Shown: one piece after another, positions 1 to 64,000 of the stretch
Layout of the letters: the number at the start of each line of letters is the position of its first letter
Position numbering within the stretch: position 1 is the stretch's first letter
Source of the DNA: Gordionus sp. m RMFG-2023
Taxonomy: Eukaryota > Nematomorpha > Gordioida > Chordodea > Parachordodidae
Length of the DNA stretch: 64,000 bases
Direction: 5' to 3'
Assembly (NCBI RefSeq): GCF_954871325.1
Contig: NC_088775.1
Coordinates: 23,289,561 to 23,353,560, forward strand
The notes under the pieces: model-generated
Told to the model about the DNA's origin: nothing
The model's input: the letters and a program-made list of their open reading frames with translations, nothing else
Database searches by the model: none
Made by a program: the position numbers and the translations under genes

Positions 1-1100
1 TTTTTTAAAGATTTCTCATTATTTAAAAAAAATCATTATTGAATTTCTGCAAAAAATTATTAAATTTCTGAAAAAGATTATGAAAAATTTTGATTAATTT
101 TTTATCTTGGTAAAAATTTTACTTTTTATGATGAAAGTTTTTTCCATTCTTATTTTAAAATAAATATATATATTTTTATAAAAAAATCATTTCTGTTGAA
201 ATTCAATGTTCAATATTTTTAGAGTTTTGTTTATTAAATAAAGGAAATTAAATTGCATCATTAATATTTGTTCTTTTTGTTAAAAACAATTATTGTTTTG
301 TCCTTTGCTTCAAAAAATTGAGATAAGTTATCCTCCTCCAATCCATCCTTTACTTACTAGACAAAAAAAGTGATATCTCGAAATTAACAGTTCTTGCATT
401 ATTATTTCTATGGTTTTCAATGCATTTTCCCAATAGCACTATAAGTTTATTTTTTATAGGTTCGTTCCATGGAAGTTTTATCCATGGCCATTGAAGTTTG
501 AATATTGGATGTATAATGCAGGATCTTCATATATATATGTTCAAATCTCAAAAAATTAAAATATAATATGTAATTAATTTGATAGTGATAGGTTTAATAC
601 CTTTTATTAATCCCATTTAATAGTTCTTCTATCAATGGTTGACCATATTTTAGACTCCTAATTTTTTTTAATTTTAATTATTGTTGGCGTCAAGTAGTAC
701 AAATGCATTATTTTTTCAAATTTAATGATTTTACTTAGTTCTTGAAGGTTTTGAAACTTATATAATTTTTGGGCACATTTTACATTTGGTAAGTATTGAA
801 TTAGTTCCTTCAATATAGGATGGTACTATAAAATATTTATCATATTTGGGCCATGGTGTTAATTCATCTGATTTTAAATTTTCAGAATCAGATGATGATA
901 TAATAATATCCATGCTTATGCTAATCTATTAAATTAAAATTTAAACAATAGTATCAAATTAATAAACTATAATAATGATGTGTCAAAAAAATTGAAATGT
1001 GAAGGAAAAACATTTGATTTTAAAACATAAGACTTTTTTCTTAAAAAATTGGGATTAATATTAAATTTTTCAAATAATTAAAAATAAAAAGTGTTTTTAA
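1..1100. other. gene-free AT-rich DNA
   Basis: I see no coding region, RNA gene or recognisable element end here. The stretch is strongly A+T rich with homopolymer runs and short inverted repeats only. Confidence 0.5.
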
Positions 1101-1114
1101 AATTGAACAAATGT

Positions 1115-1245
1115 TAAATTCGAGGCGTTCGTCATAAAAAAGGAACGCTTTCACGTTCAAAGTTCGTTAAAAATAAAAGGAACGCCGTTCACCATTTTTT
1201 TCAAAAAAATGAACTGAACACGTTCGTTTACAACCCTACTTTTTA
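1115..1245. repeat. hAT-like terminal remnant
   Basis: Several GTTC-GAACG words (GGCGTTCG, GGAACGCT, ACGTTCG) are packed into 130 bases and end in CGTTTACAACCCTAC. Read in reverse this is a hAT-type end (TAGGGTTGTAAACG). Short subterminal words repeated near one end are usual in this superfamily. No opposite end was found, so this is a solo or truncated end. The same style of end (AGTGTTGTAAACG) recurs at 41279. Confidence 0.4.
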
Positions 1246-1284
1246 GATATAAAAAAAATTTCCAAAATTTTTAGGAGACTAGAG

Positions 1285-1330
1285 CCTTTACACCCCCCCC
1301 CCTTCTTCCCCCTAGTGACGCTACTTTAGA
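1285..1330. repeat. C-run beside a TAGTGACGCTAC motif
   Basis: A run of about eleven C is followed by TTCTTCCCCC and then TAGTGACGCTAC. In reverse this reads GTAGCGTCACTAGGGGG, nearly the same as the left end of the element at 28503. It is probably one end of the same non-autonomous family. Confidence 0.4.
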
Positions 1331-1513
1331 ATATACTTCTGCATATATGCACCAGTCAACTTTATGTGATCACCTATCTAAATTTTAATTATATATTAAA
1401 AAATGATTGATAAATATTGATATTATCTCTAAAAAAAATATAAACACTAGTTTTCATCGAAATAATTTCATACTATGTTCGTGAGATCACTTAGAAGACT
1501 TTGTGTTTTGGAC

Positions 1514-1700
1514 TAGTGTTGTTATACGCTCATTCTGAGCCGATTTTTCAAACCTAACCCTCAAGATTTCGATAATATATGTCTAAACCTTTGTTCCTTC
1601 TATGAGCAAAATCTTCAGGCTTGCGTAATATTTTTCTGGATAAAATATTGAGTTAGACGTTTTTAAAAATCGGCTCAAAACGAGCCCTTTAACAATACTG
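1514..1700. mobile_element. hAT-type MITE, family A copy 1
   Basis: The element begins TAGTGTTGTTATACG and ends TTTAACAATACTG, with GAGCCGATTTTT inside the left end mirrored by AAAATCGGCTC inside the right end. It is flanked by a perfect 8-bp target duplication, TTTTGGAC, at 1506-1513 and 1701-1708. Ends of the TAGTGTTG type with an 8-bp duplication are typical of hAT elements. It encodes nothing. The 187 bp length and core (GTTCCTTCTATGAGCAAAAT) match the copies at 7954 and 19837. Confidence 0.85.
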
Positions 1701-1859
1701 TTTTGGACCTCAAAAATTCGCCATATTTGATAACTTAGAGGCATAAAATAATATTTTTTTCATATTTTTTTATCTGGACTATATAAAAACGTTTTTTATT
1801 TTTTAATATAAAAACTACTATGTTAAGAATGATATATAGGAGGTCTCGTATATAGGATC

Positions 1860-2350
1860 CGTTAACCAGTAATGGGTATATTATGTTGTTTTAACCCGAC
1901 TTTCTTCGATTTTTTTTAAAATTTGTATGATGGTAGTATATACACTAACTAGTAAAAATATAAAATTTTGATTCACAACTCAGCTTACTTCCTGAGATAT
2001 GGCCATCTTTAGAAACACGCCAAAATACACTATATTTAATTTTAATCTAAAAAATTAGGCCAAAAACATAATTTAAATTTTATTTAAAGCTCTAGCTTTA
2101 ATATGATATAAAATTTATTTTATTGAAAATACCAAAAACCATAAATAGGAAACCAGATATAGCTATAAAAAAACTGCTTTTTTTCTCTCAATTTTTTTTT
2201 ACAGATAGACATTATACTCCCTAATATTTGTACAAAATCTTAGAGTGGGACGATTACTGGACCAAAAGTTATTGCACCATTCATATTGGTCATTTGGCCA
2301 AAATCGTATATAAATATCATTTATAATTAAAATATGTAGTAATTTTTGTA
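1860..2350. repeat. diverged interspersed repeat, first copy
   Basis: Part of this stretch (near 2050-2130, including TTTAATATGATATAAAATTT) recurs in the same orientation near 6740-6830. The two are clearly alike but diverged. Neither has ends or coding sequence that I can recognise, so the class is unknown. Confidence 0.3.
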
Positions 2351-2359
2351 AATTTCTAA

Positions 2360-4143
2360 ATAAAAAGAAAATTTAAAATTTAGAAATTTAGAAATTTAGA
2401 AATAAATAGATGAGTAGGCATTGAAGATCTCTGGATTAGGCTTTGTTGAGAGTGTTGAGAGTTCCTTGGCTATAGTTTTTTTTATATTTATTTTAAAGTA
2501 AAGTTTTTTTTTATAATTTAAATTAATATATTAATTATTTTGTATAAAAATCAGACGATATTAGTGAATTGATGTTTAATTATATTTGATGCAATGAGAA
2601 AATTATAATTTTTCGTAGAAAAATCATACGATATAAATTAATGATGATGTTTAAATATGATAATGTAAGGAGAAAATTGTATTTTTGTAAAAAGCCAGAA
2701 ATGGAAATTAATTTTTATTTATGAACACAATGTTTGAAGTATTATAGAATGCAATAAGAAATTATATATATACTGACGAAATGTATTTTTGACATATATT
2801 TATTATATACATTTTAAATTTTAATAAAGCAATTCATTCGATATAGTTAATTATTTGTGTAACTAAATTAATTTCTTAACTTAATTAATTTCTAAATATA
2901 ATTAGTTTCTCAATTTGATACTACGAATTTCAAGTGACCTAATATTTTGTAAATTCGGACCTGGTCGGCCATAAATTTTGAAATAAAATTAATATAATAT
3001 AAAATTTGCAGGAAACAAGGCTAATATTTTTTATTTGTTTGTAGTATGAACATAAACTCGATTCTGTTTAGTGTAATGCAAAACTCTATTAGTAATTTCT
3101 ATATCTAAGTAAATTCGGAGCGGGGACATATAATTTTTATTTCGGGTCAGGCTTTTTGGGACAAATAATTTTTTTTTTATCTATATAAAAATATCCGGCT
3201 GGGCTTAAAAAATTGGCTTCGATGCAAATCCCTAGTGGACATTGTGTCGTATTTAACATGTATTCTTAGCTAATTTTAGAAAAAGAATTGTAAAAATATT
3301 TATAAATTTATTTAGCTAATTATTATGATACATAAAAATCAATGGGAAATTATTTATTAAATAATATTATACATTTAATATTTTAATGAATTTGAACAAA
3401 ATTTGACTTTCATCTTTTCTTTCATCAAAATATCCCGGGAATTCGTTTGTCTATTAAAAATCTATTTTCTGAATTGTATGCTTATATATTCAACGTTACT
3501 GATGAATATATAAAGTGATATTAATTCTCCCATAATTGCATAAATCTATAGGTTTTAGTATATGTTTATCATAAGGACGTTACAGGCTTGTAGCAGCTAA
3601 CTTCTCAGTAATTCTCTCAAATATCGCAAGAAGTTTTGCCATGTGCAGTTGTATAAAATACAATTCTGATTTGATCCCACTTGTAGATGTTATAAAGTTT
3701 TTTTTTTATACTGTGTAACATCTCCATCACATAAGTACTAAATTATTGAAATTTTTCAGGCAAAGACTACAAATTTTTTGATGAATTAATATGCAAGAAT
3801 TTAGTATCATCCACTTAATAACCCATCTAAGATCATAGTTAATTGTGATTTTAACCGAAAGGGGTTGTAGCACATTACTGGAATTGAAATAACATTTTTC
3901 TCTTTAGAAACATTTTAATTAATTTGGTGAGAAATAAAAGATGTTTATTAATTATATAAAAATGTGACATTTGGTGAAATTTATAAATAAAGGCTAATTA
4001 ATAATTTTCGTAGAAAAAATATGATGTAAAATTTTCAAATAAAAATGATGACTTTTTCTCTTGGAATAATTTTCAAAATTACTTTTATGTCTTATTATTT
4101 TGTTTTATTATTTTAAGAAGATTAAACTTTGAGAGATTTATTT
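2360..4143. other. gene-free DNA with possible hAT end near 3235
   Basis: No gene is visible. Near 2940-3235 there are GC-bearing words (TTCGGACCTGGTCGG, ATCCGGCTGGGCTT) ending in TTCGATGCAAATCCCTAG. The reverse, CTAGGGATTTGCATCGAA, resembles the hAT end at 9804 (CAGGGATGCGAACTC). No target duplication was found, so this is only a possible decayed hAT end. Confidence 0.3.
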
Positions 4144-4442
4144 GTTATAATCAGAGTTGTTAATCGCTACTTTTAAAAGTAGCGCGTTACCGCTATCGCT
4201 ATTTGTCGAAAATATTAGCGCGCTACCGCTATCGCTATTTGTCAAAAAAAGTAGCGCGCCATTAGCTACTACTTTTTAAGCTACTTTTTATAAAAAAAAT
4301 TTTGGAAACAAATTTGTTTTATTTTTTGCTTATAATGTTATTGTAAAATAAATATATAAAAATCAACATTTATAAATATTAAAATAAAGTTAGTTTTGAT
4401 TATAAAAATATTTATATAATAAAAATGGTAATTTGTTGCATT

Positions 4443-4652
4443 TTATAAGTTTTTACCTTGTGTTATGTGTCCAACTATTTGCTGTATCTCTGATAACTCT
4501 ACTATTAGAGCATCTTTCATCACTTTAAAGTTATCTGCTATTTTATTCATTAGTGTTTGGCGACATAAAATTGTTGTACCAGGGGATGGAGTTTTAATCA
4601 TCATTGTAAATGATGGGATTATCAACCAAGGACATTGGCTGAACTGAATCAA
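4443..4652 (-). pseudogene. hAT transposase internal fragment
   Basis: About 69 codons include PSFTMMIKTPSPGTTILCRQ and then MNKIADNFKVMKDAL, which resemble the region after the BED finger in hAT transposases. A matching word (GTTILCRQALM) is encoded by the second copy at about 46605-46640. The fragment ends well before the catalytic region. Confidence 0.5.
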
Positions 4653-4843
4653 TTATAAAATCAACAATAACATTATCAGCCAATTTCCGACATATATTGG
4701 CATTTGTATTATTAATTAATTTGGTTTAAAATGAATTAGTCTTTTTGGATGTAGAGTCGATTTAGATGTTTCTCCCTTTCCTTAAAACTATTGGCATGAA
4801 CAGTCTTATAAAATAAATACTATTAGAATGTAAAAATGACAAT

Positions 4844-5086
4844 TTACCTTTTGGTGTTTCTTGAGGTTATAACTGTGATTTGAGGAAATATTTTTTTACA
4901 TTTTAAACAAATAAATTTAAAGCCAGTTTTGGTTTTTATATTTATTTTAAAAATTTTTTCAAATCTAGGGAATGGGAAATTTGTGTTATAGCTATTACGA
5001 ACATTTTCTTCCCTGGTATCTTCCATTTCATTAATATCATTGTCTGAATCACTTTCAACAATTTGAATATCCATAGGTGATGACAT
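4844..5086 (-). pseudogene. hAT transposase N-terminal fragment (BED-like finger)
   Basis: An open stretch of about 80 codons starts with an acidic Asp/Glu/Ser-rich leader, followed by FPFPRFEKIFK and a Cys-X2-Cys pair (CLKCKKIF) as in the first half of BED fingers of hAT transposases. The His half is not readable. The homologous segment at 46148-46385 has a nearly identical leader. It is a piece of the deleted transposon, not a host gene. Confidence 0.6.
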
Positions 5087-5427
5087 TTTAAATTATTAAC
5101 ACGTGATTTAGGTTCATAATACAAATGAAAATATAAATTACAAATTGAAATTATATTTCAATTTCAAAATTAAATAATAAATCAGAAAAATTATAATTAA
5201 TTATGATATTATATTTAAATTTTCATGTTTATACTTATACCTTCATTATATTTTTTAAAAGTAGCTAAGTAGCGCAAAAAAAGTAGCGCGCTAAAAAATT
5301 AAATAATTACAATAAAAGTAGCCGCTATTAGCTATAGCTACCAAAAAGATAGCGCGCTAAGTAACGCGCTACAAGTAGCTCGCTACTTTAACAACTCTGG
5401 TTATAATAAACCGAAATTTTCTAATTA

Positions 5428-6362
5428 GGGGAGACTGGGTTTAGGTAAACCCCGGGGCTTGGAAAGCCACTTAATCTCATTTTAAAATTAAATACACCAG
5501 AAGGTTAAAATTTTTTCTTAATATAGTTTTTATAAGTTTACATCTATAGACAAAAAATCTTTTGAAATATTTAATTATTAAAAATTATATTTAAGAAATA
5601 AAATTTTGATAAAATTTTTAAAAGATTTTTACATGAAAGAATTTTAATTTTTATTAAAATATATAATCATTTATATTTAATAAATTTTATAGCAAAGTTT
5701 AAACACTCTTCTATAATTTGGTAAAGTTTTATGAGAATATTTATTATACCTAGATATTATTTCAATCATAATTTGTCAATTTAGAGCTAGCGGGTCGGGG
5801 TTTGCTAAACCATACACGTCAATTATGGCAGTTAATAATGAAAAAAATTCCTAAACCTTGAAAAGGCAATTTCATGACTTTTTTATGAGTGGTATTTAGG
5901 ATGTATGCTAAGAAATCATAATCTCTCCTTAAGATCTTTATTTTTTTATATCTAAAATGTTTATTAAATTAACCAAGATTAAGTTTCAATTTTTATATAT
6001 AATTAGCTTCAATTTATAAGTATTATGATATTTTGAACTAAAACAATAAAATTATTCTATACATATCATTATTGATAAATAAAAATGCATTTAAATTTAT
6101 TATGGCCTAAAAAACCAATGGTTTAGGGATCCCCTTGAAGTGGTTTGCCTCACCCCGCTATTGGGGCTTGTTGGACAAAATTTTGACTTTTACAAAAAAT
6201 TATATTAAAAAAAATTGATTTTATTCTTAAATTTTTTTATAAGGCACCTTTATAGAGTATTGTTTTAGGTATCTAATCATATATTATTTTTTATATTTTC
6301 TAAAATTACCAGGTGATATAGCCAATTTTGTAAAAATTGGTTCGACTAACCCCAGTCTCCCC
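5428..6362. mobile_element. TA-flanked non-autonomous DNA element with GGGGAGACTGGG ends
   Basis: The left end GGGGAGACTGGGTTTAG is mirrored by CTAACCCCAGTCTCCCC on the right, and each end is bordered by TA, consistent with a TA target duplication. Inside, GGTTTGCTAAACC and GTGGTTTGCCTCACCCCG echo the terminal sequence. There is no open frame of note. It lies 28 bp from the end of the hAT at 4152-5399. The superfamily is not certain. Confidence 0.65.
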
Positions 6363-6369
6363 TAATATT

Positions 6370-7953
6370 TAAAACGAAAATATATTTCTGACAATCATAA
6401 ATATTTAATTATCCAGTAAAATAATAAATTGCATCGTTCGCCAAGTCAAAAATTTCAAATTTAAAAGAATTTTTTTTGCTAGGCGAAGGTTCATCCTTGG
6501 GTGGGATGAAAAAATTATTGGGCGTTGACTTACTCCTTATTATCATAGTTGTTACTTTATTAGTCTTTACAAAATTATCATTTATTTCTTACATTGATTC
6601 CAAATTAAGGCATTTTTGCGTTTTGATAATAATATAGTACAATTTGTTAAACGTTTTTTTACATTTTTTAATATTAAAAAAATGCAAAATAGTCGTGGTT
6701 ATTTATGCAAAAATATAAAATTAAAACTTAATTTTGAATATCTCAAAAAATAATTAAGCTTAAAACATAATTTTAATTTTGCTCTAGAATATATCTCTAA
6801 TATGATATAAAATTTAACTACCAACATAAATATTTATTTTAAAAAAAATCGAAGGGGTTCAGGTTGAGAATTGAGTTGATTTAATATGGAATACAATACA
6901 TACTATTGTCGTAGATTTACATTATATTTAATTTTATCTAATATCATATGACAATTGCCGAAGATTAATATTTGTCAATCGAAGACCGATTCTAAAGACG
7001 GAAGTAATAAAAAAAGAAGCTACTTGATTGTAAATAAGAAAATGCCATGACATCACCAGAATCTAAAATGTAGAAGAACTAAAATATAATTATTTTTTTA
7101 CTTGTTAGTCACCTTTTTATTATTTATTTTCTTTTTTAAAAAAAATTGGAATTCATTATTATCACCATTCTATTATTCGATTTGAGAATACCAAATCATT
7201 ACCAACACCTTAGGCATGTTCGGAAATGAGGTTCTTAGTTTTTATTAAAACCATGAAAGTTCAGGTAACCACGGCGAAGGATTCTATCTTAGTCAGCAAA
7301 TTATTCTTGAAATCTGCCGGTCCGCTATCCTAAGCATTCACTCCTCTCTAAGGTGATAGGCACCATTTTATTTTTTTTAGTTCTTTTTAATGTTCTCAAT
7401 AAAAAAAATTTATATATTTTTTCATATAATTTTAATATAGGCTTATTTTTAAAAAAAAATATATCTAATTTTCTAAATTGCCGTTTTTTAAATAATATTA
7501 TGCACAAATTAAAAGAAAAAAATTAGTAATAACTCGATAACATCTTTTATTAATTATATATGTTGGCATCAATGTGTTATTTTCCTGCAGTATATTATTT
7601 TATCAATAAATCATTTTTTGAGCGTCTTTATAAAAATTTCAAGATCAAATTTTACAGAAAATATATACCTTCATATTTGGATTACCTACCTTTGAATTTC
7701 AGACAATTTTGAAATATATGACTTAAAGCTTAACAGCAAAATTGCCTACAATTCATATGATATATATTCTAGACATGCCGGACCATATTTCTGATAAAAT
7801 CATAATTTTAAAATTGAAAAAATCCCCTCAAAAAATTATTTAAAGTAAAATAACATATTGCTGAAAAAAACACATTGACGCTAACATTATATAAATATTT
7901 TTTGACATATTTTAATTTTAAATTTAGAAATAAAAAGTAATCTTTCCTTTTTC
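6370..7953. other. gene-free DNA
   Basis: No gene is recognised. Positions 6690-6950 contain the second diverged copy of the repeat seen at 1860-2350. Positions 7185-7370 are less A+T rich than their surroundings but show no long frame or known motif on either strand. Confidence 0.4.
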
Positions 7954-8153
7954 TAGTGTTTTTTTCAGAACGGGTAACTCAACATTTTAGCCAGAAAAAT
8001 ATTGCTCAAACCTTGAGATTTTGACAATATATGTCTAAACCTTTGTTCCTTCTATGAGCAAAATCTTCAGACTTGCGTAATATTTTTCTGGATAAAATAT
8101 TGAGTTAGCCGTTTTTAAAAATCGGCTCAAAACGAGCCGTTTAACAAACACTA
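7954..8153. mobile_element. hAT-type MITE, family A copy 2
   Basis: Begins TAGTGTTTTTTTCAG and ends CGTTTAACAAACACTA. The perfect 8-bp duplication CCTTTTTC lies at 7946-7953 and 8154-8161. The core is almost identical to that of copy 1, including AAACCTTTGTTCCTTCTATG. At 200 bp it is the best preserved copy and defines the family ends as TAGTGTT...AACACTA. Confidence 0.9.
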
Positions 8154-8612
8154 CCTTTTTCGACATTTATTAGTTAAAAATTAATTTCACTTGTTTCATA
8201 TTATTAATACTGAAATGATCTCTTTTTTATTCATTTGCAAATATAAATAAATGATTATCATATATTCACTACACTTATTTTAAAACAAATTAATAAGTGA
8301 AACGAAATTAGGATAATTATTTACAAATTTAAAATTTAACAAAATTTAATCCGTTAGTTGGTGTTTTATATTTAATATTGATTTTCTAATATTTGAGGAA
8401 AAATAAAAGGAGAATGTAAATTAGTGCTTCTTAAAAATAGCAACAATTTCGTTTAGCAAATGAAATTTTGTTAAAATAAACATAATTCAATTTTCACCAA
8501 CTGAGATTTGACAAAAAATCCACAAACATTTTCTTATAAAATTTTTATTTAATATTTAAAATCATTATTTTATCTCTCAAAACATTTTGCAAATTTGAAA
8601 AAATATACTCAT

Positions 8613-8995
8613 GACAAAGGCGTAGCCGGGGGGGGGGGGGGGTGTCTTTCGTAAATTTAAATATTATCGTAAATATCATTTTATGCTAGTAAAAATTTCC
8701 CCTACACACAACCTGCACCCCCTCTCCTACATAAATGTATACAATATATTACAATAAAGACGAATTTGAAAGAAAAATAGTAAAGGTTATCTAAAATAAC
8801 AGTTATAATATTTAAAAAAATTTAAAAAGCATTTTTATAATAAAAAAGGTGAAACCCAAAATTATTTTTATAAAAATCTAATATGGCCAAAGGCATACAA
8901 TATGTGGACTTAAAGAACTCCAATAAAATTTACAGGGAAAACCCCCGCATAATAGTGCCCTCCTCTCCTTATAACAAAATCCTGGTTACGCTATG
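8613..8995. mobile_element. non-autonomous element with G-run and GCGTAGCC end
   Basis: The left side reads AAAGGCGTAGCC followed by a run of about fourteen G. The right side reads AAAATCCTGGTTACGCTATG, whose reverse (CATAGCGTAACCAGGATTTT) is a variant of the left end. Ends of the type GGCGTAGCCAGGATTTT are familiar in hAT-like animal elements. No exact target duplication could be fixed. No coding content. Confidence 0.5.
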
Positions 8996-9071
8996 AAGTT
9001 TAAAATGAAGCTTTATACATTTGAAGTATATAGTAATATTATATATTTATCTTTGTGTATATTGTTTTTCG

Positions 9072-9804
9072 CAGGGGTTCGAACCAAACCCGAACCCGGA
9101 AAAGAAAACCCAGGTTTTTGGGGGAAAAATTTGAACCCGAACCGAACCTGAGAATTTTATTTGAGCTCGGGTTCAGTGCATTGTTTAAATTAATATAAGA
9201 TATTTGTATGGTTCTAAATACAAATATTAATAATTTACTTGACATTTTAGAATATTTTTAGATTTTCATTTAAGTGAAGTGTTAATAAATTTTAAACAAC
9301 TAAATTCATTTACGCCATTTTAAAATTTTTTTAAATTTATTCTCAAAGATTCCTATTGGATTGTTAATAAATTTTAAACAATTAAATTCATTTACGCCAT
9401 TTATTTTTTATTTTTAACTTAATCTCAAAGATTATTAATTAGAGGAAAATGAAAGTGAACAAGTCAAAGTAAAAATTATTATATTGGATATTGTTAATTT
9501 AAAAAATTACGTCTAAATAAATTTTTTAAAATATATACAGACTATGCTTTGTATTCTTAACTATATTTTGCCTATAAATAAAATAAAAAATTTATTTTTT
9601 ATACTAAATTTATGTCTAGTATTTTAATTATGATTTAAATATAGGATATTTTTTTTATCAATTCAAAAATTCTTAAACCCGAGCTGAATCCGGAACCAAA
9701 CCCGGGTTCAAAAATATTTCCCTAAACCGAACCCGAACCAAACCAACCTATTTTTTTAACCTTAAACCGAACCCGGGAAAAATTTTGCCGAGTTCGCATC
9801 CCTG
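9072..9804. mobile_element. hAT non-autonomous element with GAACCCG subterminal repeats
   Basis: Ends CAGGGGTTCGAACC and, in reverse from the right, CAGGGATGCGAACTC. The flanks GTTTTTCG (9064-9071) and GTGTTACG (9805-9812) agree at six of eight positions, a decayed 8-bp duplication. Both subterminal zones are crowded with AACCCGAACC words. No transposase remains. The ends resemble those of the coding hAT at 21089-23115, possibly its non-autonomous relative. Confidence 0.7.
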
Positions 9805-9947
9805 GTGTTACGGCTATATGTTAACATAAGGGGAAATTTTTATATTAACTTTCTTTTGGTTAATAATAATATATATATACTAAATTGATTTAATATAATT
9901 TATTTTCTTGTTAAAATAATATTCAAATGTTTTTCTTTTTTATATAC

Positions 9948-10123
9948 TGTAAGTAATGTATTTTTAGTAGTAATAGAAATCTTTCATTTTTTTATTTAGT
10001 ATCCAAATTAATCATCATAATTTATTATTCAAATTCAAATTCATATCAAATAATAAAATAATAAAATAATAAAAATAAACATTTTACAAAAAAATAACAA
10101 AAACAACAATTTAATACATATCA
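9948..10123 (-). repeat. LTR (3' side of the minus-strand element)
   Basis: A 176-bp LTR, TG...CA bounded on the plus strand (TGTAAGTAATGTATT to ACATATCA). It matches 13906-14062 apart from several substitutions and small length changes. Confidence 0.8.
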
Positions 10124-13100
10124 TTTATACCCAATCTATCTGGCTTCGATCGTATCCTTTTGTGATATCGATCTTGACTTGTATCTCTTCCTCAATCTCT
10201 TTAGTTTCATCGTTATTTTTTATTGCATCCTCTTTGTTTACTATCTCTTCGGTTTTCTCTACTTCAGTTCTCTCTTCTAAATCGTATTCTTCAATCAATA
10301 TATTTTCGGTTCTTTTCCTTAATTGGTCAATATGACGTATAATCGTATTACCCGCTATACTTACTTCATAACGTTGTGATCCGAGTATGCCTTTAATAAT
10401 TGCTTCTTCCCATTTTATTTCTTTATTATTGTAAAGGCGCGACCAAACTTTTTCATTTATATGGAATTTTTGATTGTGGTATTCTAACTTCTCCTTTTTG
10501 TTCCCCCGTTCGAATATTTGATCTAACAATCCTCTGGGTTTAAATTTTAGTAGTATTTCACCAGGACTTTGTTCAGTTTCTGTCCCTGGTTTATTTCTGT
10601 AATTGTAGAGAGAAATAGCTAGACTGGTTTCTAAATCCCTCTCGTTTCTTTTATTCATACCCTGTTTAAAAGTTCGAACTAAACGTTCAGCCATGCCGTT
10701 TGTCTGAGAATAGTAAGGACTTCCGTGCACTAATTGAATCCCGTTTTTTCACAAAAATCATTGAAATCTTTGCTGCTGAATTGGGGTCCGTTATCAGAAA
10801 CGATTATCTTGGGAAATTCGAATCTTGCAAAAATATTTCTTAATATTTTTATCTTGCTTTCGGTTGTAGTGCTAGTCATGGGAACTATTTCTGGCCAGCG
10901 ACTGCTAGCATCTATCACTACCAACCATAATGATTTTGAAATGGTTCAGCATAATCAATATGTACTCGGTGCCATGTTTTGGTGGTTTTGGCCAATTTTA
11001 AATTGCTGTCTTTTGAGGCATATCGTGTTGTTCCTGACATTCTCTACATTTTTCTACCCATGTTTCTATATCTTGGTTTAAATTAGGCCACCACGCGTAT
11101 TACCATGCTCCCATCTTCATTTTTACCATTCCGATATGTCCTTGATGTATCATGTCCAACACATTGTTTCAGTATTGTTGTGGTATTATCATTTTAGTTC
11201 TCCATAATAAACAACCTGTTCCCTCCTTAGGCTATGATCCTTTAAACATGCATCATAGCTTATTGGCCATCAATCTATTGTATATCTGTATACTTTAGAA
11301 AGTATATCATCTCGCATTGTTTCTCTTTCAATTTCACTTGCATTTAAAGGTGTTTCTCCCACCTGTATTTGATATAGCGTTTCTTCTTTTGAAATTGGAG
11401 TTCCCTTTATAGGTAATCTAGATAGCATGTCAGCATTTGCTATTTGTTTACTACTTTTGACTTCTATTTCATATTGGTAACCTTCTAATAATAAAGCCCA
11501 TCTTTGTATTCTGGCAGTAGATGTTATTGGTATATCTTTTCTTGGATGAAATAAACTCATTGATGGCTTGTGGTCTGTTTGTAATGTGAACTTTTTTCCA
11601 TATATAAATTCTTTGAATTTTGTAAAACCAATTATGATGGCAAGAGCTTCTCTTTCTATTTGGCTATAATTTTTTCAGCTGCATTTAGCGTTCTTAAGGC
11701 GAATGAAATCGGTCTCTCCTTACCCCCTTCTATATGTGATATTACTGCCCCAATTCTTATGGCTGATGCATCTGTTGCTAATATAATGGGTAATTTTGGA
11801 TCATAATGTTGTAATATTGGAGTACTACTTATTTCTTGCTTTATTTTTTTACACGCGTCTTTGCATTCATTAGTCCATCTCCAAACAACTGCTTTTTCTA
11901 ATAATTTGTATAATTGTTTGGCTTTGCCTGCTAAATTTGAAATAAATTATGTTACTGACCCTCGAAATGATTGTAATTGTTTCAAATTTGTTGGTTCTGG
12001 TGATTTTTTTTACTGCCTCAGTATTTCATCGGTAGTTGTTATTCCGTTTTTTGAAATTTAGTGTCCTAAGTATTCGACATTTTGTTTGAAAAATTTACAT
12101 TTTTCTATTTTTAGCTTGATTCCATTTTCGTCTAGACATTTTCGTACCTTTTTTAAATTTGTTTCGTGTTTCTCTCTATTTTTTCCGGTTACTATAATAT
12201 CATCTAAATAACAAGCTACTCCTTCAAAACCTTTTAATAAATTCTCGATGGCTCGTTGAAATATTGCTGGAGAAGACGATATACCAAAAGGTACTTATAT
12301 ATTTAAATAATCTTCTGTGCGTATTGATTACAAGATATTTTTGAGACTCTTCCCCATTTTAATTTGAAAATTGGCATCTGAGAGATCCAATATTGAAAAT
12401 TCCTCTCCTTTTCCCAAATTGGCTAATAAATCTTGGATTCTTGGTATTGGATATGATCAATTAATATTTTGATTTATAGTTCTTTTAAAATCCCCGTAAA
12501 TTCTTAATGTTTTCTCTTTCTTTCGAACAATTACTATGGGTGATGCATAAAGTAAATGATTAATTTTCTCTATTACTCCTATTTTTTGCAATCTATCTAA
12601 ATCTTCTTCAACTTTATCTTTTAACGCGTATGGTACGGGACGTGATTTACAGAAAATTGGTTTCTCATTTTTCATATATATTTGTGCCTTAAAATCTTTC
12701 AAGTAGCCTAATTCTTTGGTAAATAAATGAGGAAATTCATTTTGTATATTAATATTATTTATTTGTTTGGTCCTTTCAGGTAATTCAGTCCTTTCAGGTA
12801 ATTCAGTCCTTTCAGGTAATTCAGTCATTTTGGGAAATTTAGTTATCCAATTTCTTCCAATAAGATTTTTGGTATATCCATTTGTAATTATGAGAGGTAG
12901 TTCTAATGTTCGCCCTTTATATTGTACTTTTACTACAGTCTGATCTAATAGTTGTATATTGATTCCTGTATAGCTTTTAAGTTTTAGCAAGCAATTTGTT
13001 AATTCAGGACGATTAAGTTTATTTTCCCAATCTATTTCATTAATTATGCTTACACCAGCTCCAGTATCTAATTCCATTTTGATATCGCTGTTGTTTATTT

Positions 13101-13905
13101 TGACATCCACCAAAATTCTGGATTATATTCGTTTGTTTTATTATTAATAAAATTCACAATTTCTTTTCTACAGATTGGAGCAATGTGCCCAATTTTGTTG
13201 TATAACAAGTAAAGACAAATTTCCCTTCTATGGTTTCCGCCACTGGTGTGGCATGAATTTGGTTTTTTGTAGCTAGCATTATAATTATTATATGATTTTG
13301 ATTGTTTATCATTATCATTATTAACTTTTTTAATTTTATTTATATTATCATTATGTTCCTCTTCTATATGATCGATTTTAGTTTCATCATTTTGTATTAA
13401 TTTTGTATTTTTTATCGCTGTTTCTATTGCAGTAGCTATCTGTATAGCTTTATATATGTCTATATTGTCTTCGGATAATAATCTTTGTAAAAATTTTGGA
13501 TATTTAATTCCGAATATAAATTTATCTCTTAATGCAGTATTTAAATATTCCCCAAAATCACAAGTCGTTGCTAATTTTCGTAGATTTTATATATAGTTTA
13601 TTAGTTTTTCATCATTTTGTTGATTATATTGATAAAATTTATATCTCTCTACTATTATATTAGGTTTGGGATGAAAATGTTTGATTAAAATATTATGTAT
13701 TTCTAATACCTCCTTGTTTCCCGGACTATCAGGTTCACATAAATTTACCAGTATTTCGTAAGTATCACACTCTATTGTTGTTAATAACAGAGATTTGTGA
13801 TGATGTTAAACTTGGTTGTGTGTTTAAAAATTCTTAAAATAAGTTGTACCAATCTTTGTAACACATGTTTGAATCCGTTAGACTTTTTATAGACTGCGCC
13901 ATTTT

Positions 13906-14062
13906 TGTAATGTATTTTTAGTAGTAATAGAATTCTTTCATTTTTTTATTGAGTATCTAAAATAATCATCACAATTTATTATTCAAATTCATATCAAATT
14001 ATATAATAATAAAAATAAACATTTTACAAAAAATAACAAAAAGAACAATTTAATACTTATCA
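13906..14062 (-). repeat. LTR (5' side of the minus-strand element)
   Basis: A 157-bp LTR partner of 9948-10123. Directly inside it, on the minus strand, is TGGCGCAGTC, which may be a primer-binding site or the start of gag; I cannot decide which. Confidence 0.8.
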
Positions 14063-14264
14063 TATACAATTAAATTTTACCAAAAAAATATATATAATGA
14101 TAAATTGTGATAATAATAATTATTTTATTACTTAAATAAATATCTTTAATTCTTGTCTAACTCGATACTTAAAATTCCTTCAAGGTTAAATAACATAATA
14201 AGTTTGACTAAAACCTATCTATCACTATCAATATTAAATATAAAATTTTTCCGAGTTACATGCT

Positions 14265-14487
14265 TGTTATTCAAATTTGGACAATTCAATTTGTACTGTT
14301 ATTACAATTCAAATTATTCAAATTATATTTTATTTTAGTTAAAATTTTATTTTATATGTTAACCTTTTTAATATTATAGTCTAATTTTAATTTGTAAAAA
14401 ATGTTATATATACCTTACGAAAAGAGAAAGATATCAGTTAGTAAAATATATTTTTTATATTCTCCTTAAAATTTGTTTTTCTCTTCA
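14265..14487 (+). repeat. 5' LTR
   Basis: A 223-bp LTR starting TGTTATTCAAATTTGG and ending TTTTTCTCTTCA. It is the partner of 19382-19614. Confidence 0.9.
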
Positions 14488-17400
14488 TGGTGCTCCGTTG
14501 GCAAAAAAAACTCGCCACCAGGTAAATTTTTTTTAGAAATTTTTCTTTTTAAAAAAAAAATATTTTCTCTTCGAAATGTGAATATGAATAATAAAAAAAT
14601 TATAAAACGAAACAAATAAATTCTATATAAAGAAGGAAAAAAAAGGTAAAAATCATTTTAAAGTTATTTCTATTATGTTTTCATTCAAACTCATTAATAT
14701 TCCCTGGGAAATTTCTATTTATGATATACTGTTTGAATTAACTTATAATTGCGATGTACATTATTCAAGGATACTTGGTAGTGATGACGTCATGTTTGAA
14801 TTTGTGAGCCTTAAAGAAATGGTCAACTATTTTGAACTAATTATGGGAAGTTTTAAGTATATAATGACTCGGAGTTTATTCAACTCCATTGTATTTTTGT
14901 AAAAATATGAAGTGTTATAATTTCTAAATATGTATACGAAATATTAATAAAATATGGATCAGAATTAATATATAAAATTCCTAAATTGGTTGGACCACTT
15001 ACTGAGATTTACTTAGACAGAATATTAAGTTATTTTTTGATTAGCACATTACCGGACTCTATTAAAATAAATACTTTGCTTAATAATTTATCAGACGAAG
15101 TCTTTGACAATATTAAATCAATTTGCTCCGATACCGACATATTAGATCTTAAAATAGTGTCTAAAAAGTTAACTTACATTTTACCTGTACAAGATAAAAA
15201 CATTTTAATAAACAAATTTAACTTATCATAGCAGAACTCGAGTGAGAATTTCATGCAATGGTACATAAGAGTATCGAAACTGCATAAAAAATGTAATTTT
15301 TCGGACGACAGTAGATTAAAAGAAAAATTACGTGCATCTACCTAAAATGACAAAATAAAATATAAATTTTGTAAAAATATTAAGTTAACCTTAAATGAAA
15401 TGGTAGAGCTAGGAATTAAATTAGATAGTATCAATGATAAATCAGATGTTGATAATATAAGTTATATGAATAACGATAAAAAGTCTGATAAATATGCAAA
15501 CTTTAACAAAGAAATAGAAATGACAATAATAATTATTTTAGACCTGATAATAATTTTAGAAATAATTTTAGAAATAATTATGATAATAGAAATAGAGATA
15601 GGAATTACAACAATAATTTTAGATACAATGGTAGGAATTACGTAATAATAATTCGAGATACCACGATAATTATAACAACTATAACTACAATAACTATCTA
15701 CAACAATAACAATCAATCTAATTATGGTAGAAATAATACAGGGCATGATAATAATCAAAGAAAACAGATCCAATACGGTGACGGAAATCGTAACAATTAC
15801 CAATCTTATTACAACAATTCAAATAATTATAGAGGTAGTTACAATAATCAGAGAAAGCAAATACAATATAACAACAACTCAAATAATTATAGAGGTAGCG
15901 ACAACAATAATAGAAAGCAAATACAATACAACAATGATTACAATATGAATATTGAAGAAATTATTGAAGAGAAAGTCGACTTTACAAAGAACAAAGATGA
16001 TAACGATTTCAATGTTAACAACTTATCTGGTGACATGCTCAATGACAAAGATAATTCATTTATGACTACTTTAAAAGTGAATGATATTGTTACATGTATG
16101 CAAGTCGACACAGGCTCAAAACATGCGATTATACCTCATGGTCTGGCTAAAAAACTTGGTATTAGAGATGTTAAGAAATCCGAGTTACAACTTACCGCTT
16201 ATGGAAATTTAATCAAGATCATCGGCATCACTCAAGTTAAAGTGACTTATGAAGGTATCTCAAAGTATTTACAAGCGGTAGTCGTCGAATCAAGTAAAAA
16301 TGCCTTGTTGGGACGTACATGGATCAATGCTTTCAAAAATATTTTAAATAAATTTATAGCAAATGTTGACACTAATTACGAAGATGGAATAAAAAAATTG
16401 ATTAAAGAGTGTGAATCCAAATTGACTAATGGGCCAATCAACAAAACAAGTGTCAAGTTACATTTAAGAAGAGATGCCCAACCTAAAATTATACCGCCTA
16501 GACGTATTCCTTATTCAAAAATTGATCTTGTTAGCAATGAACTTAAAAAATGGATACATGATAAAGTCTACAAAGATGATGGGAGCATTAGGCTTTGTGC
16601 TGATTCTAAGGACACTGTAAACCCAGCTCTAGAAGATTTCAGATACCCTCTACCACGAATCAATGATCTAATAGCTAAACTTTCAGAAGGAAAGAAATTT
16701 ACGAAGATTGACTTTAAAAATGCTTTCTTACAGATCCCAATTGATAAAAGTTGCAGAAATATTTTAACCATATCTACGCACAAGGGATATTACCAATTTA
16801 CTAGACTTCCTTTTGGGCTTAAGACCTCATCTGCAATTTTTCAACAGATCATGGATCAAATCTTCGGTGACATGGATGACGTCATATTTTATATTGATGA
16901 TTTACTTATAACTGGAAAAAACGATGAAGCCCACTTTAACAACATAAAATAATTGTTTGATAGAATATCATCGTTTGGGCTAATACCTAACTTCAATAAA
17001 AGTGTGTTCTTTAAAAACAAAGTGAGGTTCCTGGGTCATGATATTGACGCCAAAGGGATTCATGCTAATCATGACAAAATTGAAGCAATAATTAATATGC
17101 CAGAACCAAAATCAGCTGCTGAATTATCAACATTTCTGGGAATGGCTGGCTACTATAGAAAATTTTTTAACAATTTTGCAGAAATAGCTCCTCTGTATAA
17201 GATTGTCAACAAAGAAAAATGGGCTTGGAACCTAGAACACTTTAAAAGTTTTAATGATATTAAGAAGTTGATTAGTCTTCCACCTGCTTTGACATATTTT
17301 AACCCTGAATTACCTATAGGGATAGTCACTGACGCATCGAAATGTAGCTTAGGAGCTGTATTATTTCATACTGAAAAAGATGGTAAAGAAAAACCTATAG

Positions 17401-19381
17401 CTTTCGCGTCAAGAACTTTATTAAAATTCGAAATGAACTATACCAATATTGAGCGTGAGGCTCTCGCTATTATGTTCGCTATAAGGAGGTTCCAGGAATA
17501 CTTAAACGGCACGAAATTTAAAATTATTACTGACCATAAACCTCTAGTTCACATCTTTACCAAGGGTTTTAAGGATAATAGCACTATGTCCTTGAGACTC
17601 CAGAAGTGGAATATAACATTAGGAGGATATGATTTTAATATAAAGTATAAAGCCGGTAAATATAATGTTGTTCATGATTGTCTCTCGAGATTACCACAAG
17701 AATGTCATGATGAAGCTGTTGAAAATATCACTATATTAAATGAATAGGGGATTTACCTATTAATTTTAATCAAATTCGTGACGAAACTTTGAAAGATATT
17801 GAATTAAACCAAGTCATAAATGATATTAAGAACAACAGGCCTATAATGAATAATATTTATAAAAACATTGATTTAGAATTGAGTATTATTAAGGATTGTC
17901 TTTACAAAACAACAGAATCATAATTCCGTCTTCTATGAGAAAAAATATACTACAGTCATTACATGAAGGTCACTTGGGAGCAGGAAAAATCAAATTATTA
18001 GCCAAAGATTACATGTGGTGGCCTGGTATAAACAATGACATAGTTATGGAAGTGAAAAGTTGTGACGATTGTAACATATATCATGATAATCCTATAAAGA
18101 TACAAAAACCATGGGTTTCGGCAACCAAACCGTTTGAAAGGATACACATAGATTATGCGGGTCCGTTTTTCACAAAAAATTGGTTGATAATAGTCGATGC
18201 CTACAGCAAATTTCCAATTATTATTCCTGTTAAAAATATTACTACTGATGTTACTTTAAAAGAAATTTTTAAAACTATTTCGCTATATGAAATACTTGAA
18301 ACTATAGTTACTGATAAAGGCACTAACTTTACGAGTAACGATTTGAAAAATTTGCAACAATTATGGTATAAAACATGTGCTCACATCTGCTTATCACCAG
18401 CAATCCAATGGCCAGGGAGAACACATGGTGAGAACGTTCAAAACACATATGAAAAGGAATATTAAAATTGACCTAGATATCGCACTTGGCAAATTTTTAT
18501 TTAATTACAGAAACGCGTAATGATACTACAGGAGTTACACCCTCTCAGAGAATGTTTAATCGAGATATTAGAATTAAATGGGACTTATTAAAACCGTTGG
18601 AGGAGAAGGAGAATAAAATAAACGTTACTTTACCACGAAATAGAACCTTTAACGTAGGAGATTTTGTTTGATACAAAGTACAAGGTGATGATAAATGGTG
18701 CAAAGGTAGATCACACTTAAAGATAGTGACATGATGTTCCAAATTAAGACAGAGAAAGGTATTATGAGGAGACATTTAGATCAAATAAGAATTAGAAACT
18801 GTTTTAACACACTTATTAATTATGACTCTAAGGATTCTTTTAAAGTGGGAAGTGTGGACAAAAATATAAAAATTACTGATAATAACGATATAACACATAT
18901 TTCTAGACCTGTGCGAATTAAACAAAAACCTGTTTATTTAAAAGACTACATAACTTAAAATATAAAATCAATATTAAAATGCGTATAGTAAATTAAATAT
19001 TAAAACGCTTACACTAAAACGCAAAAAAAATCAAAACGCTGAAAATATTATATAACAATCTTATTGATTTATCATTCTCCTTTTATTCTTATATCCAATT
19101 TGATGAATTATTATTTCTCATTATTCGTAACTTACTGATGATAATAACAACAACTAAGCATTACAAAGTCACGATTTATAAGGACAACTTACGATTTATA
19201 AGGACAACTTACGATAAGGAAATCAGCTTGCGATTTAAACAAACCAACGTGCAAAATCGATTTAAACAAACCAACGATTGGGACAAGCCAACGATATGAT
19301 GACTTGTGAAACAACTTGATGAACAAACTAACTACGATAACATTATTAAAATTATGTGAAGACTTTTTAAAAGAAGGAGAA

Positions 19382-19614
19382 TGTTATATATTCAAATTTG
19401 GACAATTCAATTTATATTTGTACTGTTATTACAATTCAATTTATTCAAATTATATTTTTATTTTAGTTATAATTTTATTTTATATGTTAACCTTTTTAAT
19501 ATTATAGTCTAATTTTAATTTGTAAAAAATGTTATATATACCTTACGAAAAGAGAAAGATATCAGTTAATAAAATATATTTTTTATACTCTCCTTAAAAT
19601 TGTTTTTCTCTTCA
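19382..19614 (+). repeat. 3' LTR
   Basis: A 233-bp LTR starting TGTTATATATTCAAATTTGG and ending TTTTTCTCTTCA. It is followed at once by the target duplication ATGCT. Confidence 0.9.
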
Positions 19615-19836
19615 ATGCTAAATATATTTATTATTTTTATATGTACATATTTGTTTTAAACCCGTTTTCAAATAAATAAATTTTTTTAAAAAAATACTAT
19701 TATATAAAAAATATTTTTAAATATAAGATAATTCTTTTAAAAATGATTTTTAAAAAGAATATCTTAGAAAAATCTTAAGAATATTTATGTTTTTTTCATC
19801 CTAACTAAATAATTTAGCTATTTTGTTTGATGCTAA

Positions 19837-20021
19837 TAGTGTTGTTAAACGGCTCGTTTTGAGCCGACTTTTAAAAACGGCTAACTCAATATTTTATAAA
19901 GAAAAATATTACGCAAGTCTGAAGATTTTTCTCATAGCGAAATTTCGAGCCATAGGCAATATTTTCTGGCTAGAATACCGTTTTTAAAAATTGGCTAAAA
20001 GCGAGGTGTTTAAGAACACTA
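19837..20021. mobile_element. hAT-type MITE, family A copy 3
   Basis: Begins TAGTGTTGTTAAACGGCTCG and ends GTGTTTAAGAACACTA. The perfect 8-bp duplication GATGCTAA lies at 19829-19836 and 20022-20029. It is 185 bp and, compared with copies 1 and 2, lies in the opposite orientation (left and right halves exchanged). Confidence 0.9.
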
Positions 20022-20029
20022 GATGCTAA

Positions 20030-21080
20030 GATTAAATGTATATTTTAAAGATTCCAAAACAAAATATTTAGACTTTAACTAACACCAATATGAATGATCA
20101 TTCTTCTTTTACTTCTCCTCAGTGAAAGACTTCTTGAGCAAATGAAATCAAAATTTTAGATTTTGCTCATTCAATACATTAGAGTATAAAAAATATATGT
20201 ATATATAGATAACTTACTAATAGAGTGAAACTCGTTGACAAAATATTTCCCTCTTTTTATATCGAATTAATCAATTTTTATATCATATTCATTTTATAAT
20301 ATAAATATGTTAATGTCCACAATTTCTTAATAGCATTCATATATAGTATTTGGTGATTCTACATAAATCGAATATTTATATATAGTAGGGAAGACCTGGG
20401 ATCTGATGAGCCCGAGATTCTTGCGAGCTTTGGGATTTTCTTCTAGAGTACCTCCATTGGTTAATTTTTTAACCCAATGCATATAACCTCAATATTCATA
20501 AGCGACTATAATTCTTTTAATAACGGATCACATATAAAATTTTTATAACATAATATATAATTTATCCCCTCAAGAGTAACTTTTTTAAATGCACTGCAAT
20601 TTATCAAAAAAATAATAATAAAAATTTCAGTTAATTAATAACTCTCTTATATAAATGATTAACCTATTCTGCATAAAATTATTCCTTATTTGAACGAACA
20701 AAAGATATGATTAAACTATCATATAATTAAATTTTAAAGCTATTGAGGGGCTGGGGCTATTACTTCGAGGTTCATACGAGGTTTTTGAGTCATTAGTTAT
20801 TTTTATTTTTATTATTGAAATTTAAATATGGTAATTATATTCGAAAAAAAAAGAAACAACTAACAAATGATAAAATCATGTATATATTTAATGAAAATCC
20901 ATCCTTGCTAGTCGTTATGGAGAAAACACATTTATTTTAAATTGTTTACATCAAGTCAAATATTCAAGAAAGAGCAAGTAATTATATTATCCATTGTCTA
21001 ATAAATGATTCTAAAATGTTTGTGGTTTATCCCATTTAAAATCTTTTTTAGGGCACATGAATCTTGTGCATTTTTAATCC
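20030..21080. other. gene-free DNA
   Basis: No supported gene. Two slightly GC-richer patches (20391-20450 and 20740-20800) show no coding frame or paired end. Confidence 0.4.
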
Positions 21081-21088
21081 ATTCTATT

Positions 21089-23115
21089 CAGAGGTTCGAA
21101 CCGAACCGCAAAACAGGAATGAACCGTTATGATTTTCTGAACCTTAACCTTAACCGAACCGTTATGAAGAAAATATTAAAAGAGCGAACCGAACCGTTAT
21201 AAATATTTTGAACCGGTTTAAACCGGTTCAAAACGGTTTTAAAAATAATTAATTTTAAATTATTAACCTAAATTTAAAATTTTAATTTTCCTGAAGTATA
21301 TCAAAAACTTAATTCGTTAAAATTAGATATAGCAACTAGATATGATAGGTCCATATTGGGGATCAATATTCAATTTATAAATAACGGAAAAATAAAATTA
21401 AGGACTCTATGCATGAAAGTGATTAAAGAACGACACACATCAGAATATCTTAAAAAAATTATTCTAGATGTTCTAAAAGAATATGAAATAAAAATTGAGC
21501 AGATTTACACAATAACCACCGATAATGCAGCAAATATGATTAAGTTAATTAAGCTATTAATACTACACGATGAAGAAGATGATGAAGATGATGACCTTAA
21601 CGATTATTTAATTAATGATGATTTAAATAATAATGATATAGATAATGACGATTTAAATAATAATGATATAATTCATGATGAAAATAAATAACTTTTTAAT
21701 ATTGAAAATATTAATCTTGCACCAAATGCCAGATCCATATTAATAGGTATTAGATGTGCTTCACATACATTTCAATTAGCAATTAATGATTGTATTAAAA
21801 ATTCAAATGAAATTGTCATTATAAATAAAGCAAGAAACATCTGCAAAAAAATAAGAAATCAGACAACAATGGCTATTCTCTCAAATTAAATTTGATCTAT
21901 TTAATGTTGGAGAGATTACTATAGTTAAAAAGCTTTTGCCAAGAAATATCGCTTCAAAGCGATCGCGAAAAATGTTTATCAGAGAATGAATGGAAAATAA
22001 TTAGTGTCATATTAAAAGCTTTAAATCCAGCTTATGTTTTGACAAAATATTTACAAAGTGAACAATTGACAATGGGCGATTTTTATGCTGCGTAGATCAA
22101 ATGTCTCATGCAAACGAGTAAAGTAGACACTCCATTTGCCAGACTTTTAGTTTCTACGATGAAAGCACGAGAAATAAATTTCAAAAATGAAGTTTTTTTC
22201 TCTGCTATTTATCTCGACCCTAGATATAATGTATTTTTAACTTTTGAAGAAAGAGAGATCGCCAGAAAACATCTTTGTAAAACTTGGAACTTGATACAAA
22301 ATCTAAATAATCAGAATATTAAATTCTAAATACTATGCCTACGTGTTCGTATTCGAAGGATAATTTAGATGATGATTTTGAAGATTTATTAAAGTCGCAT
22401 GAAAGTCTTAATAAGAATAATTCTCAGGGCATCGAAAATTATAATAAATGTAGAGAAATAGAATATATAATTCGGTCATTTGATAATATAGAGAGATTAG
22501 AAAAAGATACTAATCTTTTGAATTATTGGGAAAATGTAAAGAATAGTATGCTAGAACTTTATAAGTTAGCTATAACTGTGCTAGCAGTTCCAGCTACGCA
22601 GGTCTCCGTAGAAAGAGCATTTTCATGCCTTAAGTTTATACTTTCTGCCCAGAGAACTAAATTAAATCCTGAAATATTAGAAAATATTTTAGTTATCAGT
22701 TCAAATTCTCTTTTTAAACCTAAATAGTATAGTATACATATTATTTTATTCATTATTGTATTTACGCATGTTTGTTTTTATCTTATTTATTTATAAAATA
22801 AAAAAAAACTAATTTGTCTAATTTATATTTCCTAAATTTAATAAAAATATCTATTAGATTATCATGGATAAATTAAATAAGAAATTATAAACTAAAAAGA
22901 TTTTTCTCTAAAATTAATATATACATGGTTAATGATTAATTTTTTTTTAAATTAAATTTATAAAAACCGGAACAAACCGAAAAGAACCGTTATAAATTAT
23001 AAACCGAACCGATATGATTTTTTTTTAAAAACCGAAATGGAACAAAACCTTTATAAAATTTTAAACTAAAAACCGGAACGAACCGAACCGTTAAACTAAA
23101 TAGTTCGAAACCCTG
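21089..23115 (+). mobile_element. hAT transposon with complete ends, decayed transposase
   Basis: Left end CAGAGGTTCGAACCGAACC, right end GTTCGAAACCCTG. The perfect 8-bp duplication ATTCTATT lies at 21081-21088 and 23116-23123. Both subterminal zones carry repeated GAACCG(TTAT) words. A plus-strand transposase lies inside in several pieces. At 2027 bp it is short for an autonomous hAT; the BED-finger end of the protein is missing. Confidence 0.93.
21356..22727 (+). pseudogene. hAT transposase, decayed
   Basis: Segments at 21356-21691, 22108-22329 and 22335-22727 belong to one transposase. The first carries the TTDNAANMIK motif around the second catalytic Asp of hAT proteins, then an Asp/Asn-rich tract of about 45 residues. 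The last carries the dimerisation domain (VPATQVSVERAFSCLKFIL then LNPEILENILV) and ends at a normal C-terminus. Frames differ between segments, stops occur near 21690 and 22095, and the N-terminal finger region is absent, so the gene is dead. Confidence 0.8.
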
Positions 23116-23123
23116 ATTCTATT

Positions 23124-23815
23124 TGTTTAAATTGTCAATAAATTTCACTATTTTTTTATATTTATTTTCTATTATGGCATATTTTTACAAAAAAGTATTG
23201 CAATAATATATATATTGTTTTAATATTTAAAAATGATCAATATTATGCAGTTCAATAGCAGGGAAAGCTCTCCCGGCAGTAGCTCATACTTTCCCGAATT
23301 TTTTTTCGGAAAAATTAATACTGAAAGAAACTATATTTTTTACAAAATTATTTATATTTATAGCATAAAAGTAAATAAGTGGAATAAAATGAGATATTAT
23401 TTATTTAATATTATCAAGTTGTTTATTTTTATTGAGGTTTATCTTTAGGGCTCGCATCTTCCCCGGCCTAACTTGTATATCATTTGGTTGCATATAAAAT
23501 TTTAGGGCATTGATACATTTGTAGCTTTTTATGCACATAGTTTCCTTTTTTTTAAGGAATATAGTGAAAGGAACATATTTTGTGAAAAGTTATTTTATAA
23601 TTATATATAAAATAACTTGTATGATTATTCTGCAAATATTTTCTTTATATTAAAATAATTTTATAATCATATTTTTAGTTTATATAATTATTGCCTTTTT
23701 ACAATAAATAATGTATTAGGGAATATTTTTTTATAATATCATTTAAGGAAAAAATGTACAATGAAGATAGGTACAAATTATATTCTATGATAACTTTAAA
23801 TAATTTTCGATATGG
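23124..23815. other. gene-free DNA
   Basis: AT-rich spacer between the hAT and the decayed end of the host locus. The open frame at 23233-23448 has no recognisable content. Confidence 0.4.
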
Positions 23816-23819
23816 ATAT

Positions 23820-24600
23820 AATTAACTTATGATGAATTTTTTATAGATAGAATATTTTGGAATCAAATTGACAATATGCTTATTATTTAAACATGTTTTA
23901 TTGTTTCCACACCAAAAATTAGGCTTGGCATCCATTAAAGACCCATAAATTCGAGGTTTGTCTTCCATATGTTTTCCCTTCGACACATACATCTTTTGAA
24001 ATTTCTGAATACAGAGAAATTTTGGCCACAGATCCAGTAAGGGGGCATATTTGTAGCTGATCATTGCCAGAACTGGAGCAAGTCACTAACTCGTAACTAG
24101 TAGGAATTGGATCAGGATTAACCGATTCCATTGTACCACAATACATCATTCGGTAGAGAGGGCCATGTCGAAGATTTTTTATAACTATTTTTCGAATAAT
24201 AATCTGTGGTTATATCATTGCCTGTTTGGATATATGTATCTGTATTATACGTATCGTTAACATGTAAGTGATTTGGAGAAGAGTCATCATTTTTATCTTT
24301 CCAGCTAATTTAGTATTGAAAATAACTAAAGGATGGGTTGTAAAGCGGCATTATACCTAAAGTCTTAACCTTAAATCTGGCAGTGCAACCTTGAAAGACC
24401 GACACCTTGCTACCTATCATACCATATGTAGAGTCCATTTTACAAGGAAAGATTGATAATTGTTTTTCGACTAGTAAATCAACTACAGGTATACCGAAAT
24501 CGCATTCCTTGTGAGTGAAATCATAGCTAGCTCAAATGATCGAAATTTCACCATGCTGGGCCAAGTTGCCTAGGTCATAATATTTGTAAAAATTAATATT
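23820..24600 (-). pseudogene. decayed DUF3011-like relative of the upstream gene
   Basis: Minus-strand translation gives two DUF3011-like domains. The first (about 24540-24370) reads KECDFGIPVV...QLSIFPC...STYG...VFQGCTARFKV; an in-frame TGA lies where the first conserved Cys should be. One frame then continues, through a further stop, into a linker (to about 24140). The second domain (about 24095-23905) shows VTCSSSGNDQLQICP, then CVEGKTYG and LWVFNGCQA, with TAA where the residue before the usual Phe is expected. Frames change once between them. Exon-3-like architecture suggests a partial duplicate of the neighbouring gene. I read it as a host pseudogene. Confidence 0.7.
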
Positions 24601-25151
24601 TTTCTGTTCATTTCAAAAAAAATATAATAGCATTTAAAAAAAATTATAAATATTAAAAGCGAGAAAATCTTAATTTTTAGGGTTAAATAATATTTGTTGC
24701 CTACTTTAATAAAGATTTTTATAAAATTATTTGATGAGCAGCAAAAATAGCAATTTTAAAAATATTTGGTTTGTTGAACTTTTTTGAAGTTTTTATTTAT
24801 CTTTATATCCGTTTTATGGTTAAAAAATTTTTTTAAATATTTAATTGTTGAAATTAAAAAAAATATTTATGTACTTCAATTCATGTTACATAAATTTCCT
24901 TACCTATTTCATATATATTAAAGATCGCCTTGATTCTCATTGTAACTAGTTCATATTTTAATTTATTGTTTTTTGGCACTTATAAAAAAAAATGGTAATC
25001 AAAGATATTTTATCAAATTTGCATCATAGCATATCACCAACTTTTTATATTATTTTCACGTTACTTTATGCCAAATTAACACTACAAATTAACATAATTT
25101 ATTTTAAAATCCTGATTTTTTAAAATACATATTAAGATTCTTAAACCACTT

Positions 25152-25351
25152 TTATAATAAATGCGACAAAACAAAAATAGTCTTGCTTGAGCATCTTTTC
25201 ATGCATTCAATCTCAGATTTGAATTTGTTACCATTCCCATTATCACCGGTATAAATAAATTGTTGACACCTTTTAGTTGCTGGGTTGTAAAAATATCGGA
25301 TGTGAATTGAACTTCCGTTACCAGGGTCGGGAGGTAATATGCAGACACTTT
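25152..25351 (-). CDS. exon 8: four-cysteine Kunitz domain and C-terminus
   Basis: Acceptor CTAATATAAG, phase 1, stop TAA at 25154-25152. It encodes C-ILPPDPGN-G, then a 15-residue stretch with RYFYNPATKR, C, QQFIYTG-D-NGNGNKF, and C-MKR-C. The frame is exactly 8-15-7-12-3, but the second Cys is Gly and the fourth is Asp. These two normally pair with each other (C14-C38), so the loss removes one whole bridge and leaves no odd Cys. A short tail follows (SSKTIFVLSHLL). Confidence 0.8.
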
Positions 25352-28300
25352 CTTATATTAGGCATTTTAATGATATAATTTTATTACAAATATTATATAA
25401 TAGAGCATACACCAACTCTTTCGGGAGTTTATATTTATATTTAGCAAGAGATTGATATTTTATTGAGAGATTTGCAGAAGAAAAACGAGCTAGAGAAATA
25501 TTGTAAAATTAAAGCTTATAATTTTTATATTATATTAGTAAAGTACCTTATTAATATCAGTTAGAAAAGGCTAATAATATATAGTATATCAATCTATGAC
25601 GTAGTATTTTTCGTCTCTCTCTCACTTATTTTGTTAAAAAGATAAAATGTTCTTCATTGAAGTACTAATGGGTAAACTTGCCAAAATATATAATTTTTAT
25701 ATAATAGGAAAATAGTCTAAAATGTGTTTGAAATTATGCGAAGCATCTATAAAATATTTTGAGATATTATCAACCATATTTAACGTTTTATACCATAGTT
25801 TGTATAGCTAGTAATAAAAAATGGGATACTTTAATATCCTCACAATAAAAAACTGTCAAGTATTTAATTTTTTGTCTTCAAGATTTGAAATAGATTAGGA
25901 AGGATTCTGCGATAATAATGTCTGCGAATTTGATGTGCTGCTAGATTAATTAAAACCTTTTATTCATTTCAGTTATAAAAGGTATCACGTCAATTTGGCG
26001 CGGAAAATTCGGCACACGGCAATTCGGCGCGGCGACATTCAGCGCGTATCTATTACAGTTGCAATTTATTATATGTTACTTAGTATAAAAAAATAAGGAT
26101 GATTAAATAGAAATCATTTTGAATGTTGGTCCTATTAATTATTTCTTCATATTTATTTTTACAAAAATCTCAATTTTATTTACTAAATGTGAAATATCCA
26201 AAAAGATTAACAACCAAATATATACCTATTTCTTGGGTGACCAATTTACCACATAAGGTATGTTGACCAATGTTATGTAAGCCGAGATTTTGGGCATAGA
26301 AGAAAGAAAGAAAAAGAAAGGTTTGGACCTCTATCTCGAATCTTACATATTATTTTGGCTAGAATTTAAATCGACCGTTTTAAAAATAGACCCAGCCATG
26401 ATCCAAATAAAATCAAATTTAGACTGACTTATTTTTTAGATTTATTAAAAATCCTTAAATTCTATTAATCCTTTTTAAAAAAATATTATGCTTAGGCTAA
26501 TTTTTTTTATTATATAAATCAAAAATTAAATGTGTAATATCAAAAAAAATTAACAATCAATATTTATACCTATTTCTTTGGTTGACCAATTTGCCACATA
26601 AGATATGTTGATTTAGCCAATGTTATGTAAGCCGAGATTTTGGGCATATTACTTATCAGGGGGGTATATTATTTTTTGAAACTTTTATAATTTTATTTAT
26701 TTTTTTTATTGTCTAGGCATGAAAAGGGGATTTAAGATTTAACATTATAGTACTTATCAGGGGGGTATTTTAGGACTATTTTTAAAAACTGTTGATTAAG
26801 ATTGTAGCCAAAATAATATATAAGATTAGAGATAGAGGTCAAATCTTTCTTTTTCTTTCTTCCTTCTATGCGCAAAATCTCCAGGCTTACATAATATTGG
26901 CTACTAATCATCATACCTTATAATGTGGTAAATTGGTCCATTAAAGAAATAGGTATTGTTAATTTTTCTCGATATTACACATTTAGTAAATAAAATTGAG
27001 TTTTTATAAAAATAAATATGAAGAAATAAATAATAATACCAACATTCAAAATGACTTCTATTTAATCATCCTTATATTTTTATACTAAGTAATTTATAAT
27101 AAATTGCAACTGTAATAGATACGCGCCGAATTGACGCTTCGCCGAATTGTCGCTGCGCCGAATTGACGTGGAACCGTTATAAAAATATCCAAAAGGAAGA
27201 TAGAGATTTATTTTATAGTAGCCATGCTGCGAGTCTAAGTAAACAAATATTAAATTCATAGAGCTCTGCCTTTGACTCAACAATGACATATAATTTATGA
27301 AATTCGTCATCTACATTTGCCCTAATTTCCTTAAGAATCCTTTTCAGCCATCTCATCGTCTCAATCAAATAAATCGATTTCATTTTTGAAATATTTCACT
27401 TTAGTTTTGCAGTAAAATTAATGATAAATTGTTTAGTGGGATTATAATCAATAATAATTCATAGAACACATCAGTTATTTATTCCTGCTGTGAATGTGGT
27501 AAATAATGAGGTAGAAACAGAAATAATATTTTTGAAAAATATTTTAACCGACATCTGAATTATTTGACTTTAGAGGGGAGGAAGTGGAGGGGGGGGGAGG
27601 ATTTTCCCCCTGCCCCAACCGAAACCTACGTGCCTGTCACATCTCATATAGTGTGAGAAGAAATATGTTATTAATCGTCATATAAAAATATTCTATTAAA
27701 TTAAGGAGAATTAGATATGTCAAAAATCCTTAATAAATGTAAAATTTCAATAAAGAAAGATGATTAGTTTATATTAATTTATATTATTATAAAAGAGTTA
27801 TTTGAAAATAGAAACTTTTTTGTTAAATTTTAATATATATATATAAATATAATTAAATTATAAAATATTTAAATTTATTTACCTAAAACATCACAAAGTG
27901 AGGCACATTCTTCGAGCGTTGAAAATCTATTGGCATTCCCAGAGCAACCAGAATATATAAAACCTTCGCATCTTGAAGTTATAGGACTAAAAAAATATTT
28001 GGTCTCATAGTGGGAACAATTACCAATTTCCACGGGCAAAAGGCATGGAAAGTAAGAGTCTTTATATTTTTAAATTTATTATAATCTAAACCGGTCATCA
28101 TTTCATTTCATTTTTTCCTTCCTTCCTTCCTTCCTTCCTTCCTTCCTTCCTTCCTTCCTTCCTTCCTTCCTTCCTTCCTTCCTTCCTTCCTTCCTTCCTT
28201 CCTTACTTCTTTCCTATCTTCCTCTAACCATAACCTGTTCGACAAGTCCTTTCACAGTGATCATTGTATAAAAAATTATTGGCATTCCCATTGCAACCGG

Positions 28301-31300
28301 TATAGTAAAACCCTAAACATTTTCCTTTAGAACTATCGAAAAAATAACGAGTTAAATTTTGAATACAGTTCCCTATTGATAATGGCAGATTACAAATGTA
28401 TGGCAGCTTGGCTTAGATATAAAAAGAAATCCAAATATAAATTATTGCATATTTTAATTAGCTTTTGAAAAATTAAAAATATTGAATTATTTAATGCTTA
28501 TATCCAGTAGCGTCACTGGGGGAAAGGGGGGGGGGTCGAGCCTTCTGAAAATTTGAAGAGCCCCTCTCAAAATTTTGAATTTTTTTATACCACTAAAAAA
28601 AGAATAATGATAGCTAAAATAAGATAATTATAGATTATGTTATTTAAAAAAGGGTAATTTTCAATAATGTTAGCTAAAAAAAGAAGGTAATTTTAGATTA
28701 TATTTGCTATAAAAAAAGAAGATAATTTTGGATATTGTTAACTTAAAAAAAGTATTTAAAATTTTGAGCTCCCTGAGATTGTAACGGATAGTGACGCCCA
28801 TGCTTATACCGATTCAATCTTAACCTAACATCTGACCCTATTTTAAAAAATATACATCTAAATTGGCGAATCCTTTTGTTTTTAAAATAAATATATTTAA
28901 AATGCAAAACAAATGAAAGCACAAAAATATTTTTGATAAAACCCCAAAGATGATCTATACCAGTTTCTGTTTCTGAATAGAAATTTTTGTCAGGCTCGGC
29001 GTACAAAGTGCGTTTTATATTGTAAGTAGAATGTGGGAACGTGTTAAAAATTTCGAAATAAGTAACCAAAAATCCAGCTTTACAACCATCATCGACCCAA
29101 ACGTAATTATATGCATGCCCGTATGATTCTCCTACAGAATAATATTATAAGATAAATACAAATCTTTTTTGTAATTATAGTTTAGTTTCAAGTTCTATTG
29201 TTACAATACGAGTCAAATCTAATCCGAACAAATTTGGGTCGATTTTTCAACAGTTTAATCGAGGAAATTTTTGATCGAATCGTACTCAGACCTATACTTA
29301 AAATATAATTTTGGATCGGATTCATATCTTCAAAAATAAACTCGGATTGGATTATTCAAAAATAAATTTTTATAAGACAAGTCGGACGTGAAATAATAGG
29401 TCAATGCAGGATTCTAGTTCAGAGATAAGAAATTTAAAAATAATGGGAGAAAATTAATTGTAATTATAGTTATAGAATTCAATGTATGCTTAGGTTAGTT
29501 AAAATAAATATAAGACTTTATAGAGATTATTTGAATGCTTGTTATATTACCGTCGGAAAATTATCATATTGACTAGTAAGTTCACAATAGTATTTTTAAA
29601 AGTTACTTCTAAAAATTAACTATTAAAGTTAATAGCTATATTATTGAAAAGGTAAATAATTGTTTATAATTACATTATTTTAAAAACAATTTCTTTATAG
29701 AATATTTATTTAACCAATCATTTTTAATATAATTTATTTATTATTCAAATAATTTTGCCATTTAAAAATTTTAATCAAAGTTATTTTAAATGAAAATAAA
29801 CTTAAAATAGGAAATAATTACACTGAAAAATATATATCATAATATAATATTTATATTCATAAAAGATATGTCTGTTTTTTTTAGAAATAAGTTTTTCTAA
29901 ACTAAACAACCGTTCGACAGGAGCGCTTGATGTAAGTGAGACATATTTAATAAGTAGTTATTTAAAATTTCGGAAATCATTATATAAAGATAATAAATGC
30001 AATTGTATTGAATATATTAGTTAGCAAAAAATTAACTAGAAAATATGTTACTTTTGCCCATAAAATGTAACTAGTTATATTTGCCAAACATAACTAGTTG
30101 CCGTTATATTGCAAGATAACTCAAAAATGTAATAAGTTACAGTATATTTTAACAAAATTTGTAAGCACATTAGAAAAATTTATTTAAGGCTTGGGTTCGA
30201 GTGGTAAGTGAAAATAGTTTTTAAAATTTCAAATATATTTTCCTAATGAATATCCTGGACAATAAACTAATATTTGCTAATTTAATTTTATATTTGTTAT
30301 TTATTTTCTGCTAACTTTCGTGTATATATTTAATAGAAGAACTTACCAAATACACATTTATTTTTCGAAAATTCTTCCAACAAAGCAATGTTAGTTATAT
30401 TCCCCGGAGCCTGACATTGATTTCGTCCTTTAAGACTTTGGCAGGCTAACTATAATATATTAAAATTATTATTTAATAAAAAATATCAGATATTTCACTA
30501 ATGAAGATAAGGTGAAATTATCACCAAATTCTTCCATGGGCTCTAAAAATAATCACTATAAAGAAATTTATTGTTTCAAGTAGTTAAAAGCTAGGTAGTT
30601 GCTGTAGTATTAGTATGCTAAATGTTTTAATATACTTTTATCATAAGGGTTAATTAAGTTTATTTAAATATTGTGATAAAAAAATAACTTCTGCCGTTTC
30701 TTCGCGATTATCAGTCCCTACAGGACTTGATGTCTGGTTATAATCTGGCAGGAAAACAGTGAAAATAGCTTGACACCCATTTGACACCCATATATTTTGA
30801 TCCCTATATCCAAACGTCTTTTGATATTGGCATTTATTAGAATCCGCCTCTATTTTACTATCAATTCTAGTATCATTATTATAATTGAGTTCCTTATAGT
30901 TAGGTTCAAAATCGTATGCCATTTGCCGTTGTAATTGAATTCCATGAATGGGCTTACCTATATTACATTCTCTATATTCCGACCAGCCACTGCCACAGAA
31001 TGTCACATATTCCCTAAGCAAGACGGGCTCTTTAGTTCTAAAATGTTCATTTCCTTCGTTATTTACGCCTAGAATAGTGTGAAATTCATTTAATGTGAAA
31101 TGGTTATTGACTTCATTTAAGTATTTATGAGGCCATAGTTGAGTGTAATTGGATGTATTTGGTGGCGATGTAGTTATACTACTGTTAATGGAGTTTACCA
31201 ATGAATATTGTTCTGTGCTATTAAGCACACTCCATCGACCGTATACCCCCGCAATAGCCGTGAATGTTCTATGCGGAATGTATCTAGAAGTGTAAATGTT

Positions 31301-33342
31301 AGGCTTATGTATATCTCGATAGATTCCCTTACCTTTTATTGTCGTTCTGCTTTTGATTGTTGTACTTGAAATCTCTTGTAATTTATAAATTTCAGATGAA
31401 AAAGTTGTATATTGAATATTATTTTGGTGATGTTGCCTTTCAAGTATACTACGCGGTCTATGATTTTCATTAATTAAATTGTCTCTTCCTTGATAATGAT
31501 ATTTACTATTCTGTGGTATATAACGAGTATACGGAGAATCAGAGGCCAAAAATCCTAATGAGCTCATGATTTTAATTCGAATCTGAAATATACCAGCGCA
31601 TCCTTTGTCCACCCAAATGTAGGAAGCGGATTTAATAGGCACAGGAAGGGCTTCAGGATTATGAACCTTTTTTATCAATGTCTCATAAATGACTTCGTCT
31701 TCAGGGTCAACACTTCTAATGTTAATACCATAGGTTTTGTTAAATTTGCAAGGAAATTTATTCTCATCTATTGATTTAAGTAGCTTAAACTTTTCCACAA
31801 CTATCATTTTAGAATTGCCAACGTTTTTATTCTTTTCATGATTTCTAAATCTGAAATCTCTTCCATAATTTTTATAGTAATGTCTATAAAGATTTGTGGC
31901 AAAACCATCGGAATCATATGGTTCCAAAACTTTGAAAGTTGAATTTTCCACTTTTGGGGAAACCCCAAAATTAACACCCAATGGACATTCCCAGTATGTT
32001 TTGGTAGCCGGTGGACTAGCGCAAAACATAAAATCATCAAAGAGTCTTCTTTCCGGATATGTTCCTAAAAGCTTTCCAGCCAAAAGAGAATGTAGATAGT
32101 TGTATTGTTCTTCTTCCTGTTTAAATTTGACCTCGAATGTGGCCTTACACCCTTTGTTGACCCATATTCTGTTATTGACATATCCGTAAGAGCGTCTTTT
32201 GCGAGAACATTCAGCGAAGGATAGTTGTTTAAGCAAGCGAATAGAGGAAAGATTTCGAAAAAATTCGCATTCATTTAGAGCGCCGGCACTTTCACAAGTA
32301 GCACTCTTGTATTCGTTTGAAAAAGTTTGTGATATAGGAATCCTAGGACTTGTAAGCAATGATTGGATTGAATCAGCATTTTCTGAAAATTTATTAATAA
32401 AACCGAAAGGAGATTCATGGTTGGGTGTTTGATAGTACACATCGAAAACAGCGGAACAGTCTTTATTAACCCATACTATACTTCGGTCTTGAATTGAGCC
32501 ATAAGTTTGATTGACTTTGCATTCATTCCGATTCATTTGTTTTCTTTACCATATATATGTATATACATATGTGTGTGTTGTGAATAATAAGTAATTAAAT
32601 CACTGGCATAATAGACCAAAATCAAAGGAGGGCACAGGAATGCAAACATTTTTTTACTATTAAAGAGAATCTAAAAATGAAATTTTTCTTATCCAAATTA
32701 AAATATAGTGAATCAGTAAAAAATTTAAAGAATCCAATTTATTTAAATAAACACTATAAGTAAATAAACTTTCTTTAAAAATATTGTCTAAAGATATAAG
32801 TATTTTATCAATAGGAATGTTATTCAAATAAACTAAGATCTTTGCCCCCCCCCTAAGCCCATATAGCTTTCTACTGAATAAAATATTGTAAAAAGTATTA
32901 TGAGATTTATTTTATTCTTTAATAAACAAAACTTTTTTACAAACCTAAAATATATAAATTTAATAGGACCTCCAACCAAACATTCTGAATATTTTCCGAA
33001 GTAACTTTTGCATTGGATTTGTTTGTGTCGTAAGGTGTTGTATATTTTTACCTTTGATTGAGTGTAAACTAATTTAAAATATAGTTATAAGAATAAATAA
33101 ATTTTAGTTTTTGTTAAATATTATCAATTATTTAATACAAGAAAAAATATAAACGAGTGGTCTCTATTTGGTCTTTTTTTAAATAATATTTTCACATTTA
33201 GGAGTCGCTACCTGTATAATTATACTTCAGTTGTAATTAAACATTTGTTAAATATCGAATCATTTATAATATATAAATATTTACCAAAGTAAATGTTCAA
33301 TAGTAAGCTGATAAGGATCCAGATCATTTCATTTGCATTCAT
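25152..33342 (-). CDS. secreted protein: five DUF3011-like domains plus three Kunitz domains (8-exon model)
   Basis: Eight minus-strand exons can be joined with GT-AG introns: 33342-33285, 33068-32945, 32543-30722, 30449-30347, 29131-28961, 28411-28235, 28059-27883 and 25351-25152. Their lengths add to 2832 bases, exactly 943 codons plus a stop, with every junction in phase. The product starts with a hydrophobic signal peptide (residues 1-23), then DUF3011-like domains at about 39-98, 144-199, 230-385 (expanded by inserts), 570-665 and 670-730, then Kunitz domains in about 760-818, 819-877 and 878-943. The DUF3011-like pattern is C-x-S, a second Cys, IxLL-QLS, C, YGY, IWV-x-x-GC-x-A-x-F. The role is unknown; an extracellular protein with possible protease-inhibitor or binding modules is an inference. 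Exon 3 also reads on to a stop at 30650, so a 691-residue form or two separate genes are alternatives. Confidence 0.75.
25981..27175. mobile_element. foldback element with arms of about 430 bp (Mutator-like) in intron 7
   Basis: Left end GGTATCACGTCAAT and right end (reversed) GGTTCCACGTCAAT. A perfect 9-bp duplication GTTATAAAA lies at 25972-25980 and 27176-27184. The inverted arms run about 25981-26410 and 26745-27175 and are closely alike throughout. The outer part of the right arm has three near-copies of CAATTCGGCG. The middle holds a third, partial copy of the arm (about 26520-26660) in the same orientation as the left arm. Nine-base duplications with long inverted ends are typical of Mutator-like elements. 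No transposase is present. Confidence 0.8.
27213..27383 (-). CDS. unrecognised small open frame in intron 7
   Basis: A 56-codon frame from ATG to TAA with a charged, helix-like composition (LKRILKEIRANVDDEF). It lies between the foldback element and exon 7. I do not recognise it. It could be an unspliced host exon, a relic, or chance; no good donor site is visible. Confidence 0.2.
   Translation of the reverse strand: MKSIYLIETMRWLKRILKEIRANVDDEFHKLYVIVESKAELYEFNICLLRLAAWLL
27883..28059 (-). CDS. exon 7: Kunitz domain 2
   Basis: Also 177 bases and phase 1-1 (acceptor AATATAAAG, donor GTAAAT). It encodes CLLPVEIGNC, YFFSPITSRC, FIYSGCSGNANRF and CASLC with the same 8-15-7-12-3 spacing as exon 6. 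P1 is Ser. Equal length, phase and close sequence mark exons 6 and 7 as a tandem exon duplication. Confidence 0.9.
28115..28204 (+). repeat. (CCTT)n microsatellite
   Basis: More than twenty uninterrupted CCTT units in the short intron between the two tandem Kunitz exons. Confidence 0.95.
28235..28411 (-). CDS. exon 6: Kunitz domain 1
   Basis: A 177-base phase 1-1 exon (acceptor ATATCTAAG, donor GTTATG). The six Cys have the exact Kunitz spacing C-8-C-15-C-7-C-12-C-3-C: CNLPLSIGNC, then RYFFDSSKGKC, FYYTGCNGNANNF, C-x3-C. The P1 position after the second Cys is Ile, so trypsin-type inhibition is not expected; the target, if any, is unknown. Confidence 0.9.
28503..28800. mobile_element. 298-bp non-autonomous hAT-like element in intron 5
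   Basis: Left end TCCAGTAGCGTCACTGGGGG followed by a G-run; right end TAGTGACGCCCA. A perfect 8-bp duplication TGCTTATA lies at 28495-28502 and 28801-28808. The middle contains several rough repeats of GATAATTNTAGATTATGTTA with A-runs. No coding capacity. Confidence 0.8.
28961..29131 (-). CDS. exon 5: second half of DUF3011-like domain 5
   Basis: Acceptor TTCTGTAG, donor GTATAG after GAAACTG. It encodes GESYGHAYNYVWVDDGCKAG and FLVTYFEIF, completing the domain with YG and WVDDGCKAGF, then a linker toward the first Kunitz exon. Phase 1 on both sides. Confidence 0.75.
30347..30449 (-). CDS. exon 4: first half of DUF3011-like domain 5
   Basis: Acceptor TATTATAG, donor GTAAGT after GTATTTG. It encodes ACQSLKGRNQCQAPGNIT and IALLEEFSKNKCVF, matching the C-x-S, C, IxLL, C half of the family. 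It enters in phase 0 and leaves in phase 1. The second half follows in exon 5. Confidence 0.75.
30650..32543 (-). CDS. exon 3: large exon with DUF3011-like domains 1 (end) to 4
   Basis: An uninterrupted frame of about 630 codons. Domain 2 is the clearest: TCESAGALNEC, IRLLKQLSFAEC, SYGYVNNRIWVNKGCKATFEV. Domain 3 keeps FMFCAS...WECPLG and IWVDKGCAGIFQI but carries a long insert. Domain 4 has TFCGSGWSEYRECNIG, a variable loop, then TFGYRDQNIWVSNGCQAIFTV. Between domains 3 and 4 is a Ser/Thr/Asn-rich linker with several N-x-S/T sites. The exon enters in phase 2 from acceptor GGTAAAG. It can either end at 30722 (CCT before GTAGGG, phase 0) or run to the stop at 30650-30652; AATAAA lies about 80 bases beyond that stop. 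Confidence 0.85.
32945..33068 (-). CDS. exon 2: first half of DUF3011-like domain 1
   Basis: Acceptor TTTTAAATTAG precedes the exon; donor GTTTGT follows TATTTTAG. It enters in phase 1 and leaves in phase 2. It encodes a basic spacer and then QCKSYFGKYSECLVGG and IKFIYF, the first half of a DUF3011-like domain that exon 3 completes (KQMNRNEC...TYGS...WVNKDC). Splitting at this point rebuilds the spacing seen in domain 2 (IRLLKQLSFAEC). A longer end at GTAAAA three bases on would break the phase. Confidence 0.6.
33285..33342 (-). CDS. exon 1: start codon and signal peptide
   Basis: ATG at 33342-33340 opens a peptide with a short polar start and a strongly hydrophobic stretch (MIWILISLLLNIYF), typical of a secretory signal. 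The exon ends in TTTG before GTAAATA, leaving one base for the next codon (phase 1). The next exon supplies TT to make Val and continues YTQS, a plausible cleavage region. No clear TATA box could be singled out in the AT-rich upstream DNA. Confidence 0.7.
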
Positions 33343-35175
33343 TATTAGATCATTTAACAATTATTTTTAATTATACTATTTGTGTCTCGATAGCTCATAA
33401 TTGTAAATTCTTTAAAAACTCCATATATCTATAATATTATAAGAATTGTTGTGGAGAATAAAGATTCCATTTCCTCACATCTTATAGTGAATAATCTTAA
33501 AAATTAATAAAGTATATTTCAATTCTGACAAATAATTTTTTAAAATTCATATTTAAAAAAACAGTAAAATAATTTTTATCTTTATTATTATATGTATTAT
33601 TTATAAGAATAAAACATAAGTAATTTTTTTTTATTCAAAATACAAATGAAAAGGCCAAAATGATAGAGAAGGAAAAAAAAAAAATCATAGTTAAATATAT
33701 AGTATTAAATTTTATATGATAGATTTATTTTTTCAATTAACTAAATATTTTCCTAAATATAATTTTGAATTAGTAAAATTCCCCCCCCCTCCGCCCCCCA
33801 ATAATTGAATGAGTACGATATGTTATTAAAAAAATTTTAAAAAAGTACAAGTAAAAGTTAATAAATTTTATAATTGTGATTTTTGAGAAATGCACTTTTT
33901 TATAAAAAAATACTAAAATTTATATATTTAATAATGTATTCTAGCCAAAAACCTTCAAAGAAGGGATTGAAAAATAGGAAATATATTGCGAAAAAAACAC
34001 CTAAAATTTTCCTCCTCCCTACAAAAATCCTGCATATACATAAGCTTTCTATATTTCGAAGTATTTTTTTACTTATATAAAGTATAAATTTGCTTCTAAA
34101 AATTGTTAATTTTAGAATATATATAATGAACCAAATTGATTCTTTGGTATTTGTATCCAGGACAAGATCACATAAATAATCCATTAATAATGTTATGTAT
34201 AATTTATGTTACATGATCTAGTATTTTTTTAAGATATAATATTTTATATTAAAAATATGGTGTAAGAAACAAATAAAATATTTTACAATCCTACGTTTTT
34301 TTTAAGACGAGAAAGAGGTCAATTCAACATGTATTAAAAAAGGATAGAAATACATATACTACGAGAGTATAAAATTGAATACTGTATGGGTGTTTTAATA
34401 GTTTATCAATGAATTTTAAATGTAAATAATTACGAATCAAAAACGTAATAGCAACCATTAATTTTTTTTAATTTTAAAACCTTAATCATTCTTTAGATGG
34501 ATAAATAATTTTTATTTTATATAATCGCCTAAAAACTTGCAAAAAGAACTAAAATTAGGTTAATATCATACTTTTTATTTTTAAATATTTTTTTTGTCAA
34601 ATAATTAGTTTTTTTAAAAAAAATATATAATAGTATTAAATGATACTAATAATAAATATAATAATGACAAGGTATAATATTTTTAAAAAATAATATAAAT
34701 CCCCTGTGTTAGATACTTATCTCCTACTTCAGCCCATATTCACTTTTGGACTTACCTTAACCTAGTCTAAAAGATTGATTTCATAAAAAAATTAGTCCCA
34801 GGATAGGAATCTGAATCTAAACTTTGGGGTATTTAAGAGAGTTTCAACTGTACATTTGACATCCTTATCCTTCCTCAAATAATTTTATTTATTTATTAAT
34901 GAGAATAAATGTTATCTGAACCATAAAGTTTCTGATAAAAGTTAGAAAAACAAAAAAAAATGTATTCAACTGTTTTATTTTGTAACCTTTTCCCCTATAT
35001 AATTTCCATTTCTAAAATCATTTTAGTCAGGTGCATAACCAGCCCCCCCCCCTCCCCTTTAGTAAAAATTTCTGAAAAAATATAAAAGGTTTTAATAAAT
35101 TATGAATTTAGTATTCTAGTTCAAATAGGTTATATTTTATTTTAAATATTAGCAAAAAGTTAAAATTAATTTAAA
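33343..35175. other. gene-free DNA upstream of the host gene
   Basis: It should contain the host promoter, but no distinct motif stands out. Two C-runs occur (33781-33800 and 35042-35056). The second is preceded by CAGGTGCATAACCAG, which looks like an end of the GCGTAGCC-type elements. Confidence 0.35.
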
Positions 35176-35179
35176 TATT

Positions 35180-38100
35180 TATTCCTTGTTAATGGGTTAG
35201 ATGTATGCTTGGAAACAGAAGGACGAAGAAGGACGCAGGTTCAATCCTGGTAAAGAGCATAAAAACTTTCAAGTTTTTCTTCGATGACTGATGTGTAAAG
35301 ACATATGGTAAGATGTATTTCGTAGCTTAGAGATGACGCCCTGGTCACCGACAGACCTGGACAGCCGGGTGCTAAGGATACCTGTCCAATAAACAAAATG
35401 AAGGAAACAAATAGAAATATAAATATGAAAGCTAGGACGTTCCCTCTAAGCGACGCGTAGGGTGTAGACCTCCATCCTGTGAAAAGTAAAGTAAAGGTCA
35501 AAGCAAAGAAGACAAGATTAGCAAGTTTGAATATTGGGACGCTTAAAGGTAAGACGAGAGAATTGGTATCAATGTCAAGAGAAAAGCTGATATAGCGTGC
35601 ATACAAGAGACGAAATGGAAAGGTCAGAAGACTTTAATATTGGAGATGGGTATAAATTGTACAATAATGGAATTGTTAGCAATAGGAACGGTGTTGGTAT
35701 CATCCTCAGTCAAGATCTAACCTCCTCAGTAGTAGAAGTCAACAGCATCTCTGATAGACTAATGAAGATAAAACTCTGCATTGGTCAATCAATACTACAC
35801 ATCCTTTCAATATATGCTCCTCAAACGGGTTGTAAGGAAGAATAGAAAGATGACTTTAGAGCTATCCTTGATGAAGCTGTAATGGAAATCCCTAAGGTGA
35901 CCTAGTCATAATTGGTGGTGACTTAAATGCGCATGTGGTAGAAGCAAGAGATAGCTACAAAAGGCATCATGGTGGTTTTGGATATGGAGAAAGAAATGAT
36001 GAAGGAGAGCACGTACTGAAATTGCGCAAGCCTTCGACCTTGCCTTAACCAACACCTACTATAGGAAAAAAGATAGTCATTTAATAACATACGAAAGTGG
36101 TACAAGGAAAACACAGATAGATAACATGCTAATCTCTCACAGAAGATTAAAAGATGTAATAGACTGCAAAGTCATCCCAGGAGAAGATATCGCCGCACAA
36201 CACAAGCTACTAGTCATGGATTTACCCATCTCAAATAAATCCACTCAAAACAAGATAAAACTGGAACCATGTATCAAATGGGGCAAAAAACAATGACAGA
36301 TGCCTTTGCAATCAATGCAAATATTGAAACTATAGATTCCTCACAAGTCAGTGAAAAAATGTGGACAGACCTTTCATCCAGATTAATAGACACTGCCAAA
36401 TCGACACTAGGCTTGGCAAGGGGAGGCAACAAATCATACAAAGAACTATGGTGGTGGAATGAAGAGGTACAAACCACTATAAAGGAGAAAAAAGCCCTAT
36501 ATAAAATATGGTACAAATCCAAAAAACCCAGATGACAAGACTAATTACACAAAATCCAAGAGAATAGCTACAAAGGCTGTGGCTAGGGCCAAATCTATGG
36601 CATACGATGACATGTACGAAGATCTACATACTAAGGAAGGGCAAAATAAAATATACTGATTAGCCAAACAGCGAGAAAAGAACTCTAGGGATATAAACGT
36701 AGCTCTAAAAGTAATCAAAAATAAAGATGGGAAATTAATAATAAAGGAAAAATAAATAATGAATAGATGGAAAGAATATATTCAGGAGCTTCTCAGCTTT
36801 AATCCCCACATACTACATCTAGACGAACACTCTCCATGTCAAAACCTTGTACAACCTTTAACAGAACAAGAAATAATCACATGCCTCAAGCATATAAAAA
36901 ACAACAAAGCTAGGGGTCCAGACGATATTCCAATAGAAAGCCTTAAAGCACTAGGAGATGATGGAATACATCTCCTCGCAAATCTGTACAATAAAATACT
37001 TGGAAATGAAGAGGTTCCCCAAAAATGGAGGCAAAGCTATCTAGTTCCTATCTTCAAAAATAAAGGGGATCCACACAATTGTCAAAATTTCAGGGGCATA
37101 AAACTAATGTCACACTGTCTAAAACTATACGAAAAAATAATAGAAAAAATTAAGAGATATAATCGAATAGGAGAGACTCAGTATGGCTTTATGCCTGGAA
37201 GATCAACAACCGATGCTAATACGCAATTAGGCAAATGAGTGAAAAATACAGGGAAAAGAACAAAAAGCTACACATGGTCTTTCTCGATCTAGAAAAGGCC
37301 TTCGATAGAATCCCAAGAAAAACTAACTGGTGGGCGCTACGCCACAAAAAGGTTCCCGAAAAATATATAAGAATAATACAGGATATGTATATGGGCCATA
37401 CAACAATGGTCCATAGCACAACAGGTACTTCAGCGGGCTTCACAATAGCCGAAGGAATTTATCAAGGGTCGGCTCTCAGCCCACTTCTCTTCATTACAGT
37501 AATAGATGTATTAGGACAGTCTATACCTCAAAGAGTCCCGTGGAATATGATATTTGCAGATGATATTGTGATACTTGCCGAATCTAAGGATGAAATGAAA
37601 GAAAGGAGTGTATGGTAGAGTATTGATATAAATGAATGGCAGATATCGGCAATTGAAAGCTGCAAATATTTGGGCTCCACCATACAAACAAACGGCACAA
37701 TAGAAAAAGAGATAAAGAGTAAGATTAATCAAGGGTGGTTAAAGTCGAGATCTTTATCTGGAGTGCTATTTGACAAAAGAATCCCACACATATTAAAGGG
37801 AAAGATTTACAGTTCCATAGTACAACCAACTATTCTATATAGTTCGGAAACATGGCCAACCAAAGAATCAGACGAGAGAAGTCTACAAACTATGGAGATG
37901 AGAATGCTGAGGATGATTGCTGGGGTAACAAGAAAGGATAAAGTGCGCAGTAAAAGTATACTAAATAGTTTAAAGGTAGTGCCCATTAAGACTAAGTTAA
38001 AACAGACTTAGGTGGTATGGGCACACAATGAGAAGGCCTATGAACTACATAGGAAATAAGGTTGAGAGTTTGGAAGTGATGGGCAAACGTAAAAGAGGAA

Positions 38101-38260
38101 GGCCAAAACTTCAATGGGGCCATAAAGTTAGAGCCAATATAAAGAAGTATGAATTAGATAAAAGAGATAGTATGAATAATATAAAGTGGAGAGAGATTTT
38201 GAAGGAGCTTACCACCAGAAAAGGTGAAAGCTAAAGAGAAAAAAAAAATTCCTTGTATAA
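35180..38260 (+). mobile_element. RTE-like LINE (APE endonuclease plus reverse transcriptase), broken
   Basis: Non-LTR retrotransposon of the RTE-like group, sometimes annotated in animal genomes as craniofacial-development-protein-2-like. A GC-richer leader at 35225-35470 precedes the coding part. Endonuclease motifs: LNIGTLKGKTREL (35520), IACIQETKWKG, VGIILSQDL, GGDLNAHV (35910) and a QHKLLVMDL end (36200). Reverse transcriptase motifs: NKARGPDDIP, FLDLEKAFDRIPR (37270), YQGSALSPLLF (37460), FADDIVIL (37550). A C-terminal GKRKRGRPKLQW segment ends at TAA 38232. Frames shift near 35590 and several more times, and stops occur (for example at 35845, 36533, 37236, 37616), so it is dead. It ends in an A-run without a clear target duplication. 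Confidence 0.88.
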
Positions 38261-38469
38261 TATTTTATCTCGCAAAAATTTATAGTTTATTTAAATATAT
38301 TCCTTGTATATTTGCTCTATCTCATGAAAAAGTCTATTTTATTTCATTTTTTAAACCTCAAACACTGCTGATATAAGAAAGTTTTTCAACCAAAAAAATT
38401 GGTATTTAAGTTATCTCTACTAATAACAATGATTAGGCAAAATTTCTAGATTGTATAAAATGTTCAGAT

Positions 38470-39440
38470 ATCCAAATTGACAGAATTTACAGAATAGAAA
38501 CTTTTCTTAGACTTCTTGTGCTACAGGAAGAAAAATTTGCAAAAAGCATGCCCGACAAGATGGAGTGGAGCCTTTGACATCAAACCGTTACAGCATTTTT
38601 GGATCTAGAAAAGCCTATTTTGAGTGTTCTTGTGGAGAAATATCAGAATGGTCTCAACCAGATTTTTTTATATAAAGCTGATACATTAGATTCAATATGA
38701 CTGCCGATTTTTTTTGCATTAGAATTTTATGATAAAATATTTAATTACACAACAATTTTATGCAATATTTTTCAAAAAAAGATATGGATTTGGCCTAAGT
38801 AAGAATCACGAATATTATTATATTACAACTTAGAAGATATTATGTGATTATTGAGGCGAAAGCGAAATTATATGAATTTGAGATTAGGAAGCATATAATT
38901 GCACTATGCAAACAAATCCTGCCAATATTAACATGGAATCAATTGAGGACTATACTATAAAATTACCGTTTTATTCCATTTTTGGTTACATTTTTGACTC
39001 AAATCAATGAACGCGTGATTCATCAAATGGCTCCATCCAATTTACAAATATTAACTCTTTTTATCTGAGGATAGATTAAATCTTGATGTTGAAAAATAAA
39101 AATATTTAGCTAAATTTTATTCAGAGAATATAAATGTATCGGAAAACCAATTATTTGCAGAATTAAATTTTGGCATGATAAATTAATTTTAGTAGATAAT
39201 TTTTTAAGAAACGCAGTGGAGATATTGGCTAATATTTTGAAGTTTTTCTAGCATATTTAAAATTACTGTATATTTTGGCAACATTATAGTCAAGGCACAA
39301 ATGAGTGAACCTTACAGAGAATAAAACCCTATCTAAAAATTACTCTTAAAATTGATTTAATGAACTAGCTTTACTTTACTTAATATACATGGAGATCAAT
39401 CCCCAACACAGAACAAATTATTGAAAAATTGATTACTGTG
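38470..39440 (+). pseudogene. decayed hAT transposase (DUF4371/ZMYM1-like type)
   Basis: Read on the plus strand with several frame changes: near 38550 a segment resembling the CPTRWS region of these transposases followed by FLDLEKPILSVLVEKYQNG; near 39300-39420 the end region TNE-x-TLQRIKPYLK-x-TLK, then an ALLYxIHxxI-like tail and NTEQIIEKL. Stops are frequent. TTGAAAATTCCTGGCTGC near 39640, after a C-rich run, may be its 3' end. The match is to order and motifs, not to one clean frame. Confidence 0.5.
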
Positions 39441-39944
39441 ATATATATACCGGTGTAATATCTATTTTTAATATTTTGTATTTTCTAATATTTTACTATT
39501 TGTGTTCGAAATATTCATTTTTTAAAATAGATGGGTTCTTTTATATGATGATTAATTCTAATAAATTTTTATTCCTCCAAAATAAATCATTTAAATATAA
39601 AAAATATTAAAATTCCCCTCCCCCTACCCCCCGTTGAAAATTCCTGGCTGCTAATTTTTTACCCAAAAACGAATTTATTAAATCAAAATAGTGGATCTAA
39701 ATATTAGTTAAACTATTATTTTTTTTAAATAATTTTGATCTCCATTCCCGAAGTAAAATCATACATCACAAAAAAGTTAAATTAAAATATGGCATACCTT
39801 CAAATTATACTTCAACCAAGGCAAAAAAAAGTTAGAATCTTTTTCCAAATTATCTGATCCTTTTTAAACCCTTCATGTTATTTTACCCAACTATTATCAA
39901 TTTATGATTTATAATTAAAAATGTTTAATTGTATTAAATAGGGC

Positions 39945-40255
39945 GTTGTAAACGGTTCAGTTTCATTTCGTCTTAATTTAAAATTTTAAAATGGTTCTAT
40001 TTGGTTTTAGTTATTCTTGAACAAATTATTTCATTTTAGTTCTATTTGATTTAGAAATTTCCATCAATTCTTAGGTTCGTTTCGATTTGAAAATTTAAAT
40101 AGGTTCTTTTAGGTTCGTTCCGGTTTATAAGTATATAATCAAATTTTAAATAATAAACCTGATTTAAATGATATTTCGTATCAAAATATCATCTTATATA
40201 AATTCAAAATTTTATTGACAGTTTTATAATCTAACCTTAATATCAAACCTAAATC
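39945..40255. repeat. hAT-like terminal remnant with GGTTC words
   Basis: It starts GGGCGTTGTAAACGGTTCAG and carries repeated TAGGTTCGTT and GGTTCTATTTG words, the reverse of the GAACCG words at the end of the hAT at 22970-23115. No second end or transposase segment was found. Confidence 0.35.
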
Positions 40256-40329
40256 TTTTTTTACATTTTGAAATAAGCTAATGGTGACATAGGCGTAGCA
40301 AGATTTTTGGTACGTGGTAAGGGGGCGTT

Positions 40330-40805
40330 ATTAGGTAAGTTTTCTCCATAAATCTTATTCGTCTTTAGTCCCATTCTGCTGATTACCTCTTTATAAACGT
40401 TGATCTTGAGGTCAACCCTAACTTAATAAGCTTTCAACCTTGAGTTGCTCTTCTCGATAAAGTGACTTATAATTTTATTGTACTCCATTAGGCTCCAAAA
40501 TAGTAATACCATTTAATTGTGCTGCTGGCTGTGGTAAAAATGATAGACAATAAAGGCTAGCACTTACTACATTTCAAATATTCCCATCATGCCAGCCTCG
40601 CCACAAATCAGTCAACAAAAAACTTATATACCATTTACCCTAAGCCAGTTAAACTCCATAATGATCGTTTAAAAAGACCAGACGGTATTGCTTTAATATT
40701 TAATAGGCTTCACCCATTATGGGGTTACACTTATATAGATTTCTCAGCGAAATCAAACAATTCACACATTGAGCTGGCTCATGCCAAAAACCTTTAAATA
40801 AAAAT
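40330..40805 (+). pseudogene. fragment of an RLE-type LINE (endonuclease end)
   Basis: The frame near 40635-40795 encodes KRPDGIALIF, LWGYTYIDFSAKSN and HIELAHAKN. This aligns with the C-terminal restriction-like endonuclease of the LINE at 56782-59604 (KRPDGMSLIP, VWDFTCIDPNAPSN). Just upstream CAAGCGK and a PRHKSVNK-like segment (40520-40620) match the Cys/His motif that precedes it. Several shifts and stops. It belongs to a related but distinct element. Confidence 0.6.
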
Positions 40806-41278
40806 ATACAGACCTTCAAAATAAAATTTTCATACCCATGGTGATCTACACCTTTAAATGTTAGGGGATGAGGTCTTTTAATTAATTAAAAAATAACTGC
40901 ACACAAGATTATACAAATGGGTTTATATATCTACGATAGAGGATTTGTTTATAGATCCTAAGCATCCACTCTTCCCTTGAATGGTCCCACTTTTATTTAA
41001 AATTTATTATCATTTTTCAGTTTCTTTATTTATAATACTTTTTTAGTCATCTTTAATAACCCCTTTTTTAGGAATTTTTTTAGTTATTATATTTAAATTA
41101 TTTTTATATACAATTTATATAATAATATTTTATATACAATATTATTATTTTATATCTGATATATTATGAACTAAATCTTTTTAAATTGAACTCATTTAAA
41201 AAGTATTTACTTATCTTTTAAAACATATAACAATTTTTTTTACAATATTTAACTTTTATTTCCATCATAAAATAATAG

Positions 41279-41430
41279 TGTTGTAAACGTTACTTCAAAA
41301 AAGAAAAACGCTACTCATTAAGTCAAAAAAAGGAACGCGTTACCGTTACTCGTACTCGTCTACTTGTAAAAGAAGGAACGGGAATTGCTGGCTATTCAGA
41401 AAGTAAAGCGTCACTCGTTACTTAAAAAAT
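41279..41430. repeat. hAT-like terminal remnant with AACGCGTTAC words
   Basis: AGTGTTGTAAACGTTACTTC is followed by repeated CGTTAC, CGCTACTC and GGAACG words. This is the typical look of a hAT end with subterminal repeats. The matching end is not seen; the piece borders a retroelement Gag fragment. Confidence 0.4.
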
Positions 41431-41814
41431 TAAGAAAGAAAAATTTTAATAAAAGAAAGGTTATATTCAACGTTATTTGAATAACATATTTGTTATACAA
41501 TTATATATTTATACTTAATATTATATAAAAGGTCAGCTAGATTGAATAATTATAGAAAAATATATATAAGAATTGAGAAATAAAAGTTACCATATTTTTG
41601 ACCATATATTCCAGATATAAAATTGACGACGAAATAAAAAAAAAGACATGGTGTTCGGTCAAGTTAAATATTAAATAATATTATTATTTAGTGTATATAT
41701 GCTATTTTAAAATAAATAAAATGATTTGATACTATTAAAAAAAAAAATTGTATAGAAATTTTTTTTAAAAAAAATAAATAAATATATTTTTAGAAATTAT
41801 GTGATATTTCAAAA

Positions 41815-42665
41815 ATTACATTAAACGAATATCGTAAAGAGGAAACTTCTTTAGATGATTATTTGGATTATATTAAATATATTGAATGTAAATAATATTC
41901 CTCAAACAGAGGCAACTTTGAAAAAAATATTCATAGCACATGGAGGAATAAATATAATATTAGATATAAATAAAAAATTACTATTTCCAAGGAAAATTGA
42001 TGATGTGATATGTGCAAATTTATATAATATTGCAAAACAACTTTTTAAAACGAAAGAACTGTCTTGACATTAAGAATTAATTTTATCAAATTAAGTCGCG
42101 GGCCAAAAGAATCAGTAATGCGTTATTTAAAAAATATAAAGGAACTAGTTCATAGATGTGAATTTGAAGATAATATTAACGAATTCGTGATCAATTAATC
42201 GCTGGATTAAAGATGTCGCAAATTGATAAAAAAAAACTACAGTTAAGATACCCAGATACTAAAGACGAAGAGCAACCGTTAAGCTTAAACAAGGGTATAG
42301 AAATGTTTTTAGCGTAGAAATAAATAATACTAAAATGGTAACCAAAAAAACGATTAAACATAATGATAATAATAAACGATAATCAAAATGATGATATATA
42401 ATGATAATGATAATCGGCAGTATAATGATATTGATAATCGGCAGTATAATGATGATAGGCAGTTATCAAAATGATAATAAAACATACGTAAAAAGAAAAC
42501 CAGTTTAAGGTTATAATAACTACCACACGAATAATAATAATACAAGAAAATCGTGCTAATTTTATAATCGTTTTCATGCTATTCGGAATTGTCCAGGATA
42601 AGGAAAAACGTGCAGCAAATGTAAAAGATTATCATTGGGGATGAATAATAAGATGTGTAATTTTT
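41815..42665 (+). mobile_element. Gag fragment of an LTR-type retroelement, fossil
   Basis: A Gag-like region is readable on the plus strand: EYRKEETSLDDYLDYI near 41830, a helical middle through 42200, and a zinc-knuckle trace near 42560-42640 (FHAIRNCPG, CSKCKRLSHWG). No pol part and no LTR pair was recognised. It is a truncated, broken remnant with several breaks and unknown age. Confidence 0.5.
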
Positions 42666-42669
42666 AATA

Positions 42670-43430
42670 ATATTTATAAATAAATAGATGGCGCTAAAGA
42701 ATTGAATGCAAATTGTTACTTATATTTATTATCAAAAGCATTTAATAGTAAAATTTATTAAAATATTAATTGTAATATATTCTATAACTGTCAAATATGT
42801 CTGTAAAAGTGACATTTTATCTAATATTTTGTAACCAATTCTATATAATAGAGAAATACCAACTATATGTCTATTTACTTTTTATAAAGAAATTTCTTAT
42901 ACTTGTTTGGAATAAATAGTTAAACGTTTTTGTATTAATGTAAATATATGTAATTTATTATATTTTATATAAACTTATAAAAATATATTTCCTATATGTT
43001 CCAGGCTTATATTGATATAATCTCTTAATCAATTTCTTATATTTTAATTAAAAGTAATATTTTTTATTAAAATCGGCCCCCCCAAAATGGGGTCTGGGGG
43101 CGAAACTCCCAGAATTTTTTTAATTTTTTCCCCTTAGGAAAATCTTGGCTACGATTATGAGCGATTCCTTCATTAAATGTAATTAGAAGTGTCCACACAT
43201 CTAAGACAATTAATCGAAGTGCAATTCATAAAATGGCGTGACAGCTGACACCTATGTATGGATATGAGCGTCTACATGAGCACTGGGTGACAAGAGTAAG
43301 GAAAGGCCTATAAGGGTGGCAGATTAGAAATAGAATAAACTTATTGGGGGAGGGGATCTATTAAATTTTAGGTGAAATAGATAAAAATATATTTCTGTAA
43401 AATTATTACTTTTATTATAGACCTGTTATT
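42670..43430. other. AT-rich DNA with a G/C-run element end
   Basis: No gene. At 43070-43165 a GC-rich patch (CCCCCCC, GGGGTCTGGGGGCG) leads to GAAAATCTTGGCTACGATTATG. The reverse of this, CATAATCGTAGCCAAGATTTT, matches GACATAGGCGTAGCAAGATTTTT at 40285. The two could be the ends of one large decayed element of about 2.9 kb that encloses the LINE and Gag fragments. Confidence 0.35.
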
Positions 43431-43469
43431 CTTCTTCTTCTCAGTTTAATAACAATTTCCAGGTTTACC

Positions 43470-43900
43470 CAGGTTGGCTAGTTTTCCCTCTAATTTTTCT
43501 TCCATTTTTGACGGTCCAGAGCATTACTATTTGTAAGATTCATCCTGCTAATATTCGCCGATATCATTTTTATCCATGTCATCTTGGGCCTTCCCCTAGG
43601 TCTTGATCCTCCTACTCCCAACAAAGTGCATCTCTTTACCCAGTCATCTTTTGTCTTACGTTCCACATGCCCAAGCCATCATAGTCTATTTTTCGCATTA
43701 GCAATCCAAACATTTCTATGACCATTCTTTTTCACAATTTCCTGTAGCTTTTTTCTCTCTCAGAGATATCCTATACATTCATCTAATCATCCTCATCTCT
43801 GTTCTTTCCAATTTGGCTTTGTGGACCGCTTTCATTGTCCATGTCGCTGCCATACACAACTCCTCACACAGCTTACGTAAACTTTCCACTTTAACTTCAA
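43470..43900 (-). pseudogene. LINE 3'-end fragment
   Basis: The minus strand encodes a typical end of an APE-type LINE polyprotein: IVKKNGHRNVWIANAKN, LGHVERKTKDDWVKRC, SRPRGRPKMTW, ALDRQKWKKN. It differs in sequence from the LINE at 35180-38260. The fragment is 5'-truncated; the stretch up to about 44270 may be more of it but is not readable. Confidence 0.65.
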
Positions 43901-44342
43901 GAGTTTATTTGTTAGAAAATACGAAATCTTGTTGAACTTCTTCCATGCGTGTCTGGCCCTTGCAACAACCGCAGAAGCTGCGCCACCATATCACCCATAT
44001 ATCAAAACTTTTCCAGTCCTTTATTGCAGTCATGCTTCATTTTCACGAATCGTGGGGGTACTTTGGGCTGTACCCCGCCCATGCTTTGTTGTAATTATTA
44101 GGAAATTTTGGAGCAAGGTTTTTACAATTCCCTTTCTTACATTAACTTCTTTAGGTTTTTGCACACCATCGAGGAGGCGGTGATCCTTTTCTAGATCTAG
44201 ACCACAGGGAATCTTTTAAACCTCCATTAGCCGTAAAAGACGTTCCCACTTTTCCGACACGATGAGGCTGAAGGTAAGATTTTATGAGAGATTATAGACC
44301 TATTATAATACACTAATATTCTTAAAGAGAAATCTATGTATT

Positions 44343-45811
44343 TAGTGTTTGCAACGGTCCGGTCCCTTTTTTCTAAAATGAAATCGGACTGATAAACCAT
44401 TAAGTCAAGTGAGACCGGACCGTAGGACCATCGGTCCAGTCCGGTCTCATCTAAAAAAAAATTTTTATTAAGCTACATAAGTTTTATTCTGCATTAAATT
44501 TATTAAAAATTAAAAGTGTTAAATTACCAATATTTTCAAATCATTTTTATTATATTGTACAATACAAATGCCTAATATTTCAAAAGAATATTAAAATACA
44601 AATTTATTGAATTTAAATCAATTTGATTTACATATTTAATTAGTTTTTTGATATATATATTAGAGGCCTGCATTTGGCGGGTTTTTGGACCATAGGCCCG
44701 CCCATTAATCTAAAATTGCTTACCTGCCCGCCCATTAGTCTAAAATTTTTTACCCGCCCACCCATTTATAAAAAATTTTTAACCCAAGCCCGCTATTATA
44801 AAATTTAACTATAGCCAATCTTTCAATTTTTTAAGAATCTAATAAAAAATCTCAGTTCTCTTTTATGTTAATAGATTTATACATATATATTTTTTTTTAA
44901 ATTTATTTTTAATATATGCTTATTTGTTTTTTAATATATATTTTTAATTATTGAGTTTATATATCCTATTAAAAAAGCACTACAAAAATTTTTTATGAAA
45001 TTACTATATTAAGCATAAAAAATGGATAATTTATTTGATCAAATAAAATATTTATGAAAATAATATAAATATAAAATAGATATTATATGTAATTAATAAT
45101 GCAAAAATAATAATGAATCGATATTTTCTGGATTCAAACACGTTCTTCTTTGTTCTAAAAACCTTCCAGCAATGCTAAATCTTTGTTCAGAAGAGGCAGT
45201 AGTTGCAGGAATTGGCCATATTTTTCTTGCTAATCTTGATAGTTTTGGCAAATCTCTTACTTATCGTTTCCAGCAAATTAGTTTTAAATATACAAAAAAG
45301 TTTATTCATTTTAAGGAAAAATTTTTATGATAACAAAAAAGGACATTTTAATTTTTAATATCCAAAAAAGTTCATAGGAACAATTTTTTATTAATATTAA
45401 CTTAAAATGATTTAAATTTTTTTTAACTCGCCCGCTCATTGTTTAAATTTCTTTACCCGCCTGCCCGATTGCCCGTTCTTAAAAAAATTTATGCCCATAT
45501 AATGCGATAGATATTTGGTTATAAAATAAATTATATACAAATAAATATTTGAATTATCTTCTAAAAAATCAAAAATTATTCCATTCTTTATCCATGATTC
45601 AAGTGTCATTATAAATTGAACCATCTTTGGATTCATTCTATTTGGTTTTTTTGTTATTTTATCATTTTTACATGGACATTAACTAAAAAGCAATTCATAG
45701 TATAGTAAACTTTTATCTTCTTTAATCGGTCTTTTGGACCGTCTCGTGGGACAGTCTGATGAAACCGACTAGAACCGGACCGTCGGTCCGACTGGACCAT
45801 TGCAAACACTA
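44343..45811 (-). mobile_element. hAT transposon with GGTCCGGTCC subterminal repeats
   Basis: Ends TAGTGTTTGCAACGGTCCGG and, reversed from the right, TAGTGTTTGCAATGGTCCAG. The flanks TATGTATT (44335-44342) and TATATATT (45812-45819) agree at seven of eight bases. Inside, from about 44669 to 45480, lies a second set of subterminal-type words (ACCCGCCCATT) around a hAT dimerisation-domain fragment. That suggests either a nested second hAT or a chimera. A BED-region trace (DGSIYND) is readable near 45600 on the minus strand. Confidence 0.75.
45093..45260 (-). pseudogene. hAT dimerisation-domain fragment
   Basis: A clean 55-codon frame ending at TAA: LSRLARKIWPIPATTASSEQ, RFSIAGRFLEQRRTCLNPEN, LLFLHY. 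This is the C-terminal dimerisation domain of an Ac/hobo-type transposase. No upstream catalytic part is attached. Confidence 0.8.
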
Positions 45812-46147
45812 TATATATTACATACAATCATAGACATTATTTTCCAAAGATGTTAAAGTAGCTCGCTACAAGTAGCGTGCTACTATAGTGCGCTATTTTG
45901 GTAGCTATAGCTAATATCGTGATTTTTTTTTCAATTACTTATTTTTTTAGCGCGCTCCTTTTTTTAAAAGTAACTAAGTATCGTGCCACTTAGCTACCTT
46001 TCAAAAATATAATGAATATACCTATAAATATGAAAATTTAAATATAATATTGTAATATATTATTTATTGAAATTTATATTTTCAATTTGTAATTTATATT
46101 TTTAATTTGTTTTATAAACCTAAATCCTTATGTTTAAATTTTATAAA

Positions 46148-46385
46148 ATGTCATCGCAAATGGATATCCAATTAGATGTAAGTTAGTCAGATAATTATGA
46201 TATTAATGAAATGGAAGGTATTCTGGAAGAAAATGTTCTTGATAATAATACAAATTTTCCATTTCCAAAATTTGAAAACATTTTTAAATTAATGTAAAAT
46301 AAAAGGTGGCTACAAATTTATTTGTTCAAACTGTAAAAAAATATATGCTCAAATAAATTTACTATCTGTAACCTCAAAAAACACC
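46148..46385 (+). pseudogene. hAT transposase N-terminal fragment, family B copy 2
   Basis: Starts at ATG with MSSQMDIQLDVS, then NEMEGILEENV, FPFPKFENIFK and, after a frame change, KFICSNCKKIYAQINL. It parallels the fragment at 5086-4844. At least one stop and one shift. Confidence 0.6.
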
Positions 46386-46792
46386 TAATGTAATTGACAT
46401 TTTTAAATTCTAATAGTATTTTTATTTTGTAAAAAGTTCAAGCCAACAGTTTTAAAGAGATAGAAAAACATCTTAATAATTTTGGTATAGAAGAGATTAC
46501 ATTCAAAAAGACCAAATCAAGCTAAATTGATTAATAATATTTCAGAAACTGCCTGATTATTGTCGATTTATAATTGATACAGTTCACCCATGATTATAAC
46601 TCTATCTACTGGTACAACAATTCTTTGTCGCCAGGCACTAATGATTGAGATAGAAAAGATCCCTGTTAGAACTATAAAAATGACATCCATTGATAATTTT
46701 TTCGAAATAAAGAATAATAATATAACAGAAAATTCTCTAGATGCTTTTTTAAAATCTAAAAATAATAATTTTTTTTATATTTAAAATATGTA

Positions 46793-47160
46793 TATGTCGT
46801 AATTTTTAAAGGGATCATGACTATCCGGCGGGATCTTCACGGGATTTAAAGGGATAACTAAAAAATTGGGGTTGATAATTAAGGAATGATAATACGGGAT
46901 TATCACGTTTTAATCGTGATAAAGAGGAATCTTATTTTAAAAGCGTTTTCCACGAGTTTCGTTGCGTTTTTAATTTTCAATTTTGTTTTTTTGGCCTTAT
47001 GATATAAGATATGTCTAGATAGCTAATCAAAAGATTTATTCATCTGGAGGTCAGCCTCAGTGATAATACCGTATAGTTCTTTATCCTTTAAAAAAATGAA
47101 ATTTTAAAGGGATCCCTTTAAATCCCGGATAGTCACGATCCCTTTAAAAATTACGACATA
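46793..47160. mobile_element. TA-flanked MITE nested in the hAT
   Basis: The ends are long mirror images: TATGTCGTAATTTTTAAAGG at left and CCTTTAAAAATTACGACATA at right, extending through GGGATC and ACTATCCGG. TA borders both sides (46791-46792, 47161-47162). 368 bp, no coding frame. TA duplication and long ends suggest a Tc1/mariner-type derivative. Confidence 0.75.
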
Positions 47161-47169
47161 TATAAAATT

Positions 47170-47299
47170 AAATACTGCCTTGCACTCAAGTGCTAGTGTT
47201 GAGAGATTATTTAGTAAGGCAAAACTTATACTATCTGATCGTCGCTCTAAACTTGGGGATGATAGTATAGAAATGATTTTATTATTAGCAACAAAATAA
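47170..47299 (+). pseudogene. hAT dimerisation domain, family B copy 2
   Basis: Encodes NTALHSSASVERLFSKAKL, ILSDRRSKLGDD, MILLLATK then TAA: the classic hAT C-terminus (SASVERLFS). It is absent from the copy at 4152-5399. Confidence 0.85.
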
Positions 47300-47479
47300 A
47301 TAAAAAATGAATATTACCATAAAGCTATTTTTTTACATATATTATAGTCTTTTAAAAATTTTTATAATCAAAATATTTAAATATTTATACATGATGATCT
47401 TATGTATTATATACTATACTTTCATTATAAGCAAAAAATATAAAAATTTAAAAGTAGGTTTTAACAACGTTGTTTCCAA

Positions 47480-48090
47480 ATAAAACTTTCTGCTATCCTT
47501 TTAAATGTAATTAGAAAGGGTTAGACATACTCAGCAAACTCATATTCATGTCAAACAATATATTATAATAATTCATTCATTGTGTTGTTATTAATAATTC
47601 ATCTAAAAAATAACTCTTTTACAAATACAATATTTTGATAATAGTAGTAGAGCATTAATAGTGTAAGTTATTCTTTAATTATAAATATACCATTATAATT
47701 AAAAAGGTGTATCAATAATGTGGAAATATCACCGCCAAAGGTGGAGAAAATATTTCAGGGGGTAGGTCTATAGGTTTTTGAGGAGGGTTTGCATCCATGA
47801 AAATCATGTCATCTAGATAGTGATGGGTAATTTTAATTATAAATCGTCAATTTAGTACTATATGTGCATTATTTGCTTTAAATTTGAAAAACTTTGTACA
47901 ATTTTAGCTTAATAAATACAATATGAGAAATAAAATCGTTCTTATCATTCAATTAATTCAAAACTGAATTAATGCCAAATAATTTAAACATGAATCTGGA
48001 GTCATTAAATTAAGCTCGTAACTGTTAAACTAAATAGATCATTGAATAAATATGAAATGGATTCGAAATAATATTATAAAGTGATTTATT
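47480..48090. other. gene-free DNA
   Basis: AT-rich spacer between the hAT and the third Gypsy fossil; nothing recognised. Confidence 0.4.
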
Positions 48091-48099
48091 TAATATAGT

Positions 48100-51000
48100 A
48101 AAATATATTTATATGTTTTTCTATTTTGTCTATTATAATAAATTGTAGCTTAAAAGCAAATTAACAAAATCAATTTATATTTATATTAATACATTACAGT
48201 TCTCCCCACTATAAATTGAATTCATCATAATTCTAGAGTTGTATTTCCATTATGTTCTGCAATGTCCAAATCCTCAGTCATTGTTATGGGTATTTCCTTA
48301 GCTTGTACATGAGCATCCCTCAGTTGGTAGGCATGCTTGTTTTTTACAATACCCTCAGACTCAACATCATACAATATCGCACTATTCCGTTGAACCACTG
48401 CCCCTTCATATCCCGCAGTTCTTTTTCTACCCAAACCTTTTGCTTCTCTTCAAATTCACGGGACTCAACGTTCCTATCTTTATAATATTTTTGTTTCCAT
48501 AACGCATTTTTAGTCCTTTCTCTCGTAGATAATTTCCATTGATCTAACCTGAGCGGCCTTCCAAACATCATTTCGTCAGGGGTGCCGGTAGTTGCATTTG
48601 GAGTATTTCGGTGAGTCATTAAAACATTCACTAAATTTAACTGGTCCGGAGTCCCACCTCTCCTTCCAGCATAGAAACGCGTCTTTATCATTCGTATATA
48701 ACGCTCAGCCAAACCATTCGATTTGGGGATATAAGGGGCCGATCTAAAATGTTTTATATTGTTTTTAAAAAGAAACGTTTTGAATTCAGATCCAGTAAAC
48801 TGAATACCGTTATCTGAGACAATGTAACGAGGTAAACCAAATCTAGCGAAATAATTACGCAGATTATTTATTACACTCGTCGAAATATATGTTAAAATTG
48901 CAAACCCATTTGGTGAAAGCGTATACGCAAATTAACCAATACTTTCCAGATGCGGGGCCTGTCAAATCAATTTATATTCGTTCCCAAGGTCGGGTAGGAA
49001 TGTTGCAATTGTATAACGGCACTTCTCTAACTCCCGGTCTTCCTTCCTGACAACTCTTGCAGCTTTTAACAAACTCTTCAACATCACGATCAAGATTAGT
49101 CCAAAAAACATAGTATCTACATAATGATTTCATCCCCACTATCCCAGGATATTCAAAACTCTTTCTTTAAATTATCGGGAATAATATTTCTATTATTATA
49201 AAATAATAATCCTTCTTCGAATGAAATATTATCTTTAATTAATATAAAAAAAATTTTAAATCTCCGAATAATTGTTTATATTATCAATATGCCCATGATT
49301 TCTAATTAATTTAATGATCTCTTTCAGATTGCTATCATTGATCGTTTTACTTGAACTTTACTTCGAGTGAACGATAAATCTTCTATTAAATTTATTTTTA
49401 CCTCTCTAATTTCATCTTCGAATTTTTTTAACTTCATTAATTTTTTCTCTCTCTACCCCCAAACGGGACAGAGCGTCGGCGCATCTGTTTTATTACCCGA
49501 ATTATCTCATAGTCGTAATTTAGAAGCTTCGTCGCCCACCGTATTAAACGGTTATTTGTTATTTTATTTAGGTCTCTTTTATCACCTAAGATATATTTTA
49601 AAGGTCTATGATCTGTAATCAAAATAAAAGGTGATGCTAACATGATCGCCGAAGCCTCCTGATCAATGGTGGCGTAATTCTTTTCAGCCGCCGAAAGTGT
49701 CTCGATGCGTAAGCAATCGGTTTCTCCTGGCCAGTAAGAAATCGGTGTGCAATAACAGCTCCTTGACCATCTTCGGAAGCGTTACAAGAAATCACGACAT
49801 GAATATAGGCTTAATAAAGAATTATTGTATCTTCTTTTGATAATTTTTTTTAACTCTATTAAATATTTCATTTTCTTTATCTGGCCAAAACCAACTCACA
49901 TTTTTACTCGTTAGTCGGTGTAAAAGTGCACAAATAGAATGTAAATTTTTTATAAACGATTCGTGGTAATTTACCATTCCCAGAAATGAACGTAATTCTT
50001 TAACATTAGACGGTGTTTTACAATTTTTTATAGCATTATTCTTATCTTCTGTCGGGTATTTCCGAATTCGTCAATAACATGACCCTGACTTTTCTCCAAT
50101 TTTAATTTAATCGGTCGTTGTTGTCTGTCCATCCTTATCAAATCTTCTTAATACTTCTTATAGATTAACTATATGATCCAAATTATTCTCACCTGCAATA
50201 ATTACATCGTCTAAAATACTCTAACCATAGGAATTCCCTTTAATAGGTTTTGCATAAAGCGTTGAAATATTATCGGACACTAGTCAACCCAAAAAGGATT
50301 CTTTGGTATCGGTAATAACCGGCATAAGTCGAAATTACTAAAAGCTCCCTACATTCTGGACTAACTCCGAATTGTAAAAATGCATCTCTTAAATCTATCG
50401 TTGAAACTATTTTACCACCCGCAATCCTATTTGTCAAGTTGACGAAAGTTGGTAGTAAATCGTTATCTATCGCTAAATATTTGTTGATTGTTAAACGAAA
50501 GTATCTGTATATCCGAACGGCACCGGATTTCTTAAATATTAACCGTTAACGTAGCCCAAGTAATTGGATTTATTGTTGAATTCACCTTCTCTATAACGCC
50601 TTCGTCTAAAAGTCTGTCCAACTCAGCTTCAACGGTTCGACGCAACGGAAATGGAATTCTTCTAGAAGGTAGCGCAATTGACACTGTGTTTGGTTGTATC
50701 TTGATGACGGCTTCCTGTAATTTTATTTGCTAATTTTTTTTTTTAAACTTGGAGAAATTTTGAAACAATAGTATATAAACTGGAATCTTTTATATTTATA
50801 TTATTAATTCGAACTTCTTCAGAAAGTTTTATATCAAATTCTCTAAGAAAGGGCATTCCAAAAATAAGGGAATTCTTAGACTACCCAAATAGGTAAAAAT
50901 TTTGAAATATTCTTTACTTCGACTTCCACTAAACATTTACCTAATACTTCGATCTTGATATGATTATATCCTACTAATTTATAAGCAGATGATAATGGTG

Positions 51001-51650
51001 GTATGCCTATGCGACTCCAGGTAGCCTCATCTATCACACTACAAGCAGCGCCAGTATCAAATTCCATAGTAAGCTGCAGCCCATTCATCTTCGCATCGAT
51101 TGTAGCTTTATTAGCAAAAGACAGGCGAGGTGTCTGTGGTAAAATCTTTTGTATAACATGCGTTCTACACTCTTTCGCTATGTGGTTTGTTTTTCCGCAC
51201 TTAAAGCATATTACTTTTTTTTGGCTGAAATTAGGTTTAATTGATTTATAATTATTATGGATGAATTTATTAGCATAATTATTATTATTATTATTGAATT
51301 TATTAACGTCATTATAATTATTCCTAAAATAAGTATTTTTGGAACCTTGAATAGGCTTATTTTTAATTATTTTATTAACTTCTGTCAGGGTTTCCTTCTT
51401 CAATGAAGACAGCGATAGCTAGACGCACAGTATCTTCAAAAGTAATATTTCCTTCAGCATATTTTGACCGAAGGTCTTTGTCCAGCTCAGGTAACCCTTC
51501 TCCTAAGATGAATATATCTCTTAGAGTTCATCAACCGGTGATTTAAAATTACATAGAGCAAATGCTTTTTAATATGATTGAAAGATCGATAATATTGACG
51601 CTGTGCCGTATCTTAATGACCTTCCTAACGAATTGAACTGTCCTTTTCAG
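48100..51650 (-). mobile_element. Ty3/Gypsy retrotransposon fossil
   Basis: Parts in minus order: gag end with a zinc knuckle (VICFKCGKTNHIAKEC) about 51620-51170, protease with EFDTGAACSVID about 51110-50880, reverse transcriptase about 50700-49950, RNase H about 49900-49440, and integrase with an ERYIRMIKTRF segment about 49100-48340, ending near 48225. No convincing LTR pair was found. The element is broken by many breaks. It is a different family from the two Gypsy copies at 9.9-19.6 kb and probably older. Confidence 0.8.
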
Positions 51651-52149
51651 GAATTAATTTATTTTACTTTTATTTTTCTTTAAACAAATTGACACCGAAA
51701 CTTTAATTAGTTTATTTATTTTTTTCTTAAACAAAAATTATATTTTTAACAAAATTATAAAAATTAAAATTACAATTTCAATAAAATTAAAAATTATTCC
51801 AAAAATTAAATAATAAAAAATTAAATTTTTTCAACAAAAAAAAATATTCTCGACTCACCATGAGTCTTCTCTTTCTTAAAACAAATAATTCCGCATATAT
51901 TATAATATTAATCCGCGCTAACAAAAATATAAAATCATTTTATGACAAAAAAAATAAACAACAACAATAATATTATGACAGTTTCAATGCCTCTTTTTAA
52001 AGTATAAAAAATATTGCGATATAAAAAAATATTCGAAAAATCTGTAAATATTTTTTCTAAATTGTCAAGTAAAATTGGGTAATTTAAGTTATCTAGGTTA
52101 TTAGGGAAGTAAAAATTTTTAATTTTAATTAAATTATCAGTGCCTATTA

Positions 52150-52376
52150 GTGTTGTCAATTAGTCGAGTTCTTTCGACTACTATTAGTCGTAGTCATGGA
52201 AATATAGTCGACTAAAACAACTAATATAGTCGACTAAAACGACTAACATAGTCGACTAAAATGACTAATTTAGTCGACTAAAACGACTAATTTAGTCGAC
52301 TAAAACGACTAATATAGTCGACTAAAACAACTAATTTAGTCGACTAAAACGACTAATTTAGTCGACTAAGTTGATT
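52150..52376 (+). repeat. hAT-type terminus with 22-bp tandem repeats
   Basis: TAGTGTTGTCAATTAGTCGAG starts the block. It is followed by about 7.7 contiguous copies of a 22-bp unit built on the palindrome TTAGTCGACTAA (variant units TTTAGTCGACTAAAACGACTAA without spacers). Long arrays of a short palindromic word next to a TAGTGTTG end are a known hAT subterminal design; such words are usually transposase-binding sites. Confidence 0.8.
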
Positions 52377-52384
52377 TTTTTAGT

Positions 52385-53260
52385 TAGCAGCATATATAGG
52401 TAAAGGTAAAAATATATATCGTAAACATATTAAGTTAAAATTTCAGTGAAGATGTACCATACAAAAGTGACAATTGTCATAATCGTTATTTTTGAACTTT
52501 TTTGAATTTTTTCAAAGCAAATAGGTAAAAATATATATTGTAAAGATGTTAAAATAAAATTTCAGTGAAGATGTACAATAGAAAGGTGACAATTGTCATA
52601 ATCGTTATTTTTGAACTTTTTTGAATTTTTTTAAAGTAAATAGGTAAAAATATATATTGTAAAGATATTAAAATAAAATTTCAGTGAAGATGTACCATAG
52701 AAAGGTGACAATTGTCATAATCGTTATTTTTGAACTTTTTTGAATTTTTTTAAAGTAAATAGGTAAAAATATATATTGTAAAGATGTTAAAATAAAATTT
52801 CAGTGAAGATGTACCATAGATAGGTGACAATTGTCATAATCGTTATTTGTGAACTTTTTTGAATTTTTTTAAAGTAAATAGGTAAAAATATATATTGTAA
52901 AGATGTTAAAATAAAATTTCAGTGAAGATGTACCATAGAAAGGTGACAATTGTCATAATCGTTATTTTTGGACTTTTTTGAATTTTTTTAAAGTAAATAG
53001 GTAAAAATATATATTGTAAAGATGTTAAAATAAAATTTCAGTGAAGATGTATCATAGAAAGGTGACAATTGTCATAATCGTTATTTTTAAACTTTTGTCA
53101 TAATCGTTATTTGTGAACTTTTTTGAATTTTTTTAAAGTAAATAGGTAAGAATATATATTGTATTGATGTTAAAATAAAACTTAAATGAATATGTACCAT
53201 AGAAGAATGATAATCATAATCGTTATTTAAAATATTTTCGAATTTTTAAATGTGCTAACG
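52385..53260. repeat. 119-bp tandem repeat array
   Basis: About seven units. The word ATAGGTAAAAATATATATTG recurs at 52521, 52640, 52759, 52878 and 52997, exactly 119 bp apart; the next unit starts 145 bp on because 26 bp (TCATAATCGTTATTTGTGAAC region) are duplicated. Middle units are almost identical while the outer ones are more diverged, as expected for unequal exchange. No coding sense. Confidence 0.92.
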
Positions 53261-53399
53261 GATCTTTGAAAAATTTTAACAATAGGAAGGCTAACAAACT
53301 TTTAACTTTTATTTTTCATTTAAAATTCATTAGATAAACATTAAAAAATATATGCTTATAAAAAAAATTTAAATACCAGATTATCGATAACTGTTTCGG

Positions 53400-53680
53400 A
53401 TGTTATCGTCGGAAAAATTAATGAGTTAATAAAAATACTTGTAGGATTTGATTGCAATTATCGGGTCGAAGCATTTCGTCCTATAATTGATAAAATTATA
53501 AACATCAGAACTGTTTTTTTTCGGCGAAAAGAGAACTTATTTTGGATGTGTAATATTTACTTCCTACATTTTGATGAAAAAAATAGTAAAGGTATTTCTG
53601 AAAAGGCCTTGGAAAAACTTACACAATTGGCAATATCATCATTTAAATCGAATATTTTTTAATGCTTACTAAATTATGAA
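53400..53680 (+). pseudogene. fragment of a DUF4371-type hAT
   Basis: Several stretches match the hAT at 61381-63488: ATTTCGTCCTAT, GGATGTGTAATATTTAC and especially TCTGAAAAGGCCTTGGAAAA followed by CACAATTGGCA. It is therefore a piece of the same or a sister family, without ends, lying between the tandem array and the Ac-like transposase gene. Confidence 0.6.
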
Positions 53681-54038
53681 ATTTTTAGTAAGGGTGAAAC
53701 TAAATTATTTATTTTTTATTAGATGCTTAAAAAATTTGAAGAATGGGCATATTTAAATTTATATGGGGGGCGAGCGTGGTTTAAATTTTTTTATATGGTC
53801 AGGGCAAGACGAAAAGTCTATAAAAATTATTTAAATTTTTATTTCACATTTTTTTACACATGATTAAATATCGCTTCAATAACTAAAAATTCTGCATTCT
53901 TTATGATAAAAAAAATTTAAAGGAAGACGCATTTAATTTAATTCAATTTATTAATAAATAAACGTACACATAATATAAAAATATTTTTATTAAAATACGC
54001 GGAAATATATATATTTAAAAAATGTTAATATAATATCA

Positions 54039-56187
54039 TTATAAAAGTTCTATGTCCCAGCAATCAATAGATAAACATTGCTTCAAAGTGATGGATGAAA
54101 GGCGGTTACGTTTTTTAGTCATGCCACCGCTTTGCTAAAGATTCTTTCGCGGCAACACTCGTAGTTTGCTGAGCCAAAAAGTCTCTGGCCATTAAAGACA
54201 AAGTTGGATATATTGAGCTGTTTTTTTGCCACCAATCGAGTACATTGGTTGTCGGACTAGCTACTTCCTCTTTTAAATATGTATCTATTTCATCTGTGGC
54301 ATGTTGTGGAATTTCATAATTAGCCCTAAATAATAAAGACAATATATATATAACTATGTAATCCTATTTACCTTCTAAGTTTATTATGTATATGCACAGA
54401 ATAAGGCATGGCTTCCATATCGGGCTCATTGTATTCGTACGCTGACGATCCTGACATTGTACTTTTATATTTAATATATAACGTTTCGAAATTTTTAAAA
54501 TAATCAGGATTATTTATAAATTTAGGCAAAAAAATTTTCTTTATTTTTGGGTCTAACAAACACGATATATAATTTGAAAGAGTATTTATGTGTTTCATAT
54601 ATATCTTTGATTTTTTTAAAATAACACTAGCAGCATTTTTTAATGTTTCGTTTTCATGATTTTCACTAACATCTTCTAGTGTTTTGACAATTTCATCTAT
54701 AAATAAAACTGCCGAACCAATTGTAGAATTTGTATCTGAGGATATTTCTTGAGTAATATTGAAGAATGGTTTAAAAAATATTTCAATATCTTTTAAAAAT
54801 TTGGCCTCTTCATTATTTATAATAATTTGATTATCAGGAAGGCTGCCTTTCTTGCCTAAATCATTTACCACATTAATATTCTTTAAATATAAAATTAAAT
54901 TTAAAAATGGTGTATGTTATTACTTTGTTAATTATGGAAATCATTAAGAATTTGGAATTCCATCTTGTGACGACATCAAGTGGTATACGAGTCCCATCTG
55001 ATAATTCCATATATTCCTTCATAAATTTGGGGGAATTATGCAACTTTTTAACGAATTTTTTTTTTCCAATTTTTCATTCAGATATTCATTCCTGAGCTCA
55101 CTATTATATTTAATATATGAGCCAGGCATCTAATGCTATATAGAGAATAACCGTATTTATCTATATAAAATTTTGTCATAATAGACACAGAGGAGAGGAA
55201 ATTTTTTGCATTATCGATAGTAATGGACATTATTTTTTCTTGTATGCCAAAAGATTGGAGAGAGGATAAAAGATTATTTGATATTTCCTCGCCCGTATGT
55301 GGATGAGGTAAATCTATTAGATCAAGTAGGAAATTGACAAATTTCCAATTTTTGTCAATATAATGTATTGTTATAGAACAATAAGATATTGAGTTTATTC
55401 CGGTCCATATGTCCGTTGTAAGGCAGATTTTACTATTGACCTGTTTAAGGTCTTTAATAATTTTATTTTTAGATTTTTTATATAAATCTTTAACATAGCA
55501 GGCAGCCGTTTTCCTGCACCATATTCTCTCATTTTTAAATATAAAAAAGAAAATATCTCTGAAATATGGAGATTCTATTTTATTAAATGAGATGTTACAT
55601 TTTATAATATATCTCATAATTAATTTATTCAATTTCGTATTTTCATGAGATACTAAATTTCTTATCCCCACTAATGAATGTCTTTTTTTGTTTTTGTTTT
55701 CCATTTTTAAATGCGAATGTGATTTAGAAATGTGCCTTTTTAAATTTGCTAAAAATATATTATAATCGTATATTAAATTTTAATAATACATACTTGAGGC
55801 TGTATTTAAACTATAATGTGTATTGCAGTATATACATTTTCGGCGAGATTTTGTCGGAGTCATCTTGAATACATTAGAAATATTTAACTTACTAGATGTA
55901 GATATATCTGAAATCTGTGATAAGTCACATATAATAGCATCTTGGCTAGTCAAAGGCTCTATCTATATATTATTTATACATAAAAAATATATTTTATCAT
56001 TTGTGATTTATTGTTATTATAAAAAAAAGGATATATTATATTATATATTTTTAAATTGTTAAAATTTTATACTATCGAAATATATTACATCTGAATCTGT
56101 GTCAAACCCACGAATATTGATTCCTTCATTGTTTATGATTTCATAATTATTTTCTACTGCAATGTGAAAACTATCGGCCTTTTGATT
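54039..56187 (-). pseudogene. Ac-like hAT transposase gene with small introns
   Basis: Minus-strand pieces follow hAT order: an N-terminal exon 56187-56089; 55962-55794 with the start of a BED finger (CIYCNTHYSLNTAS); 55748 onward with its His half (NLKRHISKSHSH); LTTDIWTG and ITIDNAKNF near 55420-55200; TRWNS near 54990; a long helical part 54871-54368; and the C-terminus LDWWQKNSSIYPTL to about 54115, with KKRNRLSSITLK running to TAA at 54039. Canonical introns join exons in phase at 56088-55963 (126 bp), 55793-55749 (45 bp) and near 54363-54318 (46 bp); another is likely near 54925-54880. About four frameshifts break it (two near 55080, one at an A10 run; two near 54115), so this copy is dead but little decayed. 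Confidence 0.75.
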
Positions 56188-56358
56188 CTATAAAATATTA
56201 TGTATAGTTAATGTTGTTAATGTACTTATTGAGTTAATTTTTGGGCGAATAATCGACCCAAAATGACGTAAGAATTGATGCATACTTATAATGGATCGAG
56301 ATCGATAGAATTAAAGATTCAAGTAAGAATTGAATAAATAGATTAGAAAAATGAGTAT

Positions 56359-56460
56359 GACCATGGTCCACAATTTATTTCAAATGAATTTATTAAATGG
56401 TGTAAAAACAAAAACGTAAAACATTTAAAAAATACACAGTATCATCCAAGGAAATTTTAA
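56359..56460 (+). mobile_element. retroelement integrase fragment, fossil
   Basis: A short frame encodes DHGPQFISNEFIKWCKNKN and then TQYHP, the core of a Gypsy-type integrase around its second acidic residue. About 100 bp only, with no other part nearby; broken and of unknown age. Confidence 0.6.
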
Positions 56461-56689
56461 GTATTTTTATATCAATGAACTCAGAATTAAAATCACAATC
56501 CAAAAAATCTAAGCATTTTTGGATAGAGAATTTAATTCTTAGTTCAATGATATAAAAATAATTAAAATTACGTTTAAAATGTGACGGGTAAATTCTCTCT
56601 TTATTTCAATAGTTGCTGATATAATATGTTATCAAAAGTTTATAGCAAATAATAAATTTTTTTATATGGTAAAATTAATAAAGGTAAAA

Positions 56690-59604
56690 AAATATAAAAA
56701 TATAATTTGCGAAAGAGGGTAAGGGATAAAAGAATAGAAACTAGGAAAGAGAAGGGAGAGAGAGAGCATAGACATAGGAGATTATTCAATGGAAGAGATG
56801 AAACTTAGGTAGTTAGAGCGAATGATGGCGGTAGCAAGTCTTTGTCGTAAGAAAAGGGACTCTTTAGGCTGATCGGTTTTTTCCCGAATCCGTTTGCCTA
56901 ATTCTTTAAAAAAACTTAGAGCTTTGCTACCGAAGGTGGTAAGAGTAGAGCAGGCGATAGGTATGAATAAGAAAGAGGGGTCTATGGAACTATATTTGAT
57001 AGTTTTACGAGTTTCTGCTAGAGCGAGGGCATCGACGTTGTGGTTGGATGGTGCATTTGGGTCAATGCAGGTGAAGTCCCAGACTAGTATCTGGCCCCTT
57101 GACCAAGGAATCAAGGACATTCCATCAGGACGTTTTCCGTCGGATCTAAAGATGCCGGTCGGTTCAAGTCTTGATGGAATTCCTGCGGATTTGAGAGCGC
57201 GCAATATGATGTCATTGCAATTGGTGTGCCGTGGAAAACGGCCTCGGCAAAAGCGGCAATGGAGGCAATGTCTGCCCTTGCGATCGACGCTGGTTTCGCA
57301 ATGTTTGCATTGGTACGGTAGAACAATTTCGCAATTGAGCCGTAATCCAATGGCAAATCTTAGCTCGTCAGCGGTCAGCAACAAGTCGAGTTTGTTGGAG
57401 GGTATAGTTTCCAGAAACTCGTAACCCGATCCTTGGTTTAATTGGTGAAAGACTGTGAGATCGTCGTCATGAAGGCTCGATTTTAGGTAAGCGACGGAGC
57501 CTTCGTTGAGTGGAGTATCCCAGTCTCTCTGTAAACAGGAGGAGGGTCGAGGAGTGTTTGGGACAACGGAATTGTCCCAAATGGTCTGGGCTTCAGCTAA
57601 TAATGGGTCAGGAAAGTGAGAAAGCTGGCTAATGTGTGAGTCAGATGAGAGGCGGGAGGCGATGAATCCACTGATGGAAAGAGTTAGAGGTGAGCGTAAG
57701 CCGATGCCCCCGAGCTTGCATGGAAGTGATGCTTGTAGTCATGAATTATGGTTGAAGCGAAGATTAAGGATCTCTTCGGCAAGAGATTTGACGGAAGTTT
57801 CAAATGATTTTAGTGAGTCGGGAAATTTAAAGATTGAGGTGGATCGAAGAGCGTAAAGAATTTTAGGAATGTAGTAAAAGTTTTTGAGGAGAAAAAAAGC
57901 TTGATGGCGAGGGAGAAATTTAGAGATGTTTATGAAATGAAGTAAGCTAGATGATGCGTTAGTGAAGAAGTGATTAATGGATTGCAAGCCACCGACAGGT
58001 GAGCCGAGATGAGTGAGGGATGATAGCTCGGTTGTAAGGAAGTTATGGGTGAATGGGATGGAACAATGAAGTGGACAGATCTCGGTTTTTTGTTCGTTAA
58101 GTGAAAGTCCAATTGCGGCGGAATGTGTATTAATGATGGCGAGGGCCTTGGCGACCTCGTGAGGGGAGCCGCAGAATATTCCGTCGTCGATATACCAAGT
58201 GTGGAGTGGAAGATTGCAGTTGGTAGAAATGTTTTTGACCATTTCGTTGATTCCAATGCAGAAAAGTATCGAGCCTAGAGGATCGCCTTGATGGATCCCT
58301 TCAGATGATGAAAGTAAGTAGTTGTTGAATTGGAGATGAGATGGCTTGGAATAGCAGGAGTGGAAAAATTGGGAGAAGGTGGGAAATGAATGGTATATTT
58401 GTGGAAGAAAGTGGGAACGGCGGATGGAGTTGAAGGCGTTAGAGAAATCAATTTTGACGAGGATTTCGTCACTAGGGTTGGTTTGGAGATGGATGCGAGT
58501 AGCGTGTGTGGCTATTTCGCAACCGCCCTGGATGCCAATACCGAGTTGATGGGGTGCTAAAATTAAGGCTGCGTTGTCCTTAATTTTGGAAGCTATAAGT
58601 TTAGCAACGAGACGACGGAATACGGTCCCGATTGCTATCGGTCGGATGTCCTTGTTCGGCTTTTCGAGTGCGATTAATTTAGCGCCGAACAGGAGTGGCC
58701 TGATGGATTCGGGAACAGGTCCATGCGCTATTTTGTTGCAGAATGTTGTTAGATTCTGTAAAATAGGGACCTGGCTGACTATGAGGAGGGATGTAAGGTC
58801 CTAGAGGAAGATGGGGCGAAGCCCATCGTACCCGGGCGAGGAGTCGTGATGAAAGGATAGGATACTTTTGCGCACCTCGACGGGGGTAAAATTAGTGGGA
58901 AATATGTTGGGCGGAGGAGGAGGATGTATGAGGTCACCTCCAGAAGGGTGCTTAAGTTTAAGTTTGTTGTAGCTCTCCTCATTACTGGTTGCAATTGAGT
59001 CGTCAGATGCTAGTAAGCGGAGAGCAGATTTGATGTTTAGATTGTTTATTTTATTAGAAATTATCTTAGCCTTTAATTGGAGGCTGGAAAGTTTTTTAGA
59101 ATTATGAGGAGAAAAAGTGGATGTGAGGGTGAGGGGGTGTATGGTTGCGTCTTTAATTTGTTGGGTTAAAGATTTGTGAATCTCAGGATTGGGAGGTTGG
59201 AGAGTCGTGAAAGAAAATGAAAAGAGTTTGAGCTAATGATCTAGAGAGGAAAAGTTATTTAATAGTGAATGAAGACAGGTAGAGAGAGCTTTGGCTACTT
59301 GTATTTTAGAGCCTTTGGGAATTCTAGAAATAATGGGAGGTTTGTCGGATTTTAGAAAGTTAATGATGTCGACGTGAGTGGTAGGTGGGAGGGAAATGAA
59401 TGTGTCTGATGTGGTTGGTATGTGGGCGTTATTGGATGAGGTGGAAGTATAACTGTGAGTAGAAAAAATGGAGAGGGGATTTTGGAAGGGAGGGGAAGGA
59501 CGCTTTTCAGACTCAGGACAAGCAATGCCTTTGGATTTGTGCTTGGTGAAAAGGCCGGATTTGGTGATTTTTATGTTTTTGGAACACGTGGGGCAGCGCT
59601 CCAT
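56690..59604 (-). mobile_element. non-LTR retrotransposon with restriction-like endonuclease (RLE), nearly intact frame
   Basis: One minus-strand reading frame of 941 codons (59604-56782) with no frameshift and only three stops. N-terminus: a finger-like motif (ERCPTCSKNI then a His and Cys); proline-rich linker (HPPPPPNIFP). Reverse transcriptase: DSSPGYDGLRP (58830), IRPIAIGTVFRRLVAK, VKIDFSNAFNSIRR (58450), IHQGDPLGSILF (58290), WYIDDG (58190). C-terminus: CKHCETSVDRKGRHCLHCRF with PRHTNCND, then the endonuclease KRPDGMSLIP...LVWDFT. This order fits the single-ORF, site-selective RLE clades (R2, NeSL, HERO relatives); the clade is not resolved. A pyrimidine-rich 3' tail follows the stop. 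GC content is higher than in the surroundings. Confidence 0.85.
56782..59604 (-). pseudogene. RLE-LINE polyprotein, interrupted by three in-frame stops
   Basis: Stops lie at 59235-59233 (TAG), 58803-58801 (TAG) and 57741-57739 (TGA), all in one frame. The start ATG at 59604 is followed at once by the Cys-rich finger as in related animal elements. Both the PD...D endonuclease signature and the reverse transcriptase YIDD box (Ile in place of the usual Ala) are intact. The product would be a DNA-nicking reverse transcriptase acting at its target site. Lack of frameshifts over 2.8 kb suggests recent insertion. Confidence 0.8.
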
Positions 59605-60117
59605 TGTGTGACTAAAGGAGAGGCTATGAATTGAGTAAAAGAACTTATCAGTGAGAGAAATGTCAAATTATTTTGTACAATGAATGCAGATGTGATGGAG
59701 AGTAAGGAGAAATGATCTATAGAGAATAATGAGATTGTAAAAACAAGATTTTTCCATATGGAAGGAGATGGGCATAAGAATTTTAGGGAATAGTTGGTAT
59801 GTGATGTTGATTATTTGTTTTGTGAAATATAATGGTTAGGGAAAATAAAGGTTAAAAGACTGAGGAATATATATTTTTAAAGAAAAGAAATTATAGTTGG
59901 GTGTATTTTTAGGTATGAGTAAATTTAAAGATGTATAAAGGGATTTGAGTTTTCAAGTGTAAAAGAAAAATGTTAAAAAAGAATTGAGTAAAATTAAAGA
60001 TGTATAGGAAGATTTGAATTTTGGAGTGTTGAAGAAAAAAAAAAAATTTTTGAAAAAGTTTTAAAAAAGAGGAAAAAATTACAATAAAGAAGTGTTAAAA
60101 AGAAAATAATAATTTAT

Positions 60118-60714
60118 TGTTCAAAAAGAAATGTATGCAAGTAAGTAGAGAATTTGTAATGTGTAATATATATATAAGGAAAATGTGAATGTTGAATTTT
60201 TGGAAAGTTAATGTTGATGTGTTAATAATTAAATTTAAAAAGTAAGTTTAAGAGAAAAAAATAAAAAATAAAATATGTAATGTATAAATGTGCAGGAAAC
60301 TTCAGTTGTATTTGTTCAAAAAGAAATATATGCAAGTAAGTAGAGAATTTGTAATATGTAATATATATATAAGGAAAATGTGTAATTTAAATGTTGAATT
60401 TTTGGAAAGTTAATGTTGATGTGTTAATAATTAAGTTTAAAAAGTAAGTTTAAGAGAAAAAAATAAAAAATAAAATGTGTAATGTATAAATGTGCAGGAA
60501 ACTTCTGTTGTATTTGTTCAAAAAGAAATATATGCAAGTAAGTAGAGAATTTGTAATGTGTAATATATATATATAAGAAAAATGTGTAAATTAAATGTTA
60601 AATTTTTGGAAAGTTAATGTTGATGTGTTAATAATTAAGTTTAAAAAGTAAGTTTTAAGAGAAAAAAATGAAAAATAAAATATGTAATGTATAAATGTGC
60701 AGGAAACTTCTGTT
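60118..60714 (-). repeat. three tandem repeats of about 200 bp upstream of the RLE-LINE start
   Basis: Units start with GTTCAAAAAGAAATATATGC at 60118, 60315 and 60517 and end with GTGCAGGAAACTTC. They are nearly identical; differences are a few substitutions and an extra AATTTA-type word in units 2 and 3. They lie about 500 bp upstream of the ORF on its 5' side, as promoter-bearing monomers do in some LINEs. Whether they belong to the element or are local satellite DNA is not settled. Confidence 0.8.
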
Positions 60715-61372
60715 GTATAAAAGAAGAATGGCAGTGCTTCAATTCCTATTTTTAAGCAAGTCATGGAATAAAATCATGGATATAACATTTGCTAATTGAT
60801 GAACTAAAAGCATTATTGGTGTTGTAAATATTGTAAATGTTGGTGTTGGTATTTATGTAGGATGTTCAATTGGGAAAAATCTCATTGTATTCATTAATAG
60901 GTTGAATATTAGAATTAATTAGATCCATAAAATTGGAATATAATTTTGTGAGTGTTCTTTGGTTTATTGAATTTTTATTGATATAGAGGAGTTAAAAAAA
61001 AAAGATCTTCTCAGATATGTGGTCTATAAGTTGAGTTATAATAGACACTTCAATTAGGGGAGGATTGGGCTGATTTTTGTTGCCAATTTGGGGAGACAGC
61101 AATAAGAAGTTTAAGAAGTTCACTCAGTATATTATAACTTCCTTATATGTATCGATTACTTAGGCAAGGCAGGCATTGAGCAATGAATAGAGATCTAGAT
61201 TAGGATAGATTGTTGCAATGTGTTGTTTCTGATAAATCTGCATTGGGTTAATTACTTTGACATCTGGGTAGTTGGGTTATTATTGCAAGGGATCTCGATT
61301 ATAATTAAATGTAGTGAATTATGTTGCTGATATGGGGTTGTTGGTATATTTAACAATTATAGTTAGGTTGTT
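60715..61372. other. non-coding DNA between LINE and hAT
   Basis: No gene. A segment near 61034-61080 (GTTGAG, CTTCAATTAGGGGAGGATTGGGCT) recurs in slightly changed form right after the hAT at 63492-63525. The DNA on either side of the hAT is therefore itself internally repeated. Confidence 0.4.
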
Positions 61373-61380
61373 ATGGAGTT

Positions 61381-63488
61381 CAGGGGCGGACTGGCCATAA
61401 GACCCGGTGGGCATTTTGCTCACGAGGCTGCGAGAAAATGTCGATTTTTGAGGCCGGTCAGAGGAAAATATCAAAATAGAGGCCGATTAGAAAAAATTAT
61501 TATTATGTTCACATTATTTTCTCTTATCATTTATTTATTTTTAATGATATCTCTATGATTTGAATATCACATTCCTTGAGAATTGTCATTTCGTTTACTA
61601 TATTTTAATGCATAATATATCAATAACGTCGCTTGTCGCTACACATTATTACGACGTTCTTTTCTTTGTTTTTTTCAAATGAAGTGAAAACGCTTCTGTT
61701 TGAGTAGAGTGAAAGCTAAGTTTTGATTAATTTATTATATTATATTTTATACATTGATTAATTGGAAATAATATAGCCAACATTTCTTGTTCTAAATTCA
61801 TTGAAATCAAATAAAATCCAGGTCGGTGAATCAGATAAAAGGATGGATGCTTGGGTAAAGCAGAATAATTCATCTGGCCAAAATAAGTTGAGAAGGCTGC
61901 TAAAAATAGGTGAGATAAGGTGGTGGGCACGTGAAAAAGCCCTTAGATGGATATATGGTAAAGAAAGCTTTCTCCCAATAACGATAACTTCAATTTATAA
62001 TAGATAATAAATAATTTGAGACAAAAACTAGATAATTTATGTAAATTTATGATTCTAAGTATAGCTATAATATATTTGGAAATTTTCAAAATAATGGGGC
62101 CACTGTCATATCTTCAAACTAAAAAATTAGGTAATTTGTCAGCATGGAAAATGTAAGAAGATGCTAAATCTTTTGTATCATCGATTCAAAATAAAGCAAT
62201 AAAATGGCTGCTAATTTAAATGAAACATTTTCATATTTATAGCTCCCGGAGAGTATCTGAGTACAAAATGCTTTGTAAAAAGGTCGAATAAGACGAGCGA
62301 AGAGAATATATAGTGAATGCCAAGATGAACGTCCTCAAGAATCGATTGACCTTTATAGGTTCGAACTATTTCGTCCTATCCGGAACTACTTTCTGCGAAT
62401 TGAGAGCTTATCTTGAATGTGCAATATTTGCATCCGAAATAAATAGTATAGGTATATCTGAAAAGGCCTTGGAAAAACTGGCACAATTGGCATATATATT
62501 GAGTGTTAAATTTCATAACGAATTATGTTCATTTGCCAGTTTATTCGAAGATTTGGTAGCAGAATTAAAAGAAACGGACGATAATATCGCATGTACAAGT
62601 GAGGATTCAAATGAAGATGGAATATTACAATATGATAATAAATCAGTGTGATAATAAATGTACCAAGTGTTTAATATGCGTGTATGAAATTCTTAAAAGA
62701 TACAATATGCATACAAGTGACACTAATTTATTTTTGGCTTATGAATACATTTTAACTTTATCATTTACGCAGGTTAATTGCGAGAAAGCATTTAGTAAAT
62801 TAAAAATTATAAAAATAAGCTGAGAGCTAATATCGACCAAGAAAAATTAAAAGTGTTTTTAATGATGTAAGTTGAACGAGAACTATTAGCATAGATTGAA
62901 CTAGAAGATATTCCTGTATATTTGCGCAAAGGTTCAAAGTTAATGAGAGATTTATTAGCGTAAAAATTATATATTTTCTTTATTCTTTTATTAGAATCTT
63001 ATTAATATTATTTACAATATGATCGGTGCCTGATTTTATAAAAGTGCAGCAATTTTATTATCTCTAATATTGTATAACTGCAATAATTTTATATTTATAA
63101 TTAATTCCTTTAATATATTGAGTATCCATTTTTTTTATATTTAACATGTGATGTATGATTTAATTTTATAGTGCAATATCGTCTAATATAAAATATATAT
63201 TTTCGATGAATATTATTTTATATAGGTAATGAATATGATTTTAGATGTGCATTTTTTTAAAATAAAATATATAATTATCGTATAATACTTTTCTTATTTT
63301 TACTAAAAATGTAAAACGTTTGAACTTATTTTCAAAAAATAAGAAACCATTTAAGGAAACTCGGTCGAAGACCGGGCAAAAGCGGGCCGAAGGCCCGCAA
63401 AATGGGGGTATGGGGGTGTCGCCCCCATATAAATGTGGCCGCTATGAAAAAATGCCCACGAGGCCGTAGCGTCGCCAGTCCGCCCCTG
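61381..63488 (+). mobile_element. hAT transposon, CAGGGGCGGACTGGC ends
   Basis: Perfect 15-bp inverted ends CAGGGGCGGACTGGC, with further mirrored words (GTGGGCATTTT, CACGAGGC). A perfect 8-bp duplication ATGGAGTT lies at 61373-61380 and 63489-63496. The right subterminal zone has two GC-rich hairpins (GCGGGCCGAAGGCCCGC; GGGGGTGTCGCCCCC). Inside is a plus-strand transposase of the DUF4371/ZMYM1-like type in pieces. 2108 bp, shortened relative to autonomous relatives. Confidence 0.95.
61801..62900 (+). pseudogene. hAT transposase (DUF4371/ZMYM1-like), decayed
   Basis: 61820-61985 encodes the IRWWAREKALRWIYG segment typical of the start of the catalytic region. 62313-62651 encodes a helical region (FCELRAYLECAIFASEIN; SEKALEKLAQLAYILSVKFH). 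62670-62880 encodes the dimerisation region FTQVNCEKAFSKLKIIK and, after a frame change, RANIDQEKLKVFLMM. Stops and shifts separate the pieces and much of the middle is deleted. Confidence 0.75.
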
Positions 63489-63496
63489 ATGGAGTT

Positions 63497-64000
63497 GAGC
63501 TCTTCAATTAGGGTGGGATTGGGCTTGATCAAGAGGTGGAATAGTCTGATCTTTCAAATTTGAGATGCCAAGATATGTTGATGATTTAACTTGATCAAGA
63601 GAATGAATTAACATAATATCTTCTAATCTAATATTTGATCTTGACTTTTAGTAGTGGTGGTCATGTACAAATGTTTGAAAATTTAGGGGAGAGAGTTATT
63701 GATTAGGGTAGTGAAAGAACTTTGAATACATATTTTTGTCCATTAGCGTCAAAAAAATTTTCTTTACTTCTGCCACTGCCATGAAGATGATAATCCAATA
63801 AATTTAATAATAGGTTGATATTTATTCAATTTTATATAATATTTCCGTCGGCTAGGGTTAGCTCTTTAAATATTCACAAAGATATGGCTCCTATGACAAT
63901 GATATTCTGATGAATTCGCAGATTCCAAGCGAAAATTAAAAATAACATTATAATAAGTCTAATATTTTTTATATAATAATTTTATATACAAATTTGTTTT
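63497..64000. other. gene-free DNA
   Basis: AT-rich sequence continuing the interrupted flank of the hAT; nothing recognised. Confidence 0.4.

Follow-up and report, generated by a model that had tools for sequence, protein, structure and literature searches.

Proteins with DUF3011 domains include the egg lectins of sea hares. AKL of Aplysia kurodai is presented in its report as the earliest DUF3011 protein whose function is known, namely, carbohydrate recognition; it has three DUF3011 repeats, and galacturonic acid at 0.013 mM inhibits its hemagglutination, which is not Ca2+ dependent (PMC5484111). The same report lists relatives in other animals as well as in this genus: Aplysia, Haliotis, Pinctada, and Lingula. 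The original prediction for the locus studied here, which had treated the domain as mainly bacterial and of unknown function, is not supported on either count. Passages of two further papers class the family among the lectins (PMC13027682, PMC8306185), and the part consulted of a study that examined six rotifers for DUF3011 lectins lists none (PMC8878817). In the literature found, the DUF3011 members with measured activity are the sea-hare egg lectins.

Here, we describe a gene from Gordionus sp. m RMFG-2023, a hairworm (Nematomorpha), that joins DUF3011 domains to Kunitz domains. It lies in a stretch of 64,000 nucleotides, called the window below, and we compared it with a close database relative and with bacterial DUF3011 proteins.

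Results

Gene model. The gene runs on the minus strand and has eight exons between 33342 and 25187, as placed by a six-frame scan, Pfam, and alignment to the protein P0121 (Table 1). P0121, obtained in a protein search, is annotated for Gordionus sp. m RMFG-2023 as LOC135929428 isoform X2, an uncharacterized protein of 1171 amino acids. It is a database gene model in which exons 1 to 8 are joined at the same seven places as in the window gene, which bears out the eight minus-strand exons that had been proposed. Its entry represents 7 member sequences on 1 contig, and these may be isoforms or copies. The start looks secreted, as had been claimed, with an N terminus that resembles a signal peptide when judged by eye. 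Exons 1 to 8 of the window copy contain zero stops and zero frame shifts across 2829 nt, and the 631-codon open frame in the exon 3 region has a chance probability of about 5e-21 at the stop frequency of the window. The original prediction had also relied on exon lengths that sum to 943 codons with matching phases. Such combinations exist, but 384 GT/AG combinations stay open within the boundary sets examined and ten of them are 943 codons long, so the exact sum is weak evidence. The 943-codon combination nearest to P0121 differs from it solely in the end of exon 3, placed 11 codons earlier (30722 versus 30689). A 948-amino-acid trial model with different borders for exons 3 to 6 was preferred at first and was superseded by the P0121 joins. 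The view of exon 8 as the last exon did not hold, as P0121 leaves it after KRCS and resumes at 24569; by the same alignment, the eleven-codon tail read there (SKTIFVLSHLL-stop) is probably intron.

Table 1. Positions of exons, DUF3011 domains, and an intronic insert in the window
Feature	Positions	Strand	Content and support
Exon 1	33285..33342	-	Start codon; hydrophobic stretch resembling a signal peptide (MNANEMIWILISLLLNIYF); hydrophobicity judged by eye
Exon 2	32945..33068	-	Remainder of the signal region; DUF3011 domain 1, first half; P0121 aligns
Exon 3	30689..32543	-	Second half of DUF3011 domain 1 and domains 2, 3, 4; PF11218 E=3.1e-19; P0121 residues 61-684, 94.9%
Exon 4	30347..30449	-	First half of DUF3011 domain 5; P0121 residues 684-721 align
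Exon 5	28961..29131	-	DUF3011 domain 5, second half; linker; P0121 residues 718-774, 96.5%
Exon 6	28235..28411	-	Kunitz 1, phase 1-1; PF00014 (Pfam) E=1.6e-17; 59 residues identical to P0121
Exon 7	27883..28059	-	Kunitz 2, phase 1-1; PF00014 (Pfam) E=2.5e-19; 98.3% to P0121
Exon 8	25187..25351	-	Kunitz 3; PF00014 (Pfam) E=4.9e-19; GC donor at end; P0121 exits after KRCS
Exon 9, broken in window copy	23901..24569	-	DUF3011 domains 6 and 7; P0121 alignment in two frames
DUF3011 domain 1	32438..33015	-	Split by intron 2; 41.5 bits joined, bacterial-domain profile
DUF3011 domain 2	32129..32302	-	53.3 bits, bacterial-domain profile
DUF3011 domain 3	31580..32029	-	Carries two loop insertions (about 59 and 31 residues); 20.0 bits for the whole domain, bacterial-domain profile, weakest in the set
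DUF3011 domain 4	30755..31006	-	Carries a single loop insertion (about 25 residues); 48.5 bits, bacterial-domain profile
Palindromic insert, intron 7	26037..27131	.	Outer arms of 131 nt, 93% complementary; mobile-element-like; outside the protein

Intron 7 is 2.5 kb long and contains a palindromic insert, and frames of mobile elements lie near the gene. The length and the insert of this intron would suit the idea that the DUF3011 and Kunitz parts are separate genes, joined by the reader and by the annotation alike. However, P0121 joins both parts and the phases match on one strand, and we regard separate genes as very improbable.

DUF3011 domains. With a Pfam gathering cutoff of 25 bits for DUF3011 (PF11218), the uninterrupted 631-amino-acid frame of exon 3 scored 70.1 bits (E=3.1e-19) in 3 stretches, the joined exons of the trial model scored 107.3 bits (E=1.2e-30), and P0121 scored 165.1 bits, with Kunitz and DUF3011 as the only modules found in it. 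The Pfam check proposed for the repeats thus returned significant matches from 70.1 to 165.1 bits, and Pfam on single and joined exons agreed with the prediction of five DUF3011 and three Kunitz domains. The domain scores in Table 1 come from a second profile, built from 150 of 623 bacterial domains that had been picked by a profile built on three window domains and hence not independent of the window. With this second profile, domain 5 joined across exons 4 and 5 scored 53.2 bits, and domain 1 did not reach inclusion when only its first half was used (E value of 4.8). Among 2159 six-frame segments of the window (18 amino acids or more), 5 passed inclusion, all on the minus strand and in the gene or just downstream of it. 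The DUF3011 call itself is based on Pfam, whose model does not depend on the window-derived profiles. The NCBIfam model NF035930 (lectin_2), with its cutoff of 100 bits, gave 43.1 bits for exon 3 and likewise stayed under the cutoff for the bacterial DUF3011 protein P0001 (72 bits).

Domains 1 to 5 retained all four cysteines, the serine of C-x-S, and the last phenylalanine of the bacterial pattern (C-x-S, GC.A.F), with departures in domain 1 (D for G before the last cysteine) and domain 3 (G for A). An AlphaFold2 model of domain 2 (32117-32314; 62 alignment rows) had six strands, a mean pLDDT of 93.8, and a pTM of 0.76. Comparison of this model with solved structures gave no confident match, and a search for a solved relative or for sugar-contact residues of an AKL-type lectin found none.

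Bacterial relatives. The bacterial set consisted of 120 listed proteins of the 1859 relatives of P0001. The profile of three window domains found 619 domains at E<1e-3, with at least one in each of these proteins (120/120). Among 80 listed loci of 565 confirmed, there were 3 to 9 DUF3011 domains per locus, and the titles often named Lysobacter and related genera but also Acidobacteriota, Thermoanaerobaculia, and Gloeomargarita. A protein search with exon 3 alone returned P0001 as the sole match among 3805 candidates, P0121 being above the length limit of that search; since the limit hid P0121, missing animal relatives in such searches say little.

In a tree with 150 bacterial domains, the seven hairworm domains formed one group with a support of 0.84 when domains 6 and 7 were taken from the window and 0.91 when the intact domains 6 and 7 of P0121 replaced them. 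The tree sampled hairworm and bacterial domains only, the latter from the best relatives of one protein. Within this sample, the grouping is as expected for multiplication within an animal gene, in agreement with the claim that the domain had been multiplied. Domains 5 and 7 paired with a support of 0.83, and the 60 columns permit little finer reading. All seven window domains carry Tyr or Phe where 149 of the 150 sampled bacterial domains have Trp. Published AKL peptides read ...SFGYQK, and at that place YG or FG stands in the window domains and WG in 149/150 sampled bacterial domains; YG is found in some bacterial domains too, so this aromatic likeness to AKL is a weak hint.

Kunitz domains. 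The three Kunitz domains lie in separate exons (6, 7, and 8) and scored 63.9, 69.6, and 68.7 bits, all above the Pfam gathering cutoff of 21 bits for Kunitz/BPTI (PF00014); the joined exons of the trial model scored 172 bits (E=2.5e-51). A three-row Kunitz profile found no fourth Kunitz exon in the window. Exons 6 and 7 hold one Kunitz domain apiece with phase 1 at both ends, and phase 1-1 exons are the usual mark of shuffled modules. Kunitz 1 and 2 have six cysteines each, and Kunitz 3 has no cysteine at positions 14 and 38 in the window copy and P0121 alike. Lys or Arg at P1, the residue after Cys14, is the textbook mark of Kunitz trypsin inhibitors; this residue is Ile, Ser, and Ser in Kunitz 1, 2, and 3, and by the P1 rule the modules do not suggest trypsin inhibitors.

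When the DUF3011-plus-Kunitz end was used as a query, P0121 was found to carry both domain types, but the other 17 of 18 proteins were without DUF3011. Four of the 18 matches to this C-terminal part are named papilin or papilin-like, and most of the others are nematode multi-Kunitz proteins. Together with the long linkers and 14 possible N-glycosylation sites of the hairworm protein, these names are consistent with a papilin-like matrix component whose DUF3011 domains are structural parts of the extracellular matrix and not sugar binding. We consider such a role unlikely: the 18 proteins match the Kunitz part, and DUF3011 is found in P0121 only. Papilin combines a Thrombospondin/ADAMTS-type cassette with Kunitz domains, as in P0136, and Pfam sees only Kunitz and DUF3011 in P0121, so the cassette is missing.

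Comparison with P0121 and the broken ninth exon. P0121 continues beyond the Kunitz block and has the order five DUF3011, three Kunitz, two DUF3011, where the seven DUF3011 units were counted by motif and by alignment of its end to the window (Pfam itself gives 5 stretches). The two final units fall beyond the coordinates of the original prediction, and the window sequence that matches this end is interrupted. P0121 residues 949-1097 match 24567-24121 (96%) and residues 1099-1171 match 24119-23901 (97%) in different frames, with a frame shift near 24120; the first frame has stops at 24534 and 24312 and the second has one stop, inside domain 7, for three stops overall. Additionally, window domain 6 is without the tryptophan retained in 149/150 sampled bacterial domains. 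In the cores of exon 9, 5 of 115 positions differed from P0121, stops counted (P=0.011 versus exons 1 to 8), so exon 9 appears to be decaying in the window copy. The DUF3011 pieces at 24531-23922 were also considered as the remnant of a separate downstream gene; this was ruled out, as they match the last exon of P0121.

Exons 1 to 8 behaved differently. P0121 and the window were identical at 907 of 943 residues (a protein difference of 3.8%), and this difference, together with the broken exon, indicates that the window gene is not the same copy as P0121. In the DUF3011 and Kunitz cores, 3 of 450 residues differed (0.7%), compared with 33 of 492 (6.7%) in the linkers and loops (Fisher P=4.4e-7; one of the 943 residues falls outside the named pieces). 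The roughly 10-fold lower rate of change in the cores points to selection, so exons 1 to 8 seem to have been kept by selection on one or both branches. We infer that the gene in question has exons 1 to 8 under constraint and that the window holds either a recent duplicate or an allele of it.

The interruption of exon 9 means that any product of the window copy would end just after Kunitz 3. At the donor of exon 8, the window sequence begins with GC and not GT; GC-AG introns exist, and this donor is possibly usable. Reading into intron 8 or on to the first stop of exon 9 would give 954 or 955 residues with equal domain content. The prediction of an uncharacterized architecture that joins DUF3011 to Kunitz domains was real in kind, but its 5+3 layout comes from a copy whose last exon is interrupted, and the relative is 5+3+2.

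Two fates of the window copy were weighed on this evidence. It could be no more than a pseudogene, duplicated recently from LOC135929428 and yielding no protein, so that its 5+3 architecture is never used; we hold this to be a serious if somewhat doubtful possibility. The three stops, frame shift, and lost tryptophan of exon 9, the GC donor, and the mobile-element frames close by all fit such a loss; the 2829 nt free of stops and frame shifts and the low number of differences in the cores argue against it, but the core pattern could stem from the other branch or persist awhile after a recent loss. A truncated working variant, with five DUF3011 and three Kunitz domains and acting beside the longer 5-3-2 form, agrees with the constraint on the cores of exons 1 to 8 and with the equal domain content of both possible ends; we rate it as possible, but on the unlikely side.

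Discussion

Taken as a whole, the gene is best read, at the level of the domain family, as coding for a lectin. Tandem DUF3011 domains together with a signal peptide mark AKL-type lectins in animals; the hairworm gene has such domains and, as judged by eye, a signal-peptide-like start. We think it rather probable that the gene specifies a secreted multivalent lectin with Kunitz modules, of which the window copy is a duplicate or an allele; the sugar binding is something we infer by analogy. In such a protein, each DUF3011 domain would be a small six-stranded lectin domain of the AKL type, probably disulfide bonded, and five to seven of them in a row would confer high avidity for glycans that are acidic or galactose-like. 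The protein may thereby be held on a glycan-rich surface, for example, egg-string jelly, a cuticle coat, or a microbial surface. The Kunitz modules could block serine proteases that are not trypsin-like or act as stable spacers, and Kunitz 3, one disulfide short, is probably not a classical inhibitor.

A more speculative scenario, which we put forward as a long shot, is that, in a molting phylum, a domain also present in bacteria and in sea-hare egg lectins was assembled into a large adhesive lectin, with Kunitz exons added by exon shuffling. The product would be a glycan glue and protease shield of egg strings or surface coats, a recent duplicate would have reached the 5+3 form by natural truncation, and DUF3011 would possibly have reached hairworms independently of molluscs.

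The architecture is unusual and real, and databases already list it under an uncharacterized protein. With seven DUF3011 domains flanking its Kunitz modules, such a hairworm protein would bring a molting phylum into the lectin family and would be a testable candidate for a role in egg strings, at surfaces, or in defense. The locus also illustrates that open frames and matching phases can make a gene seem complete when it is a copy with a broken last exon.

Among the known systems, P0121 is the nearest, with the exon joins and the set of domains of the window copy over exons 1 to 8; it differs in its two further DUF3011 domains after the Kunitz block, for which the matching window exon is interrupted. 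Papilin-like and nematode multi-Kunitz proteins share the Kunitz modules, but all of these other matches (17/17) are without DUF3011. The bacterial tandem proteins (P0001-P0120, L001-L080) resemble the hairworm protein in being strings of the C-x-S...C...C...WV..GC.A.F domain, whereas no Kunitz domain appears among the Pfam domains of the 120 listed proteins. The AKL and ADEL egg lectins of sea hares are, like the hairworm protein, secreted animal proteins with tandem DUF3011 domains, and in the peptides available some AKL sequences likewise have Phe at the WGY position. In contrast to the hairworm protein, AKL has three repeats in 236 or 237 amino acids with the signal, and the excerpts of its report mention no Kunitz domain (PMC5484111). 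The activity of AKL was measured and that of the hairworm protein would follow by likeness, the comparison being made through the published peptides and description of AKL.

Inserted loops and repeats

The DUF3011-Kunitz gene carries long inserted loops in two of its DUF3011 domains, two in domain 3 and one in domain 4, and the window copy differed from P0121 (LOC135929428 isoform X2, 1171 amino acids, Gordionus sp. m RMFG-2023) more often in these loops (8/115) than in the DUF3011 cores (2/292).

The (TTCC)n microsatellite lies in intron 6, flanked by Kunitz exons 1 and 2, and the hAT-type transposase fragment sits downstream of the gene.

Loops, repeats and transposon-type frames in the window
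Feature	Position	Strand	Match
LTR-retrotransposon polyprotein piece, protease	12460-13122	-	Pfam
LTR-retrotransposon polyprotein piece, protease + reverse transcriptase + integrase	15507-18462	+	Pfam
hAT-type transposase fragment, including dimerisation domain	22323-22724	+	E=1.5e-14
Palindrome	26037-27131
(TTCC)n microsatellite	28115-28223
DUF3011 domains 3 and 4, with their inserted loops	30755-32029
Reverse transcriptase frame	36756-37235	+	22.7 bits, below Pfam's cutoff (29.6 bits)
LTR-retrotransposon polyprotein piece, integrase core	48347-48931	-	below Pfam's cutoff
Tandem array, 119-bp unit, x5.8	52404-53096
Reverse transcriptase frame	57742-58800	-	78.7 bits, clear match
Tandem array, 202-bp unit, x3.0	60117-60718

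Intron 7, between exons 7 and 8, holds a large inserted palindrome. Its outer arms are 131 nt long and 93% complementary, with additional inner arms within, and the insert resembles an element of the foldback or MITE type.
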